A stretch of 64,000 nt of DNA from Flavihumibacter solisilvae (GTDB lineage: Bacteria; Bacteroidota; Bacteroidia; Chitinophagales; Chitinophagaceae): positions 62,001-126,000 of the forward strand of contig NZ_JSVC01000009.1 of assembly GCF_000814475.1 (NCBI RefSeq). Reading direction: 5' to 3'. This document shows, piece after piece, positions 1 through 64,000 of the stretch. A program made the position numbers and the translations under genes. Numbering within the stretch: position 1 is the stretch's first letter; each line of letters begins with the position of its first letter. The notes beneath the pieces are model-generated. The model made no database searches and had not been told where the DNA came from. It saw only the letters and a list, made by a program, of their open reading frames with translations.

Positions 1-1806
1 TGGTATATTCACCAGCATCGGGATGGCCGGATCTGGATCGGGGAACAAACCGGCAAACTGAAAGTGTTCGACCCCGTGTCAAAAAAACTGACAGACATGC
101 AACTGCCGGTATTCGAAAAGAAGACCATCCGGCAAATCGCTGAAGACGAAGAAGGGAATTTGTGGTTCGGCACACATGGGGGACAACTCATCAAATGGAA
201 TTACAAGGCTTCGGGCGGAGATCCTGGCAAGGGCTATGAACTGGTTACGAAGTTGTCACTGATCACGCGGCTATATACGGACACAGATGGAACTATGTGG
301 ATCGCTACGCAGGGCAACGGGCTCTATCACTTCGACCCCCGTAAATCCATGATCACCGATCATATCACCAGCACCACAAAAGGCGGGTGGCAACTTGGAA
401 ATGACTCACCAACTGACGTGGTCAGGTATAACGACAGCCTGCTGATCGTTGCAGGTTATACCATTTCCGTGATCAATACCCGAAATCGTACGAACCGGGT
501 GATCAGCCTGGATGAAGGACTTCCGTCAAACACTGCTTATTACATCAAAAAGGACGTGCGTGGCAGGTTATGGATCGCCCTGCAGAACGGACTATGCCGG
601 TGGAACTTTGAGAAAAATACCTTTACCCTCTTCGACCGGAAAGACGGGATCATTTTTGACAACCTCACAGCAGGCGGTGCTTATCCGCTCAGTAACAACA
701 GGCTTGCTTTTACTTCCGATCACAATTTCCTGGTATTCGATCCCACCAATGTTCTGCAGTCTGATGCACCGCCGCCGGTAACGATCACGGGTTTACAGGT
801 AATGCAGAAAAGGTTGCCGGTAGATTCGGTGATGAAAGAAAAACGACTTGAGCTTGACCATCACAACAATTCCATTACTATTGATTATTCTTCTTTGCAG
901 TATCTCGAACACGACCAGCTCGCCTATTACCATAAGCTCGAAGGAATTGACAAAGAATGGGTAAGATCTACAAACAATAAAGCCGTATATAACTACCTGC
1001 CTTACAAGACATATAATTTCCTGGTCAAATGTGTGAATGGTGACGGACTCGAATCATCTTCCATCACGAATTTGTCCATCCAGGTACGGCCGCCTTTCTG
1101 GCGTTCCTACTGGTTCATGGGACTGATGGTTTTCCTGGGTATCGGTTTCCTGTACTGGCTCGACAGGTTGCGGATGCAGAAGATTCGGGCTACGGAAAGC
1201 ATTCGCACACGCATTGCGACCAGCCTGACCGACGACCTGACCAATTCACTCAGCAGTATCAATATTTCAAGTGAGCTGGCGAAGACCAAGGTTGATACCG
1301 ATGCTGTCCGGACAAAGGATTACATCCACCACATCAGTGAAACCAGCAACCGGATGACGCAGGCAATGTATGATATGGTCTGGAGCATAAATCCGCAGAA
1401 CGACCAGATGCATAAAACGCTCGACCGGATGAAGCATTACGCGATGGAGATGGAATCAACGCATGAAACCAACATCACGATAGATGCCGATCCTGCCATT
1501 AAGGAGCGGGAGTCGGATATGGAGCACCGTTATGAGTTGCTGTCAGTGTACAAGGAAGCCATCTGCAATGCCGTTAAACATGCAGGAGCAAAAAACATTC
1601 ATGTACAGGTAAGATTGCGGAAGAACAAACTGATCCTTATTGTGCAGGATGACGGTAAAGGATTCGATCTCACCAAAGCTGGACTGGGGCGTGGCATCAA
1701 CGATATGAAGCGCCGCGCGGAAGCCGTGGGCGCAAGCCTTGATATCCTTTCAGAAATAAATACCGGGAGTATCGTGAGGCTGGAAATGAAACTGCGCGCC
1801 CGCTAG
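1..1806 (+). CDS. Propeller/Y_Y_Y sensor histidine kinase, 5' end outside window, acceptor His missing
   Basis: The reading frame is open from base 1, so the N-terminus lies upstream. What remains reads as the end of a two-component-regulator beta-propeller (repeats such as 'GNLWFGTHGG' and 'GRLWIALQNG'), a Y_Y_Y domain, one membrane helix near base 1110-1155, then a cytoplasmic HisKA_3-like dimerisation helix and a HATPase_c domain. The ATPase has an N-box (EAICNAVKHAG), a G1 box (DDGKGFD) and a G2-like box (GLGRGINDMKRRAEAVG). In this family the dimerisation helix normally reads RIA..LHDD; here it reads RIATSLTDDL, so the phospho-acceptor His is Thr. The protein therefore probably cannot autophosphorylate in the usual way. 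It ends 4 bp from the convergent LytTR gene. Periplasmic ligand sensing is known for the family; the ligand is unknown here. Confidence 0.9.
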   Translation, partial: WYIHQHRDGRIWIGEQTGKLKVFDPVSKKLTDMQLPVFEKKTIRQIAEDEEGNLWFGTHGGQLIKWNYKASGGDPGKGYELVTKLSLITRLYTDTDGTMWIATQGNGLYHFDPRKSMITDHITSTTKGGWQLGNDSPTDVVRYNDSLLIVAGYTISVINTRNRTNRVISLDEGLPSNTAYYIKKDVRGRLWIALQNGLCRWNFEKNTFTLFDRKDGIIFDNLTAGGAYPLSNNRLAFTSDHNFLVFDPTNVLQSDAPPPVTITGLQVMQKRLPVDSVMKEKRLELDHHNNSITIDYSSLQYLEHDQLAYYHKLEGIDKEWVRSTNNKAVYNYLPYKTYNFLVKCVNGDGLESSSITNLSIQVRPPFWRSYWFMGLMVFLGIGFLYWLDRLRMQKIRATESIRTRIATSLTDDLTNSLSSINISSELAKTKVDTDAVRTKDYIHHISETSNRMTQAMYDMVWSINPQNDQMHKTLDRMKHYAMEMESTHETNITIDADPAIKERESDMEHRYELLSVYKEAICNAVKHAGAKNIHVQVRLRKNKLILIVQDDGKGFDLTKAGLGRGINDMKRRAEAVGASLDILSEINTGSIVRLEMKLRAR

Positions 1807-1810
1807 CTTT

Positions 1811-2590
1811 TTACTTGCCCATCCACTTCTTGAAATCACCCACTTTTTCGCGGCTCACGATCGCTTCCTTGTCTACTATTGGCTGGAGATTCAGCAGAAG
1901 ACGGTTCCCAAAGTAATCGTGGATCTGGTCAACACTTTCGATGGAAACATAAAATGACCTGCTGATGCGGAAATAGCGGTCGGGATCGAGCATGTCCTCG
2001 AGCTCGTCCATGGTATAATCAACAATAAATTTGCGGTTGTCTTTTGTCTTGAAGAAGTTCACCCGTCCGTCGCTGTAGAAATAAGCGATATCATCCACTT
2101 CCACGCTAACCAGTTTCTGGCCCTGCTTCACGAGAAATCTTTTGCGGAATTCGCGTGGTTGCAGTCTCTGCTGCAATTCCTTGACAAGACTGTCGACGTT
2201 CAGGTTACCCTGTGATTCACCTACCCCGAGCAGCTGTTTCATTTTCCTGAACTTTTCAAGTGCAGCTTCAAGGTCTTCTTTCTGTACGGGTTTAAGCAGG
2301 TAATCTACACTATTTACCTTGAAGGCTTTCAGTGCATACTCATCGTAGGAAGTGGTAAAGATCACAGTACTGTTAACATCCACTTTGTCGAAGATTTCGA
2401 AACTCTGGCCGTCGGCAAGCTCAATATCCATGAGGATGAGGTCGGGGGCCTGGTTGTCCTGCAGCCATTTAACGGAGGAACGGATACTATCCGTAACGCC
2501 GACAACTTCAGCATTGGAGTCAACTGACTGGAGTGTTTTCTGTAATTTCCTGACTGCCAGGTCTTCATCTTCGATTATAAGCACTTTCAT
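1811..2590 (-). CDS. LytTR-family response regulator
   Basis: 259 residues. An N-terminal receiver domain (about 1-120) carries the acidic pair 'IIEDED', the phospho-acceptor Asp in 'LILMDIELADG', a Thr/Ser switch region 'VIFTTSYDEYALKAF' and Lys in 'DYLLKPV'. A C-terminal LytTR DNA-binding domain (about 150-255) includes 'RFLVKQGQKLVSVEVDDI' and 'YFRISRSFYVS'. Such regulators bind promoter direct repeats after phosphorylation by a LytS-type kinase; the kinase gene lies about 100 bp upstream on the same strand, so the two probably form a two-component pair. The target genes cannot be told from the sequence. Confidence 0.93.
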   Translation of the reverse strand: MKVLIIEDEDLAVRKLQKTLQSVDSNAEVVGVTDSIRSSVKWLQDNQAPDLILMDIELADGQSFEIFDKVDVNSTVIFTTSYDEYALKAFKVNSVDYLLKPVQKEDLEAALEKFRKMKQLLGVGESQGNLNVDSLVKELQQRLQPREFRKRFLVKQGQKLVSVEVDDIAYFYSDGRVNFFKTKDNRKFIVDYTMDELEDMLDPDRYFRISRSFYVSIESVDQIHDYFGNRLLLNLQPIVDKEAIVSREKVGDFKKWMGK

Positions 2591-2691
2591 AGAAAGGTAT
2601 TAGTATTGATTGCAAATTAGTGGTGAACCCGTTTCCAGCTTTCGGCCTGTGTACGACTTGTTAAAATTACCGAATGAATTGTTAATACCGG

Positions 2692-3738
2692 TTATGGCTG
2701 GATCAGGGGAACGGCAACCGCAAACTCTTTGCCGTCGTCACGGATCATGATCTCTTCCTGTTTCATCAGCCGGTATTTATTATGGATATTGTTCAGTCCA
2801 ACCCTGGTTGAATACACCATCCTGTCCTTACGCTGCAGGTTATTGCTTACCACGAGCCGGTTGCTGTTGGTGGTCAGGATCATGATGCGAAGCGGGCTGT
2901 CCCGCAGGATCATATTGTGCTTAACGGCATTTTCCACCAGCATCTGGAGCGTCAGCGGGGGCAGCAGGTAGCCGAGGCTCCTGTCGTCAATCTTAAGTTC
3001 GAGTTCGAGTCCGTCACCATACCTGGTCTTCAGGAGGTGAAAATAGGAATGAATGAACTGAAGCTCCGTATCGAGAGTGGTCAGTCCATCTTCGTTTGTC
3101 CTTAACAGGTAGCGGTACACCTTGCTCATTTCATCCAGGAACTTCTCCGCTTTTGCCGGGTTTTCACTGATCAGCGATGAAAGTGAATTGAGACTATTGA
3201 AAAGAAAATGCGGGTTAACCTGGCCCTTCAGGCCTTCGAGCTGGCTCTGCAGGTTTTCCTTTTTAAGCTGTTCCGCTTCGTCAACCAGGCTTCTCCATTT
3301 TTCATAAAATGCCGCGCCTTCATTGAAACTCGTTGCCAGGAGGTTTGTACCGGCACCAACAATTAAAGCAATAATATAATCCTTCGTGTTGATCGAGTAC
3401 CCGAGGAAACCCAGGTAATCATAGCCCCAGAACAGGATGCTGATACCAGCCACCATAATGAGGATATAAAACATCAACCCGATGGCTATTCGCCTGAAGG
3501 TCTGGCTGTAACGGGGATACTTATGCGCCAGCACAGTAGCTATCATGCCACATGCCACATAAACAAGAAAGATGACGGTAAGCGTGATGAAAGTTGCAAC
3601 CAGGAAGTTAGCAGCTGATTCAAAATAGCGGTTACCAAACAATAAATAGTTCACCACCCCCGCTATCGGCGGCAGGAGAATCAGGGCAATCCAGGATTCC
3701 TTCTTAGAGTAACGTAAAAATGCCATACTGTTCAACAT
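2692..3738 (-). CDS. LytS-type sensor histidine kinase (His_kinase/PF06580)
   Basis: 348 residues. Four or so hydrophobic helices fill roughly residues 15-155, a linker coiled coil follows, then the His_kinase domain with the acceptor histidine in 'LKGQVNPHFLFNSLNSL' and a HATPase domain with 'LVENAVKHN' as N-box. The canonical G1 and G2 boxes are weak, as is common in this family. The paired LytTR regulator is immediately downstream. There is no extracytoplasmic sensing domain of any size, so the signal is probably membrane-derived (inference). ATG at 3738 is used; a second in-frame ATG four codons later is equally possible. Confidence 0.92.
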   Translation of the reverse strand: MLNSMAFLRYSKKESWIALILLPPIAGVVNYLLFGNRYFESAANFLVATFITLTVIFLVYVACGMIATVLAHKYPRYSQTFRRIAIGLMFYILIMVAGISILFWGYDYLGFLGYSINTKDYIIALIVGAGTNLLATSFNEGAAFYEKWRSLVDEAEQLKKENLQSQLEGLKGQVNPHFLFNSLNSLSSLISENPAKAEKFLDEMSKVYRYLLRTNEDGLTTLDTELQFIHSYFHLLKTRYGDGLELELKIDDRSLGYLLPPLTLQMLVENAVKHNMILRDSPLRIMILTTNSNRLVVSNNLQRKDRMVYSTRVGLNNIHNKYRLMKQEEIMIRDDGKEFAVAVPLIQP

Positions 3739-3852
3739 TTCCCGGCCTTTGGTTCAATATACCGGTTTAACCGCAGTGGCTCTTCAAGCAGGGAATGAAC
3801 TGTTAATTTAGGGGATGAATTGCGAAATACGGGGACCCAATTGAAAAAGAAA

Positions 3853-3895
3853 AATTCAACATTCAAAAATGGGGTCCATTTCTGAATGTTGAATT
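3853..3895 (-). terminator. Rho-independent terminator after the HglS gene
   Basis: A 13-bp perfect inverted repeat (AATTCAACATTCA / TGAATGTTGAATT) surrounds a second small palindrome (AAATGG/CCATTT). Read on the minus strand the hairpin is followed by TTTTTCTTTTT. It sits 16 bp past the stop of the lysine-catabolism operon. Confidence 0.75.
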
Positions 3896-3910
3896 CATTG
3901 ACTTATTGAC

Positions 3911-4843
3911 CTATTCGCTCTTATTCGTCTGGCTGCTGTAGGTGCTCTCGAAGATCTTGTCTGCATTTCCTGCCTCGAAGCCTTCCCTGCGGTGTTCGCG
4001 GCGGATCTCGGCTTTTGCGAGGGTCGAAAAGGCATCCAGCAGTTTTCGTTCGGCAAACTCTACATAGGAACCGGCTATCATCTGTTCTTCGCCCCCGGCG
4101 AAAGTGGCTTTAACCATCCTGGCTACTGTGGAAGATTGCGACAGCTTGCCATCGGGACTTGTTTTGATCTTGCCGCCGGCATCGTTCAGGACAAACCCGT
4201 TCGTTTCCAGGAAGGCATTGAAACCTTCGATGGTATTGTAACCTTCGGGCAGGTTATGAACGCTGATGGTGAAATGGTTCAGGTAATATCGGTTGTAAAT
4301 CACCCATGCTGCGTATTCGCTTTCCCGGGCAAGCCGCTGGTAATCGTCCCAGGTGGGCAGCTTCCACAGACTGCTGTGTAAAAACCAGTCCACTTCCTTT
4401 GCGTCATCGAGGTGCAGTTCGGTAACAGGGTCGGTGCTTACTGTGTCGGTATAGCTGTAGATGATCTCCGCTGCTTCGGGCGACAGGTCCCTCACCCGCA
4501 GCTCACTGATAAAAATGCGGGGATATTGCGGGGCAGGCGGGGCATACCAGTATGCGTCAAGTTTTTTTTCGGGAAAGAAATAATGGTCGCGGCGTTCATA
4601 GCCGAAGTGAAGGAAGATCTTTTCCAGCGACTGGATTCCCAGTTGTGGAACGCCCATTGTGCGGAAAGCAATATGGTCGTTTTCGATTTCCGTCTCACTG
4701 CCGATAATGCCCTGCTTTACCATTGCATCCATGATAGCCTGTACATCGGGTACCCTTTCCTGGTAGCGACGCATCAGGCCACCCAGGATGAACTCCAGTC
4801 CTTCCCTGCTGCCTCTCGCTTTATCCTGTGGTACTGCTGACAT
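3911..4843 (-). CDS. hglS: DUF1338 protein, 2-oxoadipate dioxygenase/decarboxylase (HglS-like)
   Basis: 310 residues. The DUF1338 family includes HglS of Pseudomonas putida, an Fe(II) enzyme converting 2-oxoadipate to 2-hydroxyglutarate in lysine breakdown. The fold signature 'DHIAFRT' (His57, Arg61), the strand 'LNHFTISVHNL' (His190) and 'GSYVEFAERKL' (Glu262) match the His/His/Glu iron site by order and spacing; the assignment of individual ligands is mine. A longer frame opens at 5026, but it would run into the upstream gene and its extra residues are low-complexity, so I use ATG 4843. That leaves 10 bp to the saccharopine-dehydrogenase-like gene, consistent with one operon and one pathway. 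Symbol by homology only. Confidence 0.85.
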   Translation of the reverse strand: MSAVPQDKARGSREGLEFILGGLMRRYQERVPDVQAIMDAMVKQGIIGSETEIENDHIAFRTMGVPQLGIQSLEKIFLHFGYERRDHYFFPEKKLDAYWYAPPAPQYPRIFISELRVRDLSPEAAEIIYSYTDTVSTDPVTELHLDDAKEVDWFLHSSLWKLPTWDDYQRLARESEYAAWVIYNRYYLNHFTISVHNLPEGYNTIEGFNAFLETNGFVLNDAGGKIKTSPDGKLSQSSTVARMVKATFAGGEEQMIAGSYVEFAERKLLDAFSTLAKAEIRREHRREGFEAGNADKIFESTYSSQTNKSE

Positions 4844-4853
4844 CTGGAATGTT

Positions 4854-5915
4854 TTATTGGTGATTTGAATACAGTTTCCCGTTTTTGGTTTCCAGGAAGG
4901 ATTCAAAAGAAATTTCCTCCTGTTTGATGAATCCCTGCTGCGGAAGTGTGCCATTTGCCACCATTTCCACAACGGCTGCCACGGAGGCGGCGGTGGTCCA
5001 GCTGATCGCGCGCCATTCCTTCCCACCTATCAGGATGGGATGATAGGCATGATAGAATTCTTCACGGGCGAGCTGGTCACCTTTCCAGCCTTCCACAACT
5101 GCATATACATAAACAACATCTTCCCGTACAGGAGGTTTGGCTTCGGTGAGGATCTGTTCAACCAGTTCCCTTTTTTCTTTCAGGATGAGTTCATAGAGCA
5201 GGAAGCGCATTAATCTTGCATGCCCGGGATAACGCATTGTTTTATAATTAAGCGTATCCACCTTGCCGGCGAGGGTTTCGCACATGGTACCCAGTCCACC
5301 GCTTGTGCTGAAGGCCTCGAATTCCTGTCCTTCGATATTGATCATTTCGATGCCTTCGAGTGAGGGCACCATTTTGCGTTCGCCATTATGGATCACTTCG
5401 GCGTCGTTGATGTATTCATTGATCACACCTGCAGGCGACCAGGTGAAGGAATATCCCATCAGTCCGTTCGGGTAACGAGGCAAAGCGCCCACCCTGAGTT
5501 CCACGTCGCGCAGCCGGGAAAAGCGCTTATAGAGGTCTGCACCTACAATGCCAATAAAACCGGGTGCCAGTCCGCACTGTGGTGCCATTGCCCCTTTCGA
5601 GGTTTTGGCCATTTCACGGATGGCTGCAGTGGTGGGTACATCCTCGGTAAGGTCGAAATAATGGATCCCGAGCTTATGGGCAGCCTGTGCCACGGGAAGG
5701 TTAAGATTATAGGGGAGACAGGAAACAACGGCATCCTGCCCGGATAAAAACGTTTCCAGGGCTGCAGTGTCCCTGATTGATCCTGTGGTTATTTCAAAGG
5801 GAACTTCAGCGGCAGGCTTAGACTGGTCAAAGCCGGTAACGGTGAAAATATCGCTCAGCAATGTCCCTACCAGGGAACCCACTTTGCCGAGACCGATTAC
5901 AGCAACATGCTTCAT
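4854..5915 (-). CDS. Saccharopine dehydrogenase / lysine 6-dehydrogenase family protein
   Basis: 353 residues. The N-terminal Rossmann fold carries the dinucleotide motif 'VIGLGKVGSLVG' and a family segment 'DAVVSCLPYNLNLPVAQAA', followed by 'GLAPGFIGIVGADLYKRF' and the C-terminal catalytic domain seen in saccharopine dehydrogenase (Lys9/LYSDH-type) proteins. The likely reaction is NAD(P)-dependent formation of 2-aminoadipate semialdehyde from lysine or saccharopine. The DUF1338 gene follows after 10 bp, which places both in lysine catabolism toward 2-oxoadipate and 2-hydroxyglutarate. No aminoadipate-semialdehyde dehydrogenase or aminotransferase is in view. Confidence 0.85.
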   Translation of the reverse strand: MKHVAVIGLGKVGSLVGTLLSDIFTVTGFDQSKPAAEVPFEITTGSIRDTAALETFLSGQDAVVSCLPYNLNLPVAQAAHKLGIHYFDLTEDVPTTAAIREMAKTSKGAMAPQCGLAPGFIGIVGADLYKRFSRLRDVELRVGALPRYPNGLMGYSFTWSPAGVINEYINDAEVIHNGERKMVPSLEGIEMINIEGQEFEAFSTSGGLGTMCETLAGKVDTLNYKTMRYPGHARLMRFLLYELILKEKRELVEQILTEAKPPVREDVVYVYAVVEGWKGDQLAREEFYHAYHPILIGGKEWRAISWTTAASVAAVVEMVANGTLPQQGFIKQEEISFESFLETKNGKLYSNHQ

Positions 5916-6272
5916 GTTAAATAGAAGATTTAGTGTGTAAGTAATTAAGTATCAGTAAATGACGATGAGTTGGGTTCGTGCGGCAGTACGGGAATGACAA
6001 ATGAAGTTGTCTGTATATTATTTGAGCAAGACAACGCCATGCCCCACCTGCAGAACCATATGTAACACATCCGGGCGGGCGGAAATCATGGCACGTTAGC
6101 ACAGGCAGACCGTAAAAAGGCCAGGTAAGCGCCGAATATATTTACGTAAGCGTTCATGCCTGTGAAAACTGTATTTTTGAATTACGGTGTCGAAATTAAG
6201 TGTTTAGAACAAAAAAAAGGCTGGATTCCAATTATATTTTACTACCTTTGCCAACCTTTTAAAAAGGTACTC
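5916..6272. other. Intergenic region between divergent operons
   Basis: 357 bp without a convincing gene. A 61-codon minus-strand frame (5917-6102) has no recognisable features and I do not call it. The right end holds the yceD promoter (6243-6250). I see no repeat, tRNA or structured RNA in the rest. Confidence 0.6.
6243..6250 (+). promoter_or_regulatory. -7 element of the yceD-rpmF-plsX operon
   Basis: TACCTTTG, a perfect match to the Bacteroidota -7 consensus TAnnTTTG, 22 bp before the ATG at 6273. Its position makes upstream in-frame codons poor start candidates. Confidence 0.65.
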
Positions 6273-6842
6273 ATGAACAGCAGACGGGAATTTGATATCG
6301 CTTTTGTGGGATTGAAACCCGGCATTCATTCTTTCGAGTATCATATTGAGGACAGGTTCTTTGAGCATTACCAGCAACAGGATTTCAAAAACATGGCGGC
6401 ACATGTGAAGCTTACGCTCGATAAAAAGACGGGCTTTATGCTGCTGAAGTTTGAGATCGGCGGAAAAGTGGAAGTGACCTGCGACAGGTGTGGCAGTCCC
6501 TCCCTTCCCTGGACACTTTGGGACGAATTCAACATCGCAGTAAAGCTGGTAGAGAATCCTGAAGAAATGAACGACCAGGAGGAAGATCCTGATGTATATT
6601 ATATATCAAGGGGAGAAAGCCACCTTCATGTTTCCGACTGGATCTATGAATTCATCCTGCTGAGCCTGCCGATGCAGAAGATGTGCGCTCCGGAAGAGAT
6701 CGGTCAGCCTTTCTGTAATAAGGAAGCCCTGGAAATGCTTAAGAAATTGGGAAGCGGAGAGAACAGGGAACAGGAAAAAGGAGAAAACGTGAGGAACCCG
6801 CTCTGGAAAGGACTTGAGAAATTTAAGGATTTAGATAATTGA
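6273..6842 (+). CDS. yceD: YceD/DUF177 family protein, 23S rRNA accumulation factor
   Basis: 189 residues. DUF177 proteins are needed for normal 23S rRNA accumulation in Escherichia coli and in plants, and are usually encoded just before rpmF, as here. The segment 'VEVTCDRCGSPSLPW' holds the CxxC of the family, and an acidic stretch 'NPEEMNDQEEDPDVYYI' and a 'LSLPMQKMCAP' segment follow, as in Bacteroidota homologues. A longer frame begins at 6156, but the promoter lies inside it; ATG 6273 gives the family's normal N-terminus. The gene is 27 bp upstream of rpmF. Confidence 0.88.
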   Translation: MNSRREFDIAFVGLKPGIHSFEYHIEDRFFEHYQQQDFKNMAAHVKLTLDKKTGFMLLKFEIGGKVEVTCDRCGSPSLPWTLWDEFNIAVKLVENPEEMNDQEEDPDVYYISRGESHLHVSDWIYEFILLSLPMQKMCAPEEIGQPFCNKEALEMLKKLGSGENREQEKGENVRNPLWKGLEKFKDLDN

Positions 6843-6869
6843 TTTTTGTATTTAATAAACTGTTGAGAT

Positions 6870-7064
6870 ATGCCAAATCCGAAACGCAGACATTCACAGC
6901 AGCGTAGTGCCAAGAGAAGAACGCATTACAAAGCAGAAGCAACTACCCTGAGCACAGACAGCACTACTGGTGAACTGCATGTACGTCACCGCGCTCACGT
7001 GAGTGAAGGAAAATTGTTCTATAAGGGTAAGCTGGTAGCTGAGAAAGCTCCCATCAAAAAATAA
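6870..7064 (+). CDS. rpmF: 50S ribosomal protein L32
   Basis: 64 residues beginning 'MPNPKRRHSQQRSAKRRT', the L32 signature, and ending 'EKAPIKK'. It is a structural protein of the large subunit. The zinc cysteines found in some L32 proteins are absent, so this is a cysteine-free form. It lies between yceD and plsX, the usual order, which links ribosome and phospholipid synthesis in one transcript. Confidence 0.98.
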   Translation: MPNPKRRHSQQRSAKRRTHYKAEATTLSTDSTTGELHVRHRAHVSEGKLFYKGKLVAEKAPIKK

Positions 7065-7097
7065 TTAACCAGGACACAATTTTATAGTTTGCCGGAG

Positions 7098-8054
7098 ATG
7101 AAAATCGGTCTGGACATGATGGGTGGAGACTTTGCGCCGCTAGAAGCGGTGAAGGGTCTTCAGTTATTCCTGTCCAGTCAGGAAGAAGCTCCGGCAAATG
7201 TATTTTTGTTTGGTGATGAGGCGCAGGTTCGCCCGCTCCTCGAGGAACACCAGGTTCCGTTGGACAGGGTTACTGTCGTTCATACTCCCCAGGTGATCGG
7301 CATGCACGAACATCCGACGAAGGCCCTGAAGGAAAAGCAACAGTCATCCATTACCGTTGGATTCCATTTCCTGGCCAGTGGTAAAATAGACGCTTTCATC
7401 AGTGCCGGAAATACCGGGGCCATGCTTGTTGGCGCATGCTACAGCCTCAAGAGCATCGAAGGTGTTTTACGACCAACCATTTCCACAATTATCCCAAAGG
7501 AAGATGGTAAAACCGGGCTCCTGCTGGACGTTGGTCTTAATGCAGACTGCAAGCCTGAGAACCTCAACCAGTTCGCGTTGCTTGGCAGCCTTTATGCGAA
7601 GCATATCCTTGGCATTGAGCAACCACGTGTAGGTCTCATCAATATAGGTGAGGAAGAAGGTAAAGGAAACATCCTTGCCCAGGCCACTTATCCCCTGCTT
7701 AAAGAAAACAACCAGATCAATTTCGTCGGAAATGTGGAAGGCCGTGATGTGTTTATCGACAGCGCTGATGTAATGGTTTGTGAAGGATTTACCGGCAACA
7801 TCATTCTAAAGCTTGCCGAGTCGCTGTATGATATTACCCAACGCAAATCCATCGAGCACGAATATTTTGACCGTTTCAACTTCGAGAATTACGGTGGTAC
7901 CCCAGTGCTGGGCATCAACAAGCCTGTCATTATCGGGCATGGCATTTCTCATGCGAAAGCATTCAAAAACATGCTTTCCCTTTCTTCAAAAATGATCAAC
8001 AGCAATCTGTTCGAACAAATGCAACAGGCATTTGCTCCTTCAGCCTTATCTTAG
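7098..8054 (+). CDS. plsX: Phosphate acyltransferase PlsX
   Basis: 318 residues. PlsX makes acyl-phosphate from acyl-ACP, the first step of membrane phospholipid synthesis in most bacteria. The sequence starts 'MKIGLDMMGGDFAP' and contains 'FISAGNTGAMLVGA', 'LLDVGLNADCKPENL', 'GLINIGEEEGKGN' and 'VCEGFTGNIILKLAES', all family hallmarks. A TTG three codons earlier (7089) is in frame, but the ATG gives the standard N-terminus. It is third in the yceD-rpmF-plsX operon and is followed 22 bp later by a membrane protein gene. Confidence 0.97.
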   Translation: MKIGLDMMGGDFAPLEAVKGLQLFLSSQEEAPANVFLFGDEAQVRPLLEEHQVPLDRVTVVHTPQVIGMHEHPTKALKEKQQSSITVGFHFLASGKIDAFISAGNTGAMLVGACYSLKSIEGVLRPTISTIIPKEDGKTGLLLDVGLNADCKPENLNQFALLGSLYAKHILGIEQPRVGLINIGEEEGKGNILAQATYPLLKENNQINFVGNVEGRDVFIDSADVMVCEGFTGNIILKLAESLYDITQRKSIEHEYFDRFNFENYGGTPVLGINKPVIIGHGISHAKAFKNMLSLSSKMINSNLFEQMQQAFAPSALS

Positions 8055-8076
8055 TATGATACTAGTGTAAGGTACA

Positions 8077-8997
8077 TTGCAACAGATCCTCTCCTATCTC
8101 AACGAATTTTTACAACAGACCAACAAGGTTTACCTGCTTTGCTGTACCCTCTTTGCGGCCCTGCTTGTGGCAGCAAACTATAAGTGGGGCATCGAGACTA
8201 AAATGATCCAGGGAATAGCCAGCCGGACTGCCCGGTTCGGGGCCTTCTACCTGTTATATTTAACTGCATTTTCCGTTCCATACCTCATCTGTTTCCTGCT
8301 GGGTCAAAAACCCGGTCACCAAAACCTCGTCATTACAACTGTTCTTGTCGCACCAGCCATCTTTGCCATAAAAGTAACCGCCGGCGGATGGAATGAGCTG
8401 CTTCGATCAGCCTTTGCCGGTAGCACGGGAAGGATTATGGCCTTACTCGTGGACTGGCCGCTGCGGCTGGTTATAACCGTTAGCCTGTTATGGGTGCTGA
8501 AGAAGCTGATGTTTCCGGGAACTAACGAAGTTTATGGCCTTACCACCAGGAATTTCAGCTGGTGGCCTTACCTCCTGTTGCTTGCTTTCATGATACCCCT
8601 TGTTGCGTTTGCTGCAACCCGGCCCGATTTCCTGCATGCCTATCCGAAGGTGAAAGTACTGGACAGGATCTGTCCGCCTGCCGCACCTTTATGGCAGAAG
8701 CTGGTTTATGAACTTTCTTATGGAAGTGACTTTTTGACCATTGAACTATTCTTCCGCGGGTTCCTGGTCGTAGCGCTTTCCCGATATGTGGGGGCTGTTG
8801 CAATATTGCCAATGGCGGTCTTCTATTGTTCCATCCATTTCGGGAAGCCAATGCTTGAATGTATTTCATCTTATTTCGGCGGAATTATTCTTGGGGCTGT
8901 AGCCTGTTACTCCCAATCGATCTTCGGTGGCATCGTGGTGCACCTCGGCCTGGCATGGATGATGGAATTGGCTGCGGCATGGCGAAGCGGTCTTTAA
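8077..8997 (+). CDS. CPBP-family intramembrane glutamic protease-like protein
   Basis: 306 residues with about seven or eight hydrophobic segments. The C-terminal third resembles the CPBP (CAAX protease / bacteriocin-processing, Abi) family: 'TIELFFRGF' fits the (E)ExxxR motif with only one Glu, 'FYCSIHFGKP' gives the FxxxH-type histidine, and 'HLGLAWMMEL' supplies the last His. Peptidase activity is possible but not shown by sequence. The frame is closed upstream by a TAA at 8068 and has no ATG until well inside, so TTG 8077 is the likely start. It is probably cotranscribed with plsX. Confidence 0.75.
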   Translation: MQQILSYLNEFLQQTNKVYLLCCTLFAALLVAANYKWGIETKMIQGIASRTARFGAFYLLYLTAFSVPYLICFLLGQKPGHQNLVITTVLVAPAIFAIKVTAGGWNELLRSAFAGSTGRIMALLVDWPLRLVITVSLLWVLKKLMFPGTNEVYGLTTRNFSWWPYLLLLAFMIPLVAFAATRPDFLHAYPKVKVLDRICPPAAPLWQKLVYELSYGSDFLTIELFFRGFLVVALSRYVGAVAILPMAVFYCSIHFGKPMLECISSYFGGIILGAVACYSQSIFGGIVVHLGLAWMMELAAAWRSGL

Positions 8998-9002
8998 TTT
9001 GA

Positions 9003-9010
9003 TAATATTG
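9003..9010 (+). promoter_or_regulatory. Possible -7 element before arfB
   Basis: TAATATTG differs from TAnnTTTG by one base and ends only 4 bp before the arfB ATG. If it is active, the transcript would be leaderless or nearly so. The gene may equally be read from the plsX operon. Confidence 0.35.
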
Positions 9011-9014
9011 CCTG

Positions 9015-9422
9015 ATGAAACCGGATATCTCAAAGGAAATCATGTTCAGGACCGCCCGAAGTGGTGGTAGTGGTGGCCAGAATGTGAATAAGGTTGAAAC
9101 CATGGTCGAAGGAAGGTGGCATGTGAGCCAGACCATGCTGTTGGATACTCACCAGAAGCAACTGGTATCAGAAAAACTTTCTTCCCGTATAACAGCTGAA
9201 GGATTCCTGCTGGTAAAGTCGCAGACCGAGCGTACGCAACAGGGTAACAAGGCGATAGTAATCAAAAAGATGAACGCCCTGGTAGCACAGGCCCTGGTAA
9301 AAAAGAAAGCCAGGATAGCGACAAAACCGTCGCCCGGTTCAAAGGAAAACAGGCTGGACAACAAGAAACAGCAATCGGCAGTCAAGCAAAACCGGAGACG
9401 ACTGAAGCCCGGCGAATTTTAA
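9015..9422 (+). CDS. arfB: Release-factor-like peptidyl-tRNA hydrolase ArfB
   Basis: 135 residues, the length of ArfB/YaeJ rather than of a full release factor. The GGQ catalytic motif lies in 'RSGGSGGQNVNKVET', and the C-terminal tail is strongly basic ('KKKARIATKPSPGSKENR' to 'KQNRRRLKPGEF'). In ArfB this tail enters the empty mRNA channel of stalled ribosomes and the GGQ loop releases the nascent chain. There is no stop-codon recognition domain. It lies 17 bp after the CPBP gene on the same strand. Confidence 0.92.
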   Translation: MKPDISKEIMFRTARSGGSGGQNVNKVETMVEGRWHVSQTMLLDTHQKQLVSEKLSSRITAEGFLLVKSQTERTQQGNKAIVIKKMNALVAQALVKKKARIATKPSPGSKENRLDNKKQQSAVKQNRRRLKPGEF

Positions 9423-9488
9423 GGAACATTTTTTGCACCGCGAAGAGTAGCATTAACCATTTGTTTTTTATACCATTAAATAGTCAAC

Positions 9489-10190
9489 ATGAAAAACATC
9501 CGAATGTTAGCACTTCCCGCGTTGATAACCAGTTTTTTATTTTCCTGTACAAACGCCCCGGAAAGTGATAAGGCCAAAACCTCGGAGGCCAAAGAAGTAA
9601 CTGAACAACCAACAACCGCCCTTAACCTGAATGTGGACACAACGGGTAGCAAAGTAGAATGGGTTGCCACTAAAGTGTCCGGCTACCATACAGGAACCAT
9701 ACCTGTTAAAAGCGGCGACCTGCAGGTGAATGGCACAGCTCTCAGCGGAGGAACAATTGTGCTTAATATGCAGGGAATAGTAGTTTCAGGGCCCCAGGGT
9801 TCCAAGCAGAAGGACAACGACAAACTTCTGAATCACCTGCGTTCCGGCGATTTTTTCGAGGTGGACAAATACCCGGAAGCCGTTTTCCAGATTACCGGCG
9901 TACAGGCATTTACAGGCCAGGTGAAAGATACGACTGATCCAAGGCAGGATGAGATCAGTGAGTACAAAGTGTCTGATCCCACTCACACCATCAGCGGCAA
10001 CCTGACAATTAAAGGAGTAACCAAGAATGTTGAATTTCCCGCCCGCATCACCATCAATGGTGAATCAGTAGACGCACTTGCCAAGTTCAATGTGGATCGC
10101 AAACAATGGGGGATCGTTTATCCCGGCAAACCGGATGACCTGATCCGGGACGATATTCACCTGGGCATTGCTCTGAAGGCGCATAAGTGA
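9489..10190 (+). CDS. YceI-family lipoprotein
   Basis: 233 residues. The N-terminus 'MLALPALITSFLFSCTNAP' is a lipoprotein signal with the lipobox cysteine in 'FLFSC'. A YceI beta-barrel domain fills about residues 45-230: 'KVEWVATKVSGYHTGTIPVK' at its start, 'HLRSGDFFEVDKYPEAVFQI' in the middle and 'GNLTIKGVTKNVEFPARIT' later, which are the diagnostic strands. YceI folds bind long isoprenoid-like lipids; the physiological role is usually unknown. The gene stands alone, convergent with the PAS kinase. Confidence 0.92.
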   Translation: MKNIRMLALPALITSFLFSCTNAPESDKAKTSEAKEVTEQPTTALNLNVDTTGSKVEWVATKVSGYHTGTIPVKSGDLQVNGTALSGGTIVLNMQGIVVSGPQGSKQKDNDKLLNHLRSGDFFEVDKYPEAVFQITGVQAFTGQVKDTTDPRQDEISEYKVSDPTHTISGNLTIKGVTKNVEFPARITINGESVDALAKFNVDRKQWGIVYPGKPDDLIRDDIHLGIALKAHK

Positions 10191-10205
10191 AAATGATCAA
10201 TGGAT

Positions 10206-11816
10206 TTAAAGGGGCAGAATCACATAAAATGTTGCCCCTTTATTTTCTTCTGACTTCGCGTAAATGAGACCGTTATGATTTTTCACGATCTTGTTGCAAA
10301 GCGCAAGTCCGATTCCTGTTCCTTCATATTCGTGCTTCATATGCAGCCGTTGAAACAGGTCAAAAATGCTTTTTTCAAAAGCCGGGTCGAAGCCGATGCC
10401 GTTATCTGAGATCTCTATCCGGAAATACCGGCGTTCCGGGTTGAGTCCATAATTATTTAACTCCTCTTTCAACAGGTCTTCCGAGGTTATCGTGATCTGC
10501 GGTGGTATTTCGGCACGGGAGAATTTTAGCGCATTTCCCAAAAGATTGTAGAACAGCTGATTCATCTGCAATGCATAAGCCCTTACCACTGGCAGTTTGT
10601 CTATATGAATAGTTGCATTCTTCCTTTCGATCATCAGTTCCAGGTCCCCTGTTACATTTCTGACCACATCGTTCAGGTTGACAATCTCTTTTTCTTTTTC
10701 ATTCCGTGTAATCCGCGAAAAATTAAGCAGGTCGCCGATCAATGCTGACATACGAAGCGCAGCGGCATTGATTTTTTCAATGCATTCCTTTGATTTCTGA
10801 TCAACCTTGTCATACACCCTTTCTGAAAGAATATTTGTAAATGTCTGGATCTTTCTCAACGGCTCCTGGAGGTCATGGCTGGCAGTAAATGCGAACTGTT
10901 CCAGGTCGCGGTTTGAACTTTCCAGTTGCGAGTTGGATTCATGCAACTGTTTGGTGCGCATGGTAACGCGCAGGTCGAGTTCTTCGGAGAGATTGCGGAA
11001 CTTCAATTCGCTTACTTTCAATTCATCGTGTAATTGTTTCTGTTCCGTAATGTCACGCGCAATCTTTGAAATCCCGATTACATTTCCCGAGCTGTCTTTC
11101 ACCGGTGAGATGGTCAGCGAGATATCGATGATCTTTCCGTCTTTCCGCCTGCGTTTCGTTTCAAAGTGATCAACGTGGTTCCCTTTTTTCAGGGCACTGA
11201 TGATTTCCGCTTCTTCGTATGCCCGGTCTGGTGGAATCAGGATGGTAATGGAGCGGCCGATTATTTCCTCTGCTGTATAACCGAAGATCTTCTCTGCAGC
11301 CTTATTCCAGCTCGTTACTATGCTGTCAAAATTCTTACTGATAATGGCGTCGTCGGAAGATTCAACGATTGCAATCAGGGTGGCGTTCTGGCTTTCTGTC
11401 TGCTTATGTTCCGAGATATCGTGGAGCATATTGAATGCGCCCGTGATATTTCCCTTCTCGTCAAAAATAGGCCGGGGGAAAGGAATAACATTTCTTCTTG
11501 AACCATCCGGTCTCTCGATGATTATTTCCCTCTCCTTTAAAATTACCCCGGTCTTTAACGCTATAGCCATGGGACAGGTATCCAATGACACCGGGCTGAC
11601 ACCATCAGTATCAAAAATTTTCCATGAACCGCACCACAGGTCTTTTCCGAGTTCGGGTGTGCGTCCCCAGAGGTTGACGGCAGCCTCGTTATACCGGGTG
11701 ATATAACCGTTTTTATCACAGGAATAAATCGCAACCGGCAAATCATCCATGAACTGGTAGACCTCGGAAAAGTCGCGGTTCAAGGTGGTTCCAGGGTTAA
11801 CTTCAGGTAGCGCCAT
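10206..11816 (-). CDS. PAS-domain sensor histidine kinase
   Basis: 536 residues, no membrane segment, hence cytoplasmic. Two PAS domains with PAC motifs are visible (about 20-145, 'DDLPVAIYSCDKNGYITRYN'; about 145-265, 'DSIVTSWNKAAEKIFGYTAE'), then a short coiled coil (about 265-300), the HisKA domain with acceptor His in 'FTASHDLQEPLRKIQTF', and HATPase_c with 'ISDNGIGFD' and 'GTGIGLALCNKIVKNH'. It belongs to the large Bacteroidota group of soluble multi-PAS kinases. No response regulator gene is adjacent, so its partner is unknown. The 278 bp upstream hold no gene. Confidence 0.93.
   Translation of the reverse strand: MALPEVNPGTTLNRDFSEVYQFMDDLPVAIYSCDKNGYITRYNEAAVNLWGRTPELGKDLWCGSWKIFDTDGVSPVSLDTCPMAIALKTGVILKEREIIIERPDGSRRNVIPFPRPIFDEKGNITGAFNMLHDISEHKQTESQNATLIAIVESSDDAIISKNFDSIVTSWNKAAEKIFGYTAEEIIGRSITILIPPDRAYEEAEIISALKKGNHVDHFETKRRRKDGKIIDISLTISPVKDSSGNVIGISKIARDITEQKQLHDELKVSELKFRNLSEELDLRVTMRTKQLHESNSQLESSNRDLEQFAFTASHDLQEPLRKIQTFTNILSERVYDKVDQKSKECIEKINAAALRMSALIGDLLNFSRITRNEKEKEIVNLNDVVRNVTGDLELMIERKNATIHIDKLPVVRAYALQMNQLFYNLLGNALKFSRAEIPPQITITSEDLLKEELNNYGLNPERRYFRIEISDNGIGFDPAFEKSIFDLFQRLHMKHEYEGTGIGLALCNKIVKNHNGLIYAKSEENKGATFYVILPL
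10208..10241. terminator. Terminator between convergent YceI and PAS-kinase genes
   Basis: A 9-bp stem AAAGGGGCA / TGCCCCTTT with a 16-nt loop, followed on the plus strand by ATTTTCTTC. It starts 17 bp after the YceI stop and overlaps the last codons of the convergent kinase gene, so it could serve the plus strand mainly. Confidence 0.55.
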
Positions 11817-12094
11817 AAATCTTAATCCTTTAGTTCACGTCAATAATCCATTCTGCTCAGGATGGGGAGGCAACGAGGAATATATTCCACGTTTGTTGCC
11901 ACATTACACGATAAACCCGAGCCAGTTAACGGCTATTCGCCGCAGTAACCCAATGCTACGGCCGCGTATGTTGCTTTCCCATTACTATTGTTGGAACACA
12001 TATAGTGCCGGAATATGCAGATTACTGCTGACATAGGGCTGTCACAGCCCCAGCATACCTTCACGCCAGTGAATTCATTAATCTTATTTTAATT

Positions 12095-13192
12095 ATGTCA
12101 TCACTTTTAAAAGACCTCTATTCGCCTGCATTCGTAGACCGGTTTGCTTCCATTATGGAAAAAACAAACCCGCAGTTTAAGCCTGCCCGCTTCAAGAAGA
12201 ATGTCTTTCATAACGACTGGCACCAGATGGAACTGAAGCAGCGCATGAAACATATCGCAGGTGTCTTACACCAGTTTCTGCCACCGCAATACCCTGACGC
12301 GCTCAATGTCATCCGTTATACGATAGATGAATTAAAGGCCAACGACTTCACTGCAGCACTGGAATTCATGTTTTTCCCTCATTACATAGAGACCTATGGA
12401 TTAAAGCATTTCGACGAATCGGTCGGGGCATTTGAAAAAATAACATCGTTCACGAGTTGCGAATTCGCAGTAAGGCCCTTCCTGTTAAATTATGGCGCGA
12501 GGATGATAGAGATCATGACCCAATGGTCAACTAACCAGGACCATCATGTGCGCAGGCTTGCTTCGGAAGGAATAAGACCACGGCTCCCCTGGGCTATCGC
12601 GTTACCGTTCCTGAAGAAAGATCCGACGCCCTTGCTTCCTATTCTCGAAAACCTGAAAAACGACCCTTCTGAATATGTGCGCCGGAGTGTAGCCAATAAC
12701 CTCAATGATATTTCGCGCGACCATCCGCAGATTGTAATTGACCTGGCCAGGAAATGGAAAGGGAGCAATAAAACAACAGATGCAATCGTCCGTCATGGTA
12801 CGCGGACATTGCTGAAGCAGGGAAACAGGGAGACACTTCAACTGTTTGGCTTAAATGGCTCTTCGGTGGAACTCCGGGAATTTTCACTTGCTGAAAATAA
12901 TGTAAGCAATGGCGGTGACCTGCGGTTCTCTGTTTCATTCCGCAACACCGGCAGGAAAGCAAAAGTTATCAGGTTGGAATATGCTGTTTATTTTCTCCGG
13001 CAGAAAGGAAGGATCTCTAAAAAAGTCTTTAAGATCAGCGAACGCAGCTATGCTCCGGGGGAAGAAACTACAATTAACAGGAAGCAAAGTTTCAGACCAA
13101 TTACCACACGCAGGTATTACTCCGGCCAGCACCAGGTATCAGTGATCATCAATGGAAAGGAATATGATCGACTGCCTTTTCACCTGGAATGA
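12095..13192 (+). CDS. alkC: DNA alkylation repair protein, AlkC-type glycosylase
   Basis: 365 residues. The N-terminal two thirds (about 1-250) are HEAT-like repeats with the AlkC-type start 'MSSLLKDLYSPAFVDRF' and 'ASEGIRPRLPWAIALPFLKK', the stretch lining the DNA groove in AlkC/AlkD. The C-terminal 100 residues ('ELREFSLAENNVSNGGDLRF' onward) look like the immunoglobulin-like domain found in AlkC proteins. Known members excise 3-methyladenine and 3-methylcytosine from DNA. The gene is single and convergent with rnpB. Base specificity cannot be read from the sequence. Confidence 0.9.
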   Translation: MSSLLKDLYSPAFVDRFASIMEKTNPQFKPARFKKNVFHNDWHQMELKQRMKHIAGVLHQFLPPQYPDALNVIRYTIDELKANDFTAALEFMFFPHYIETYGLKHFDESVGAFEKITSFTSCEFAVRPFLLNYGARMIEIMTQWSTNQDHHVRRLASEGIRPRLPWAIALPFLKKDPTPLLPILENLKNDPSEYVRRSVANNLNDISRDHPQIVIDLARKWKGSNKTTDAIVRHGTRTLLKQGNRETLQLFGLNGSSVELREFSLAENNVSNGGDLRFSVSFRNTGRKAKVIRLEYAVYFLRQKGRISKKVFKISERSYAPGEETTINRKQSFRPITTRRYYSGQHQVSVIINGKEYDRLPFHLE

Positions 13193-13201
13193 GGTAAAAA
13201 A

Positions 13202-13575
13202 ATCTTCTCTCCTGTAAGCCGGATTCTGTCTCACCCGAAAGTGAGGGCTATCATTTATCTGGCCGTACCATTACTGGCACGATCTATCTGCCTACCCTCC
13301 GGTGTTGACAGTCGGGCTGTCATCGGGCGGGCAACCCTCTACCACCGGTATACATGGCATTTCAGCATACAAGGTTTACCCGTACCTGGCATTACTGCCG
13401 GGTACCGTAGGCTCTTACCCTACATTTTCACCTTTTCCTCGTTGGAGGTAGTCATTTTCTGTGGCACTGTCTGTAAGCGGTTACCCGCTTCCCGGCCGTT
13501 AGCCGGTGTATTGCCCTATGCTGTCCGGACTTTCCTCGACCTGCAGCGCAGTCCGCGATAGCCCGGAGAGAAGAT
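13202..13575 (-). ncRNA. rnpB: RNase P RNA, bacterial class A
   Basis: Read on the minus strand, the RNA begins and ends with an 11-bp perfect P1 helix (13565-13575 with 13202-13212). The 5' P4 core 'GAGGAAAGTCCGGAC' lies near 13524-13540, and the 3' conserved block 'ACAGAATCCGGCTTACAG' lies near 13210-13233. The length, about 374 nt, is normal for class A. The 3' end runs into a T-tract on the minus strand (13195-13201), a natural terminator. A -7 element lies just upstream. The catalytic RNA removes 5' leaders from tRNA precursors. The plus-strand frame 13241-13561 is an artefact of this RNA. Confidence 0.97.
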
Positions 13576-13578
13576 CTG

Positions 13579-13586
13579 CAAAAGTA
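13579..13586 (-). promoter_or_regulatory. -7 element of rnpB
   Basis: TACTTTTG on the minus strand, a perfect TAnnTTTG, placed so that transcription would begin at or next to the first base of P1 (13575). The extended core TACTTTTGCAGA is identical to the one before rpoD. Confidence 0.7.
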
Positions 13587-13594
13587 GGAAAATA

Positions 13595-14623
13595 TCAGTA
13601 CTGGAAATGGATCTCTGTAGCACCATAGCCATAGCTGGGATGGTACTGGTTGATGAAATATTTCACATTCTTCCGGTGACGCAGGATATCATGGATCTCA
13701 TCACGAAGTCGTCCACTGCCGACACCATGAATAATAGTGAGCATTGGTTGATAATGAGCCAGAGAAAGTTCGTAGAACTTTTCAAATTCTTCTACCTGCA
13801 GGGTCAGGATCTCGTGGTTGCTCATGTTCTTCCAGTCGTCCGTCAACTTTTCAATGTGCAGGTCAACCACTGTACGGGCCGGCGGCAAATGCTGCCTTGC
13901 TTTCGAAGCCTCATACAATTTAAAGCCGGCTGCGGCAAGTTTGCCCAGCTCCACAATCTCTTCTTCCACTTTATCAGGATAGTCCTTGAACAACTGGTAT
14001 GAAAATGTGGGCTCTCCTTTTTCCTGGATCTCCTGGATCTTCTTAAAGATCTGTTTCGGTTTAAGCTTCAGCGCCGCTTCAAAGTAAGGTGCCTTCTTTT
14101 TGTTTGCTGTAACCAGGGAAAATTCAAAATGAAAAGAAGGACTATCGTTCAGATCCCCAAACGGAATATCGTGCAGGTAAAAATCCTGGTAGGCGAGCAC
14201 CTGGTTCTTTAATTCGAAGTCAGGGTTGCCAAAATACTTTACCTGGTAGGTGAACTGGTATCCTTCATCATTCTGGTTATGCAGGTGCACTTTAAGCAGG
14301 GTCACCACTTCATCACCAAATTCATCATTCTCAAATTTGGGAATGAAAGTGATCCAGGTTCCATTAGGCGGCCGTTTAGGTAACTGGCTGATCTTTTCCC
14401 TGGGAACCTGGTCAATAAAGGTTTTTGGCCGCTCCTTTTTTTCAGGAACAAGTTTTTGCTGGCTGAACCTTTTGAAATACGGGAAATCAAGCTGATCAGT
14501 GTAAGCGGGGAATTTCACACCCCTCACATCAACCATTACCATCTTGTCGTTGATGATATCAATCACTTCGGCGTCTTCATTGGTAATCCTGATGACTACC
14601 TTGTCTCCTACTTCGAATTTCAT
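13595..14623 (-). CDS. DUF2027 protein with C-terminal Smr domain
   Basis: 342 residues. The N-terminus ('MKFEVGDKVVIRITNEDAEV') and the central beta-rich region are the Bacteroidota DUF2027 family. The last 80 or so residues form a Smr domain: 'VVDLHIEKLTDDW' gives the DLH motif and 'IIHGVGSGRLRDEI' the HGxGxGxLR loop. Smr domains are nucleases or RNA/DNA-binding modules in MutS2 and related proteins. Mismatch repair need not be implied here, since the MutS ATPase is absent. A promoter core lies immediately before the ATG. Confidence 0.88.
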   Translation of the reverse strand: MKFEVGDKVVIRITNEDAEVIDIINDKMVMVDVRGVKFPAYTDQLDFPYFKRFSQQKLVPEKKERPKTFIDQVPREKISQLPKRPPNGTWITFIPKFENDEFGDEVVTLLKVHLHNQNDEGYQFTYQVKYFGNPDFELKNQVLAYQDFYLHDIPFGDLNDSPSFHFEFSLVTANKKKAPYFEAALKLKPKQIFKKIQEIQEKGEPTFSYQLFKDYPDKVEEEIVELGKLAAAGFKLYEASKARQHLPPARTVVDLHIEKLTDDWKNMSNHEILTLQVEEFEKFYELSLAHYQPMLTIIHGVGSGRLRDEIHDILRHRKNVKYFINQYHPSYGYGATEIHFQY

Positions 14624-14628
14624 GCAGG

Positions 14629-14636
14629 CAAAGATA
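14629..14636 (-). promoter_or_regulatory. -7 element of the DUF2027-Smr gene
   Basis: TATCTTTG on the minus strand, a perfect TAnnTTTG whose last base is 5 bp from the ATG (14621-14623). The transcript would be leaderless or have only a few bases of leader. Confidence 0.6.
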
Positions 14637-14658
14637 GCATGCTTTCACTTACTTCCCT

Positions 14659-16335
14659 TTATGCCCGGGCAAGCCTGCTGTTGCGATACCCGTAGAAGAA
14701 ATAAATCATGAGTCCGAGTGCCATCCATACAAAGAATACCAGCCAGCTTTTTGCCGGGATTTCGATCATCAGGTACATACAGCAAAGCATACCCAGCACC
14801 GGGATGAGTGAATAATTACGGATGAAGGAAACAATTGCTATCAGCCAGGCGACAAACATGAACACCAGGAAGAGAATCTCCTGGTATCCCTCTGTACCGA
14901 TGTTTCCAACAGCTTCGGTTAACCGATTCCAGGAAAGAATGGTGAAGAGAATTACCAGCACAGGGATAATAAACTTTCCGTTGATGTATGGAAGATTGAA
15001 TTTACCTGGTGTACTGGCAACCCGCGGCAGCACCAATACGCCACCACAAACCAGCACAAAGGCGAAGAGCGTACCGATCGAAGTAAGGTCTGTCATCAGC
15101 TTATCGTCGGCAAACAACACGGGAATTCCTACCACAAAACCGGTAACAATAGTCGCAAATGAAGGCGTCTGAAAACGATGGTGAATTTTAGAAAATGATT
15201 TTGGAAGCAGTCCATCACGGCTCATGCTCATCCAGATCCTTGGCTGACCGATCTGGAAAACCAGCATCACACTGGTGGCTGCAATAACGGCACTGATGGA
15301 AATAAAGGTTCCCACCTTCTGCATGTTGATCTTGTCAAAAACAAAGGCAAGCGGGTCTGTTACGCCCTCAAAATCTTTATAGTTCACCATACCTGTAATA
15401 ACCAGCGTGGTAATCACATAGATGACAGTGCAAAGGATCAGGCTGTTGATCATGCCGCGTGGCATGTCGCGTTGTGGATTGGCGCACTCCTCCGCTGTTG
15501 TCGAAATGGCATCAAACCCTATATAGGCAAAGAAAACTGCGGAAACTCCTTTGAGTACACCTGCCATTCCATTAGGCAAAAAAGGAGTCCAGTTACCAGT
15601 AAGGTCATCTGTAAAAATTATCCAGATTCCCACTGCTGCAATAAAAAGTAACACAACGATCTTTAATCCTACCATGAAATTGGCGGTGTTCTTACTCTCC
15701 CTGATACCGATATACGCAAGCATGGTGATAATGCAAACGATCAGGAATGCGGGCAGGTTCACGATCAGGGGAAAACCAAGCAGTTTCGGCGCATTTGTAT
15801 AAATAAGATCACCGGTTGGTTGACCGGCTGCCAGTGCGGCTTCATATGCATGTTTTGCGGTCTCATAGCCTGTGGTAAGGTGAGCAGGCAGCGAGATATG
15901 AAACACATTTTCAAGGATATTATTGAAATAGGCGCTCCAGCTGATGGCCACTACAATATTACCAATGCTGTACTCGAGGATCAGTGCCCACCCCAGTATC
16001 CAGGCGATCAGTTCGCCAAAGGTCACATAAGAATAAGTATATGCACTACCGCTGACCGGAACCCGGCTTGCAAATTCAGCATAACAAAGTGCGGTAAACC
16101 CACAGGTTATGGCTGTGATAATAAAGAGAAAGATAACACCCGGTCCACCATTGAACGCTGCCGAACCGATCGTGGAAAAAATACCTGCGCCAATTACTGC
16201 TGCTACTCCCATCAGGGTCAGATCGCGCACATTGAGCACTTTTTTCATCCCCCCGATATGGCCGTCTGCCAGTCCCTGTTGATGATCACTGATTATTTTT
16301 TCAATCGATTTTTTACGGAAAAGCGAATTCGACAT
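14659..16335 (-). CDS. APC-superfamily amino-acid permease (cationic amino-acid transporter type)
   Basis: 558 residues with 13-14 predicted membrane helices. The first helix contains the substrate-site motif 'GVAAVIGAGIFSTIG' and the intracellular 'CYAEFASRVPVSGSAYTYSY' motif, both typical of the CAT branch of APC carriers, as are 'VFFAYIGFDAISTTAEECANP' pieces further on. A large loop near residue 165-195 is seen in this branch. It should import amino acids; the exact substrate is not deducible. It lies 59 bp after the polyprenyl synthase gene on the same strand. Confidence 0.92.
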   Translation of the reverse strand: MSNSLFRKKSIEKIISDHQQGLADGHIGGMKKVLNVRDLTLMGVAAVIGAGIFSTIGSAAFNGGPGVIFLFIITAITCGFTALCYAEFASRVPVSGSAYTYSYVTFGELIAWILGWALILEYSIGNIVVAISWSAYFNNILENVFHISLPAHLTTGYETAKHAYEAALAAGQPTGDLIYTNAPKLLGFPLIVNLPAFLIVCIITMLAYIGIRESKNTANFMVGLKIVVLLFIAAVGIWIIFTDDLTGNWTPFLPNGMAGVLKGVSAVFFAYIGFDAISTTAEECANPQRDMPRGMINSLILCTVIYVITTLVITGMVNYKDFEGVTDPLAFVFDKINMQKVGTFISISAVIAATSVMLVFQIGQPRIWMSMSRDGLLPKSFSKIHHRFQTPSFATIVTGFVVGIPVLFADDKLMTDLTSIGTLFAFVLVCGGVLVLPRVASTPGKFNLPYINGKFIIPVLVILFTILSWNRLTEAVGNIGTEGYQEILFLVFMFVAWLIAIVSFIRNYSLIPVLGMLCCMYLMIEIPAKSWLVFFVWMALGLMIYFFYGYRNSRLARA

Positions 16336-16394
16336 GCAGTTCGTTTAGTGCGCCAAGATAAATAATTAATTTCCACTACCAAGTTTTCGGGAAC

Positions 16395-17360
16395 CTAGTA
16401 CTCCCGCTTTACAAGAAACTCTGCGAGCAGGCGCAGTGGCTCCTTTCGTTTACTCACTACGGCGATTTCATCGAGGTGGTATAGGGCGTCATTGATGTAT
16501 TTTTCCTTTAACTGTCTGGCCCAGTCATCCACTCCACATTGCCGGTAAATGGACAGCACCTTTTCGACTTTCCCAGGGTCAGCCGATCGCATTAACTCCT
16601 TCAGTTCCTGCGTGTGACTCTCATTGCAGCTTTCCAGGGCTTTGATAAGCAGGAAGGTCTTTTTGTTAGCGAGGATATCGCCCCCTACCTGTTTGCCGAA
16701 CTTTTCCGGATCGCCAAAACAATCCAGGTAATCATCCTGCACCTGGAAGGCAATGCCCAGGTTACGGCCAAACTGGTAAATATGCTGCTGGTTGCCTTCA
16801 CCGGCACCACCTAGAATGGCGCCCATTTTCAAACTCGCCGCAAGTAATACCGAGGTCTTCAGCTCAATCATATTCAAATAAGCGTCCATACCAACATGTT
16901 CCGACTTTTCAAAGTCCATGTCGATCTGTTGCCCTTCACATACCTGCTTCGCTGTGTTGTTAAACAGCCTGATGATCCGGTGAAAATGCTCCGACTTCAC
17001 TTTATTGAGGTAATCGTACGCTACCACAAGCATTACATCACCCGCAAGCAGGGCGGTCGGCTCACCGTATTTTATGTGCACCGTTTCCATTCCACGGCGG
17101 AGGGGCGCCTTATCCATGATGTCGTCATGGATAAGCGTGAAATTATGGAACAGCTCAATTGCCGTGGCAACCTGCCATGTATCGGGATTGATGGTATCAA
17201 ACAGCTCATTGCCCATCAGGGCACAAACCGGCCTGACGCGCTTTCCGCCGAGTGAAAGGAAATAATCTGCGGGTGCGTATAAAGATTGGGGTTGATCAGG
17301 AAAATGGGCTTGTTGAAAATGCGCTGCAAAATCTCTGGACAACTCTTCAAAAGAATGCAT
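16395..17360 (-). CDS. Polyprenyl (geranylgeranyl/farnesyl) diphosphate synthase
   Basis: 321 residues. The two aspartate-rich motifs are present: 'LIHDDIMDKAPLRRG' (Asp79-Asp83) and 'FQVQDDYLDCFGDPEKFGK'. 'GGKRVRPV' near residue 38 and 'LLAGDVMLV' also fit the trans-isoprenyl diphosphate synthase fold. The enzyme condenses isopentenyl diphosphate with allylic diphosphates. Product length is not certain; a Phe five residues before the first motif suggests a short product (inference). The amino-acid permease follows on the same strand. Confidence 0.93.
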   Translation of the reverse strand: MHSFEELSRDFAAHFQQAHFPDQPQSLYAPADYFLSLGGKRVRPVCALMGNELFDTINPDTWQVATAIELFHNFTLIHDDIMDKAPLRRGMETVHIKYGEPTALLAGDVMLVVAYDYLNKVKSEHFHRIIRLFNNTAKQVCEGQQIDMDFEKSEHVGMDAYLNMIELKTSVLLAASLKMGAILGGAGEGNQQHIYQFGRNLGIAFQVQDDYLDCFGDPEKFGKQVGGDILANKKTFLLIKALESCNESHTQELKELMRSADPGKVEKVLSIYRQCGVDDWARQLKEKYINDALYHLDEIAVVSKRKEPLRLLAEFLVKREY

Positions 17361-17421
17361 ACTGTATCTGGCATTTAATGCGAGGGGCTAAATTAAAAGA
17401 TTTTGCCAGAATGAGCGGACA

Positions 17422-18660
17422 TTATTGCCAGACAAGCAGGATGGCGATTCCTGCGGCAAGCGCTATTCCGAATAGAAGGCATACCTGGCGCCCCAGTTTC
17501 CAGCCCCCGAGGACTGTTGCCATAGCCCCTTTGAACACCATGTTGGACAAGGCAGCAATGAGGATCAGTTTCCAGCCAAGGGTGGTATCAATGCTTTTGT
17601 TTTCGGCCATTTTTGCGGTTGACAGGGTGATCGCATCCATATCCGTAAGTCCGGACACGATTGCCACAACAAACAGTGCCCCCTGCCCGAATTGTGCTTT
17701 CACCCAGGCTGATGCAAAGCTGATAGCGGCATACAGGATCCCAAAAACAAGTGCGCTTTTGAGTTCAGCCGGGTTCTGCTGCTCAGGCAGTTCGCTTTTT
17801 TCCTTTGCATTCCGGATAAATAATAAAACTGTCAGGATTATCATCACCAGAAGTTCGGCCCCGATTGGAAACACCATTACACGGAATGACTGCGGTGCGA
17901 CAATCCCAATTTCGATAAGCACCCTGATCACGGAAACAGCTGAGGCCGTTAGGATAACAAAGGCAGCAAGCCTTACGGTTTGCTCTGCTCCCCTGGCGCG
18001 GCGCGCAAAGGAAACTGTGGTTGCAGTGCTGGATATTAATCCCCCCAGTATCCCTCCCAGCAATGCACCTGCTTTTTCACCATAGATTTTATAAATGAAA
18101 TAACCGGTCAGGCTGATGCCTACAATCAATACCACCATCAGCCAGATATCCCGCGGATTCAGGACGTCGAAGCGGTCGTATGACTTGTCCGGTAATACCG
18201 GCAGAATTACCAGTGAGATAAGAACAAACTGCATGATGGCCCGCTGGTCTTTGGCACCGAGTTTACTTACAAGTCCATGCAGCTCCGGCTTTGCATGCAA
18301 TAATACTGCGACTACACCTGTTACTACCAGCGCAACCGGTAATGGTCCGAAAACCATATAAGCACCCACTGAATACATGAGAATGGCAGCCACTTCAGTG
18401 GTCATACCACTCATCTCCTTCTCCTGCCCTGTTTTCTGAAGATTGGCCATGATCATCATAGCAACGATACCTGCAAGGCCTGCAGCAATGGCAAGTATCC
18501 CCAGCTCATCCGCGAGTAACCCGCAGATGGTGCCGGTTAACGTGATCAATGGAAAGGTCCTTATCCCCGCAATGCGTGAATTGGAATATTCCCGCTGCAT
18601 ACCAACCAGCAATCCCAGTCCGAGTGATATGCCGAGTAACAGAAAAACATTATTTTCCAT
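17422..18660 (-). CDS. MgtC/SapB-type DUF4010 membrane protein
   Basis: 412 residues, almost entirely hydrophobic with about 12 helices. The N-terminal MgtC/SapB-like segment reads 'LGISLGLGLLVGMQREY' and 'GIRTFPLITLTGTICGLLAD', and the remainder matches the DUF4010 layout ('TTEVAAILMYSVGAYMVFG', 'LGGLISSTATTVSFARR'). Function in this family is unknown; magnesium or membrane-potential roles proposed for MgtC should not be carried over. It is divergent from the oxidoreductase at 18700. Confidence 0.88.
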   Translation of the reverse strand: MENNVFLLLGISLGLGLLVGMQREYSNSRIAGIRTFPLITLTGTICGLLADELGILAIAAGLAGIVAMMIMANLQKTGQEKEMSGMTTEVAAILMYSVGAYMVFGPLPVALVVTGVVAVLLHAKPELHGLVSKLGAKDQRAIMQFVLISLVILPVLPDKSYDRFDVLNPRDIWLMVVLIVGISLTGYFIYKIYGEKAGALLGGILGGLISSTATTVSFARRARGAEQTVRLAAFVILTASAVSVIRVLIEIGIVAPQSFRVMVFPIGAELLVMIILTVLLFIRNAKEKSELPEQQNPAELKSALVFGILYAAISFASAWVKAQFGQGALFVVAIVSGLTDMDAITLSTAKMAENKSIDTTLGWKLILIAALSNMVFKGAMATVLGGWKLGRQVCLLFGIALAAGIAILLVWQ

Positions 18661-18699
18661 GCCTGAATCGTTTCAATTCATATACCAGCAAGTTAAACC

Positions 18700-19761
18700 A
18701 TGGATGTTAAAACTATAAATGTCGGCATGATCGGATTTGGAATCGCCGGAAAGGTCTTTCATGCGCCGTTCATTGAAAATACCGAAGGAATGCATCTTGC
18801 GAAGATCAGTACTGCCAACAGGGAGTCGGCCGCATATGCGCATAGCCATTACCCTGAAGCTGAGGTAGTGCGCGATGCCCATGAGATCATTGATGATCCG
18901 GCAATTGACCTGGTTATAGTAGGTACACCGAACACTGCGCATTTCCCGCTGACCAAGGAATGCCTGATGGCCGGCAAACACGTTATAGTTGAAAAGCCAT
19001 TCACGATTAATACCGGCGAGGCAGATGTTCTGATCGACCTGGCCCGCAAGAAAAACCTGGTTCTTACCATTCACCACAACCGAAGATTTGACAGCGATTT
19101 CCGCACGATCCAGAAAGTGATCAGCAGTGGTCTTCTTGGCAGGCTGGTTGAATATGAAGTACATTATGACCGTTATCGTCCAATGCTGAAAGCAAATGCC
19201 TGGCGCGAGGAAAACCTTCCGGGTTCAGGCATTCTGTATGACCTTGGCTCCCACCTGATCGACCAGGTGCTGGTATTATTCGGTAAGCCGGATGAAGTCC
19301 GGGCTGATATCCGCATCCAGCGGGAAGGTGCCAAAGCAATCGACAATTTTGACGTTATACTCTACTATCCCGGACTTAAGGTCATTCTAAAGGCCGGTAT
19401 GCTGGTCAGGGATCCCGGGCCGCATTTCCTGCTCTGCGGCGACCTCGGCACTTTCACCAAATATGGGATGGATGTGCAGGAAAATGCCCTCAAAGCGGGC
19501 CAGATGCCAAAGGGTTCACCGGATTGGGGAAAGGAACCCGAGGAAATGTGGGGAAAGATAAAGACAGAACACAAGGGACTCCAGTTTTCAGGAATTGTAG
19601 AAAGCGAGGCAGGTAATTATACAGATTACTTTATCAATGTACGTGATGCCATTTGGGGGACTGCCGAACTGATCGTTAAGGCGGAACAGGCCAGGGACAC
19701 GATCCAGATTATAGAACTGGCTATGCAGAGCAGCAGGGAAAAAAGGGCTGTGCAACTCTGA
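18700..19761 (+). CDS. Gfo/Idh/MocA-family oxidoreductase, cytoplasmic
   Basis: 353 residues, no signal peptide. The N-terminal Rossmann fold has 'VGMIGFGIAGKVFHAPFI', and 'GKHVIVEKPF' supplies the EKP motif with its conserved Lys. The C-terminal beta-sheet domain includes 'GSGILYDLGSHLIDQVL', typical of the YdgJ/IolW-like branch. Such enzymes oxidise or reduce sugars and cyclitols with NAD(P). The substrate is unknown. It stands between divergent and same-strand neighbours with no clear partner. Confidence 0.92.
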   Translation: MDVKTINVGMIGFGIAGKVFHAPFIENTEGMHLAKISTANRESAAYAHSHYPEAEVVRDAHEIIDDPAIDLVIVGTPNTAHFPLTKECLMAGKHVIVEKPFTINTGEADVLIDLARKKNLVLTIHHNRRFDSDFRTIQKVISSGLLGRLVEYEVHYDRYRPMLKANAWREENLPGSGILYDLGSHLIDQVLVLFGKPDEVRADIRIQREGAKAIDNFDVILYYPGLKVILKAGMLVRDPGPHFLLCGDLGTFTKYGMDVQENALKAGQMPKGSPDWGKEPEEMWGKIKTEHKGLQFSGIVESEAGNYTDYFINVRDAIWGTAELIVKAEQARDTIQIIELAMQSSREKRAVQL

Positions 19762-19892
19762 CCTTCGTCTGCAGGTTTCAACGTAAAGAAAAGTACATTA
19801 TCTTGGTGGCAAACCTTACCTATGCAAATATTGACTTTTCCAATCACTTTGTTAATTCTCTTCTCAGGTTTGAGTGTTGAATCTGGCCAGAA

Positions 19893-21935
19893 ATGAATTC
19901 CTTGAAATATTCGTTCCCGGTTTTGATCTGCTGCATACTGGCCCTGCCGGATGTCTTTGCCGGCGATAGCAGCTCACACCGGGCAAATTGCACTCGGAAA
20001 ATTGATTTTTCTTTCGAGCCGGATCTTTGTCTCCCCTCGCAGTACCGGTTCCATATAGAGTCAGGGGACCTGGCAGCAATAACCTGGGACTTTGGCAGCC
20101 TGGGAACCATTATTAACCAGGCAACGCCGGTGTTTGATTTTAAATCATACGGTAATACATATGAGGTAACCCTGACTGTTACAGATAAGAATGGTTGTAC
20201 CGGAACCCTCACAAAACAGATTACTCCGCAACTCTTAATTGCACCAAATCCAACCCGAATTTTCGATACTTCCATCTGCACCGGGCAATCAGTTATCCTG
20301 AGTGCGCCGAAGTCATGGGCTTATTGCTGGTCAGCTTCGCCCAATATCTACAACAGGTTCATCCAGTCACCTTTGGTGGACCCGGCTGTAACCACTACCT
20401 ATTTTTTTAACAGGTACGAAGCCGGAAACAACCTTATTGTAAACGGTGATTTCACTGACGGGAATACAGGATTTATTTCCGACTACCACTTAACATCAAC
20501 CGGAAACAGTCCGGGCAGCGCCAGCGCAGGCACGGAGCCGCATATCTGGGGAACAGGAATGGAAGGCTGTATCGGCAACGGTGTAAATGACCTGATGCTG
20601 ATGGTTAAAGGCCATACCGTTCCTGGCCAAAAGGTCTGGTCCCAAAAAATTCCGGTTCAACAAAATATCGGATATGTATTCCGATTCAACGCACAATCAC
20701 TGCAACTGTTAAGTCCCGCCCGTCTACAGGTTTATTTTAATGGCCTGCCATTAGGAAGAAGTATCCAGTTAACCCGGGTGCCCTGCAGCCCGGAGAATAT
20801 TTCACTGTATTGGAATTCAGGAGATCTTTCCAATGTGGAAATTTCAATTGTAAATGAAGTTACCAGCCAGGCAGGAAACAGCTTTGGGGTGGATGACATT
20901 TCCTTTTCCACTTTCACGATCGTACGGGACTCTGCTCGCGTGACCGTATCTCCCGCTCCTGGTGTAAGTGCGGGCAGTGATACCAGTATCTGTTATGGAA
21001 GCAGTTTCCGGTTGAATGCAAAAGCAGAAGTTGGTAATACCCTGCAATGGATCGCCGGAGCTGGATTATCGGACCCCCTGTCACCAGACCCGGTTGTTTC
21101 GCCAACCGTTACAACGGAATATGTTATTAGTGCGGCTAACCCATCTGGTTGTGCCGTTACCGATACGGTAAAAGTGGCCGTAAAGCCGCCGGCCGATTTT
21201 CGTGTAACGCCGGAAAATATTATCGTATGCAAAGGGGAAAGTATTGAGCTGAAAGCCCAGGGAGCGGACAGTTATGAATGGTTTATTGATCAAACGAAGA
21301 TTGGAACGAACAGCATGGTCCAACTCAATCCGGAAGGGGTCACGGCAGTCGAGGTTAACCTGGTAGATTCAGTTTGCAATCAGTTCAAAAATATCGTTAT
21401 CCCTATAACGGTATTACCAGTACCGCAAATAACCATATCCAAATCAAATGATGTAAGCTGCCAGGTAACCGAATCAAAGATTTCCGGCAGTGGCGCTACG
21501 AAATACCGGTGGCTACCCCATTCCTCGATAACTGAAAACAATGGCGGCGAAATAGTGGTCGCACCACAGGAAGCCACTACATACTACCTGGAAGGGACTG
21601 GGGCAAACGGCTGTACGACCATGGATTCAATCCGGGTGGCACTGGACCTTTCTGATAAAATGCTCGCATTTCAGCTGGCGAATGCTTTCAGTCCGAACGG
21701 GGATTCGAAAAATGATTGTTTTGGTACCATTCATTGGGGGAAGCTGAACCAATACAGGCTTACAGTCTGGAACAACCTTGGACAGGTAGTCTTCTTAACG
21801 CAAACGCAGACAAAGTGCTGGGATGGTTCCTTCCGGGGGAAAGCACAGCCGGCCGGAACTTATGTATACCAAGTGCAGGGCAACTCTGCCTGTGGGATCA
21901 TAAATAAGAGAGGTGTTGTAATACTGATGCGCTAA
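19893..21935 (+). CDS. Secreted PKD/Ig-like protein with T9SS type B (gliding-motility-associated) sorting domain
   Basis: 680 residues. Residues 1-24 form a signal peptide ('YSFPVLICCILALPDVFAG'). A PKD-like domain (about 45-110, 'ITWDFGSLG' and 'VTLTVTDKNGC'), a jelly-roll-like region beginning 'NLIVNGDFTDGNTGF' and Ig-like repeats ('AGSDTSICYGSSFRLNA') follow. The C-terminus, about 590-680, is the CHU_C/type B sorting domain: 'ANAFSPNGDSKNDCF', 'LTVWNNLGQVVF', 'WDGSFRGKAQPAGTYVY'. Proteins with this domain are exported by the type IX system and held at the cell surface. The ligand is unknown. Confidence 0.93.
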   Translation: MNSLKYSFPVLICCILALPDVFAGDSSSHRANCTRKIDFSFEPDLCLPSQYRFHIESGDLAAITWDFGSLGTIINQATPVFDFKSYGNTYEVTLTVTDKNGCTGTLTKQITPQLLIAPNPTRIFDTSICTGQSVILSAPKSWAYCWSASPNIYNRFIQSPLVDPAVTTTYFFNRYEAGNNLIVNGDFTDGNTGFISDYHLTSTGNSPGSASAGTEPHIWGTGMEGCIGNGVNDLMLMVKGHTVPGQKVWSQKIPVQQNIGYVFRFNAQSLQLLSPARLQVYFNGLPLGRSIQLTRVPCSPENISLYWNSGDLSNVEISIVNEVTSQAGNSFGVDDISFSTFTIVRDSARVTVSPAPGVSAGSDTSICYGSSFRLNAKAEVGNTLQWIAGAGLSDPLSPDPVVSPTVTTEYVISAANPSGCAVTDTVKVAVKPPADFRVTPENIIVCKGESIELKAQGADSYEWFIDQTKIGTNSMVQLNPEGVTAVEVNLVDSVCNQFKNIVIPITVLPVPQITISKSNDVSCQVTESKISGSGATKYRWLPHSSITENNGGEIVVAPQEATTYYLEGTGANGCTTMDSIRVALDLSDKMLAFQLANAFSPNGDSKNDCFGTIHWGKLNQYRLTVWNNLGQVVFLTQTQTKCWDGSFRGKAQPAGTYVYQVQGNSACGIINKRGVVILMR

Positions 21936-21937
21936 GT

Positions 21938-22102
21938 CTATTTCGACCCGCGGCCAACGAGCCAGATTATCAGGGCAATGATGCCGATAACTGCGAGTAC
22001 TCCTACCCAGACGCCAGCTTCGAAAATGTCACCGATTACAGAGCAACCACTAAAAGTTACGAGGAAAAATACAAGGAAAAGGATGACTGAATTGTTTCCC
22101 AT
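21938..22102 (-). CDS. Small lipoprotein with one membrane helix
   Basis: 54 residues. The N-terminus 'MGNNSVILFLVFFLVTFSGC' is a lipoprotein signal ending at Cys20. After a short stretch ('SVIGDIFEAG') comes a second hydrophobic helix 'VWVGVLAVIGIIALIIWLVG' and the tail 'RGSK'. Small proteins of this layout are common in Bacteroidota and unassigned. The gene ends 2 bp from the convergent T9SS cargo gene. The call rests on the strong signal sequence and helix. Confidence 0.75.
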   Translation of the reverse strand: MGNNSVILFLVFFLVTFSGCSVIGDIFEAGVWVGVLAVIGIIALIIWLVGRGSK

Positions 22103-22124
22103 TGCATGTCATTTTCCAGGATAT

Positions 22125-22152
22125 AAAAAAAACCGGGCCAGCCCGGTTTTTT
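22125..22152 (-). terminator. Terminator after the lipoprotein gene at 22198
   Basis: Hairpin CCGGGC-CA-GCCCGG flanked by an A-run on the left and a T-run on the right, a symmetrical intrinsic terminator. On the minus strand it follows the stop of the 22198-22965 gene by about 45 bp. Confidence 0.85.
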
Positions 22153-22197
22153 AAATTTATGATCGGTTGAATGTTTCCCTGTATCGATTAATACCCA

Positions 22198-22965
22198 TTA
22201 TTCGTATTGGAACTTCAGCTGTGCAGAGCCATCATTTGAAGTGAGCACATAGCCTTTGTCATCGTACGTGTACTGGTTGGTAATGGTGCGGTCCATTTCC
22301 GTTCCCGTAAAATCATAATGAGCCGACAACAGTTCGTTCTTTGCCGCGAACTGCAGTGAAAAGCCCGCATGATCCAGGATGAAGGGAGAAATCACCGGGA
22401 AAACAGGCTTCTTATTTCCGAAAGTAAAGGTTGCAGTGTAGAAATTATCACCTGCTGTGGCCACCCTGGTAAGGTTACCGTTGGTGTAGGTCAGGTCGAA
22501 ATCTGCTTCCAGCTCCGATTGGGTCATATTAAGGTGAATTCTTGTTACCACGCCATTCTGAACCGTATAAGTCAGCACGTCATCTTCGATCAGTTCATCA
22601 GGCTCTCCGGCATGGTGCTGCCAGCTTTTGAAAGTGCCGGAAACCGGTTTACCATTCGCATAGGCATAGGTGTAAACGTTCACGAACTCTTCGTCCATTT
22701 CTTCCACTTTAACAAGATTGTCCCCATCGTAGGTGAATTTCGTAGATTCTTTACCGTTCGTACTGATAACTGAGGTAGCCCGCTTTTTAGAGTCGTAAGA
22801 AAACTGGTAGGTAGTTTGTACGCCATCTTCCGTTTTGATCATTTTCTTTAGAAGCTTTGCGTTAGATCCGCCGTTTGATCCGCCTCCTGGAGCATCGTCG
22901 TCTTTGCTGCAGGATGAAATGACAAGAACAGTTAACGACAGCAGGAGCATTGAAATTTTTTTCAT
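22198..22965 (-). CDS. Lipoprotein with YD/RHS-like repeats (DUF4595-like)
   Basis: 255 residues. The signal 'LLLSLTVLVISSCSKDDD' has a clear lipobox with Cys at about residue 19, followed by an acidic, Gly/Ser-rich linker that usually directs surface export in this phylum. The rest is beta-rich with short 'YDSKKRATS' / 'FTYDGDNLVKVEE' units like YD repeats. The function is not known. A hairpin terminator follows it. Confidence 0.8.
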   Translation of the reverse strand: MKKISMLLLSLTVLVISSCSKDDDAPGGGSNGGSNAKLLKKMIKTEDGVQTTYQFSYDSKKRATSVISTNGKESTKFTYDGDNLVKVEEMDEEFVNVYTYAYANGKPVSGTFKSWQHHAGEPDELIEDDVLTYTVQNGVVTRIHLNMTQSELEADFDLTYTNGNLTRVATAGDNFYTATFTFGNKKPVFPVISPFILDHAGFSLQFAAKNELLSAHYDFTGTEMDRTITNQYTYDDKGYVLTSNDGSAQLKFQYE

Positions 22966-22996
22966 AAATGAAGGTTTGAATAGTGAGTTATGGCCG

Positions 22997-23004
22997 CAAT
23001 ATTA
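22997..23004 (-). promoter_or_regulatory. Possible -7 element of the 22198-22965 gene
   Basis: TAATATTG on the minus strand, one base away from TAnnTTTG, 31 bp before the ATG. The same TAnnATTG variant precedes holA and the DUF3822 gene. Confidence 0.4.
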
Positions 23005-23111
23005 CTTGCGCATAATCACATCAACACCTGCGAAGTGACTGAATTGAACATTTTACTAACTGAATTGGATTAATTGCGTATAACCATGTAATTTACCCGC
23101 AAAATCCGCAG

Positions 23112-23402
23112 ATGAATACCTTGTTCAAACTCTTCATATTCCTTGGGCTGGTTGCCTGTGTAGCATATTTTACCAAACCAACGGAAGCGAATATCCGCAA
23201 AGAAGTGCGCGAACATTTTATTGCAAAGGCTGATACCGGTCCAAAAGGTTCGACAAGGGAATTTATTGCCGGCGGACTGGCAAAGCTGGCTGCGGAAAAA
23301 TCGATCAGCATAAAAGATCATGTGGTTTACCGCGAGGTGAAACACAAAATAACCGGAGATGTTACTGCAATAGCCGTTTTTGGCCAGGTGTTCTTCCTGT
23401 AA
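23112..23402 (+). CDS. Small membrane-anchored protein (DUF4359-like)
   Basis: 96 residues. An N-terminal hydrophobic helix 'LFKLFIFLGLVACVAYF' may be a signal anchor. The rest is soluble, with 'VVYREVKHKITGDVTAIAVF' near the end, resembling the C-terminal strands of DUF4359 proteins. I am unsure of the family. There is no conserved operon context. Confidence 0.65.
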   Translation: MNTLFKLFIFLGLVACVAYFTKPTEANIRKEVREHFIAKADTGPKGSTREFIAGGLAKLAAEKSISIKDHVVYREVKHKITGDVTAIAVFGQVFFL

Positions 23403-23536
23403 CGCCGATTCTTCCTGTTTTAGCTGCTTTCTTCAATTCAGACTGAAAATCCTTCAGTTCACGCAATGCGTTATTGCCGCGGGACTTTCCGCGTGCGAAC
23501 TTTGCCCTGCAATTATCAGAACTATTAAACCTTATT

Positions 23537-24112
23537 ATGAAAAAGTTTTTTCTAACCCTTGCGGGCAGACTGGTGCTGGCAGTATTTCTGCTGCTGGCAA
23601 CAGGATGCAGCAAATCAGACAATGCGGAGCCGGCCAGAGCTGAGATTCCTTTGGGAGGAAAAGCGCCAGATGAATACCTCGAGATCCGCATAAACGGTGG
23701 CAGCTGGATCAGCCTTGATGGCCTTGCAGCCAATTCTGCACCACACCAATTCGGCATAAGCAGCAATTCAGGATCGTCCATGTTTAACATCAACTGGCCT
23801 GGCGGCGAAGGCTATTTCCGGTGGAGTGACACCGGGAATGTTCCGGCACGAATAAATTTTGCTTACTTCCTTCCCGACAACACTTACTACGTTTCCGGCT
23901 TCAGGTCGAATAATGAATCAAAGGAAACGAGTGGCGGGTTGCTGAATATTAAATCAATCGGCAAGGAAGGTGACGAAGTGAGTGGTTCCTTTGTGATCGG
24001 ACCTGCAGGGCGATTTGATTCAGGCACAGGCAAACACCTGGAGAACGTGATTATCGAAGGACGGTTCAACCTTAAACTGGTAAAAATGTATCGCTCTGCT
24101 AGGGAAGCCTGA
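23537..24112 (+). CDS. Hypothetical lipoprotein
   Basis: 191 residues. I use ATG 23537 because it begins a lipoprotein signal 'MKKFFLTLAGRLVLAVFLLL' with lipobox 'ATGC' (Cys at about 25); the longer frame from 23474 lacks sense upstream. The mature part is beta-rich, with 'INGGSWISLDGLAANSAPHQ' and 'GNVPARINFAYFLPDNTYYV'. I do not recognise the family. The last 14 bp overlap the convergent cytochrome gene. Confidence 0.75.
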   Translation: MKKFFLTLAGRLVLAVFLLLATGCSKSDNAEPARAEIPLGGKAPDEYLEIRINGGSWISLDGLAANSAPHQFGISSNSGSSMFNINWPGGEGYFRWSDTGNVPARINFAYFLPDNTYYVSGFRSNNESKETSGGLLNIKSIGKEGDEVSGSFVIGPAGRFDSGTGKHLENVIIEGRFNLKLVKMYRSAREA

Positions 24113-25502
24113 TCACTGTTGTATCACCAGGCAGCATGGGCAATGAATAATTTCCAGAATCAAGTGCAACATCGGGAAATGCACGCAGCAATGCCGGCCA
24201 GTCGGCATTGCTTATTTCTGTTTGATAGAGATAAAGATGCCTGAGATGCTTCAGTTCCCTGAGTACCTGAATTCCTGAATATGTTACCCGCGTATTTACA
24301 ATATTCAACGACCTGAGATTTTTAAGCGAACGGAGGTGAATGATACTTTGATCCGTCAGGGTTGTATTACTTAACTGCAAACGCCTGAGTAAAGTGTCCC
24401 TGCCAATGAGACGGAAGGCGCTGTCGCTCAGCCGGGCTCCATCCAGTTTAAGCCAGACAAGCTGACCTTTCAATGATTCGAGCAAGCTGATTATACTGTC
24501 TGTTGTGGAAGACGCCGTTACAAAATTCGCTGAAAGGTAATTACTGTTTTGGGCCACCGGCACTATCATTACCCCGGCTTTTTTCAACCTGTTTACGATC
24601 TCTGAAGGTGCAGGTTCTACCGGTACCGCAGGCAGATCATCGTTGATCACCGGCCCGGCTGTTGTTCCTGATTGAAGGGCGGCCAATACAGGTTGTATTC
24701 CGGAAGTCATGGCCAACTGGTTCACCTTACTGTCGAATGGAGCTCCGTTAGTTACCCACCAATGAAGAAAAGCGAGCTCTTCCGGCGTCAGCTGGGCACG
24801 TTCTTTTGGCGGCATGTGCTTTTTTGCATCAATGGGCAGCATCAACCTTTTGATCATTTCGCTTTCGTCGGGGTTGCTGTCCGATATTATCTTCCCATCT
24901 TCACCACCTTTGAGGATAAGTCCGGGCTGGTCGAGCCGCAGTTTGCCTTTTTGTTTGTTTGTACCATGACAGTTGTAACAGCGTGCTTCCAGGAGCGGTT
25001 GTACAATATCGTTATAAACATGGGCTTCCTGCACTTGCGGAATTGGCGGTAGTGCGGGGCCTGTGTCCACTACGTTACCGAAAGATGCCGATAAATAATC
25101 CTCACCATGAGTTAGTGAGCCTCCCAGGTGGCCGGTTGTAGCGACGAGGACTACCAGCAGCGCACTTATCCAGGCAGTAAGTTTTGGATTCAGTCTTCGC
25201 TTATATGTAATGTATAAAGCTATACTTATTACGGCAGTGCCAATTCCCAGCCATCTATGCCTGGTGATCAGAGCCTGGTCATAATCTGCCCCCTGGGAAA
25301 GTAACAGTCCGCTTATACAGGAAACAATAGCAGCAAGCATTCCCCAAAAGATCATCACAGGGACTGCAGGTTGTAATGAAGGAGATTTTCCAATCGTTGC
25401 AACGAGCCTGAAAATGGAAGCCATCAATAAAATGCCAATGGGAAAATGTACCAGCATGGGATGCAGGTGACCAACAAATTCCGTAATTGACAGTATTGTC
25501 AT
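24099..25502 (-). CDS. Membrane c-type cytochrome: DUF2231 + PSCyt1-type haem domain + leucine-rich repeats
   Basis: 467 residues. Residues 1-125 are a DUF2231 membrane domain with four helices and histidines in 'GHLHPMLVHFPIG'. A c-type haem domain of the planctomycete type (PSCyt1) follows with CYNCH at 175-179, then a Lys/Gly-rich 'KGKLRLDQPGLILKGGEDG' stretch usual in PSCyt1. Residues about 330-455 are leucine-rich repeats ('LKNLRSLNIVNTRVT', 'LKHLRHLYLYQTEIS'). An earlier ATG frame overlaps the upstream gene; ATG 25502 leaves 17 bp. It is the last gene of the six-gene operon and probably its membrane electron carrier (inference). Confidence 0.88.
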   Translation of the reverse strand: MTILSITEFVGHLHPMLVHFPIGILLMASIFRLVATIGKSPSLQPAVPVMIFWGMLAAIVSCISGLLLSQGADYDQALITRHRWLGIGTAVISIALYITYKRRLNPKLTAWISALLVVLVATTGHLGGSLTHGEDYLSASFGNVVDTGPALPPIPQVQEAHVYNDIVQPLLEARCYNCHGTNKQKGKLRLDQPGLILKGGEDGKIISDSNPDESEMIKRLMLPIDAKKHMPPKERAQLTPEELAFLHWWVTNGAPFDSKVNQLAMTSGIQPVLAALQSGTTAGPVINDDLPAVPVEPAPSEIVNRLKKAGVMIVPVAQNSNYLSANFVTASSTTDSIISLLESLKGQLVWLKLDGARLSDSAFRLIGRDTLLRRLQLSNTTLTDQSIIHLRSLKNLRSLNIVNTRVTYSGIQVLRELKHLRHLYLYQTEISNADWPALLRAFPDVALDSGNYSLPMLPGDTTVIRLP

Positions 25503-25519
25503 AGGGCTTGCTGTATCTT

Positions 25520-26452
25520 TTACTGGTATCTTTTTCGCAACAATTGCATCATGTGCACGTTGATTGCCCATTGGTCTGACAAAGCCTGGCGCGTGTATGG
25601 CAAAGTAGGCATATAGTCGGCCGGACCAAACTCGGTAAGGAAGGTCATTCGTTCGCCGGTTTTCTTTTTGCGGTCGACGACCTTGTCCCACCACCCGAAA
25701 TGCTGTGACACAGCTTCATTCCATTCAGGTGCGCGCGGGTCATTTACCTGGGGCCCTTCGGCATGGCCGATCCGTGCATGGATATGTTCTACTTTGTCAA
25801 GCGCCATGGACACAGTTTCCTGTTGGTCCGCAAGCAGGCTTTCGTGGACATTGCACCAATGCGACACATCGAACGTAAGTTTCAGTTCGGGAAGTTTCTC
25901 TATGAACTGGCGGCAGATGTTTGCAGCAAACATCATTCTTCCCCTGTGAGTTTCGTGGCAGATCGGGATCCCGGTTTTCTTCGACTGTGCAATGGTATGC
26001 TCTATAAACATGCGGTTCTGGTCAAAAGAAAAGAAGTCCTTCCCCGAATGGCAATTGACATACAGCGGTTTCCTGAAGCGGTTTTCAGAAGCGGCATCAA
26101 CTGCAGAACGAAAGGTATTAAAGTGTTCACGGGGATCGGTTTGCCATCCGGCGCAAAGAAATCCTACCTGCAGGTTGTGCTTTTCAAGTGCAGCAAACAA
26201 TTCCTGTTGCGCCTTCTGGTCATCACCCGGCCACCAGATTTCAATTCCGTCATAACCTTCTTTTTTTGCAGCTGCGCAAAACTGGTCGGTAGTTCCTTCA
26301 AAGCCCCAGTTGGTTGCCAGGACTATAAGTTCATACGTTTTATTCATGTGAGCGTTTAAAATTGGCGTAGCAAAACTATCCAGCGACGAAAGCATAAGGC
26401 CCAGCGAAGCGGAAGATGCGGATCCGATAAAAGTTCTCCTGTTTATACTCAT
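25520..26452 (-). CDS. Exported TIM-barrel sugar isomerase/epimerase family protein
   Basis: 310 residues with a Tat-like N-terminus 'MSINRRTFIGSASSASLGLM'. The xylose-isomerase-like TIM barrel carries plausible metal ligands on successive strands: Glu in 'PICHETHRG', Asp in 'LTFDVSHWCN', His in 'HIHARIGHAEG' and Glu in 'FLTEFGPADY'. Relatives include isomerases, epimerases, endonuclease-like and keto-sugar lyase proteins, so the reaction is open. Its stop overlaps nothing, but its start overlaps the DUF1501 stop by 4 bp (ATGA type), so the two are translationally linked. Confidence 0.9.
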   Translation of the reverse strand: MSINRRTFIGSASSASLGLMLSSLDSFATPILNAHMNKTYELIVLATNWGFEGTTDQFCAAAKKEGYDGIEIWWPGDDQKAQQELFAALEKHNLQVGFLCAGWQTDPREHFNTFRSAVDAASENRFRKPLYVNCHSGKDFFSFDQNRMFIEHTIAQSKKTGIPICHETHRGRMMFAANICRQFIEKLPELKLTFDVSHWCNVHESLLADQQETVSMALDKVEHIHARIGHAEGPQVNDPRAPEWNEAVSQHFGWWDKVVDRKKKTGERMTFLTEFGPADYMPTLPYTRQALSDQWAINVHMMQLLRKRYQ

Positions 26453-27960
26453 GCAATTATTTCATTGATCACTTTCCCGGCAACATCAGTGAGCCGGAAA
26501 GGTCGTCCCTGGAACGGATATGTAAATGTTTCGTGATTAAAACCAAGTTGATTCAGGATGGTTGCCTGTATATCATAGGCTTCCACTTTTCCTTTAATGG
26601 CATAATAACCAATTTCATCGGTTTCACCATAAGTAATTCCTTTTTTTATTCCACCACCTGCCATCCAGATGGTGAATGCATCGGTATGATGATCGCGGCC
26701 TTTGAATGGGTTCTGGGCTCCATTGCGGTTTTCCATCATTGGTGTGCGGCCGAATTCACCTCCCCATACCACCAGCGTTTCTTCGAGGAGTCCACGTTGC
26801 TTCAGGTCGAGCAGCAAAGCCGTTACGGGCTTGTCTATACTGCGGTATTTATTGATCATGCCTATGTTCAATGAGTTAGAAGCATTATCGCCATGAGCAT
26901 CCCAGCCCCAGTCAAAAAGCTGCACAAAACGAACACCTTTTTCTACCAGCTTACGGGCAAGTAACACGTTGTTCGCAAAACATGCTTCGCCTGGTTTTGT
27001 GCCATACATTTCATGGATATAAGAAGGCTCGTCGTTTATGTTCATGACTTCCGGTGCAGTGATCTGCATCCGGAAAGCCATTTCGTATTGAGAAATGCGC
27101 GACAGGATCTCCGGATCATTATACTCTTTATACTCCTGCATGTTAGCCGCATTGATCGCATCGACCGAGGCTCTGCGCACATTCCTGCTCATGCCATCCG
27201 GATCGTTTATAAACAGGACCGGATCTCCTTCGCTGCGACATTGAACGCCCTGGTATACAGAAGGCAGGAAGCCACTTCCCCAAACACTTTTACCTGCATC
27301 GGGAAAACTTCCGCCACTGGTTAACACAACGAAGCCAGGCAGGTTCTGGTTGTCGGTACCAAGTCCATATGTCACCCAGCTGCCAATGCTTGGCCTGCCG
27401 AGCCGCGGACTGCCTGTGTGCATCAGTAACTGTGCGGGCGCATGATTGAACTGATCTGTTGTAACAGCCTTCAGGAAAGAAACTTCATCCACAACCGTTG
27501 AAAAATGCGGAAGGTTTTCGCTTACCCACGAGCCTGATTGTCCGTGCCGGCTGAATTTGGCCTGCGGCCCAAGCATTTTTGGGACACCCCTGATGAATGC
27601 GAATTGTTTTCCTTCCATGAGTGACGGCGGGCAATCCTGGCCATCCATCTTCATCAATTCGGGTTTGTAGTCAAATAATTCAAGCTGCGACGGCGCTCCC
27701 GCCATGTGGAGGTAAATAACACTTCTTGCTTTCCCTGCAAATGGTGGTGATTTGGGTAACAATGGATGAGCCGGATCAAAAGCAACAGCTGTGGTTGCAG
27801 GCAAGGAATTGTTGCCACAACCACCAATCATATAACCAATTGCAAGTGCGCCAAGTCCCATGGCACTTTCCCTGATAAAATGCCGCCTGGTGTGCAACCT
27901 GAGTTGCGCCTCCCGGGCCTCCCCCGCCATTCGCTGATCAATGAGTTCCTGCCTGGTCAT
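26449..27960 (-). CDS. Tat-exported DUF1501 protein
   Basis: 503 residues. A twin-arginine signal 'HTRRHFIRESAMGLGALAIG' lies at about 24-43. The rest matches DUF1501 throughout: 'ARSVIYLHMAGAPSQLELFD', 'KFSRHGQSGSWVSENLPH', 'VVWGGEFGRTPMMENRNG' and 'GRDHHTDAFTIWMAGGGIK'. DUF1501 is usually grouped with alkaline-phosphatase-like hydrolases, and its Asp/His-rich segments could bind metal, but no activity is known. In Planctomycetes, Verrucomicrobia and Bacteroidota the gene is typically next to a DUF1549/DUF1553 cytochrome, exactly as here (13 bp upstream). Confidence 0.94.
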   Translation of the reverse strand: MTRQELIDQRMAGEAREAQLRLHTRRHFIRESAMGLGALAIGYMIGGCGNNSLPATTAVAFDPAHPLLPKSPPFAGKARSVIYLHMAGAPSQLELFDYKPELMKMDGQDCPPSLMEGKQFAFIRGVPKMLGPQAKFSRHGQSGSWVSENLPHFSTVVDEVSFLKAVTTDQFNHAPAQLLMHTGSPRLGRPSIGSWVTYGLGTDNQNLPGFVVLTSGGSFPDAGKSVWGSGFLPSVYQGVQCRSEGDPVLFINDPDGMSRNVRRASVDAINAANMQEYKEYNDPEILSRISQYEMAFRMQITAPEVMNINDEPSYIHEMYGTKPGEACFANNVLLARKLVEKGVRFVQLFDWGWDAHGDNASNSLNIGMINKYRSIDKPVTALLLDLKQRGLLEETLVVWGGEFGRTPMMENRNGAQNPFKGRDHHTDAFTIWMAGGGIKKGITYGETDEIGYYAIKGKVEAYDIQATILNQLGFNHETFTYPFQGRPFRLTDVAGKVINEIIA

Positions 27961-27973
27961 AAAAACTATTTAC

Positions 27974-30712
27974 TCAGTTCTTCATAATAACTTCATCCAG
28001 GTTCAACATAGCATTGGCCACAACCACTAGCGCTGCCGTTTGCGGATTATTATTCTCATCCAGCAATCCTGTCATTTCACAGGTTCTATCCTTGTCATTC
28101 CTGAAATCTTTCAGGGCCTTGTCATACAGTTCAAGGAACAGTTCCAGTTTGGCAGCCGGCATGTTTCTATACAGCAATAATGTATAACCAGTTGCAATCT
28201 GTTTAGCAGGATCCTGTCCCGCCACCTTTTTCATCCGGAAAGCAAATTGCCGTGAAAGATCAAGATATGCAGAGTCATTAAGGGTTACCAAAGCCTGTAA
28301 GGGTGTGTTGGTCCTGATTCTCCTGGCACTGCAGACATTCCGCTGTGCGCCGTCGAAACTTATCATAGACGGATACGGCGAACTACGCTTCCAGTATGTG
28401 TATATAGCCCTGCGGTATTGATCTTCGCCCGTACTTTTCTCCCAACGTGCATCGTTATACGGTGACAGCCAGATGCCGTCAGGCTGCCAGGGCATCACGG
28501 GTTTTCCAAACATCTTTACGCTCAGTTTCCCGCTAGCCTGCAGCGCCTGGTCACGCACCTGTTCAGCTGTTAACCGGACCCTTGCGCCTCTTGCATAAAA
28601 CCTGTTGAAGAAATCCTTTTCCTTTATCTCATCAGTAAGGCGTGAATCCTGCCGGTAGGTTGCGCTCATAACCATTTCTTTAAGCAGGGATTTAAGACTC
28701 CAACGGTATTCATGCACCAGTCTATAACTCAGGTAGTCGAGCAGCTGCTGGTGCGTTGGAGCTATGCCCTGCGTGCCCATGTCTTCAAGTGTTTCCACAA
28801 TGCCCGTACCAAACAGTTGTTCCCACAATCGATTTACGATAGTCCGGGCTACCAGCGGGTTCTTATCGCTGGTAATCCATTGTGCAAGTCCTGCCCGGTT
28901 TGCCGGGGCATTCTCCGGCATGGCGTATTGCAGGGCGGCGGGAACTGCCGGGGTCACTTCTTTCCCGGGCGTCCGGAAATTTCCCCTTTCAAAGACCTGC
29001 GTTTTTCGCGCCAGGTTCGCTGGGTTTTCCAGCATGATGGGTGTTCCGGGAACCGGGGCCTCAAGCAGTTGACGGTAGACGTCATGATATTTACTGTATT
29101 CTTTTGTTCCTTTCCCCGGCAATTTCACGCTTGCCGCTATCCAACCGAAAGACATTCCGTCTTCATATTTCCCCTTTGGCATCAGGGAATTTTCATAACT
29201 GAGATAAATGTCATGGACTCCCTGTTGCGTTGAAAACCCGGTATATCCATATTGCCAGTTTGCCGATGGTTTAATTGTGTAAACAGCGATTACAGGTCCG
29301 TGGATGGAATCTTTACGGAATGTCAGCTTCCCTCCCTTCCGCTGTGAATAAAACTGCCAGATGAACTGATCGTTTCCGCTGAGGTCCATATTTCGGATCC
29401 GGGCTATTGAATGGTTCCGTAACAACAACCCGTGATTGTTCAAAATGATAACGGCATTGACCAGGCTGTCCGCAGTTGTGGAATTGATGGCAGGCTGATG
29501 TGTCCGGATGAGCCATTCAATTTGCTGTGATCTTTCTTTCGATGAGTGCCGGCTGACCCAATCAGACAGGTCATTGAGTTGGCGCTGCATTGTGTCCGTG
29601 AACTGACGCATTACCGGGAACTCCTCATCAATGTCTTCATCACGGGTATTATTGAAATAGGCCAGGAATTTATAGTATTCATCATGTTTGAATGGGTCAT
29701 AAGGATGACTGTGACATTGCACACATGAAAAGGTTGTACCCATGATCGCTTCCCAGGTGGTATTGACCCTGTCTGTCACTGCTGCCACGCGGAATTCTTC
29801 ATTGTCGGTACCTCCTTCGTCATTGGTCATGGTATTGCGGTGAAATGCTGTTGCAATAAAATCCTCACCCGATGCACCCGGTAACAGATCCCCGGCAATC
29901 TGCGCTGTAAGGAACCGGTCATATGGCATGTCTTCATTAAATGCTTTGATTACCCAGTCACGGTATTGCCAAATCGACCGGCCTCCATCAGATTCATATC
30001 CTTTTGTATCGGCATACCGTGCAAGATCCAGCCACATAGAAGTCCAACGCTCGCCGAATTGCGGGCTGGCAAGTAATGAGTCGACTAATATTTCATACGA
30101 TTGTCCGCTATTGTTTTGCAGGTAATTCCTGCATATACTATCTGAAGGATAGATACCGATAAGGTCAAGGCTAACGCGGCGTAACAAGGTAGCTTTTGGA
30201 GCTTCGGAAGAAGGTGTTATTTTTTCCCCGTTGAGTTTTTGCAGGATGTACTTATCGATGTCATTCTTTACCCAGGGATCTTCTATCCCGGGAACAGCAG
30301 TCTGTTTTACCGGCAGGTAAGCCCAATGATCGCCCCACTTCGCTCCTTCCCTTATCCAGCGTTTCAGTGTTTTTATTTCTTCATGGGATAATGGCTCGTG
30401 TTTATACGGCATTCTCTCCTCTTCATCGTTGGAAGTAATGCGGCGGATCATCTCGCTTGACCCGGGATCTCCCGGAATTATCGCTGGTTTACCTGACTCG
30501 GTCGCTGCAAGCGCTTCCTCACGGAATAATACACTAAAGCCGGCCTTTGCCCTGACACCACCATGACATGTGATACATTTCTTGTTAAGGATTGGTTTTA
30601 CCTGGGAGCTAAAGTCAACCGGTGAAGGACGCAAAAAAGCTACTGCGCAGGTTATGAGTACGATCATTCCCACAATCACGAGCAACTTTTTCCTGGTGAA
30701 GAAAAGCTTCAA
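27974..30712 (-). CDS. Di-haem PSCyt1-DUF1549-DUF1553 protein
   Basis: 912 residues. A signal anchor (about 9-27) precedes the PSCyt1 haem domain with CITCH at 46-50 and 'GDPGSSEMIRRI' and 'MPYKHEPLSHEEIKTLKRWI' behind it. DUF1549 (about 147-355) ends in a second haem motif, CVQCH at 330-334, followed by 'SHPYDPFKHDEYY'. A beta-rich insert (about 400-560) leads to DUF1553 (about 600-890, 'NPLVARTIVNRLWEQLFGTG', 'PTHQQLLDYLSYRL', 'RLTAEQVRDQALQASG'). The architecture is best known from Planctomycetes. Function is unproven; a periplasmic oxidoreductase or electron carrier is likely from the haems. It is followed directly by DUF1501. Confidence 0.95.
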   Translation of the reverse strand: MKLFFTRKKLLVIVGMIVLITCAVAFLRPSPVDFSSQVKPILNKKCITCHGGVRAKAGFSVLFREEALAATESGKPAIIPGDPGSSEMIRRITSNDEEERMPYKHEPLSHEEIKTLKRWIREGAKWGDHWAYLPVKQTAVPGIEDPWVKNDIDKYILQKLNGEKITPSSEAPKATLLRRVSLDLIGIYPSDSICRNYLQNNSGQSYEILVDSLLASPQFGERWTSMWLDLARYADTKGYESDGGRSIWQYRDWVIKAFNEDMPYDRFLTAQIAGDLLPGASGEDFIATAFHRNTMTNDEGGTDNEEFRVAAVTDRVNTTWEAIMGTTFSCVQCHSHPYDPFKHDEYYKFLAYFNNTRDEDIDEEFPVMRQFTDTMQRQLNDLSDWVSRHSSKERSQQIEWLIRTHQPAINSTTADSLVNAVIILNNHGLLLRNHSIARIRNMDLSGNDQFIWQFYSQRKGGKLTFRKDSIHGPVIAVYTIKPSANWQYGYTGFSTQQGVHDIYLSYENSLMPKGKYEDGMSFGWIAASVKLPGKGTKEYSKYHDVYRQLLEAPVPGTPIMLENPANLARKTQVFERGNFRTPGKEVTPAVPAALQYAMPENAPANRAGLAQWITSDKNPLVARTIVNRLWEQLFGTGIVETLEDMGTQGIAPTHQQLLDYLSYRLVHEYRWSLKSLLKEMVMSATYRQDSRLTDEIKEKDFFNRFYARGARVRLTAEQVRDQALQASGKLSVKMFGKPVMPWQPDGIWLSPYNDARWEKSTGEDQYRRAIYTYWKRSSPYPSMISFDGAQRNVCSARRIRTNTPLQALVTLNDSAYLDLSRQFAFRMKKVAGQDPAKQIATGYTLLLYRNMPAAKLELFLELYDKALKDFRNDKDRTCEMTGLLDENNNPQTAALVVVANAMLNLDEVIMKN

Positions 30713-30741
30713 GGCAACCGTTAATACCCAAATTTAAAACA

Positions 30742-32802
30742 TTAACGGGGCTCTGAAAACAGGATCCCGGCGGGTAGCAGATCCTTTTGTCCACCATTCG
30801 GACTCCAGTATACTTTCAGCTCATTGCCACCGCCGCTGTCAAAGTACACCACCCTGATCCGGTGATAGCCCTTTTTAAGTGCGGCCACTCCCGACTTTTC
30901 CACCGAACCATGTTCGCCGTCGTTGTTAACTGTTTCCTGGTCATTAATATACAGTTTGCTGCCATCGTCCGAAAGGGTGAAAAATTCATAAATCCCGTCG
31001 GCCTTGATGTTTATATATCCATCGAAAGAGAGTGCATATTTTTCTGCACGTACTTTAACCTTTTCCGAAATTTCACTGGCAGTACCCTGTTTGACCGGTT
31101 TGGATGTTTCGATGGAATTCAACGTAATTTTTCCTTCAGGCTCGAAATATTTCCAGCTGATACCGGGCGACAGCTTTTTCCGTTTCACCGGCTTCTGCCA
31201 TTCATAACGTTTCACCTCGTTGCTTACCGTATTGCTTGGCAGCTGGTCATGACGGAATCTTTTTGCCTTGATGGTAGCAGATCTTTCCAGTGCGACAGGT
31301 CCCATATAGAGGATTGAACTATCATTTGGCTCTGTGCCGTCAGTGGTATACCGGATCTCATCGTGGTTTGTGGTAGCGGTGGTAAACTGGATGATTGGCT
31401 GCAGGGAACCATCGGGGTACAGGACATTCATAACAGGCTTCTCTGCAAATGTGCCGAAGTCCAGGATCTTGATGGCATAGGCATAAGGCGAAGAATAACT
31501 GTTCGGATCATACTCAGGCAGATTGATAACAAGATTACCTGATTCATTACGGTATGAAACGTGTTCATTGGTTGCCAGCATCCTTACAAGTGTACCGTTG
31601 GGAAGCGTGAGATTCTTTAAAGTCAGCTTCCGGTCTGACGGATATTTTGGAAAGATCACATACAGTGAATTCGTTTTGCTGTTCCAGGTGTAATACAGAT
31701 CGCGGCCCTGTGATGGGGTGCGCCAGCGGGATGTGCCATAGATTGCCTCACCGTTTACTTTCAGCCAGTCACCAATCTGCAGTAATCTTTCCTGCATGAT
31801 CGGTGGAATTTTACCGTGTTCATCGGGTCCGATATCGAGCAGGAAATTTCCGCCCCTGCTGACTTTGTCCACCAGCGCTACGACCAATGATTGCGTAGAA
31901 TTATAATCCCATGCATCTTCACCACGATTATAACCATAGCTGTGCCCCATTCCCCTGCTCTCTTCGAAGGCGTGATTCTCGAAGTCAAGGTCGGGCTGGT
32001 ATTCCGGTGTATATACACTTCCGTGATGAAAGCGAACCCCACTTCCCCAACGATCGTAGGTTACGATGCTGTTACGCACGGGGCTTTCATTGTATAACCA
32101 GGCAAGGAATTCCTGGCTTCTCCAGGTTTCGGCCGGAGCATCCCACTCACCATCAGTCCAGAAGACATCGGGCTTATAGGTATTGACCAGTTCTTTCATT
32201 TGCGGCCACATATGCTCGTTGACATATCGCGTCCTGTCCGTTTTCCATAACGGGTTGTACCATTCATAGAGTGAATAATACATTCCGGGACGTACCGACG
32301 TTTTTCTTACCGCAGCAAACAGTTCTCCTAAAAGATCACGGTTGGGCCCTGTTTCTTTTGCATTCCAGGGAAAGCCCCAGGTCTGGCTGGCAGTTTTGCT
32401 GGGCCAAAGACAATAACCATCGTGGTGTTTGCTTGTTAATACAATATATTTCGCACCGGATCTTTCAAAAAGACTGGCCCATTCATCCGGGTTAAATAAC
32501 TCCGCTTTGAAATCTTTGGCCAAATCATAGTAAGAGCGGTTGCCGAACCTCGCTTTATGATATTTAATCCTTGCCGTATCGCCCGATTCCAAACCATTCT
32601 GATACCACTCCGCATACTGGGTTTTGCCGCTCCATCCCGGGACAGAATAAACGCCCCAATGAATAAAAATTCCAAATTTGTCGTGGCTGAACCAGTCAGG
32701 AACTTTGCGTTTGTCGAGACTTTCCCAATCGGGCTGAAAGGTCTGTGCAACGGCGCATAAACCGGAACCCATGATCAGGATGGCAAGGAATATTTTTTTC
32801 AT
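30742..32802 (-). CDS. Alpha-L-fucosidase (GH29) with CHB_HEX_C and PA14-like C-terminal domains
   Basis: 686 residues. ATG 32802 gives a signal peptide 'MKKIFLAILIMGSGLCAVAQ'; the frame extends 44 codons further but without a plausible leader. The GH29 catalytic barrel (about 25-340) has 'FGIFIHWGVYSVPGW', 'SKHHDGYCLW' and the nucleophile Asp217 in 'PDVFWTDGEW'. A chitobiase-type C-terminal domain ('IRYTTDGTEPNDSSILYMG') and a PA14-like domain ('YINIKADGIYEFFTLSDDGS') follow, both common carbohydrate-contact modules. It should release terminal alpha-L-fucose in the periplasm or outside. It lies between a TIM-barrel gene and the cytochrome gene. Confidence 0.95.
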   Translation of the reverse strand: MKKIFLAILIMGSGLCAVAQTFQPDWESLDKRKVPDWFSHDKFGIFIHWGVYSVPGWSGKTQYAEWYQNGLESGDTARIKYHKARFGNRSYYDLAKDFKAELFNPDEWASLFERSGAKYIVLTSKHHDGYCLWPSKTASQTWGFPWNAKETGPNRDLLGELFAAVRKTSVRPGMYYSLYEWYNPLWKTDRTRYVNEHMWPQMKELVNTYKPDVFWTDGEWDAPAETWRSQEFLAWLYNESPVRNSIVTYDRWGSGVRFHHGSVYTPEYQPDLDFENHAFEESRGMGHSYGYNRGEDAWDYNSTQSLVVALVDKVSRGGNFLLDIGPDEHGKIPPIMQERLLQIGDWLKVNGEAIYGTSRWRTPSQGRDLYYTWNSKTNSLYVIFPKYPSDRKLTLKNLTLPNGTLVRMLATNEHVSYRNESGNLVINLPEYDPNSYSSPYAYAIKILDFGTFAEKPVMNVLYPDGSLQPIIQFTTATTNHDEIRYTTDGTEPNDSSILYMGPVALERSATIKAKRFRHDQLPSNTVSNEVKRYEWQKPVKRKKLSPGISWKYFEPEGKITLNSIETSKPVKQGTASEISEKVKVRAEKYALSFDGYINIKADGIYEFFTLSDDGSKLYINDQETVNNDGEHGSVEKSGVAALKKGYHRIRVVYFDSGGGNELKVYWSPNGGQKDLLPAGILFSEPR

Positions 32803-32842
32803 GTAATGCGGACTTCGGGTTATAGGAAAAGGTAAAGGGAAA

Positions 32843-33769
32843 TTAAAAAGTATCTGCTTCCCGGTAGGCTTTGATAAGCGCAAGTTCACCCTCTTTGCCG
32901 GCACCTGCATTTCCATGTTCCATTCCGAGTACACCTTTATATCCCTTTCCGTGAATATGTTTGAAAATGTTGCGGTAGTTCATTTCACCTGTTCCCGGTT
33001 CATTACGGCCAGGATTATCCCCGATCTGGAAATATGGGGTCTCGCTCCATGTCCGGTCAATGTTCTTGATGATATCGCCTTCATTGCGCTGCATGTGGTA
33101 CATATCAAAAAGAAACTTGCACGACGGACTGTTTACTGCCTGGCAGATCATGAAGGTCTGGTCCGAATGACGTAAAAACAGGTCCGGGTTGTCGCTAAGT
33201 GCTTCAAGAACCATAACTAGCCCGTGAGGTGCCAGTATGTCGGATGCCTTTCTCAGTGCATTGATAACATTTGATGTCTGGAATTCGGTTGACAGGCTGC
33301 GGTCATAGTTTCCCGGAACCACAGTCATCCATTTTGCACCGCATCTTTTAGCAACTTCAACAGCTTCCTTACAATCTTTGATCATCAGGTCCAGGAACTC
33401 CTGCTTGCCGGTAGTGAGGGAAGTCTTCCAATGCCAGTTCTGTGAAGTAATAACAAAAACGCCCATAGTCATTCCCAGCTTTGCAAGGGTTTCACCGATC
33501 TTTTTCTGATCTGCCACTGACCTTGACATCATGCCATTATCTTCAATCGCCCTGAAGCCCATGCTGTGCCCAAATTTAATCTGTTCAACGAAGTCATTTC
33601 CCGCATGGTTTTTAAACATCCCGTCGTGAAAGGCATAATTCAACTGGAAAGGTTTCTCAGCTGCGAGATCTTCCAACCTTAATTTATCATTTTTGGCCAT
33701 AGCTGATGCGGATGTAAAAAGTGCGCCACCTGCGAGCAGTGACTGCTGAACAAATTTTCTTCTTTGCAT
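32843..33769 (-). CDS. Exported TIM-barrel protein (hydroxypyruvate-isomerase-like)
   Basis: 308 residues with a signal that is Tat-like ('MQRRKFVQQSLLAGGALF'). The barrel resembles the Hyi/OtnI group: 'VLEALSDNPDLFLRHSDQT', 'FLFDMYHMQRNEGDIIKNI' and 'GVLGMEHGNAGAGKEGELA' include the expected Glu, Asp-x-His and C-terminal Glu. Known relatives interconvert hydroxypyruvate or act on keto sugars, but these are cytoplasmic; here export points to a different substrate. It is the first gene of the operon, facing apbE across 55 bp. Confidence 0.9.
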   Translation of the reverse strand: MQRRKFVQQSLLAGGALFTSASAMAKNDKLRLEDLAAEKPFQLNYAFHDGMFKNHAGNDFVEQIKFGHSMGFRAIEDNGMMSRSVADQKKIGETLAKLGMTMGVFVITSQNWHWKTSLTTGKQEFLDLMIKDCKEAVEVAKRCGAKWMTVVPGNYDRSLSTEFQTSNVINALRKASDILAPHGLVMVLEALSDNPDLFLRHSDQTFMICQAVNSPSCKFLFDMYHMQRNEGDIIKNIDRTWSETPYFQIGDNPGRNEPGTGEMNYRNIFKHIHGKGYKGVLGMEHGNAGAGKEGELALIKAYREADTF

Positions 33770-33824
33770 GCAAATCGGTTTGAGTCTTAAATTTACCGGG
33801 TTTCCGTTTTAAAAAGTAAATATA

Positions 33825-34865
33825 TTGTTTAACAGGTTAATTTTTGCTGCGCTTCTGTTAATTACCACCTGTAACTGTGGGGCACAAACGCAGATCAACG
33901 ATAATCTTCACCTACAGAGATTTCGTTTTACAGAACAAAAGATGGGATCTCCATTCGGGATCACTATGTATGCTCGTGACAGCTTACAGGCAGCGACGAT
34001 TTCACAACGTTGCTTCAGCCTGGTCGATTCGCTTGTGCTGATCTTCAGTGACTATATCGACAGCAGTGAAGTAAACAGGTTATGCGCAACGGCAGGCAAA
34101 CCGGGGCAGTACTTCATTGTGTCGCCGGCGTTATTCGAACTGCTGGAAATTTCCCTGCAGGCATACCGCCTCAGCGAAAGAAGTTTCGATATCACGTTAG
34201 GTCCATTGTCACGCCTCTGGCGCCGTGCAAGAAAAGAAAAACAATGGCCAGCTGACTCAACGGTGACTGCAAAACTGCAGCTTATCGGGTCAGACAAGAT
34301 TGTCCTGGATGCCAGGACACGAAAGGTTGTGCTCCTGGAAGAATATATGCAGCTTGACTTTGGGGGAATTGCACAGGGCTATATTGCCGACCAGGTAATC
34401 AGGTTGATTTCTTCTGCGGGAATCACTGGTGCGCTTGTAGATGTTTCCGGCGATATCATCTGTATCGGCACACCACCAGGGGCGGCCGGATGGAACATTG
34501 GAATCAATGTGCCGGATAATGGTGAGCAACTTTTGACCAAGACTCTGCATATTCAGAATAAAGCAGTGACGACTTCAGGAAACATTTACCAGTATATGGT
34601 CCATGACGGTAAAAAATATTCACATGTGATCGATCCGCGAACCGGTTATGGCCTTACCAGCAGCCGGAATGTTACAGTTATCGCAAACGATTGCACTACC
34701 GCCGACTGGCTCACAAAAGCATGCAGCATAATGCCGCTAAAAAAAGCCAGGAAGCTCTCAAAGCGGCTACAGGCGGGCTTTTTGATCGCCGAACTGGAAA
34801 ACGGAAAACTGAAAACATATAGTAACCGGTTGTTCCGGAACTACTGGAAGCAATCTGCCCCGTAA
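33825..34865 (+). CDS. apbE: FAD:protein FMN transferase ApbE
   Basis: 346 residues. The N-terminal 'RLIFAALLLITTCNCGAQ' is a signal, possibly with a lipobox Cys. The ApbE core is clear: 'MGSPFGITMYARDS', 'RSFDITLGPLSRLWR', 'MQLDFGGIAQGYIADQV', 'DVSGDIICIG', 'YSHVIDPRTGYGLTSSRN' and the metal-site region 'TTADWLTKACSIM'. ApbE attaches FMN covalently to a Thr in extracytoplasmic flavoproteins. No FMN-binding partner is in view. Upstream the frame is closed by TAA at 33810 and there is no ATG, so TTG 33825 is the start. Confidence 0.93.
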   Translation: MFNRLIFAALLLITTCNCGAQTQINDNLHLQRFRFTEQKMGSPFGITMYARDSLQAATISQRCFSLVDSLVLIFSDYIDSSEVNRLCATAGKPGQYFIVSPALFELLEISLQAYRLSERSFDITLGPLSRLWRRARKEKQWPADSTVTAKLQLIGSDKIVLDARTRKVVLLEEYMQLDFGGIAQGYIADQVIRLISSAGITGALVDVSGDIICIGTPPGAAGWNIGINVPDNGEQLLTKTLHIQNKAVTTSGNIYQYMVHDGKKYSHVIDPRTGYGLTSSRNVTVIANDCTTADWLTKACSIMPLKKARKLSKRLQAGFLIAELENGKLKTYSNRLFRNYWKQSAP

Positions 34866-34908
34866 CTAATTATAACTTATCTTGGGAAAATTATTAATCG
34901 AATTTGTT

Positions 34909-35886
34909 GTGAGAAGATCTCTATTAACCTCTGCCACATCACTCGTTTTTGTCAGCCTTGCTTTTCCACTTTTTTCATCTGCGCAAAGCAGTGAATCCTT
35001 TAAGGCATACAAGCAATCCATTCCCGGTTCAGACATCAGTTTTGAAATGGTTCCGATTCCCGCCGGCGACTTCACTCCCGGTAGCCCGGTTTCGGAAAAG
35101 GACCGGAATAAAGATGAAGGACCTGGTAAAACCGTACGCTTATCTGCATTCTGGATGGCTTCGATGGAAGTAAGCCGTGATGCATTTGATGTGTTTTACA
35201 AAGATGACAAAACTAGCCAGAATTCTGCGGTGGACGCAGTTACGCGTCCTAGTCCCCAATATATCGATTTCAGCCTGGGGATGGGCAAAGAAGGCGGATA
35301 CCCTGTAAATAGTCTCAGTCAATATGCAGCACTGATGTATTGTCGCTGGCTGTACGAAAAAACGGGCACTTTTTACCGGCTGCCGACAGAGCTGGAATGG
35401 GAATATGCCTGCAGGGCCGGTGCAAGCGGGAAATATTATTTCGGTAACGACGAAAAGCAATTGGCACAGTACGCATGGTACAGTAGTAATAGCGAGAATA
35501 AATTTCATAAGAGCGGCCAGAAAAAACCAAATGCATGGGGACTTTATGACATGCTCGGAAATGTGAGTGAGTGGACGCTCGATCACTACAATGAAGATGC
35601 CCTTGCAAAATTGGAGAAAGGGGTCACTGACCCAAAGCCACCATTCAGTTCTTCCCGTTATCCGAAAGTGCTGAAAGGAGGTGGATTTAGCGATGAGGCT
35701 ACCACCCTTCGCTGTGCCGGAAGGATAAAATCAGATCCCTCTTGGAATCGCCGGGATCCCCAGATCCCAAAGAGCAAGTGGTGGCTTACCGATGCCGGTT
35801 CCGTCGGATTCCGCATTGTAAGGCCGCAGCAGCAGCCGACACCGGAAGCAGCAAAAGCCTTCTTTGAGCAATATTTAGGTAAATAA
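34909..35886 (+). CDS. SUMF1/formylglycine-generating-enzyme-fold protein, catalytic Cys pair absent
   Basis: 325 residues from GTG 34909, which gives a good signal peptide 'RRSLLTSATSLVFVSLAFPL'; TTG 34882 is the alternative. The fold is typical: 'FEMVPIPAGDFTPGSPVSE', 'YPVNSLSQYAALMYCRWLYE', 'YRLPTELEWEYACRAGASG', 'MLGNVSEWTLDHY' and 'GFRIV' at the end. In true formylglycine-generating enzymes the GGS segment carries two catalytic cysteines. Here the segment is 'KGGGFSDEATTLRCAGRI', with only the more distal Cys, so sulfatase activation is unlikely. It may instead be a structural or ligand-binding relative, as GldK/GldJ are. Confidence 0.88.
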   Translation: MRRSLLTSATSLVFVSLAFPLFSSAQSSESFKAYKQSIPGSDISFEMVPIPAGDFTPGSPVSEKDRNKDEGPGKTVRLSAFWMASMEVSRDAFDVFYKDDKTSQNSAVDAVTRPSPQYIDFSLGMGKEGGYPVNSLSQYAALMYCRWLYEKTGTFYRLPTELEWEYACRAGASGKYYFGNDEKQLAQYAWYSSNSENKFHKSGQKKPNAWGLYDMLGNVSEWTLDHYNEDALAKLEKGVTDPKPPFSSSRYPKVLKGGGFSDEATTLRCAGRIKSDPSWNRRDPQIPKSKWWLTDAGSVGFRIVRPQQQPTPEAAKAFFEQYLGK

Positions 35887-35951
35887 GAGTAAAAAAGTAC
35901 AACAGCTGGCGCCCAAAATTCAATATTTTAGACAATACATAAATCCTGAAC

Positions 35952-37301
35952 ATGACATTCGATGCTTCCAACAAAAAAGAAACTTCCCGCAGGGAATTTG
36001 TACGACAGTCGGGTATACTCGCAGGTGGACTGATGGCTGCTCCACTTATCTCCAATGCAAATTATTTTTCCGGTTCGTCCGATGTGATTAAAGTCGCCCT
36101 GGTTGGTTGTGGTGGCCGGGGAACCGGTGCTGCCATGCAGGCAATGCTGAGCAAACAGAATGTTCGCCTGGTTGCCATGGCTGATGCGTTCCGCGACCGC
36201 CTCGACAGCTGTTATAAAATTCTTTCAGCTGATGACATTTCTGACTGGACAAGTGCCGTTCCTAATGTAAAGGATAAGATCGACGTTCCGGAGGAAAGGA
36301 AATTTACAGGCTTCGACGGATACCAGAAAGCAATTGCTCTCGCAGATGTGGTGATCCTGACTACACCTCCCGGTTTCAGGCCAGTTCATTTTGAAGAGGC
36401 GATCAAACAGGGAAAACATGTGTTCATGGAGAAACCCGTCGCAGTTGATCCTGCTGGTGTACAGAAAGTGCTGGCAGCCGCCGCTGTTGCAAAGCAAAAG
36501 AAACTGAACGTAGTTGTTGGATTACAGCGTCATTACCAGAATTCATACCGCGAACTTTTCAAACGTAAAGACCTGATCGGTGATATCATTTCCGCACAGG
36601 CATGGTGGAATAATGACGGTGTATGGGTTCACGAACGTAAGGCAGACGAGAACGAAATGGAATACCAGATGCGTAACTGGTATTACTTCAACTGGCTTTG
36701 CGGTGATCATATTAACGAACAGCATATCCATAATATCGATGTAATTAACTGGTTCAAAGGCAGCTACCCGGTGAAAGCACAGGGTATGGGAGGCCGCCAG
36801 GTGAGAAAGGGAAAAGATCATGGTGAAATCTTTGACCACCACTTCGTAGAATTCACTTATGCGGATGGCTCCATCCTTAATAGCCAGTGCCGTCATATTC
36901 CCGGAACAATGAGCCGTGTTGACGAGCTGCTGATCGGGACAAAGGGCAAAATTTACTGCAATGCTGCAAACATCGTTGACAGCAAGGGCAAATCACTTTT
37001 CAAGCACTCTGGAAAGAATGATCCTAACCCCTACCAGGTTGAACATGATGAATTGTTTGCTGCTATTGCAAAAGGTCAGTACCTGTTCGCAGACGCCGAA
37101 AATGGCGCAAAAAGCACAATGACTTCTATCCTCGGTCGGATGGCTACCTACAGTGGCCAGATCGTTGAGTGGGATAAAGCAATCAACAGCGGCATCGACC
37201 TGGCGCCGAAATCCTATGCCTGGGACGCCACACCGCCCGTACTTCCAAACTCCGATGGTTACTACGCCGTTGCGGTTCCCGGTGTCACCAAATTCGTCTA
37301 A
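35952..37301 (+). CDS. Tat-exported Gfo/Idh/MocA-family oxidoreductase
   Basis: 449 residues. A twin-arginine signal 'SRREFVRQSGILAGGLMAAP' begins at about 12. The Rossmann motif follows as 'VIKVALVGCGGRGTGAAMQA', then 'GKHVFMEKPVAVDP' (EKP) and 'WLCGDHINEQHIHNIDVINW', which carries the conserved His pair region. The C-terminal domain is of the GFO_IDH_MocA_C type. An exported family member is expected to keep its NAD tightly bound, as in glucose-fructose oxidoreductase. The substrate is unknown but should be a sugar or a glycoside. It lies next to the SUMF1-like gene, 65 bp downstream. Confidence 0.94.
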   Translation: MTFDASNKKETSRREFVRQSGILAGGLMAAPLISNANYFSGSSDVIKVALVGCGGRGTGAAMQAMLSKQNVRLVAMADAFRDRLDSCYKILSADDISDWTSAVPNVKDKIDVPEERKFTGFDGYQKAIALADVVILTTPPGFRPVHFEEAIKQGKHVFMEKPVAVDPAGVQKVLAAAAVAKQKKLNVVVGLQRHYQNSYRELFKRKDLIGDIISAQAWWNNDGVWVHERKADENEMEYQMRNWYYFNWLCGDHINEQHIHNIDVINWFKGSYPVKAQGMGGRQVRKGKDHGEIFDHHFVEFTYADGSILNSQCRHIPGTMSRVDELLIGTKGKIYCNAANIVDSKGKSLFKHSGKNDPNPYQVEHDELFAAIAKGQYLFADAENGAKSTMTSILGRMATYSGQIVEWDKAINSGIDLAPKSYAWDATPPVLPNSDGYYAVAVPGVTKFV

Positions 37302-37322
37302 ACCAACAGAACCAATAACCTC

Positions 37323-37351
37323 AGCCCCGCAAAATCCCTGCGGGGCTTTTT
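37323..37351 (+). terminator. Terminator after the Tat-exported oxidoreductase gene
   Basis: Perfect 8-bp stem AGCCCCGC / GCGGGGCT with a 9-nt loop, followed by seven T residues. It lies about 20 bp after the stop. Confidence 0.9.
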
Positions 37352-37353
37352 TT

Positions 37354-37380
37354 CACCCGTCGGGTCCCACCCGTCGGGTG
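37354..37380. repeat. Tandem palindromic 12-mer CACCCGTCGGGT
   Basis: Two copies (37354-37365 and 37368-37379) separated by CC. Each contains the palindrome ACCCG-t-CGGGT, so each can form a small hairpin. They lie directly after the terminator. The role is not known. Confidence 0.7.
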
Positions 37381-37422
37381 AGAATGGGCGAAAAAACGGT
37401 ATTTTAGGAGAAAGTTCCTGTT

Positions 37423-38088
37423 ATGAAGAGAGTTGCACCAACCGGAGGGCGGAGGGAGTTTTTGCGGAAGTCGTTGTTGCTGTCGTCGGTAATTGCTGGT
37501 GCCGGCGTACCTGCATGGGCGAAAGAGCAGGCAGCTGCGACCGATGGACAAGGTCTGTATGTGATCGGACCTATGGAGGGGTATACACCCCATATTGGTA
37601 CAATGGTTTCCATGCTTAATTACAACCGCGATACGATCGTCAGGACAACAAAGTCACTGTCCATGTCAGAACTTGATCACCTGCACGACCCGAATGCCAA
37701 CACTATCGGAGCACTGCTTATGCACCTTGGTGCGGTTGAAAAATGGTACCAGATCAATTCATTTGAAAAAAGAAATGAATTCAATGCAGAAGAAAAAAAG
37801 CTCTGGGACGCGGGGTTAAATCTTGGTGACGCAGGAAGACAAAACATTAAGGGAAAGGAATTGAAATATTACATCGACCTGATTACGGAAGTCCGGAACA
37901 GAACACTCGAAGAGTTCAAAAAACGCGACGACACCTGGCTTCTTGCCGTTGATCCTGACTTCGGTCGTGGAGAGAAATTCAATACCTACTGGAAATGGTT
38001 CCATGTTTGCGAGCACGAGTCAAATCACAGAGGGCAGATCACCTGGCTCAAAGGACGGTTACCAGGCGCAAAACCGGGCAGGGAATAA
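37423..38088 (+). CDS. Exported DinB/YfiT-fold putative metalloenzyme
   Basis: 221 residues. An N-terminal Tat-like signal 'RREFLRKSLLLSSVIAGAGV' is followed by a DinB four-helix bundle: 'HIGTMVSMLNYNRDTIVRTT', 'GALLMHLGAVEKWYQ' and 'WFHVCEHESNHRGQITWLKG'. The His in the second helix and the two in 'HESNHRG' form the usual three-His metal site. DinB relatives include thiol transferases and hydrolases. Export is unusual for this fold, which mostly acts in the cytoplasm. The context suggests a role with the exported redox genes next to it (inference). Confidence 0.9.
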   Translation: MKRVAPTGGRREFLRKSLLLSSVIAGAGVPAWAKEQAAATDGQGLYVIGPMEGYTPHIGTMVSMLNYNRDTIVRTTKSLSMSELDHLHDPNANTIGALLMHLGAVEKWYQINSFEKRNEFNAEEKKLWDAGLNLGDAGRQNIKGKELKYYIDLITEVRNRTLEEFKKRDDTWLLAVDPDFGRGEKFNTYWKWFHVCEHESNHRGQITWLKGRLPGAKPGRE

Positions 38089-38134
38089 CATACCGCTCTT
38101 TTATGTATTTTTAGCGACAAGCTACCAGCTGCTT

Positions 38135-38725
38135 ATGAAAAAAATCATCCCGCTCCTGTCTGCCATAGTATTTACATTTTTTGCCTGCAGCAAAGATGAT
38201 TCGGACCCGGACAAGATTGACATCCCTGCTGAATTCCAGAACCTCACTACCGTGAACTGGTATTTTAACGAGGACTATGATACTACCTATACTTACTACG
38301 ATACTGTACACCTCGTAGCTGGCTCACCATTGCCTCCCATTGCCGGCAGAACGGTGCCACTCTTAGCCAACGCATGTGGACAAAACACGATCTACCGTTT
38401 TCGCGAAGATGGAAAACTAATTTTGCAGAATTGCAACCTGAACAGTGGAGTTGTTGGCAGTTGGAGTGTAAAAGAAAATGCCGCTGCCAATAATGAAAAC
38501 ATGGTGTATTTGTCCGCAACAAACGGTAACCTGACAACGCCTTTTACGTTCACTCCCATTCCCCAGGGCCAGGGAGCATTCCTGACCGGACTGACCATTA
38601 CCGGAAATACCCAACTAAACATTTATAATTATACAGGCAGATTTTATGGCGTCCGGCTGAATGATTCTACAGGTGTGGGTGGAGCTGACTTCACAATCAT
38701 GAACCGGGTTTTCAAAAGTCAATAA
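38135..38725 (+). CDS. Hypothetical lipoprotein
   Basis: 196 residues from ATG 38135, which begins a lipoprotein signal 'MKKIIPLLSAIVFTFFAC' with Cys18 and an acidic follow-up 'SKDDSDPDKIDIP'. That acidic patch after Cys matches the lipoprotein export signal of the phylum, so it is probably on the cell surface. The mature part is beta-rich and has the lipocalin-like words 'IYRFREDGKLILQNCN' and 'GSWSVKENA'. I do not recognise the exact family. The upstream part of the frame overlaps the DinB gene and is not used. Confidence 0.8.
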   Translation: MKKIIPLLSAIVFTFFACSKDDSDPDKIDIPAEFQNLTTVNWYFNEDYDTTYTYYDTVHLVAGSPLPPIAGRTVPLLANACGQNTIYRFREDGKLILQNCNLNSGVVGSWSVKENAAANNENMVYLSATNGNLTTPFTFTPIPQGQGAFLTGLTITGNTQLNIYNYTGRFYGVRLNDSTGVGGADFTIMNRVFKSQ

Positions 38726-38737
38726 CTATTTACAAAG

Positions 38738-39085
38738 ATGACAATCGATATCCTTAGAGAAATTTCCTCGAAGCTGAAAGGAACAACGGAAGACATCAAG
38801 TGGGAAGACCACCTTTGTTTTAATGTAGGCGCTAAAATGTACCTGATTACAACCCTCGAAGGCGATCCGACGAATGCAACATTTAAAGTTCCTGAAGAAG
38901 ATTTTGATGAGATGTGCAGTCGTGAAGGCTTTACAAAAGCCCCTCACCTTGGCCGTTATTTTTGGGTAATGGTTGAAGACATCAGCAAACTGACCCGTAA
39001 AGAATGGGAACACTTTATTAATCAATCCTACAACCTGGTAGCGTCAAAGCTTCCCAAAAAAACAAAACAGGAAATTGGTTTATAG
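38738..39085 (+). CDS. MmcQ/YjbR family protein
   Basis: 115 residues, the full family length. Typical words are 'TTEDIKWEDHLCFNVGAKMY', 'FKVPEEDFDEMCSREGF' and 'LGRYFWVMVEDISKL'. The fold resembles double-wing DNA-binding proteins, but the role of MmcQ/YjbR proteins is not established. It starts 12 bp after the lipoprotein stop and may be cotranscribed with it. Confidence 0.92.
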   Translation: MTIDILREISSKLKGTTEDIKWEDHLCFNVGAKMYLITTLEGDPTNATFKVPEEDFDEMCSREGFTKAPHLGRYFWVMVEDISKLTRKEWEHFINQSYNLVASKLPKKTKQEIGL

Positions 39086-39161
39086 GTACCGGCTTAAAAA
39101 AGCAAACCGGAGCCTGTTATAGCCCCGGAATGCTGAGAAAACCAACCTGTACTAACTGCTT

Positions 39162-42100
39162 TTATTGTTTTATGAAGCGGAAACTCTGCTGGGAGTTTTC
39201 AGTTCTCACCTGTACGATATAAATACCTGGCCGCAACTTAGCCACATCAAGGTCCAGCCTGTTTCCACCTGCGATGGAATGTATGTTACGCAATACCTCA
39301 GTACCCTTGGTATCTGTAATGATCGTGTTTACGTGTTCAAAATTTTCTTCAAGGACAATGCTGCATTGCCCCCCGCTAACCGGGTTGGGATAGAGTGTGT
39401 TGGTTTGAACGATTCCCGTTTTGGTCATCGCACCGGATCCTGAAGCCAGTCCAGTTGGTGGGTTTGCCACGGTAACCACTACCGTCTCTTCATCATACAA
39501 CGTAGGAGATCCGTTATCTGTCACGCGAACTTTCACACTAAATTTTCCGGCTGCGGCAGGAGTCCAGGTAAACGTGCCTGTCGTTGCATTGATCAAAGCA
39601 CCTGCTGGTGGTGTAAGCAGGGAAAATGTTTTCGTTTGCCCTGCATCCACATCAGTGGCTGTCGCACGGAAAGTCATAGCCACTCCCCTTGTTGCTGTTT
39701 TGGGCCCGATGGGTGCAAGTACCGGTGTATCATTTACCGCTGCGATATTAAATGAAACATACGCCGGCTTTGAACTCAGGCATCCAACAGAGATAGTAAA
39801 CGCAAATGAATCCCGACCATTGTAGTTCAACTTTGGTTTATAAACACGATTTGCACCAGTACCTGTAAGTGTGCCATTCCTGGGAGCTACCGCGATATTG
39901 AAAACTGGAGTTGTGGTTCCGGTACCCTTCAGAACAACTGCCAGGGTGCCGTCTTCTTTAAGGGCGAGATTGGCCTGCGGCAATGCAACCAGGTTATTCT
40001 TAGGCGCAAGTATCACTCCACCGAAAGCAGCAGCACCGTCAGTAGCTATATTCATCTGGCGCAACACCGTAAATGCACCGGCTGTTGTAACCCGGAAAAT
40101 TGTTCCGGAATTAAACGTGCCGCCCGCAGATGTCAGGCCATACAGGTTTCCGTCTGTTGCCTGCAACAGGGTCCCTTTCGGCACACTTCCATCTGTTGCA
40201 GGATTCAGGTGCCTGAGGACAGTAACCGCACCCGCCGTAGTGATCCTGAAAATTGTGCCGCCCCGGTTTGTACCACCGGTAGTATGCGTTCCATAAAAAT
40301 TTCCGTCTTTAGCCAGGATCAGTCCGCCCGTCGGGTATGATCCCTGCGTAGTGGAATTGAAGGTTGTCAACACTGTAAAAACTCCTGCAGTGGTTACCCG
40401 GAAAAACCTGCTGGCATTGTAGGTCATGCCATAGAGATTCCCGTCTTTCCCAAACACGAGGTCACCCTCGGGATTTGAGCCATCAGTGGCATAAGCCAGA
40501 TGCCTGAGCACTGTAAACACACCAGCAGTAGTGATTTTGAACACGGTTCCCCCTGCCCCGGTTCCCCCGGAACTTGTCATTCCGTATAAAGCGCCATCTG
40601 TGCCCTGTACCAGCGATCCTTTGGGATAACCGCCATCAGTGTTAGCTACCAGGTGCCTGATAACATTTAATGCGCCTGTCGGGGTGATCCTGAAAATCGT
40701 ACCAGCGCCATTTGTACCGCCTGTTTCGGTAGTACCATAAAAGTTGCCGTCAGTAGCTCTCAGAAGACTACCAACCGGGTTACCTCCCGTGATGTTCTTA
40801 TCGAGATGACGTAATACGCTGGTAATTCCTCCGCAGATCTTAAAGATTGTGCCGTGGTTTTTCGTTCCCCCAAAGCGGGTGGTGCCGTAATAGGCGCTAT
40901 CCTTTCCCAGGACCAGCCTGTCCTGCGGCTCGTTACCATGCGATGCACCACTGAGGTGACTGATCACCGTAGTTACACCGGCAGGAGTTATCTTAAATAT
41001 CGTTCCATAAAAATTAGTTCCACCGGAGTTGGTCATGCCGTAAAAATTCCCGTCGGTGTGTTGGTACAAACTGCCGGCGGGGCCCGCACCAGTTGTAGCT
41101 GAAACGAATTTATTCAACACGGTGATCACGCCGGCAGGCGTCATCTTAAAAACCGTTCCGTTTGTTCCGCCACTGGAATATGCTGTCATTCCATAAAAAT
41201 TGCCATCACTGGCCTGGATCAAATGACCTTCTGGGCCCGCTCCTTCAACCGTCGCACTCAGGGCCTTCAACAAGGTAAAAACGCCTGCGGTGCTGATTTT
41301 GAAAACTGTCCCATTTGAAAAGCCGCCACGTGCAGTGGCCATTCCGTACAATAGTCCATCCTTACCCTGCACCAGGCTTCCCAACGGGTAACCACCGTCT
41401 GTGGTGCCATTGAAAGAACGCAATATTGTGTAAACACCTGCGGGCGTCATTTTAAAGATCACTCCAAACTTCGTCGCACCACCGCCATAAGTCATTCCAT
41501 AAAAATTTCCGTCCGTTGCCTGGACCAGGCTTCCATAAGGATTACTTCCATCCACGTTATTGAAAACTTTGAGAACGGTGTAAACACCTGTTAAGGACAA
41601 CCGGAAGATCGTGCCGTAGCTCGAAGCGCCGCCTGCATAATTCAATCCGTATAAATTGCCGTCTGTCGCCTGGATCAGCGATCCTGCGGGCCTTCCGCCA
41701 TCCGTATTGATGCTAAGGCTCCTGACGATCGTATATACACCAGCCGGGGTAATCCTGAAGATGGCTCCGCCATTATTGGGACTGCCGCCACTAACTGTTC
41801 CATAAAAATTGCCATCCGAAGCCAGCAACAGGCTCCCCTTGGGATAACCGCCATCAACCGAGAGGTTAAGGTGTTTCAGCACCGTAACAACACCGGCAGA
41901 CGTGACCTTGAAAATAGTCCCGTGTCCATAGGTACCGCCCTGGTAAGACGTGCCGTACATGTTGCCGTCCGCGCCGCGAACCAGGTGACCCAGTGGGCCT
42001 GCGCCCCAGTCTGCAAATCCTTTGATAATGGAAAAACCGGTGCCGTTGGTCATGATGGAAAAGGCCGTTCCCTTGCCTTCCTGTCCACCATTCGAAGAGA

Positions 42101-42209
42101 GACCGATCAGTTCTTCCTGCGCCTGCAGTTTAACAGTGAGGCAGGTAAGAATAAGGGGAAGCCAAATCAAAAGCCTCCCCATGGCTTTGAAGCGTGTAAA
42201 GATATTCAT
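39162..42209 (-). CDS. Secreted GloVer-type repeat protein with T9SS type A sorting domain
   Basis: 1015 residues. A signal peptide ends near residue 31 ('LILTCLTVKLQAQ'). About thirteen repeats of roughly 50 residues follow (about 60-710), each with 'GSLVQATDGNFYGMT', 'GGTIFKITPAGV' and 'VLRHLN..TDGGYP' elements, as in the Gloeobacter/Verrucomicrobia extracellular repeat family. They should form a large propeller-like surface. One repeat (near residue 575) lacks about five residues. Then come a cadherin/Ig-like part ('TATDVDAGQTKTFSLLTPPA') and the type A sorting domain ('TLYPNPVSGGQCSIVLEE', 'LRPGIYIVQVRTENSQQSF'). Ligand unknown. Confidence 0.93.
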   Translation of the reverse strand: MNIFTRFKAMGRLLIWLPLILTCLTVKLQAQEELIGLSSNGGQEGKGTAFSIMTNGTGFSIIKGFADWGAGPLGHLVRGADGNMYGTSYQGGTYGHGTIFKVTSAGVVTVLKHLNLSVDGGYPKGSLLLASDGNFYGTVSGGSPNNGGAIFRITPAGVYTIVRSLSINTDGGRPAGSLIQATDGNLYGLNYAGGASSYGTIFRLSLTGVYTVLKVFNNVDGSNPYGSLVQATDGNFYGMTYGGGATKFGVIFKMTPAGVYTILRSFNGTTDGGYPLGSLVQGKDGLLYGMATARGGFSNGTVFKISTAGVFTLLKALSATVEGAGPEGHLIQASDGNFYGMTAYSSGGTNGTVFKMTPAGVITVLNKFVSATTGAGPAGSLYQHTDGNFYGMTNSGGTNFYGTIFKITPAGVTTVISHLSGASHGNEPQDRLVLGKDSAYYGTTRFGGTKNHGTIFKICGGITSVLRHLDKNITGGNPVGSLLRATDGNFYGTTETGGTNGAGTIFRITPTGALNVIRHLVANTDGGYPKGSLVQGTDGALYGMTSSGGTGAGGTVFKITTAGVFTVLRHLAYATDGSNPEGDLVFGKDGNLYGMTYNASRFFRVTTAGVFTVLTTFNSTTQGSYPTGGLILAKDGNFYGTHTTGGTNRGGTIFRITTAGAVTVLRHLNPATDGSVPKGTLLQATDGNLYGLTSAGGTFNSGTIFRVTTAGAFTVLRQMNIATDGAAAFGGVILAPKNNLVALPQANLALKEDGTLAVVLKGTGTTTPVFNIAVAPRNGTLTGTGANRVYKPKLNYNGRDSFAFTISVGCLSSKPAYVSFNIAAVNDTPVLAPIGPKTATRGVAMTFRATATDVDAGQTKTFSLLTPPAGALINATTGTFTWTPAAAGKFSVKVRVTDNGSPTLYDEETVVVTVANPPTGLASGSGAMTKTGIVQTNTLYPNPVSGGQCSIVLEENFEHVNTIITDTKGTEVLRNIHSIAGGNRLDLDVAKLRPGIYIVQVRTENSQQSFRFIKQ

Positions 42210-42327
42210 AGTAATAAGGTTGTCGTCGTTCAGTGTGCATAGTTATTCCAAAAACGCATACAGGTTAACGTCATAAGGTGTGAAATGCCTGAAATGAAGG
42301 ATGAGATGCATCCATTGCGATATGAAG

Positions 42328-42335
42328 TATATTTG
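42328..42335 (+). promoter_or_regulatory. -7 element of the 42351-45943 operon
   Basis: TATATTTG, a perfect TAnnTTTG, 15 bp before ATG 42351. It lies inside the longer reading frame that starts at 42285 and so argues for the later start. Confidence 0.65.
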
Positions 42336-42350
42336 GGAAAAGCCATTTCC

Positions 42351-42854
42351 ATGAAGGTTTTGCAGACTGAACGCCTGGTCCTTTCACAGCTCAGCACCAA
42401 AGACGCAGCATTTCTGCTTGAATTACTCAATTCCCCGGGATGGTTGAAATACATTGGCGACAGGGGCGTAAAGACAATTGAAGACGCCGAAAAATATGTG
42501 CAGGATGGACCGATGAAAAGTTATCGTGAAAACGGATTCGGAATCAACCGGGTGTCATTGAAAAAAGATGGTACGGTACTGGGAATCTGCGGCCTTATCA
42601 AACGCGAGCAACTGGAAGATGTTGACATCGGGTTTGCTTTTCTCCCTTCGTTTGCGGGTCAGGGTTATGCCTATGAGGCGGCCAGTGCAATCCTGGCATT
42701 CGGGCGGGAACAGCTTGGCCTGCAAAAAATCGTCGCAATAACAACGCAGGACAATGATGCTTCCATAAAACTGGTTTTGAAGCTGGGACTCCGATTCAGC
42801 AAACTGATCGATTGGCCGGGCGAGGAAAGGCCGCTGATGTTGTTCACTACTTAA
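42351..42854 (+). CDS. GNAT-family N-acetyltransferase (RimJ/RimL type)
   Basis: 167 residues from ATG 42351, chosen because a promoter core lies just before it and because 'MKVLQTERLVLSQLSTKDAA' is the standard start of this branch. 'DVDIGFAFLPSFAGQGYAYE' carries the acetyl-CoA-binding motif A, and 'LGLQKIVAITTQDNDASIKL' the following strand and helix. Such enzymes acetylate ribosomal proteins, amino acids or drugs; the substrate is not clear. It opens a five-gene operon. Confidence 0.88.
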   Translation: MKVLQTERLVLSQLSTKDAAFLLELLNSPGWLKYIGDRGVKTIEDAEKYVQDGPMKSYRENGFGINRVSLKKDGTVLGICGLIKREQLEDVDIGFAFLPSFAGQGYAYEAASAILAFGREQLGLQKIVAITTQDNDASIKLVLKLGLRFSKLIDWPGEERPLMLFTT

Positions 42855-42883
42855 AAATATTCGGTAAATTCATTTCCAGATTT

Positions 42884-43306
42884 ATGTTCGCTGAAACTAC
42901 CATAATCATTCATGCAGAACGGGGCCGGGTCTGGGACATTCTGGTAAGTCCCGACTACATAAGGTCATGGGATGACCTTCCTAAGGACTTTAATGAAAGC
43001 AGGCTGGAAATGGGAACAGAGATCAAATGGACCATAGAACCTGACAAGTTCACGACCCTTACTGTCACCGCCTGGGAGCCTGAGCAATACCTCCAGCAAT
43101 CGCTTTATGTATCAACCTGGGAAAAGCTTCCGTCGCCCGGTGATATTGCCTACCATTATATCCTGAAAGACAACGGCACAACAACGCTGCTATCCATCAG
43201 GGTCGGCGATTTTTCACTACTCTCCAACGGTGAAAGTTTTTACGAAGCATCCGTTGAATTCGCGGATCGTGCCGCACAAAAAATAAAAGAACTGGCAGAA
43301 GCATAA
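42884..43306 (+). CDS. SRPBCC/START-like (AHSA1-type) protein
   Basis: 140 residues. The start ATG 42884 gives 'MFAETTIIIHAERGRVWDIL', the first strand and helix of the SRPBCC fold; 'SPDYIRSWDDLPKDFNESRL' and 'VTAWEPEQYLQQSLYVSTWE' follow, with the long C-terminal helix 'EASVEFADRAAQKIKELAE'. The fold holds a hydrophobic ligand cavity; ligand and role are unknown. It lies 29 bp after the acetyltransferase and 10 bp before the NTF2-like gene. Confidence 0.87.
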   Translation: MFAETTIIIHAERGRVWDILVSPDYIRSWDDLPKDFNESRLEMGTEIKWTIEPDKFTTLTVTAWEPEQYLQQSLYVSTWEKLPSPGDIAYHYILKDNGTTTLLSIRVGDFSLLSNGESFYEASVEFADRAAQKIKELAEA

Positions 43307-43316
43307 ATCCCTGCAC

Positions 43317-43814
43317 ATGCACCCCAATGAAGTCCTTCTGACTTATTTCTATACCTGCTTTCAGCAGAAAGACTATAAGGGTATGCAACATTGTTATTCG
43401 GACAATGCGAGGTTCAATGATCCTGTCTTCATTGACCTTGATGCCGATGAAGTCAGGGCCATGTGGGAAATGCTGCTGCTGAAAGCGAAGGACCTCGTCA
43501 TCAGCTTTGATAGCATCCGGGCAGATGATTCCAGGGGCTCAGCAGAATGGGTAGCCGAGTACACATTTTCAGCAACCGGCGAAAAAGTGGTAAACAGGAT
43601 CCATTCCGCTTTCGAGTTCGCAAATGGAAAAATATCGAGGCAGACTGACCAGTTCGAATTCTATAACTGGGCCCGGCAGGCGCTTGGATTTACAGCAGGC
43701 CTGCTATTGGGATGGACACCTTATATCAGGCGCAAGATCAGGTCAAAGGCGATGAAAGGACTGGAGGCATTCATGAGCGCAAGGGCAAACAAACAACTAA
43801 CTCCTATCAAATGA
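43317..43814 (+). CDS. NTF2-like/SnoaL-type protein
   Basis: 165 residues. 'LLTYFYTCFQQKDYKGMQHC' and 'YSDNARFNDPVFIDLDADEV' are the standard opening of the SnoaL/NTF2-like fold, and 'GEKVVNRIHSAFEFANGKIS' the later strands. The C-terminal 40 residues ('QALGFTAGLLLGWTPYIRRK') add a hydrophobic and then basic tail seen in Bacteroidota homologues. No activity is known. Its stop overlaps the amidase ATG (ATGA), so the two are translationally coupled. Confidence 0.87.
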   Translation: MHPNEVLLTYFYTCFQQKDYKGMQHCYSDNARFNDPVFIDLDADEVRAMWEMLLLKAKDLVISFDSIRADDSRGSAEWVAEYTFSATGEKVVNRIHSAFEFANGKISRQTDQFEFYNWARQALGFTAGLLLGWTPYIRRKIRSKAMKGLEAFMSARANKQLTPIK

Positions 43815-45427
43815 ACAGACGGAATTTCCTGAAGAATGGATCATTGGCAGGGCTGTCGCTCTCCATTGCAACCCTGCCTGGCTGTACCGACGTAACCAAC
43901 GACGAATCCAGGAAGATCGCAACTACGAATGAATTCGACCTGAATGAAATTACCATCGATGGTCTCCAGGAAAAAATGGCTTCAGGCGAACTCAAATCTT
44001 TTTCAATAACGCAGAAATACCTCAGCCGGATTGAAGCACTTGATAAAAACGGCCCGGTACTCCGATCCGTCATTGAAGTGAACCCGGACGCGCTTACTAT
44101 CGCCAGTCAGCTTGATGAAGAAAGGAAGAACGGAAAGATCCGCGGACCGCTTCACGGGATTCCCGTGCTGATCAAAGACAATATAGATACTGCAGACAAA
44201 ATGCAGACAACTGCAGGATCATTGGCACTGGAAGGAAATATTGCCTCGAAGGATGCTTTCCTCGTTAAGAAATTGAGAGACGCAGGTGCTGTTATTCTCG
44301 GCAAGACTAACCTCTCCGAGTGGGCAAACTTCCGTTCTTCGAAGTCATGCAGCGGGTGGAGCAGCCGGGGCGGACAAACAAAAAGTCCATACCTTCTTAG
44401 CCACAATCCCTGCGGCTCCAGTTCCGGCTCAGGCGTTGCCATCGCCGCGAACCTTTGCGCCATTGCGGTGGGCACTGAAACAGACGGATCCATCGTATGT
44501 CCATCAGCCGTTAACGGCATCGTTGGGATTAAACCTACGGTCGGACTGGTGAGCCGGTCCGGAATAATCCCGATCTCCCACACCCAGGACACGGCTGGTC
44601 CCATGTGCCGAACGGTACGTGATGCCGCCATCCTGCTCGGGATCCTGGCCGGCAGGGATGATGAAGATGAAGCCACGCATGACAACCAGGGAAAAGTACA
44701 TGCCGACTACACAACATTCCTCCAGGCCAATGCCCTGCAGGGAAAACGGATCGGGATCGAAAAAAAATTGCCTGGTGAAAACCAATTCATTCACTCACTG
44801 TTACAAAAATGCAGGGATCTTCTTCAGCAGCGGGGCGCAACAATTATAGAGATCGAATACCTCGATAAAATCTCCCAGATGGGCGACCATGAATTTGCCG
44901 TACTGAAATTTGAGTTCAGGCATGGGGTCAACAAATACCTGTCGACGGCCAACGCACGGGTTCGGTCTTTGAAGGAAGTCATCGATTTCAATAAAGCCAA
45001 CGAGGACAAGGCAATGCCCTATTTCAAACAGGATACACTTGAGGCCTGTGAAAAGCTGGGTGGACTCGATTCGCCTGAATACAAAGAATCACTTGCAAAA
45101 AGCAATACCGGTTCCAGGAAAATTATCGACGAAGTAATGAAAGACAACAGGCTCGATGCAATCTGTGGTATTACGATGGGACCGTCATGCAGCATCGACC
45201 GCTGGTACGGCGATCGTTGGGGCGATGTTTTCCTGACCATGCCTGCTGCTGTTTCCGGTTATCCGCACATCACCGTGCCTGCTGGACTCGTGTATGGTCT
45301 GCCGGTAGGATTATCATTTTTCGGCGGGCCATATACTGAACCACAACTAATCGCCATGTCCTATGACTTCGAACAAGCTGCCAAAAGCAGGATCCTGCCC
45401 CAATTTCACCAGCAATTTGAAGGTTAA
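43811..45427 (+). CDS. Amidase-signature-family enzyme, exported lipoprotein
   Basis: 538 residues. ATG 43811 gives an export signal 'MNRRNFLKNGSLAGLSLSIA' with a lipobox 'LPGC' (Cys25). The amidase triad is present by spacing: Lys122 in 'GIPVLIKDNIDT', cis-Ser203 in 'NPCGSSSGSGVAIAANL' and nucleophile Ser227 in 'GTETDGSIVCPSAVNG'. Typical C-terminal words are 'VFLTMPAAVSGYPHITVPAG' and 'GLPVGLSFFGGPYTEPQLI'. Membrane-anchored members of this group hydrolyse a range of amides; the substrate here is unknown. The longer frame from 43712 lies inside the previous gene. Confidence 0.95.
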   Translation: MNRRNFLKNGSLAGLSLSIATLPGCTDVTNDESRKIATTNEFDLNEITIDGLQEKMASGELKSFSITQKYLSRIEALDKNGPVLRSVIEVNPDALTIASQLDEERKNGKIRGPLHGIPVLIKDNIDTADKMQTTAGSLALEGNIASKDAFLVKKLRDAGAVILGKTNLSEWANFRSSKSCSGWSSRGGQTKSPYLLSHNPCGSSSGSGVAIAANLCAIAVGTETDGSIVCPSAVNGIVGIKPTVGLVSRSGIIPISHTQDTAGPMCRTVRDAAILLGILAGRDDEDEATHDNQGKVHADYTTFLQANALQGKRIGIEKKLPGENQFIHSLLQKCRDLLQQRGATIIEIEYLDKISQMGDHEFAVLKFEFRHGVNKYLSTANARVRSLKEVIDFNKANEDKAMPYFKQDTLEACEKLGGLDSPEYKESLAKSNTGSRKIIDEVMKDNRLDAICGITMGPSCSIDRWYGDRWGDVFLTMPAAVSGYPHITVPAGLVYGLPVGLSFFGGPYTEPQLIAMSYDFEQAAKSRILPQFHQQFEG

Positions 45428-45439
45428 CTTAGATATGAA

Positions 45440-45943
45440 ATGATCCGGAAATATACAGAGGAAGACTTCTTCCTCCTGCAGTCGTGGATTACTGATGCCA
45501 CAACACTATTCCAGGTTGCCGGTTCGAGCTGGACCTATCCGCTTACTCCGACGCAGATTAACCGGCACCGTCTCGATCATCCCCATAAACAACTATATAT
45601 CGGTTATGACCAGCGGAATGAACCGGTTGCGATCGGTGAAATAATTACAAATGATGAACACTCTCCAAGGCTGGGAAGGATCCTGGTGGGTGACCAGGCC
45701 AAGCGGGGAAAGGGCCTTGGAGAAAGATTCGTGCGGGAACTTGTCGATGAATGTGTACGGCTGCACAACCCCAGGAACATCTGCCTCTTTGTACTCGAGA
45801 GTAATGTGGCCGCCGCAAACTGTTATAAAAAGATCGGCTTTCAGTTTACAGATGAAACGATCCCCGACATGGTGTTCCAGGACAAATCATTCCGGGTTCT
45901 CAAAATGGTAATGAATTTAAAAGAACGGGAAACAGTGGCTTAG
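45440..45943 (+). CDS. GNAT-family N-acetyltransferase
   Basis: 167 residues. The N-terminus 'MIRKYTEEDFFLLQSWITDA' and motif A 'LGRILVGDQAKRGKGLGERF' with its acetyl-CoA loop 'KRGKGLG' are clear; 'NVAAANCYKKIGFQFTDETI' is the late conserved segment. The substrate cannot be told. It is the last gene of the operon, 12 bp after the amidase and convergent with rluF. Confidence 0.9.
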   Translation: MIRKYTEEDFFLLQSWITDATTLFQVAGSSWTYPLTPTQINRHRLDHPHKQLYIGYDQRNEPVAIGEIITNDEHSPRLGRILVGDQAKRGKGLGERFVRELVDECVRLHNPRNICLFVLESNVAAANCYKKIGFQFTDETIPDMVFQDKSFRVLKMVMNLKERETVA

Positions 45944-45950
45944 ATATCAA

Positions 45951-46919
45951 TTACCGCGACCTGCCTTTCTGCCGGAACGCCTTATATTTCCCTATTGGCT
46001 TTTTATCCTTTTCCTGCTTCACCGGCGTCTTGGCAGTTTGAGCAGGCTTTGTGGATTTGGCAGGCTTTGCAGCTTTTGCCGGCTGCACCGGTTTGCCAGT
46101 TTGCAGCGGTTTACCGGGCTGCGCCGGTTTACCAGGTCGCGCAAATTTCGGCGCATGCGAAGCCGGAATTTTTCTTCCGGTCTTCACTTTTTTGGGAGCA
46201 ATGCCGGTTGAATGTTTGATGGATTCCAATAGTGCGGAAAGTTCAGTATCGCTGAGGTAACGCCATTTCCCGATGGCTAGTTTCCCAAGTTGCACATTCA
46301 TGATCCTTACGCGCTGCAGGGTCATTACACTGTACCCAAGGTATTCGCACATCCTGCGGATCTGCCGGTTGAGTCCCTGTACGAGCGTGATCCTGAATTG
46401 CTGCCGTCCCAGTACCTGCACCTTGCATGGAAGCGTTCGCCCCTCCGACAGTGGAACACCGCCTGACATCTTCTCTGCAAACCCGGTGGCCAGCGGCTTA
46501 TTTACACGAACGATATATTCCTTTTCATGTTCGTTTCCGGCACGAAGTAGTTTGTTAACGATATCACCGTTATTAGTGAGAAAGATGAGTCCTGATGAAT
46601 CTTTATCAAGCCGCCCGATGGGGAAGATCCGCTTTGGATAATTGATGTAGCTGATGATATTATCGCGGACCTGCTCTTCGGTGGTCGTCGTTATTCCTAC
46701 GGGCTTATGAAAAGCGAGGTAAACCGGTTTCTCTTTTTTATCAGGCGTGATCAGGCTTCCATCGACTTCCACCTGGTCACCTGGCGTATAGCGGTTACCC
46801 GGCTGGGCCGGTTTGTCATTAAGTAAAACCCGACCGGCGCGGATCAGTTCGTCTGCCTGCCTGCGGGAACAATAACCGGTATCACTAATGAATTTGTTTA
46901 AACTGACTGACTCAGACAT
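45951..46919 (-). CDS. rluF: 23S rRNA pseudouridine synthase RluF-type with basic C-terminal tail
   Basis: 322 residues. An S4 domain ('LNKFISDTGYCSRRQADELI', about 7-60) precedes the RsuA/RluB/RluF catalytic domain with the Asp-containing loop 'PIGRLDKDSSGLIFLTNNGD' and the RluF-type 'LVQGLNRQIRRMCEYLGYSV'. RluF modifies U2604 of 23S rRNA. After about residue 240 comes a Lys/Pro/Ala/Gln-rich tail of about 80 residues with 'GKPxQPxK'-like units, predicted disordered and RNA-binding. It follows rnr by 2 bp, and is the last gene of the operon. Confidence 0.9.
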   Translation of the reverse strand: MSESVSLNKFISDTGYCSRRQADELIRAGRVLLNDKPAQPGNRYTPGDQVEVDGSLITPDKKEKPVYLAFHKPVGITTTTEEQVRDNIISYINYPKRIFPIGRLDKDSSGLIFLTNNGDIVNKLLRAGNEHEKEYIVRVNKPLATGFAEKMSGGVPLSEGRTLPCKVQVLGRQQFRITLVQGLNRQIRRMCEYLGYSVMTLQRVRIMNVQLGKLAIGKWRYLSDTELSALLESIKHSTGIAPKKVKTGRKIPASHAPKFARPGKPAQPGKPLQTGKPVQPAKAAKPAKSTKPAQTAKTPVKQEKDKKPIGKYKAFRQKGRSR

Positions 46920-46921
46920 TC

Positions 46922-48973
46922 CTATTTTTTCTTTGACTTGCGGGAACCTTTTTTCTCTGTTGCTTTTGCAGTAACCCTTTTCTGGTACCTGCTTTCACCC
47001 GTTTCTTCCTTTAACGCGGAGGTGATCACCCATTCGTAATCCAGCTGGCGTTTTTCGAGGTTTGCTGCTATAACGGTGATGCGTACGCGGTCGCCCATCC
47101 GGAACATCCGGCCGGTGCGACGCCCGGCGAGCATATAGTCGCTTTCGATATGACTGAAATCATCATACTCCGAAAGGCTGGCAATGCTCACGAGGCCCTC
47201 ACATTTATGTTCAACTGTTTCCACCCAGAATCCAAATGAAGACACACCACTGATCACGCCATCAAATTCTTCACCGAGGAAATTCTGCATGTATTCAACC
47301 TGCTTGTATTTATTGCCTGCCCGCTCCGCTTCCATTGCAGCACGCTCCCGTTCGCTGCTATGCTTACATCTCTCTTCCATCTTTTTATCCGGCGCAAATT
47401 TTCCATCCAGCACATCCTGCAATGTGCGGTGAACCATTACATCAGGATATCTCCTGATGGGCGATGTAAAGTGGCAGTAATGTTCAAAGCCCAATCCATA
47501 GTGACCGATGTTTTTCGTCGTATAGATTGCTTTGGCCATTGTCCTGATCCCAAGCTGCTCCAGCACATGTTGTTCGGGCTTACCCGCCACATCTTTCAAC
47601 AGCTGGTTAAAGGACTCAGCGATCTGCTCCGGTGAACGTGTATCGAAACTATGCCCGAATTTCCTTGCGAATGCTGCAAACGGCGCAAGCTTCTCTTCGT
47701 CCGGCTGGTCGTGCACTCGATATGGAAATGGCAGTTTCTTCTTTGCCGATTCGCCAAACTTATCAACATGCTCCGCAACCGTACGGTTGGCAAGCAGCAT
47801 AAATTCCTCGATGAGTTGGTGTGCTTCCTTGCTTTCTTTCACCATGATGCCAATCGGTTTCCTGTTTTCATCCAGTTTGAACCTCACTTCCTGCGATGAA
47901 AAATTGATTGCCCCTTTCTTGAACCGTTGCTTGCGGAACCGTTGGGCAAACTTGTTCAGCAACAGGATTTCTTCTTTGTATAACCCGTCACCGCTTTCAA
48001 TGATCTCCTGCACTTCTTCATAAGTGAACCGGTGATTGGAATGGATTACTGTGCGCCCGAGCCAGTAATCTTTTACATCACCCTTATCAGACATGCGAAA
48101 CACTGCTGAGAAAGTGAATTTGTCTTCAAGCGGCCGCAGTGAACACAATTCATTTGAAATCTTCTCAGGCAACATGGGATTAACGCGATCAGGCAGATAT
48201 ACAGAGGTCGCCCGCTGGTATGCTTCCTTATCGAGTGAGGTATCGGGTTCCACATAATAACTGACATCAGCAATATGAACCCCGATCTCAAAACCGCTCT
48301 TCACTTTGCGGATGGACAATGCATCATCAAAATCCTTTGCGTCAACGGGGTCAATCGTGAAAGTAAGTGTATCGCGAAAGTCGCGTCGCTTTGCAATTTC
48401 GGAACCTGAAAGTATTTCCGGAATGCGGGCTGTTTCCTCAAGCACTTCTTCTGAAAAAGCCATCGGGAAACCATTTTCAATGATGATCTCACGCATATCG
48501 AGATCATTCTCGGCTATTTCTTCCAGCACTTCGATCACTTCACCCAGGGGCTTCTTATTGGGCTCCCACTCCACCATTTTAACCAATACCCGCGCACCAT
48601 TCACTGCACCATTAAGATTGCTGAGGGGGATAAATATATCCGGCATCGGTTTATCACTGTCGGAGATGAAGAAGGCGAAAGTCTTACTGACCTCAAGCCT
48701 TCCCATGAAGATATTCTGCTTTCTTTCCAGCACTTCGGTAACCTCGCCCTGCATCCGCCCGTTGTGACGGGCCGGTTGTTTTATCTTTACCATTACGGTA
48801 TCACCGTGCATGGCTGTATTAAAATCATTGGGTCTTACCAGAACGTCCTGTTCCAGCTGATCCACAATCACAAACCCCATACCACTACGGGTCACATCAA
48901 GCCTTCCTTTTACAATATTAGCAGCGTTGGATTTGCTCTTCTCTTTCTTTTTACCTTGATTCTTTTTACTCAT
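46922..48973 (-). CDS. rnr: Ribonuclease R
   Basis: 683 residues. Cold-shock-like OB domains (about 18-165) precede the RNB catalytic domain with the metal-binding 'TIDPVDAKDFDDALSIRK' and 'GVHIADVSYYV'; an S1 domain ('GEEFDGVISGVSSFGFWVET') lies near residue 580-660. The C-terminal Lys-rich tail 'RVTAKATEKKGSRKSKKK' and N-terminal 'MSKKNQGKKKEKSKS' help RNA binding. It degrades structured RNA from the 3' end. It lies 9 bp after lpxK and 2 bp before rluF. Confidence 0.96.
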   Translation of the reverse strand: MSKKNQGKKKEKSKSNAANIVKGRLDVTRSGMGFVIVDQLEQDVLVRPNDFNTAMHGDTVMVKIKQPARHNGRMQGEVTEVLERKQNIFMGRLEVSKTFAFFISDSDKPMPDIFIPLSNLNGAVNGARVLVKMVEWEPNKKPLGEVIEVLEEIAENDLDMREIIIENGFPMAFSEEVLEETARIPEILSGSEIAKRRDFRDTLTFTIDPVDAKDFDDALSIRKVKSGFEIGVHIADVSYYVEPDTSLDKEAYQRATSVYLPDRVNPMLPEKISNELCSLRPLEDKFTFSAVFRMSDKGDVKDYWLGRTVIHSNHRFTYEEVQEIIESGDGLYKEEILLLNKFAQRFRKQRFKKGAINFSSQEVRFKLDENRKPIGIMVKESKEAHQLIEEFMLLANRTVAEHVDKFGESAKKKLPFPYRVHDQPDEEKLAPFAAFARKFGHSFDTRSPEQIAESFNQLLKDVAGKPEQHVLEQLGIRTMAKAIYTTKNIGHYGLGFEHYCHFTSPIRRYPDVMVHRTLQDVLDGKFAPDKKMEERCKHSSERERAAMEAERAGNKYKQVEYMQNFLGEEFDGVISGVSSFGFWVETVEHKCEGLVSIASLSEYDDFSHIESDYMLAGRRTGRMFRMGDRVRITVIAANLEKRQLDYEWVITSALKEETGESRYQKRVTAKATEKKGSRKSKKK

Positions 48974-48982
48974 TCTTTTCTA

Positions 48983-50059
48983 TTAAGCACTGGCTGAAAA
49001 TTGCTTAATAAATGTACCGATTAATGTGTTAAACCGATCAGCGTTTCCGAACAAAAACTGCATTTCGACCGGTAGCACATACACGGGAAGCTGCCTGAGT
49101 TCCTGTTCAAATTTCACGAGCCTTACAGCATCCTTCTCCGTTGTCAGTATAATTTTATGCGCTCCCGTGAGCTGGCTGAAGCGCTTTGAGATCTCATTAA
49201 GGTCATCGATGCTGAAGATGTGATGATCGCTGTACACCAGCTGATCGTAGGAATGAGCCCGGTCAGCAAGCAGGTTTTTAAGTGGCCTGGGATTTGCAAT
49301 GCCGGTGACCAGCAACACTTCCACATCCGGCGTTATCCCGTAATGCGAATTATTGACAATGTGATAAAGCTCACCGTACCGGATAGTGGAAAAGAAGACT
49401 TCCTGGCCGGCGTGTGGCGCAATCTCCTTCCTGATGGCATCTGCCTGTTCGCTCTCCAGGTCTTCGGGACACTTCGTCACGATAATGATATCCGCTCTTT
49501 TTGCACTGCGCTTTTCATCCCGCAAGTCGCCGGTAGGCAAGTACCAGTCGCGTGTATAGAGGTTATTAAAATCCGTCAGTACAATATTCATCCCCGCCTT
49601 AATGGCACGGTGCTGAAAGGCATCATCCAGAACAATTGCCTGGGTCGATGGACGGTCATGAAGCAACTGCGGTACAGCCACAATCCTTTCTTCTCCCACT
49701 GCTACTGAAACTTTGGGAAACTTGAGGTGAAACTGCATAGGTTCATCCCCGATCTCGAGTGCTGTGGTGGAAGATGTTGCCAGCGCATAACCACGTGTCT
49801 TCCTTTTATATCCCCTGCTCAGTGTTGCCAGCTGGTACTCTGAACCGAATGTCCGGAGCAGGTATTCCACCATTGGTGACTTTCCTGTGCCCCCTGCTGC
49901 GATGTTTCCGACACAGATTATGGGCAGCCCGAATGATGACGACTGAAGCAGCTTTTTGTCGTACAGGAAATTGCGGATAGCTACCGCCGACAGGTACACA
50001 AGTGAAAAAGGAAAGAGAATGATCCGCAACGGTTTCAGCAAGGGAAAATTAAAATTCAT
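48983..50059 (-). CDS. lpxK: Tetraacyldisaccharide 4'-kinase LpxK
   Basis: 358 residues. The N-terminal membrane-binding helix 'PLRIILFPFSLVYLSAVAI' is followed by the P-loop 'VGNIAAGGTGKSPMVEYLL' and by 'VLDDAFQHRAIKAGMNIVLT', the family's Walker-B-like segment. The enzyme phosphorylates the 4' position of lipid A precursor, so the cell makes lipopolysaccharide or a related lipid A. It overlaps the formyl-THF cyclo-ligase gene by 11 bp and is cotranscribed with it. Confidence 0.96.
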   Translation of the reverse strand: MNFNFPLLKPLRIILFPFSLVYLSAVAIRNFLYDKKLLQSSSFGLPIICVGNIAAGGTGKSPMVEYLLRTFGSEYQLATLSRGYKRKTRGYALATSSTTALEIGDEPMQFHLKFPKVSVAVGEERIVAVPQLLHDRPSTQAIVLDDAFQHRAIKAGMNIVLTDFNNLYTRDWYLPTGDLRDEKRSAKRADIIIVTKCPEDLESEQADAIRKEIAPHAGQEVFFSTIRYGELYHIVNNSHYGITPDVEVLLVTGIANPRPLKNLLADRAHSYDQLVYSDHHIFSIDDLNEISKRFSQLTGAHKIILTTEKDAVRLVKFEQELRQLPVYVLPVEMQFLFGNADRFNTLIGTFIKQFSASA

Positions 50060-50621
50060 AAATCTGTTCTGGAGTTATGCAGGCAGATAAAGGTATATCA
50101 TATTGATCGATGCCCGGTAGTGCAGGCTCAGGTTCAAAATAGCTGAATCCAACGCGGATCACGTCTGGCCGGCATGTTGCCAGGAACCTGTCGTAAAACC
50201 CGCGGCCATATCCCAGCCGGTAACCCTTCAGGTCAAACGCCAGCAGGGGAACGATCACCATGTCGATCTCGTGTACCGGTACCGGTTGCCCATCTACAGG
50301 CTCCGCTATTCCAAACTCTGACCGCTTATAATTTGTATCATCATTCACGGCAACAGGTTGGAGGTGATTATGCCGGAAATCGCTGACGGGATAGCACAAT
50401 TGCATTCCCGGAATCCTGAATTCCATGAAATCTGTCACCAGGAAAGTATTCACCTCCCCGTTCTCTTTTATCGGCCAGTAGGACAACACGGTTTGCACAT
50501 GATCCGGGATCTCCCATTGCTGGAAATTGATCAGCAGGAGGTCGTCCATGCGATTTCTCCCGTGATCTCCGAGTAACAATCTCTTTTCCCTGTAATGCTT
50601 TCGTAATGCAGCCTTCGTCAT
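50049..50621 (-). CDS. 5-formyltetrahydrofolate cyclo-ligase
   Basis: 190 residues, the family length. 'ALRKHYREKRLLLGDHGRNR' begins the ligase, and the late signature 'DMVIVPLLAFDLKGYRLGYG' with 'GRGFYDRFL' is diagnostic. It converts 5-formyl-THF to 5,10-methenyl-THF with ATP. It starts at the bioD stop (4-bp overlap) and overlaps lpxK at its end. Confidence 0.94.
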   Translation of the reverse strand: MTKAALRKHYREKRLLLGDHGRNRMDDLLLINFQQWEIPDHVQTVLSYWPIKENGEVNTFLVTDFMEFRIPGMQLCYPVSDFRHNHLQPVAVNDDTNYKRSEFGIAEPVDGQPVPVHEIDMVIVPLLAFDLKGYRLGYGRGFYDRFLATCRPDVIRVGFSYFEPEPALPGIDQYDIPLSACITPEQIYEF

Positions 50622-51247
50622 ATATAATGAGTGAGCGATGAACGGATCTTATTCGCCTGGTCACGGACAAAATCCCTGTCACAATGGTCAGTGAATGGAA
50701 TGGAAGCGAGTACAGGCAATTTCGTCCACCCCGCAATCTCGTTTTCATAACTTCCAAAGTGGTCGTTAAAGATCCAGCCGATCACGGGGATGCCGCGGAC
50801 CCGGCAGGCTTCTGCTGTGAGCAGGGAATGATTGATGCTGCCCAGGTAATTCCGGCTGACAAGGATCACAGCTGCGTCCAGGGCTATAACAAGGTCGGCC
50901 ACAAACTGGCTGTCGTTTAGAGGAACGAGTAAGCCCCCCGCACCTTCCACTACCAACGGACATTTGCTTTGCGGCTTATTGGAAACAATCCTGTCAATGT
51001 CAATCTCCACTCCTTCTTCACGTGAAGCGATATGAGGAGATGCAGGCATGGCGAGTTTATAAACCTCAGGATGAACGACAGTTGATTCACTGGTGTTTGC
51101 CTTAATCCAACCCGTATCGGTGCCATCAGCAAACCCTGCCTGCACAGGTTTCCAGTAATGGGCCTGCAGCGCTTCTGTCACGATAGCAGAAACAAGCGTC
51201 TTTCCTATCCCGGTTCCGATGCCTGTAATAAAAATCGGCTTTGACAT
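50618..51247 (-). CDS. bioD: Dethiobiotin synthetase
   Basis: 209 residues. The P-loop is in 'FITGIGTGIGKTLVSAIVTE'; 'YWKPVQAGFADGTDTGWIKA' and 'LVVEGAGGLLVPLNDSQFVA' are the substrate-binding and switch segments of BioD. It closes the ureido ring of dethiobiotin from DAPA, CO2 and ATP. No other biotin gene is in the window; the gene sits between rsmD (8 bp) and the cyclo-ligase (4-bp overlap). Confidence 0.94.
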   Translation of the reverse strand: MSKPIFITGIGTGIGKTLVSAIVTEALQAHYWKPVQAGFADGTDTGWIKANTSESTVVHPEVYKLAMPASPHIASREEGVEIDIDRIVSNKPQSKCPLVVEGAGGLLVPLNDSQFVADLVIALDAAVILVSRNYLGSINHSLLTAEACRVRGIPVIGWIFNDHFGSYENEIAGWTKLPVLASIPFTDHCDRDFVRDQANKIRSSLTHYI

Positions 51248-51255
51248 GTCAGCGG

Positions 51256-51795
51256 TCAGCGGTTGATGAAAAATGAAAACAGGGTGGTCCCGTAATTCCT
51301 TTCGGAAACGAACTTATCAAATTCCGCATAGTTGTTTCGCGGCGTGTGCTCGAGGACAAACATACCACCCGGCTTCAGCAGGTTTTTCTCCACAATCTTC
51401 CTGGGCAAGTCATCAATGGTCTCAAGTGCATATGGTGGACCGGCAAAGATGAAATCAAATTGCTGGTTGCATTCATCGATGAACTTGAACACATCCATCC
51501 TGATCACTTTGAGCTGTGTGAGCCCAAAGCTCTCAGCAGTCTTCTTGATGAAGGCATGCATGGAAGGATCTTTCTCTACTATGGTCTGGTCAGCAGCTCC
51601 CCTTGAAGCAAGTTCATAACTGATGCTGCCGGTGCCCCCAAAAAGGTCGAGTGTAGTTATGCCTTCAAAATTTATATTGTTCTGCAGGATATTGAAGAGT
51701 CCCTCCTTTGCTATATCAGTAGTAGGCCTCGTATGCGGCATCTTCGAAGGTGGATTCACCCTGCGCCCGCCCAGCTTTCCGCTAATTATACGCAT
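51256..51795 (-). CDS. rsmD: 16S rRNA (guanine966-N2)-methyltransferase RsmD
   Basis: 179 residues. It starts 'MRIISGKLGGRRVNPPSKMP' and has 'TTLDLFGGTGSISYELASRG' (SAM-binding motif I) and 'FDFIFAGPPYALETIDDL' with the catalytic (D/N/A)PPY, here APPY instead of the usual DPPY. It methylates guanine 966 of 16S rRNA. It overlaps the DUF3822 gene by 10 bp, the usual Bacteroidota pairing. Confidence 0.94.
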   Translation of the reverse strand: MRIISGKLGGRRVNPPSKMPHTRPTTDIAKEGLFNILQNNINFEGITTLDLFGGTGSISYELASRGAADQTIVEKDPSMHAFIKKTAESFGLTQLKVIRMDVFKFIDECNQQFDFIFAGPPYALETIDDLPRKIVEKNLLKPGGMFVLEHTPRNNYAEFDKFVSERNYGTTLFSFFINR

Positions 51796-52628
51796 GTCGC
51801 CATTTGCATTAAGGGAGTGAAATAATGTTCGGGTTGCTCCTGCAGCCTGCTGATGTCAACTTCCATACTATCAGGGACACGTGCCGTCCGGATATTCCTG
51901 AAATATTTGAACAGCTCCAGGTAAAGTGCAGAATCCTTGTCAATCCAGCCATCCACATGCAGGTTTACGGACTGTGGTGAAAGTTCATGTTGTTCCAGCG
52001 CATGTAACACCTGGTAGCTTACATCTTCAGGAACATTGTATTCATACAGCTGCATCAGCACCCACTCGTGCTTCCGGACGGCAACTGCCACATGGGAGGT
52101 TTCAAACAGCAGGTATACGTCGCCGTTGGCGGAGGCATGTTGCTTGTCGAGCCATGCAATCCATAACGAAAACAGGTGCCTGTGCTGCACCTTCGCGTGA
52201 ATGGCAGACAATTCCTGGTATAACGAGGTCGGTATGCGATAGATAGTATAATCATTCCTTCCGGGAACCTGTTCTGCCAGCAAAGTGCCGCGGAAAAGGT
52301 CACCGAACTGGATGTCCAGGAGCTCCTTGCCATTGTCGACACTATAAAGGGCAGCAGGTACCACTGCGGCCTGCGGAGCGTAGTGAACCACCACCAGTCT
52401 GCCCCACCCGTTCAACCAGTCCTTTTGTTCTTTCAGCCATTCAGTAAGGGGTGTTCCGAACTCCATGCTGCTACTGTCGAACTGGATATTCTTATATAGA
52501 ACCGGCTGGCATTTTTCATTTACTGCAAACAGCTGAACGCCGGTATCATGAACCTGCAACAGCAGGGTATGATCTGCGGGATTAGCCACATCGCTGAATG
52601 AAACATCAAATCTTGTAGTATAAACCAT
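51786..52628 (-). CDS. DUF3822 family protein
   Basis: 280 residues from ATG 52628 ('MVYTTRFDVSFSDVANPADH'). The frame is open to 52772, but that would overlap the divergent MATE gene, and a promoter-like TATTATTGCAGCC lies at 52640-52647 just before ATG 52628. The fold is unknown in detail; the family looks like an actin-like ATPase relative because of its N-terminal strands, but I do not claim it. It is found next to rsmD throughout the phylum, and is first in the seven-gene operon. Confidence 0.85.
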   Translation of the reverse strand: MVYTTRFDVSFSDVANPADHTLLLQVHDTGVQLFAVNEKCQPVLYKNIQFDSSSMEFGTPLTEWLKEQKDWLNGWGRLVVVHYAPQAAVVPAALYSVDNGKELLDIQFGDLFRGTLLAEQVPGRNDYTIYRIPTSLYQELSAIHAKVQHRHLFSLWIAWLDKQHASANGDVYLLFETSHVAVAVRKHEWVLMQLYEYNVPEDVSYQVLHALEQHELSPQSVNLHVDGWIDKDSALYLELFKYFRNIRTARVPDSMEVDISRLQEQPEHYFTPLMQMATCV

Positions 52629-52639
52629 ATCAATGGCTG

Positions 52640-52647
52640 CAATAATA
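52640..52647 (-). promoter_or_regulatory. Likely -7 element of the DUF3822-rluF operon
   Basis: TATTATTG on the minus strand, one base off TAnnTTTG. The 13-mer TATTATTGCAGCC is shared exactly with the holA promoter region. It is placed 11 bp before ATG 52628. Confidence 0.5.
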
Positions 52648-52665
52648 GCATTATTTTCGGGCTTT

Positions 52666-54024
52666 ATGTCCAGCTCAGCTCCCATTTCAGATCTACGGGT
52701 TAATACCAGCAACCGGCAGATTCTTTCCATTGCACTACCGATCAGTTTTTCCATTTTTATCCCGCAGATCAATTTTGTAACGAATAATGTTTTCCTCGGC
52801 GGACTCGGAGAAGAGTCGCTGGCCGCAGCGGGTATTACCGGGGTATTCTACCTGATCTTCGCAGTCATTGGCTTCGGTCTCAACAACGGCCTCCAGGCAT
52901 TGATTTCAAGAAGGGCGGGGCAAAACCGGGTTTCCGAAATAGGTAAGCTTTTCATCCAGGGTGTGTATATCTCGCTTGCATTTGCGGCACTTGGGATCCT
53001 GATCACTTACCTGCTTGCACCATATATATTGGGACTGGCATTAAAATCAGATGTTCTCACCGCCAAATGTGTGGACTTCCTGTATATACGCATCTGGGGA
53101 CTACCCTTCCTGTACATCTACCAGATGCGGAATGCGCTGCTTGTCGGAACGAACCAGAGCAAATACCTGATCTGGGGAACAATGGCTGAAACCATCGCCA
53201 ATATCGTGCTCGATTATGGCCTCATCTACGGTAAGTTGGGGTTGCCCGAAATCGGTTTCAATGGCGCGGCAATCGCCTCCATTATTGCAGAGTTCCTGGG
53301 CATGTTCGTCGTATTTTCCGTGATCGAATGGAAGGGAATCAGCAAGCAACTGGGACTGTATCGTGATCTTAAGTTCAATGCAGATGAAACGCGGCTGGTT
53401 CTTGTTCAGTCGTCGCCACTGATCTTCCAGTATGCCATCAGCATCATCAGCTGGGAATTCTTTTACGTGCTTGTGGAACACCATGGCGAACGTGCACTCG
53501 CCATTTCCAATACCATGCGGAACATCTTCGGCATTTTCGGTGTATTCACCTGGGCTTTCGCAGCCACTGCCAACACGATGGTAAGTAACATTATCGGCCA
53601 GGGTATGCAGGAACGGGTTGAAGCACTCATTGTAAGCATCGTGAAGCTGAGTATGAGTTTCTCCCTGATCCTGTGTATAATGCTGAATGTTTTCCCGCAG
53701 GCATTCCTGGCATTGTATGGACAGGGTGATCAGTTTATTGCTGATGCGATACCGGTGCTGCGAATTGTTTCGCTTGCACTGGTGATCATGTCATTTGCCA
53801 ATGTATGGCTGAATTCCGTAACGGGCACAGGTAACACGCGGATCAACCTGATGATTGAAGTAGTGGCAATCTGTTTTTACAGCCTGTATGTCTTTGTGGT
53901 ACTTGAGGTTTACCAGCTGCCGATTACTTATGGCTGGATGTCTGAATGGTTATACTGGGGAATCATGTTCACCCTATCATACATGTATATACGCAGTGGA
54001 AGATGGAAGGGCAAGGTAATCTGA
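52666..54024 (+). CDS. MATE-family multidrug/toxin efflux protein
   Basis: 452 residues with 12 hydrophobic segments in two similar halves. The start 'SNRQILSIALPISFSIFIPQ' and 'GFGLNNGLQALISRRAGQN', 'GLPFLYIYQMRNALLVGTNQ' and 'GNTRINLMIEVV' are MATE features. The likely role is cation-coupled export of toxic organic compounds. An in-frame ATG at 52633 would overlap the divergent gene's promoter, so I prefer 52666. Its promoter is not clearly visible. Confidence 0.92.
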   Translation: MSSSAPISDLRVNTSNRQILSIALPISFSIFIPQINFVTNNVFLGGLGEESLAAAGITGVFYLIFAVIGFGLNNGLQALISRRAGQNRVSEIGKLFIQGVYISLAFAALGILITYLLAPYILGLALKSDVLTAKCVDFLYIRIWGLPFLYIYQMRNALLVGTNQSKYLIWGTMAETIANIVLDYGLIYGKLGLPEIGFNGAAIASIIAEFLGMFVVFSVIEWKGISKQLGLYRDLKFNADETRLVLVQSSPLIFQYAISIISWEFFYVLVEHHGERALAISNTMRNIFGIFGVFTWAFAATANTMVSNIIGQGMQERVEALIVSIVKLSMSFSLILCIMLNVFPQAFLALYGQGDQFIADAIPVLRIVSLALVIMSFANVWLNSVTGTGNTRINLMIEVVAICFYSLYVFVVLEVYQLPITYGWMSEWLYWGIMFTLSYMYIRSGRWKGKVI

Positions 54025-54045
54025 TTACCATGCCCTACCATTGTC

Positions 54046-54402
54046 TCAGCTGAACTGCTTAAAAAGGGTTATGCCTGCCTTGCCGTGAAAACTTTCAATC
54101 GGTGCATTAAGTTTATAAATCGTGATCCGGACAGAAGTCACCTGCTGGTAGCGCTCACGGATCTGCCGGATGATGGCGTCTGCCAGCTCTTCAAGCAATG
54201 GAGCCGGCACATGCATCCGCTCCTTTACGATGCGGTACACCTCTTCGTAACTAACCAGGTACTTCAGATTGTTATACCGGTCCTCTGAAGCTTCATAGTT
54301 CACATCCAGGCTTACTTCGAAGTCGTTGCCGGCTTTTTCTTCGCCGGCATACAAGCCGTGGTAACCGTAAAAAATGAGGTTATGAAGGTGGACGGTAAGC
54401 AA
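54046..54402 (-). CDS. folB: Dihydroneopterin aldolase
   Basis: 118 residues. 'LHNLIFYGYHGLYAGEEKAG' is the FolB start with the active-site Tyr/His region, and 'VSYEEVYRIVKERM' and 'VTSVRITIYKLNAPIESFHG' are conserved. It cleaves dihydroneopterin to glycolaldehyde and a pterin in folate synthesis. It is a single gene with its own -7 element. Confidence 0.95.
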   Translation of the reverse strand: MLTVHLHNLIFYGYHGLYAGEEKAGNDFEVSLDVNYEASEDRYNNLKYLVSYEEVYRIVKERMHVPAPLLEELADAIIRQIRERYQQVTSVRITIYKLNAPIESFHGKAGITLFKQFS

Positions 54403-54420
54403 GATTCAATATTAAAAGTT

Positions 54421-54428
54421 CAAAAGTA
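54421..54428 (-). promoter_or_regulatory. -7 element of folB
   Basis: TACTTTTG on the minus strand, a perfect TAnnTTTG, 18 bp before the ATG. Confidence 0.65.
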
Positions 54429-54451
54429 AAAAACGCATCAGAACATTGGCA

Positions 54452-55402
54452 TTAAACAGCATTGGCTGATAAAAACCGTTCTGCGTCCAGGGCTGCCATA
54501 CAACCACTGCCGGCAGCTGTTACGGCCTGGCGATAGATCTTATCCTGCACATCGCCGGAAGCAAATACACCTTCCACATTGGTCTTTGAAGTACCTGGAA
54601 CGGTCTGGATATAACCGGCTTCATCCATGGTCAGCCAGCCTTTGAAAATATCAGAATTTGGCTGATGCCCGATGGCTACAAAAAATCCGTTCACCGGTAT
54701 TTCGGTTATGGAATTATCCTGGTTGTTGCGGATGCGTACCGCAGTTACCTTCTGGTCACCAACTATTTCCTCTGTTTCACTGTGATAGTACACCTGGATA
54801 TTCGAAGTTGCTTTAACCCGGTCCTGCATCACTTTCGATGCTTTCATTCCGTCCTCACCCTTCCTCACGATCATGTGAACTTTGGTAGCAAGCTTGGAGA
54901 GATATACTGCTTCCTCACATGCCGTGTCACCCGCACCAACAATTGCCACTTCCTTACCGCGGAAAAAGAATCCGTCGCAAACTGCGCACGCACTAACGCC
55001 GAAGCCGTTCAGGCGTTGCTCACTTTCAATGCCCAGCCATTTTGCAGAGGCACCTGTTGCAATGATCACCGAATCTGCCCTGATCTCTTTTTCTTCATCA
55101 ATCCAAACTTTGAAAGGACGTTCCGAAAAATCCACTTTTGTGGCGAGCCCGAACCGGATATCTGCGCCCATCCTCACGGCCTGTTTTTCAAAATCGATCA
55201 TCATTTCAGGTCCCTGGATGCCGTCTGCATAACCGGGATAGTTTTCTACTTCGGTCGTTATGGTAAGCTGACCACCCGGCTGGATACCCTGGTAAAGTAC
55301 AGGTTTCAACGCAGCCCTGGCCGCATATATCGCGGCTGTATACCCTGCAGGTCCTGAACCTATAATCAAACAATGAACGTGCTCTGCTGAACTATTTGCC
55401 AT
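54452..55402 (-). CDS. trxB: Thioredoxin-disulfide reductase
   Basis: 316 residues. The FAD-binding 'CLIIGSGPAGYTAAIYAARA', the redox pair Cys139-Ala-Val-Cys142 in 'ACAVCDGFFF', the NADPH-site 'AIVGAGDTACEEAVYL' and the FAD-binding end 'GVFASGDVQDKIYRQAVTA' are all present. It reduces thioredoxin with NADPH. It is a single gene with its own promoter core and is not next to a thioredoxin gene. Confidence 0.97.
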   Translation of the reverse strand: MANSSAEHVHCLIIGSGPAGYTAAIYAARAALKPVLYQGIQPGGQLTITTEVENYPGYADGIQGPEMMIDFEKQAVRMGADIRFGLATKVDFSERPFKVWIDEEKEIRADSVIIATGASAKWLGIESEQRLNGFGVSACAVCDGFFFRGKEVAIVGAGDTACEEAVYLSKLATKVHMIVRKGEDGMKASKVMQDRVKATSNIQVYYHSETEEIVGDQKVTAVRIRNNQDNSITEIPVNGFFVAIGHQPNSDIFKGWLTMDEAGYIQTVPGTSKTNVEGVFASGDVQDKIYRQAVTAAGSGCMAALDAERFLSANAV

Positions 55403-55430
55403 ACATAAAATCTTTTACTGATAGAACCAT

Positions 55431-55438
55431 CAAAAATA
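55431..55438 (-). promoter_or_regulatory. -7 element of trxB
   Basis: TATTTTTG on the minus strand, a perfect TAnnTTTG, 28 bp before the ATG. Confidence 0.6.
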
Positions 55439-55493
55439 GTGGTTATACAAATCGTTTTTATATGCTGTAAGCTTTCGGTTATGCAAATCGGGA

Positions 55494-56378
55494 TTATTTG
55501 GGGATAACCAGTGTGGTATACTGGACCGCATAACCGCCGAAATATCCCAGGGCACCATTCGAGATATTGCCAAGCACCTTTGTAGGTGAGGAAAATGGAC
55601 TTCCGATGCTGGAATAGTTGTATTCCATGGTCCGCCAGAAATCGAAAGTAACCTTATCGATATTGGTGAATTTCATTACAACAGAATCGCCCCTGGTAAA
55701 GAAAGAGTAGGTTTCGAAATCAATTTCCTCGTTCCTGTCAACACCTTTCTCCACTTCAATATCATAGGTAGTGCCATCTACAACCTGGTCATCGAACACC
55801 GAGTTGAAGCCGGGGTTAAACGGACCACCGTTGGTGGAATTGAAAAAACGGATATAGTTTCCGAATCCGGGCGGGTCAGTGACCCGGGCCATCATAATGA
55901 CAAGCGAAGTATCCGGATTGTTGGGTGATGGCTTCCACCAGAGGGAATCTATGGTTTTCGTGAGGAAAGGAATGGTAGTGGAACTGTTATATGTTTTCCC
56001 TGCCGACTCTATCGTCACCTGGTAAGATTTTCCTTCCTCACCGGCAAAGGCAGTGGCGAGGTCAGCCGAATCAACGGAATAATAATAAAGTTCCCCTGCC
56101 GGTGAGGGCACGGAATATTCCTTGAGTTTATGAGTAGTGACGCCATTTGACACCCGGATGTCGGCACCGCGGACAAACGAGCCAGCGAGGATCTCCGGGC
56201 TTATCTCACTGAAATAATCGAGGCTGTTACTCAGGATGAATACCGGTACCTGGCCTGCTTCGATAACTCCTTCCACCACAAGCTTGGGTTCCTGCTCATC
56301 CAGATCAAAGTCAATTTTCTTTTCGCAGGCACTAAGAAAGATGGCGGCTGTTACCGCGAGAATGGATCTCCGCATCAT
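55494..56378 (-). CDS. DUF4249 lipoprotein
   Basis: 294 residues. The signal 'RRSILAVTAAIFLSACEKKI' has its lipobox Cys at about 18. The Ig-like mature part begins 'DEQEPKLVVEGVIEAGQVPV' and contains 'YQVTIESAGKTYNSSTTIPF', both typical of DUF4249. Proteins of this family usually sit beside a TonB-dependent receptor and resemble the partner lipoprotein of such receptors. No receptor gene is next to this one: rpoD lies 107 bp upstream and trxB downstream. It may act with a receptor encoded elsewhere. Confidence 0.88.
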   Translation of the reverse strand: MMRRSILAVTAAIFLSACEKKIDFDLDEQEPKLVVEGVIEAGQVPVFILSNSLDYFSEISPEILAGSFVRGADIRVSNGVTTHKLKEYSVPSPAGELYYYSVDSADLATAFAGEEGKSYQVTIESAGKTYNSSTTIPFLTKTIDSLWWKPSPNNPDTSLVIMMARVTDPPGFGNYIRFFNSTNGGPFNPGFNSVFDDQVVDGTTYDIEVEKGVDRNEEIDFETYSFFTRGDSVVMKFTNIDKVTFDFWRTMEYNYSSIGSPFSSPTKVLGNISNGALGYFGGYAVQYTTLVIPK

Positions 56379-56485
56379 TTTCAGGCGTCAGGTTTTGAAC
56401 TATAACAAGGTACCGGCCAAATGGTTATAAAACAAATCCCGCTGCAGGCAGCGGGACGTGTCATTAAACTATATAACCGGTATCA

Positions 56486-57343
56486 TTATCCTAAATATGC
56501 TTTCAGCGCGTTGCTGTAACGGGCTTTCTGGAGGCGTTTGATCGCCCTTTCCTTGATCTGGCGGATACGTTCTTTGGTAAGATCGTATTTCTGACCGATC
56601 TGCTCGATGGTTACCCCGTTTTCACCGTCGAGTCCGAAATATGCGTTCACAATTTCGGCTTCGCGGGGACTCAGGGATTTAAGCACCCGGCGGATTTCGT
56701 TACGGAGTGAATCCTGCATAACGTCTTCGTCGGTATCGTCGCTTCCTTCCAGCAGGTCGCCCATTGCCACGTCTTCTGCCTCGTGAACCGGGGCGTCAAG
56801 GGAGGTATGGCGGGTATTGCTCTGGAAAATATTGTTGATCTCAGTTTCGCTCATTTCGAGGATCTCAGCCAGCTCTTCAGTTGATGGCTCACGCTCATGC
56901 TCCTGCTCGAATGCCATATAAGCCTTGTTGGCCTTATTATATGTTCCGATCTTATTCTGGGGCAGACGAACGAGACGGCCCTGCTCAGCCAATGCCTGGA
57001 GGATCGACTGACGAATCCACCATACAGCGTATGAAATGAATTTGAAACCCTTTGTTTCATCGAAACGCTGGGCAGCTTTGATCAGACCCAGGTTACCTTC
57101 ATTGATAAGGTCACTGAGTGAAAGACCCTGGTGCTGGTATTGCTTGGCCACGGACACCACGAAACGGAGGTTGGCCTGAACAAGTTTGTCAAGCGCACGC
57201 TGGTCGCCCATTTTGATCCGCTGGGCCAGTGTGGTCTCCTCTTCCGGAGTGATCATTGAAATTTTGGAAATTTCCTGTAGGTACTTTTCTACCGCCTGGG
57301 AGTCGCGGTTGGTAATCTGTGTAGCAATTTTAAGCTGCCTCAT
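56486..57343 (-). CDS. rpoD: Primary RNA polymerase sigma factor (SigA/RpoD, Bacteroidota form)
   Basis: 285 residues. Region 1.2 begins 'AVEKYLQEISKISMITPEEE'; region 2 has 'LVQANLRFVVSVAKQYQHQG' and the promoter-melting 'KGFKFISYAVWWIRQSI'; region 3 and region 4.2 ('GQKYDLTKERIRQIKERAIK') follow. Region 1.1 is absent, as in the Bacteroidota primary sigma factor, which reads TAnnTTTG. The gene has such an element about 110 bp upstream. It is a single gene followed by DUF4249 on the same strand. Confidence 0.96.
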   Translation of the reverse strand: MRQLKIATQITNRDSQAVEKYLQEISKISMITPEEETTLAQRIKMGDQRALDKLVQANLRFVVSVAKQYQHQGLSLSDLINEGNLGLIKAAQRFDETKGFKFISYAVWWIRQSILQALAEQGRLVRLPQNKIGTYNKANKAYMAFEQEHEREPSTEELAEILEMSETEINNIFQSNTRHTSLDAPVHEAEDVAMGDLLEGSDDTDEDVMQDSLRNEIRRVLKSLSPREAEIVNAYFGLDGENGVTIEQIGQKYDLTKERIRQIKERAIKRLQKARYSNALKAYLG

Positions 57344-57448
57344 GCCTGTCTGTTAATTTAATGAATAACGCTCTAATGACGCATACGGTTCGCCGGAAGT
57401 TGCAACGGTGAAGGTTAAAAGAAGGCGAAAATGGTCCAGAACTGTCTG

Positions 57449-57456
57449 CAAAAGTA
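57449..57456 (-). promoter_or_regulatory. -7 element of rpoD
   Basis: TACTTTTG on the minus strand, a perfect TAnnTTTG; the extended core TACTTTTGCAGA is the same as at rnpB. The start codon lies about 105 bp further on, so the leader would be about 100 nt long. Confidence 0.6.
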
Positions 57457-57531
57457 ATCACGAAAATACAGACTTCATAGCTTATGTGGATAATTATCTG
57501 CTTTTAATAGATAATTATTATATGGAAACCA

Positions 57532-58710
57532 TTAGCTGTAGGTGATCACCTCACCATCAGGAGCATGCAAAAATAGTTCCTTTTTGTCTGCGGCCTCTAC
57601 CCTGCCGACAACCCTCCCTTCAAGTCCGAGCGCTTTTCCGGCCAGGATCATCTTTTCAGCCGCTGCCTCCGTGGTAAACACTTCCAGGCGATGACCCATA
57701 TTAAACACCTGGTACATTTCACGCCAGTCGGACCCGGATGCCTGCTGTAAAAGATTGAATACTACCGGGGGCGCGAAAAGGTTATCCTTGGTGATCCGGA
57801 AGTTTCCGGGCAGGTACTTCATGCATTTCGTCTGTCCACCACCGCTGCAATGAACCAGGCCATGGATCTCCTCAAAAAAGCCGCTCAACAGTTGTTTCAT
57901 CAGCGGGGCGTAGGTCCGGGTCGGGCTCAGCAGCAGGTGACCGATGTCGGTCCGGCCAAAGCCTTCCACGTCGATGGTGTCGGTCATCTTATTGGGACCA
58001 ATATATACTACCTGGTCGTTAAGCCCGGTATCGAAAGACTCCGGGAACCCTGATCCGTAACTTTTATGCAGTGCATCGTGGCGGGCGCTGGTGAGGCCAT
58101 TGCTGCCGATCCCGCTGTTATAAGTGTTTTCGTAGCTGGCTTTCCCGGAACTGGCAAAACCAACGATCACGTCGCCCGCACTGATCCGGTCATTGGTCAC
58201 CAGCCTGTTCTTTGGCCAGCGGGCGGTCATGGTGCCATTCACCGCGATCGTCCGTACCACGTCGCCCACATCGGCGGTTTCCCCGCCGAGGTAGTGGATA
58301 TTCACCCCGTAGCCCTTCATTTCGTCAAAAAACTCCTGGGTCCCGGAAATTATGGCTTCCAGGACTTCCCCCGGGATCAGCCTCTTGTTACGGTCGATGG
58401 TGGATGAAAAAAGGAGATTGTCGTTGATCCCCACGCAAAGCAGGTCATCGATATTCATCACGATCGCGTCCTGCGCGATGCCTTTCCATACCGAAATATC
58501 ACCGGTTTCCTTCCAGTAGAGGTAGGCCAGGATGCTTTTTGTTCCGGCCCCGTCGGCATGCATGAGATTTACCCATTCTGCATCAGCACCCAGGAAATCC
58601 GGGTAAATTTTGCAGAATGCAAAGGGAAATAGTCCCTGGTCAAGCTTTTCCGTTGCTTTATGTACCTCTTCCTTCTGAGCAGAAACACCCCTTTGCGAAT
58701 AAAGACTCAT
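57532..58710 (-). CDS. purM: Phosphoribosylformylglycinamidine cyclo-ligase (AIR synthase)
   Basis: 392 residues. ATG 58710 gives 'MSLYSQRGVSAQKEEVHKAT', the usual start of the longer Bacteroidota PurM; an earlier in-frame ATG (58758) adds 16 residues without family match. Signatures are 'MHADGAGTKSILAYLYWKET', 'QDAIVMNIDDLLCVGI' and 'LGGETADVGDVV'. It forms aminoimidazole ribonucleotide in purine synthesis. It is divergent from ribF with an 83-bp shared promoter region. Confidence 0.92.
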   Translation of the reverse strand: MSLYSQRGVSAQKEEVHKATEKLDQGLFPFAFCKIYPDFLGADAEWVNLMHADGAGTKSILAYLYWKETGDISVWKGIAQDAIVMNIDDLLCVGINDNLLFSSTIDRNKRLIPGEVLEAIISGTQEFFDEMKGYGVNIHYLGGETADVGDVVRTIAVNGTMTARWPKNRLVTNDRISAGDVIVGFASSGKASYENTYNSGIGSNGLTSARHDALHKSYGSGFPESFDTGLNDQVVYIGPNKMTDTIDVEGFGRTDIGHLLLSPTRTYAPLMKQLLSGFFEEIHGLVHCSGGGQTKCMKYLPGNFRITKDNLFAPPVVFNLLQQASGSDWREMYQVFNMGHRLEVFTTEAAAEKMILAGKALGLEGRVVGRVEAADKKELFLHAPDGEVITYS

Positions 58711-58775
58711 GTTGTTGATTTCGAACTGCGAAGGTGAGAATGAAAACCCAAAATTCAAAATCTCCTACTTTCAAT

Positions 58776-58783
58776 TAGCTTTG
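58776..58783 (+). promoter_or_regulatory. -7 element of ribF
   Basis: TAGCTTTG, a perfect TAnnTTTG, ending 10 bp before the ribF ATG (58794). The leader would be only a few bases long. Confidence 0.6.
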
Positions 58784-58793
58784 CTCCCTTCGA

Positions 58794-59747
58794 ATGCAAG
58801 TTCACAGAAATATCAAAGACCTTCCGATATTCCGGAACGCTGTCATTACTATCGGTACATTCGACGGTGTTCACCTGGGCCACTGTAGTATCATAGGCCA
58901 GCTGAAGGAAGTCGCGACCCGCGTCAACGGCGAAACGGTAATTATTACCTTTCACCCGCACCCCCGCCGGATCGTGGGGAATGAAGCACAACCAGTGCAG
59001 CTGTTGACCAGCCTTCCGGAAAAGATCCACCTGTTGCGGGCGGCGGGAATCGACCATCTTATTGTGGTGCCTTTTAACCAGGAGTTTGCTGCCCAGTCGC
59101 CGCAGGACTATGTCGAATCCTTCCTGATCAGGCACTTTAACCCGCATACGATCATAATTGGTTACGACCACCGGTTCGGCCATAACCGGGAAGGTGATTT
59201 TCACCTGCTGGAAGCATATGCGGAGAAACATGCCTTCCAGCTTGTAGAGATCCCGGGCAAATTGCTGGAGGAATCAACCATCAGTTCCACCCGGATCCGC
59301 CAGGCGCTGCTGCAGGGCGATTCCGAACTTGCAGCCAACCTGCTGGGATACGATTATTTTTTTGAAGGCATTGTGGTCAAAGGAAACCAGCTCGGAAGAA
59401 CACTGGGGTTTCCCACAGCCAACCTGCAACTGACTGATAACGAAAAACTCATTCCTGCCAACGGTGTTTATGCGGTTACTGTACAAAGGCTTAACCAGAC
59501 CACTGAGCTGAGGCAACATCTCAATGGAATGATGAATATCGGGGTGCGGCCAACTGTCGACGGCCTCAACCGGGTCATCGAAGTGAACATCTTCAATTTT
59601 GATGAGGATATTTACGGGGAAAGCCTGCAGGTGACATTGCACAAAAGACTGCGGGAAGAGAAGAAATTCGATGGACTTGATGCCCTGAAAAAACAACTGG
59701 CACTCGACCGGGAAGCAAGCCAGTCTTTCCTCGCTAAAACATCTTAG
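58794..59747 (+). CDS. ribF: Bifunctional riboflavin kinase / FAD synthetase
   Basis: 317 residues. The N-terminal FMN adenylyltransferase has 'AVITIGTFDGVHLGHCSIIG' and 'IIGYDHRFGHNREGDFHLLE'; 'ISSTRIRQALLQGD' closes that domain. The riboflavin kinase domain (about 185-317) has 'GRTLGFPTANLQL' and 'GMMNIGVRPTVDG'. It makes FMN and FAD from riboflavin. Its end overlaps the 3' end of the convergent holA gene by 14 bp. Confidence 0.95.
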   Translation: MQVHRNIKDLPIFRNAVITIGTFDGVHLGHCSIIGQLKEVATRVNGETVIITFHPHPRRIVGNEAQPVQLLTSLPEKIHLLRAAGIDHLIVVPFNQEFAAQSPQDYVESFLIRHFNPHTIIIGYDHRFGHNREGDFHLLEAYAEKHAFQLVEIPGKLLEESTISSTRIRQALLQGDSELAANLLGYDYFFEGIVVKGNQLGRTLGFPTANLQLTDNEKLIPANGVYAVTVQRLNQTTELRQHLNGMMNIGVRPTVDGLNRVIEVNIFNFDEDIYGESLQVTLHKRLREEKKFDGLDALKKQLALDREASQSFLAKTS

Positions 59748-60729
59748 CCACCATTTCTTTCATCAATGAGGCATCTTCGGTACCTGCATCATTCACGCCA
59801 ACTGATTTGAGGTTGTATTCATGCAATAACAACAGGATCCTTTCAATGCCCTCGTAGTCGAAACGCTGGGCGGCAGCGAGATAATCTTTCACAAAGAACG
59901 GGGAAACACCTAATGAAGAAGCGACAGCCTTTTCATCGCGTGACGGTACGCCGAATACCTGGAAGACCTTACTGAAAAAGTTATACAACGCAGGCAGCAC
60001 CATCTGGATGGGCCCGGCCTTGGGATTACCCCCGAAATAGTTGATGATCCGGATAGCTTTTGCCAGGTCCTTTTTTGCAATGGCGTCCTGTAATTCGAAG
60101 ACGTTGAACTCCTTGCTGACGCCGACAAACTGTTCAATATCGTCTTCGGTTATAGTTTTCCGTGAGCCCAGGTTCAGCAGCAGTTTGTCAATCTCGTTAT
60201 CGATCCTGCTGAGGTCATTTCCGATATGGTCGACAAGCAGCATCAGCGCCTTCTGGTTAACCTGGTAGCCTTTGGAAGAAATAAGTTTTTCGGTCCACCC
60301 CGGCAACTGGTTGTCGTACATTTTTTTCGTCTGCAGCAACTCGGTCTTGTCTTTCAGCATTTTGGCCAGCTTGCTGCGGCCGTCAACCTTCTTTTCCTTG
60401 TGACCTACGACAAAAACAGTTGATTTGAGGGGATTGGAGATATATCCTTCGAGTTTGTCCAGCTCCTTCATCTGCTGGGCCTCTTTGAGCAGCACCACCT
60501 GCCGCTCGGCAAACATGGGGTAACGCATGCAGGCATTCACTACATCTGCCCAGTTGGCTTCGCGTCCATAGAACACCGTTAGATTGAATCCTGCCTCGGC
60601 TTCTGTCAGCAGGTTTCTTTCTGCTTCTTTCATCAATTTATCGATGTAATAGTCTTCCTCCCCTTCCAGCCAGTATACCGGTTTGAATTTTTTCTGCTTC
60701 CAGTCGGCCAGTATTTGTTCTACGGACAT
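59734..60729 (-). CDS. holA: DNA polymerase III delta subunit
   Basis: 331 residues. 'FKPVYWLEGEEDYYIDKLM' begins the clamp-loader delta fold, and 'NVFELQDAIAKKDLAKAIRI' and 'SPFFVKDYLAAAQRFDYEGI' in the C-terminal part are typical HolA segments. It opens the sliding clamp during loading. The gene has a promoter-like sequence at 60748-60755 and overlaps the end of ribF. Confidence 0.92.
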   Translation of the reverse strand: MSVEQILADWKQKKFKPVYWLEGEEDYYIDKLMKEAERNLLTEAEAGFNLTVFYGREANWADVVNACMRYPMFAERQVVLLKEAQQMKELDKLEGYISNPLKSTVFVVGHKEKKVDGRSKLAKMLKDKTELLQTKKMYDNQLPGWTEKLISSKGYQVNQKALMLLVDHIGNDLSRIDNEIDKLLLNLGSRKTITEDDIEQFVGVSKEFNVFELQDAIAKKDLAKAIRIINYFGGNPKAGPIQMVLPALYNFFSKVFQVFGVPSRDEKAVASSLGVSPFFVKDYLAAAQRFDYEGIERILLLLHEYNLKSVGVNDAGTEDASLMKEMVAKMF

Positions 60730-60747
60730 GATTCAGTTTATGGGCTG

Positions 60748-60755
60748 CAATAATA
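60748..60755 (-). promoter_or_regulatory. Likely -7 element of holA
   Basis: TATTATTG on the minus strand; TATTATTGCAGCC here is identical to the sequence before the DUF3822 operon. It lies 18 bp before the ATG. Confidence 0.5.
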
Positions 60756-60935
60756 CTTGAAAGCTGCGAAAAAAGTTGGAAATTAGCGACTACCTGCCGC
60801 GTAACTGGCTGAGACAGTGTTTGTAGGAAAAGGAGATTTTTTTTGGCACGGTTTTAGAATGGGCATCAATACGGGGAATCAAAATCAACATAAAAACTGA
60901 TCAAACCATTTCTAAATTCAGAAAAACAAATACGA

Positions 60936-61910
60936 ATGAGTACTTCAAATTATCCTTCAGCAACCCCTTCACAGGAGCCTAAAAAGGACTACAAAGGCCT
61001 GATTATCGCATTACTGGCCGCTGGCCTTCTTGGTACATGGGGTTATTTATTGTGGAACAACAATAAAAACGAACAAACCATCCAGCAGAAAGAAGCTACT
61101 ATTGCCCAGGTAACAGATGAGAAAACTGAATTGCAGCGCAATTTCGATGCTTCACTGGCCCGCCTGGATTCCGTAACCGGAAACAACAACGCACTGGAAG
61201 GTAAACTCAGCGAAAAGAACAGTGAAATTACCAAGCTGAAATCAGAAATCCGCAGCATCCTCAATAAGCGTAATGCTACTGCAGCAGAACTGAAGCGCGC
61301 TAAAGAACTCATTGCACAAATGAATGAAAAGGTTGCTAACCTGGAGCAGGAAGTAGCCCGTCTGACTACAGAAAACCAGCAGCTGAACACAGACCTGACT
61401 TCTGAAAAGACAAAAACAACCCAGCTTACTTCTGATCTCGCAACTACAACTTCCCAAAAAGTAGAGCTCGAGCAGAAAGTGGATGTAGCTTCTACATTGA
61501 ACGCTTACAACATCGCCATCACTCCTATCAACGAGAAAAAAGGCGGCAAAGAGAAGGTAACTTCTACTGCTAAGCGTGTAGACAAACTCGTTATCTCTTT
61601 CGATGTTGACAACCGTATTGCTCCTGCAGGTCAGTCAGACGTATATGTTCTGGTAACTGGTCCTGATGGTAAGCCGGTTTCACAGGAAACTCTGGGTTCA
61701 GGCACTTTCACTACCCGTGAAGAAGGTGACAGGCCTTTCACTGCAAAAGTTCCTGTAAAGATCGAAACAGGCAAAAAGACTCCGGTTGAGTTCGCATGGA
61801 AGCCAGGAGAAAACTTCCAGCGTGGTAACTACAAGATTGAAATCTACCACAATGGTTTCAAAATTGGTGAAGGTACACGTGAACTTAAGAAAGGTGGTCT
61901 GTTTGGTTAA
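60936..61910 (+). CDS. Coiled-coil membrane protein with C-terminal beta domain
   Basis: 324 residues. A short Pro/Ser/Lys-rich N-terminus, one membrane helix ('GLIIALLAAGLLGTWGYLLW', about 26-45), a long coiled coil (about 50-190, 'KLSEKNSEITKLKSEIRSIL' and more) and a beta-rich end ('VYVLVTGPDGKPVSQET', 'FQRGNYKIEIYHNGFKIGEG'). The end looks like an Ig-like or WYL-free beta domain; I do not recognise the family, though such proteins recur in Chitinophagaceae. The codons look biased to GGT, CGT, GCT, GAA and AAC more than in its neighbours, suggesting high expression. A terminator follows. Confidence 0.88.
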   Translation: MSTSNYPSATPSQEPKKDYKGLIIALLAAGLLGTWGYLLWNNNKNEQTIQQKEATIAQVTDEKTELQRNFDASLARLDSVTGNNNALEGKLSEKNSEITKLKSEIRSILNKRNATAAELKRAKELIAQMNEKVANLEQEVARLTTENQQLNTDLTSEKTKTTQLTSDLATTTSQKVELEQKVDVASTLNAYNIAITPINEKKGGKEKVTSTAKRVDKLVISFDVDNRIAPAGQSDVYVLVTGPDGKPVSQETLGSGTFTTREEGDRPFTAKVPVKIETGKKTPVEFAWKPGENFQRGNYKIEIYHNGFKIGEGTRELKKGGLFG

Positions 61911-61928
61911 TCGAACACAACTTCTTAT

Positions 61929-61963
61929 AAAAAAGCCATTCCAGTCGGGATGGCTTTTTTATT
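61929..61963 (+). terminator. Terminator after the coiled-coil protein gene
   Basis: Stem AGCCAT...ATGGCT inside a longer near-palindrome, with an A-run before and TTTTTT after. It starts about 19 bp after the stop. Confidence 0.85.
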
Positions 61964-61999
61964 GTACTGTATCCTAACTTTCCATTCTAAAACCGACTC

Positions 62000-62518
62000 A
62001 TGACTCTTCTAAAATGGTTCGACCGAAATTTCACCTTTGGACTTCCCAATGCTATGCTCCCCTTCTACCTGGAACGGCTTGCTGGTACCAGCACCAGGAT
62101 GAGGGCAAAGCTGGATGGAATTGACGATAGTATCCTGTCTGAGAAATACAATGGTAAGTGGTCAGTTAAACAACATATCGGCCACCTGGCAGAAGTTGAC
62201 CAGGTTGCTTCCAAAAGGATAGTTGAAATGGTTTCGGGCAAACCGGAACTTTCACCTGCAGTATTTGAGCCGAAGGATTATTCCACCTGGGCTTTGCAGG
62301 AGGTACTTGATCACTTCGACAGGATAAGGAAGGAGAACCTTTCGCATTACGAAAAGCTTACAGAGGAGCAATTGCAAATGGCTTCACTTCATCCCAGGTT
62401 AAAGGTTATGATGACGCCTGTAGACCTCGCCTTTTTCGATGCCGAACATGATGACCATCACCTGGTCGCGATTAACGAGATCGTGAAAGCACTGTTAAAA
62501 GAGAAAGCCACTTCATAA
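62000..62518 (+). CDS. DinB-family protein, cytoplasmic
   Basis: 172 residues with no signal peptide. The four-helix DinB fold shows 'WSVKQHIGHLAEVDQVASKR' with a metal-ligand His and 'FFDAEHDDHHLVAINEIVKA' with the later His cluster. Activity is unknown; relatives are thiol transferases or hydrolases. Unlike the DinB gene at 37423 it is not exported. The last codons lie inside the shared terminator. Confidence 0.9.
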   Translation: MTLLKWFDRNFTFGLPNAMLPFYLERLAGTSTRMRAKLDGIDDSILSEKYNGKWSVKQHIGHLAEVDQVASKRIVEMVSGKPELSPAVFEPKDYSTWALQEVLDHFDRIRKENLSHYEKLTEEQLQMASLHPRLKVMMTPVDLAFFDAEHDDHHLVAINEIVKALLKEKATS

Positions 62519-62530
62519 CGAAGTGGCTTT
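62504..62530. terminator. Bidirectional terminator between convergent genes
   Basis: Perfect 11-bp stem AAAGCCACTTC / GAAGTGGCTTT with a 5-nt loop. It covers the DinB stop codon and lies 25 bp past the end of the convergent barrel gene. Runs on both sides are short (TTTCTT and complementary). Confidence 0.7.
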
Positions 62531-62554
62531 CTTAATTCATTCAAATAATGGTTA

Positions 62555-63079
62555 TCAGAAGGTGTATCTAACTGAGATCCCGAAGTTGTCACCATTGAAT
62601 GTACGGTAGTCGTAACCGTGTTCATGACTGTCATATGGATCAACAACAGAAATGGTCGGACGGATATCTGCCGACAGGTTCAGCGGGATGTTGGCGAACT
62701 TGTAGTCAATACCACCGGTCGGATAGATGCCCATACCGAATCCTTTGTAGGCGTCGTCGTCAGAGAATGAATTGTACATCATCAATCCACCGCCAACGTA
62801 CCAGCGCAGGCCGGGAACAGGCTTAATGTCGAAGTGATGCTGGTAGGTTGCAGAGAATGCAACGGTGACCCAATCGAAATCGCCATACTTCTTTCCTCTT
62901 CCGCCAAGGTTGAATTCGAGCGCGCCAGCGTCTGTTATGAATGTTTTGAATGATCCTGAAACAACTTCATGGTACCCGGATCTAATGCTGCCACCTATTG
63001 CACTTTTATAATCACTCTGCGCAAAGGCTGTTCCCAGCATTCCACAAACCAAAAGAACTGATAAGAATAGATTTTTCAT
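62555..63079 (-). CDS. Small outer-membrane beta-barrel protein
   Basis: 174 residues. The signal peptide is 'MKNLFLSVLLVCGMLGTAFA' with cleavage before QSDYK. The mature protein alternates hydrophobic and polar residues, ending 'GDNFGISVRYTF' with the terminal Phe that barrel-assembly machinery recognises. 'GGLMMYNSFSDDDAYKGFGM' and 'GYDYRTFNGDNFG' are loops. It is an outer-membrane barrel of eight or so strands. The function is unknown. It is preceded by a -7-like element at 63114-63121. Confidence 0.85.
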   Translation of the reverse strand: MKNLFLSVLLVCGMLGTAFAQSDYKSAIGGSIRSGYHEVVSGSFKTFITDAGALEFNLGGRGKKYGDFDWVTVAFSATYQHHFDIKPVPGLRWYVGGGLMMYNSFSDDDAYKGFGMGIYPTGGIDYKFANIPLNLSADIRPTISVVDPYDSHEHGYDYRTFNGDNFGISVRYTF

Positions 63080-63113
63080 ACAGGTTTTAATTTTACGTCA
63101 AAATTTGGTGCTG

Positions 63114-63121
63114 CAAAGTAA
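63114..63121 (-). promoter_or_regulatory. Weak -7-like element before the small beta-barrel gene
   Basis: TTACTTTG on the minus strand, one base off TAnnTTTG, followed by CAGC like the other extended elements. It lies about 34 bp before the ATG. Confidence 0.35.
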
Positions 63122-63147
63122 AGGAATTTCGTTTAATGCCCGCCGCA

Positions 63148-64000
63148 TTACAATATCGCCCGCAGTGCCGCACGCCCCACGTGAATCACCCTTGTCTCGC
63201 CGGGTTTCCTGCCTTCATACTGGATATTCACTTCAAGGTTTTTACCGAGGCGCTTTGTGAGGTCAAGTGACCACAACAGGTTTTTTCCCGGTCTCAATCC
63301 ATCAAGCATGATATAACTCACCGTATTATTTGTTTCATAAGGGAACCGGATCGCACTATAAGTGAACTTACCCTGCACAGATGCACTTTGCAGGATATTA
63401 TATTTTGCATCTGCGGCAAAGGCGTTTGAACTGTATTTTTCTTTAGCACCCTGCGTGTTTTCCTTGTTGCTGTACTTATATGAACCGATAATGCGGAAGG
63501 TGGCACCGCGGGTAAAGGTCAGCCTCGGTTCAAGTGAATATTGCTCAACCTGGTAATTTTTATTCTCAAATTTTTCATTGCCTGAGACCAATCCATTTGA
63601 ACCATCCCTTCCCACCAGCTCAAGTGTTATCCTGCGACTCATGTTCCACCTCGTACGCATAGTCCATTCCGTTAGCAAACGGCTTTCCAGTCCATATGTC
63701 AGCAGCACCTTGCCTTTATTCCGGGCATTACTTACATCAAAACCCCATTTGGGACTGAACTTATTGAATGATACGCTGTTCACCCAGATATTGGCAAGAC
63801 TGATCAGCGAGCTGTCGTTCAGCGCATCACTGAAAGGATTGAACTGGGCCATGCCGTCTGAAATTTCCTTTTTGAACAACTGGAGCGACGACTGCAGGTT
63901 TATCCGCGAAATAAACTTACGCATACCCTTTACTGTCGCCTGGTCGAAGAGCGATCGCGGGTTGAAGCCAAGACTGTAATTAAAGCTGTTATAGGCCGCC
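63148..64000 (-). CDS. Outer-membrane beta-barrel protein, N-terminal part outside window
   Basis: The frame is open to base 64000, so only the last 283 residues are visible. They are beta-rich with alternating strands ('WSLDLTKRLGKNLEVNIQYE', 'GRAALRAIL' at the end, 'RITLELVGRDGSNGLVSGNE'). The pattern and the R-x-[IL]-[FL] type end suggest a large outer-membrane barrel. I cannot name the family from this part. It lies upstream of the small barrel gene on the same strand. Confidence 0.7.
   Translation of the reverse strand, partial: AAYNSFNYSLGFNPRSLFDQATVKGMRKFISRINLQSSLQLFKKEISDGMAQFNPFSDALNDSSLISLANIWVNSVSFNKFSPKWGFDVSNARNKGKVLLTYGLESRLLTEWTMRTRWNMSRRITLELVGRDGSNGLVSGNEKFENKNYQVEQYSLEPRLTFTRGATFRIIGSYKYSNKENTQGAKEKYSSNAFAADAKYNILQSASVQGKFTYSAIRFPYETNNTVSYIMLDGLRPGKNLLWSLDLTKRLGKNLEVNIQYEGRKPGETRVIHVGRAALRAIL

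Follow-up and report, generated by a model that had tools for sequence, protein, structure and literature searches.

The window analysed here is a 64,000-nucleotide stretch of the Flavihumibacter solisilvae genome (contig NZ_JSVC01000009.1, positions 62,001 to 126,000 of the forward strand), and it contains the ten genes A to J listed in Table 1. An initial annotation had placed genes of these domains at these positions, and all ten were confirmed by Pfam searches and from the translations. Two details of A need correction. The frame 24099-25694 is too long, overlapping the TIM-barrel gene B, and the gene more probably starts with an ATG near 25502; the LRR match of A, at 25.6 bits, also lies below the Pfam cut-off of 27. 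Predictions of export come from visual inspection of the translations for N-termini of twin-arginine or hydrophobic type. NCBIfam models gave no match to A, B, C, D, E or J, and F, G, H and I matched only under the cut-offs. In agreement with the initial annotation, Pfam detected neither SusC/D nor a PF00884 sulfatase nor a regulator in the 20 window frames scanned (17422-42854); the SusC/SusD pair by which a polysaccharide utilisation locus is recognised is absent from these frames.

Table 1. Genes and features of the locus, with positions in the window
Feature	Position	Strand	Basis and assignment
A: DUF2231 membrane domain + PSCyt1 cytochrome c (CXXCH residues 175-179) + LRR	24099..25502	-	Pfam; module 1
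B: twin-arginine TIM barrel (AP_endonuc_2)	25520..26452	-	Pfam; module 1
C: DUF1501, twin-arginine, probable lipoprotein	26449..27960	-	Pfam; module 1
D: PSCyt1-DUF1549-(CBM6)-DUF1553, two CXXCH motifs	27974..30712	-	Pfam, AF2 model, alignment; module 1
CBM6-like insert in D, ~residues 410-530	29123..29485	-	Foldseek; Pfam on homologue slices
E: predicted GH29 alpha-L-fucosidase + Fucosidase_C + PA14	30742..32802	-	Pfam; variable neighbour of module 1
F: twin-arginine TIM barrel, hydroxypyruvate isomerase-like	32843..33769	-	Pfam; module 2
G: ApbE	33825..34865	+	Pfam; optional in module 2
H: SUMF1/FGE-like, no FGE cysteine pair, closest to PvdO among solved structures	34882..35886	+	Pfam; module 2
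I: twin-arginine Gfo/Idh/MocA oxidoreductase	35952..37301	+	Pfam; module 2
J: exported DinB/MST-like	37423..38088	+	Pfam; probably bystander

The locus is made up of two conserved modules, a GH29 gene and a DinB gene, and is not one conserved ten-gene system. Module 1 (24099-30712) is D-C-B-A; module 2 consists of the TIM-barrel gene F divergent from the (ApbE)-SUMF1-like-Gfo/Idh/MocA genes. Whether the ten families stay together in other Bacteroidota was a check suggested in the initial annotation. In the loci examined they do not: the full set occurs in none of 29 loci of the same family and none of 80 named loci, and in the 20 other genomes examined the loci built around H and I lie away from D. 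Phmmer labels for F, ApbE, the SUMF1-like protein, the Gfo orthologue and DinB were absent from all 80 named loci. The division into two divergent units that was made earlier is right as to strands, but conservation groups TIM barrel F with ApbE, the SUMF1-like protein and the Gfo enzyme rather than with the DUF1501 cassette. J is probably a bystander of both modules, being labelled in 0/40 family loci, 0/80 named loci and 0/20 H-I loci.

Within module 1 the order D-C-(B)-A is kept in 55 of the 58 named loci that have at least 6 kb of sequence after D, the 22 of 80 with less than 6 kb being excluded from this count; C is present in 56 of these 58 loci, A in 55 and B in 47. Orthologues of I, with 65-79% identity, were found in 34 other genomes among 117 of the same family. 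Neighbourhoods were taken from 20 of these 34, and in them H always adjoins I (20/20), F is near the pair in 14 and G in 5. Modules 1 and 2 are separate in all 20 other genomes examined, compared with which the joined arrangement is found in the window's genome only. A TIM barrel F adjoins D in one further genome, G070 (locus L041). In a class sample of 395 genomes D is present in 19, the Gfo orthologue I in 25 and both in 16, a co-occurrence that is spread over six family groups and gives a Fisher value of 1.5e-19 when kinship is ignored. These genome counts, like those among the 117 family genomes, were taken by eye from listings, D being accepted from about 450 bits upwards and I from about 550 bits; G476, where a fragment of I (77% identical, 153 bits) lies at a contig end, was tallied as having D only.

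All three Pfam domains of D score above their cut-offs (PSCyt1 56.6, DUF1549 266.4 and DUF1553 289.8 bits). Its CXXCH motifs at residues 46-50 and 330-334 are invariant in 65 rows, together with an invariant Met, and are predicted haem sites; A likewise has an invariant CXXCH plus an invariant Met in its alignment. As far as its components go, the haem route of the initial annotation is partly supported. Structure prediction of DUF1501 and DUF1553, a check suggested there, was carried out with AF2 models built from 65 rows for D and 60 for C and searched with Foldseek. The D model carries an insert with a clear fold match to CBM6 (top match 1gmm, E 4.3e-6, TM by target 0.78). Pfam CBM_6 was also the top match in 7/7 homologue slices of the insert, 3 of them above the cut-off, with the window's own slice below it. 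Against solved structures, phmmer returned three weak matches for D, to a FoxE cytochrome domain (E 0.0018), a designed-type chain (E 0.66) and a CBM6 chain (E 0.98).

The DUF2231 part of A has five invariant His in a 50-row alignment, which is suggestive of a membrane b-type cytochrome. In B, residues E167, D195, H225 and E274 are invariant in 41 rows, and the protein has no sequence relatives among solved structures up to an E-value of 0.01. Apart from haem, module 1 showed no cofactor for an oxidase. Genes of other kinds may follow A: a 2Fe-2S/FAD/NAD reductase gene lies after it in L058, and nucleoside hydrolase and radical SAM genes come after it in a paralogous locus of the window's genome (L033). 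Of the 144 listed same-strand neighbours, 75 + 51 were scanned with Pfam, long, short and partial ones being left out.

C matches the full DUF1501 profile at 479.9 bits, above the Pfam cut-off, and has no sequence relatives among solved structures at E-values up to 1. Its model, of fair quality (pLDDT 74.9), places it in the alkaline-phosphatase/sulfatase superfamily, with low TM-scores of 0.3-0.4. PF00884 has 14 matches in the same genome, of which 11 were compared with C; hhalign gave a local profile match with 96 columns aligned near the C-terminus, and a global run gave no useful alignment. His173 of C is invariant in 60 rows, and the protein reads H-A-P-A-Q at what looks like the site of the formylglycine Cys in the sulfatases (C/S-x-P-x-R, a pattern fitted by 6 of the 11), the alignment being loose at this point. 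In module 2, H comes closest to PvdO among solved structures (5hha, E 1.8e-21), and SUMF1 matches too. With the PvdO model of NCBIfam H reaches 96 bits, short of the cut-off of 500. The formylglycine-generating enzyme has an active-site cysteine pair; the Cys residues of H are limited to positions 154, 177 and 278, and the pair is unmatched in the SUMF1 alignment. That C is a formylglycine sulfatase matured by H was therefore rejected, the motifs of both proteins speaking against it, with the nucleophile position of C resting on the loose alignment. A pairing of ApbE with a flavinylated partner was also considered and set aside, as the window had no match to the target pattern used.

E scores 368.5 bits with Alpha_L_fucos, above the cut-off, and is a predicted GH29 fucosidase. 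GH29 genes occur near D more often than expected. In the 29 family loci with the D class of about 920 amino acids (the window left out, genome sizes rounded, and the genome GH29 totals of G028 and G045 being possibly lower bounds), they are found at 5 loci against 0.69 expected, or as 9 genes against 0.7 expected. None is present in the 11 family loci with other D classes. Across 100 unique D loci (family and named loci, minus 9 named repeats of family loci) GH29 or GH95 is found in 16 and neither in 84. On the D tree this distribution takes 16 changes of label, so the association is recurrent. GH95 separates D from C in both L041 and L129, and L115 has a 3-keto-disaccharide hydrolase gene followed by GH29 after A. 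In the nearest relative, L060, Gfo/Idh/MocA and 3-keto-disaccharide hydrolase genes are placed between D and C. The 3-keto-disaccharide hydrolase is present in only 2 of the 100 unique loci and Gfo-type genes in 8, the latter as a raw count with no background rate.

We lean slightly towards the reading that the two extracytoplasmic modules, with the fucosidase between them, together oxidise glycosides and break them down outside the cytoplasm. The CBM6 of D would hold a glycan or oligosaccharide, and a sugar could be oxidised either beside D's second haem or by an exported Gfo/Idh/MocA enzyme. The TIM barrels would then process the keto-sugar by isomerisation, epimerisation or beta-elimination, and the DUF1501 protein may act as a metal-dependent partner of D and not as an orthodox formylglycine sulfatase. 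Electrons leaving the D haems would reach the cytochrome c of A, then its histidine-rich DUF2231 membrane domain and the respiratory chain. GH29, GH95 and like glycosidases could be swappable helpers that set the substrate. The glycan role given to the locus in the initial annotation gains partial support from the CBM6 insert, from GH29 above background near D and from the Gfo and 3-keto-disaccharide hydrolase genes inside the nearest relative's cassette. The SUMF1-like protein is without the FGE pair, and the score of I is far below the BT2158 cut-off (39.1 bits against 750 for NCBIfam NF058561). A bolder proposal, which we regard as distinctly doubtful, is that D-C-B-A is a new haem-linked glycoside oxidoreductase. 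DUF1549/DUF1553 with CBM6 would hold the glycan and oxidise it at the second c-type haem, DUF1501, with His in the nucleophile place, would work on the same bond, and the DUF2231-cytochrome would pass electrons to the membrane. If this holds, the planctomycete cytochrome families would gain a function, with fucosides as one substrate class.

It is rather unlikely, although a serious alternative, that the modules are independent and only chance neighbours in this genome, each with its own exported job, and that GH29 and DinB are bystanders. A single adjacency can arise by chance, H-I was away from D in each of the 20 genomes compared, and the statistic linking D and I takes no account of kinship; set against this are the six family groups over which the two co-occur, the locus in G070 where F adjoins D, and the enrichment of GH29 around module 1. 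Module 1 might instead act on a non-carbohydrate as a respiratory or cell-envelope redox system, with sugar genes as chance company. The lack of a glycosidase at most D loci would fit, as would the nucleoside hydrolase, radical SAM and flavin/2Fe-2S reductase neighbours described above, but the CBM6-like insert and the recurrent GH29/GH95 and 3-keto-disaccharide hydrolase neighbours make this improbable in our view.

Recent import of the cassette from Planctomycetes is suggested by the domain names alone and seems most improbable. Of 117 genomes sampled from the same family 40 carry PF07587, so that a 'planctomycete-type' domain is not rare here; 78 of the 80 relatives kept are Bacteroidota taxa by title, and G+C is flat across the locus. 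The window's D also groups with Chitinophagaceae rows in a tree without planctomycete sequences, which speaks to recent rather than old transfer.

D shares PSCyt1, PSCyt2 (DUF1549) and PSD1 (DUF1553) with the planctomycete-specific cytochrome/PSD1 genes known from Rhodopirellula baltica and from freshwater Verrucomicrobia (PMC2754498, PMC5615132). A redox role has been suggested for PSCyt/PSD genes (PMC2754498). PSCyt genes are also described as having CBM domains including CBM_6, a constant set of neighbours of unknown kind, and sulfatase genes close by; the same paper independently put forward in 2017 a role of these cytochromes in carbohydrate use, with PSCyt/PSD function stated as unknown (PMC5615132). 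Judged against these descriptions, the Bacteroidota cassette differs in being a fixed set of four genes with a TIM barrel and a DUF2231-cytochrome, and in the presence at some loci of neighbouring GH29/GH95 and 3-keto-disaccharide hydrolase genes. No joint mention of DUF1501 and DUF1553 was found in the literature searched, which lies mostly outside subscription journals.

BT2158 of Bacteroides thetaiotaomicron is a periplasmic glycoside 3-dehydrogenase (PMC11300592). I resembles it as an exported-looking Gfo/Idh/MocA protein, and some D loci have members of the TIM-barrel and 3-keto-disaccharide hydrolase families nearby; however, I scores under the model cut-off, the hydrolase is absent from the 20 window frames scanned, and haem proteins are present. 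C shares its fold with LtaS, choline sulfatase and alkaline phosphatase but differs by His173 in what the loose alignment gives as the formylglycine place, and H, while matching both PvdO and the formylglycine-generating enzyme, differs from the one by its sub-cut-off score and from the other by the missing cysteine pair.

DUF1549, DUF1553 and DUF1501 are widespread, and the preferred reading of two modules acting together on glycosides offers them a testable job. The compact four-gene version found in Bacteroidota, including the named isolates Niabella pedocola, Pedobacter caeni and Segetibacter aerophilus, with its CBM6-like insert and, at some loci, its fucosidase and 3-keto-sugar neighbours, makes the question of their function one that can be put to the test.

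All ten genes (A to J, window 24099-38088) that the initial annotation had joined into one extracytoplasmic glycan-oxidation locus are present with the domains claimed for them, as judged by Pfam and the translations, and SusC/D, PF00884 sulfatase and regulator genes are, as it had stated, absent among the 20 window frames scanned. We refer to D-C-(B)-A as module 1 and to F, divergent from (G)-H-I, as module 2; the two are joined in the window, with the GH29 gene as the seam.

Genes of the locus
Gene	Domains	Position	Strand	Source
A	DUF2231-PSCyt1-LRR	24099-25502	minus	Pfam
B	TIM barrel	25520-26452	minus	Pfam
C	DUF1501	26449-27960	minus	Pfam
D	PSCyt1-DUF1549-DUF1553	27974-30712	minus	Pfam
E	GH29	30742-32802	minus	Pfam
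F	TIM barrel	32843-33769	minus	Pfam
G	ApbE	33825-34865	plus	Pfam
H	SUMF1-like	34882-35886	plus	Pfam
I	Gfo/Idh/MocA	35952-37301	plus	Pfam
J	DinB/MST	37423-38088	plus	Pfam

Within the cassette (D-C-B-A) D is transcribed first. The frame of A as listed overlaps B, and from the sequence an ATG at ~25502 is the likelier true start. A twin-arginine is visible by eye in the translated N-termini of B, C, F, I and J. The host assembly comprises 75 contigs totalling 5.4 Mb. D C-termini from loci of the host's family group (f1) are identical to those in records of Segetibacter aerophilus, Lacibacter cauensis and Flavisolibacter ginsengisoli, from which we take f1 to be Chitinophagaceae. The locus is flanked at 19893-21935 (plus strand) and 39162-42209 (minus strand) by genes whose products have type IX secretion tail domains (CHU_C, Por_Secre_tail). 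A bacterial RNase P class A RNA (13199-13574, minus strand) is the only hit in the window to exceed the Rfam gathering score.

PF07587 was found in 40 of the 117 Chitinophagaceae genomes sampled, and D proteins fall into length classes of ~780, 920 and 1080 residues, the window D belonging to the 920 class. From a larger set of matches among genome contigs, 80 named loci of relatives were retained; all 80 have D, 75 have C, 67 have A and 58 have B. F, G, H, I and J received no phmmer label in any of these 80, and GH29 (>=30 bits, phmmer) was present in 10. Gene order was counted only in the 58 named loci whose sequence extends 6 kb or more beyond D, where C occurs in 56, A in 55 and B in 47, and D-C-(B)-A is kept in 55, being broken in L129, L132 and L152. 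Thus four genes form a cassette in the named loci, whereas the ten families of the proposed single locus do not keep together, either there or in 20 loci around I orthologues (H-I loci). The full cassette was found in Chitinophagaceae, Sphingobacteriaceae, Saprospiraceae and Cyclobacteriaceae, among others, and Bacteroidota are named in the titles of 78 of the 80 listed loci. The exceptions, L097 (Beijerinckiaceae) and L105 (Williamsia), carry the Bacteroidota cassette, the D of L105 being that of the family genome G077; these records are possibly mislabelled or contaminated bins. Second 920-class D copies, tandem or near-tandem, occur in L039, L041, L088, L094 and L099.

Orthologues of I (65-79% identity) occur in 34 other genomes of the 117, and neighbourhoods were fetched from 20 of these. 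H adjoins I in all 20, F is divergent in 14 and G is present in 5; none of these neighbourhoods received a label for D, C, B, A or J. The strongest rival to a functional connection is that modules 1 and 2 are adjacent by chance, which we consider less likely. Among the genomes examined they are joined in the window only, and a single adjacency, in one genome, could be due to chance; in genome G070 an F orthologue adjoins D (L041), with H-I at a separate site (L231). Among the 117 family genomes, the host included, PF07587 and an I orthologue occur together in 29, I only in 6, PF07587 only in 11 and neither in 71 (Fisher 7e-13, a P value that ignores shared ancestry). In the class-wide sample of 395 genomes 920-class D was found in 19, I in 25 and both in 16 (Fisher 1.5e-19, likewise ignoring shared ancestry), and these 16 span six family groups (f1, f2, f3, f16, f55, f68).

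The CXXCH motifs of D lie at residues 46 and 330, and the first with M101 and the second with H336 are invariant in 65 rows. The CXXCH and M230 of A, together with five His in its DUF2231 part, do not vary across 50 rows; A may hold haem b or hand electrons to quinone. In L058 (2348-9922) the gene that comes after D-C-A carries FAD-binding, NAD-binding and 2Fe-2S domains, and this reductase gene may show the electron destination. D as modelled by AF2 (mean pLDDT 84.6, from 65 sequences) contains a beta-sandwich at ~residues 410-530 whose top solved matches by Foldseek are CBM6 modules (1gmm, E 4.3e-6, TM 0.78 by target length). Pfam CBM_6 was the best hit in 7/7 homologue slices, the window's included, and above cut-off in 3/7, the window slice scoring 23.2 bits against a cut-off of 28.9. 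The ~780-residue class seems to be without this insert, since its matches to D skip ~residues 365-560. CBM_6 is among the modules that PMC5615132 reports in verrucomicrobial PSCyt genes, and the presence of a CBM in such a gene is thus not new in itself.

Among the enzymes, B keeps E167, D195, H225 and E274 (41 rows), which we take to be the metal ligands of xylose-isomerase-like barrels. F is like hydroxypyruvate isomerase and the ketose 3-epimerases and falls below every NCBIfam cut-off. H aligns with SUMF1, lacks the active-site cysteine pair of that enzyme, and has PvdO as its closest solved structure. The C model, only fair (60 sequences, mean pLDDT 74.9), predicts an alkaline-phosphatase superfamily fold, with Foldseek matches to LtaS, choline sulfatase, sulfamidase and alkaline phosphatase (best E ~1e-6, TM 0.3-0.4). 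A C-terminal stretch of C aligns with 11 sulfatases of its own genome (hhalign, E 2.2e-6), Glu402 pairing with the Asp of the sulfatase D-N-G. All 60 rows keep H173, D354, H356, E402 and H424, and C is unlikely to be an orthodox sulfatase because the invariant His173 falls, in a loose extension of the alignment, on the formylglycine Cys. I matches structures of inositol dehydrogenase and glucose-fructose oxidoreductase, and scores 39.1 bits, where 750 are required, against the model of BT2158, described in PMC11300592 as a periplasmic glycoside 3-dehydrogenase.

Proximity of GH29 was assessed within ~10 kb around D in 29 family loci, the window left out, with the expectation based on how many GH29 genes each genome has and on its size. 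GH29 lay near D in 5 of 29 loci against 0.69 expected (P 7e-4), as 9 genes against 0.7 expected; the weaker matches scanned were GH29 by Pfam in 10/10, and controls gave 0/11 loci of other D classes and 1/20 H-I loci. Among 100 unique D loci (family and named, repeats removed) GH29 or GH95 occurs in 16 and neither in 84. In a FastTree phylogeny of 101 D proteins this label changes a minimum of 16 times (15 or more going by starred branches) and is unclustered, 334 of 500 shuffles being as low; such neighbours are recurrent and labile. Glycoamylase (4/75 upstream or inserted neighbours) and GH1 (2/51 downstream) are also present, and fucosidases are therefore not the sole glycosidases at D loci. 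In L041 and L129 a GH95 gene separates D from C. The order in L059, small frames omitted, is Metallophos, GH29, Metalloenzyme, unknown, D, C, B, A, GH95, GH29, and in L060, closest to the window D, it is GH29, D, Gfo, 3-keto-disaccharide hydrolase, C, B, A, Metallophos, GH29; L115 has a 3-keto-disaccharide hydrolase and GH29 after A. A search seeded with the hydrolases of L060 and L115 found this family in no other fetched locus (2/100 unique D loci in total), Gfo-type genes occur in 8/100, and PF06439 has 13 matches in the host genome and 0 in the window. Pfam-less proteins of 723 aa (L059:5645-7816) and 721 aa (L083:7773-9938) lie between GH29 and D. A calcineurin-like phosphoesterase occurs in the GH29-bearing loci L059, L060 and L073 and a Metalloenzyme/sulfatase-type gene in L059 and L073, a hint that the glycan is phosphorylated or sulfated.

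PMC5615132 already describes, from Verrucomicrobia, the domains with their constant neighbours and fusions to CBMs, and proposes a role in carbohydrate metabolism while calling the function unknown; for Rhodopirellula a redox role is suggested (PMC2754498). Neither the four-gene cassette of Bacteroidota, nor the fucosidase and 3-keto-sugar genes near it, nor module 2 was found in the literature searched, most subscription journals being outside its scope. Against a glycoside-oxidation reading, a fucosidase is missing from most D loci, and L033 (G000:C74:44200-64100), a further, paralogous D-C-A locus in the host genome that lacks B, has nucleoside hydrolase (IU_nuc_hydro) and Radical_SAM genes after A. 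The account we favour, by a slight balance of probability, is that of an extracytoplasmic system for oxidising and breaking down glycosides, in which module 1 would be the haem-linked core, module 2 a partner that often shares its genome, and the glycosidases swappable parts.
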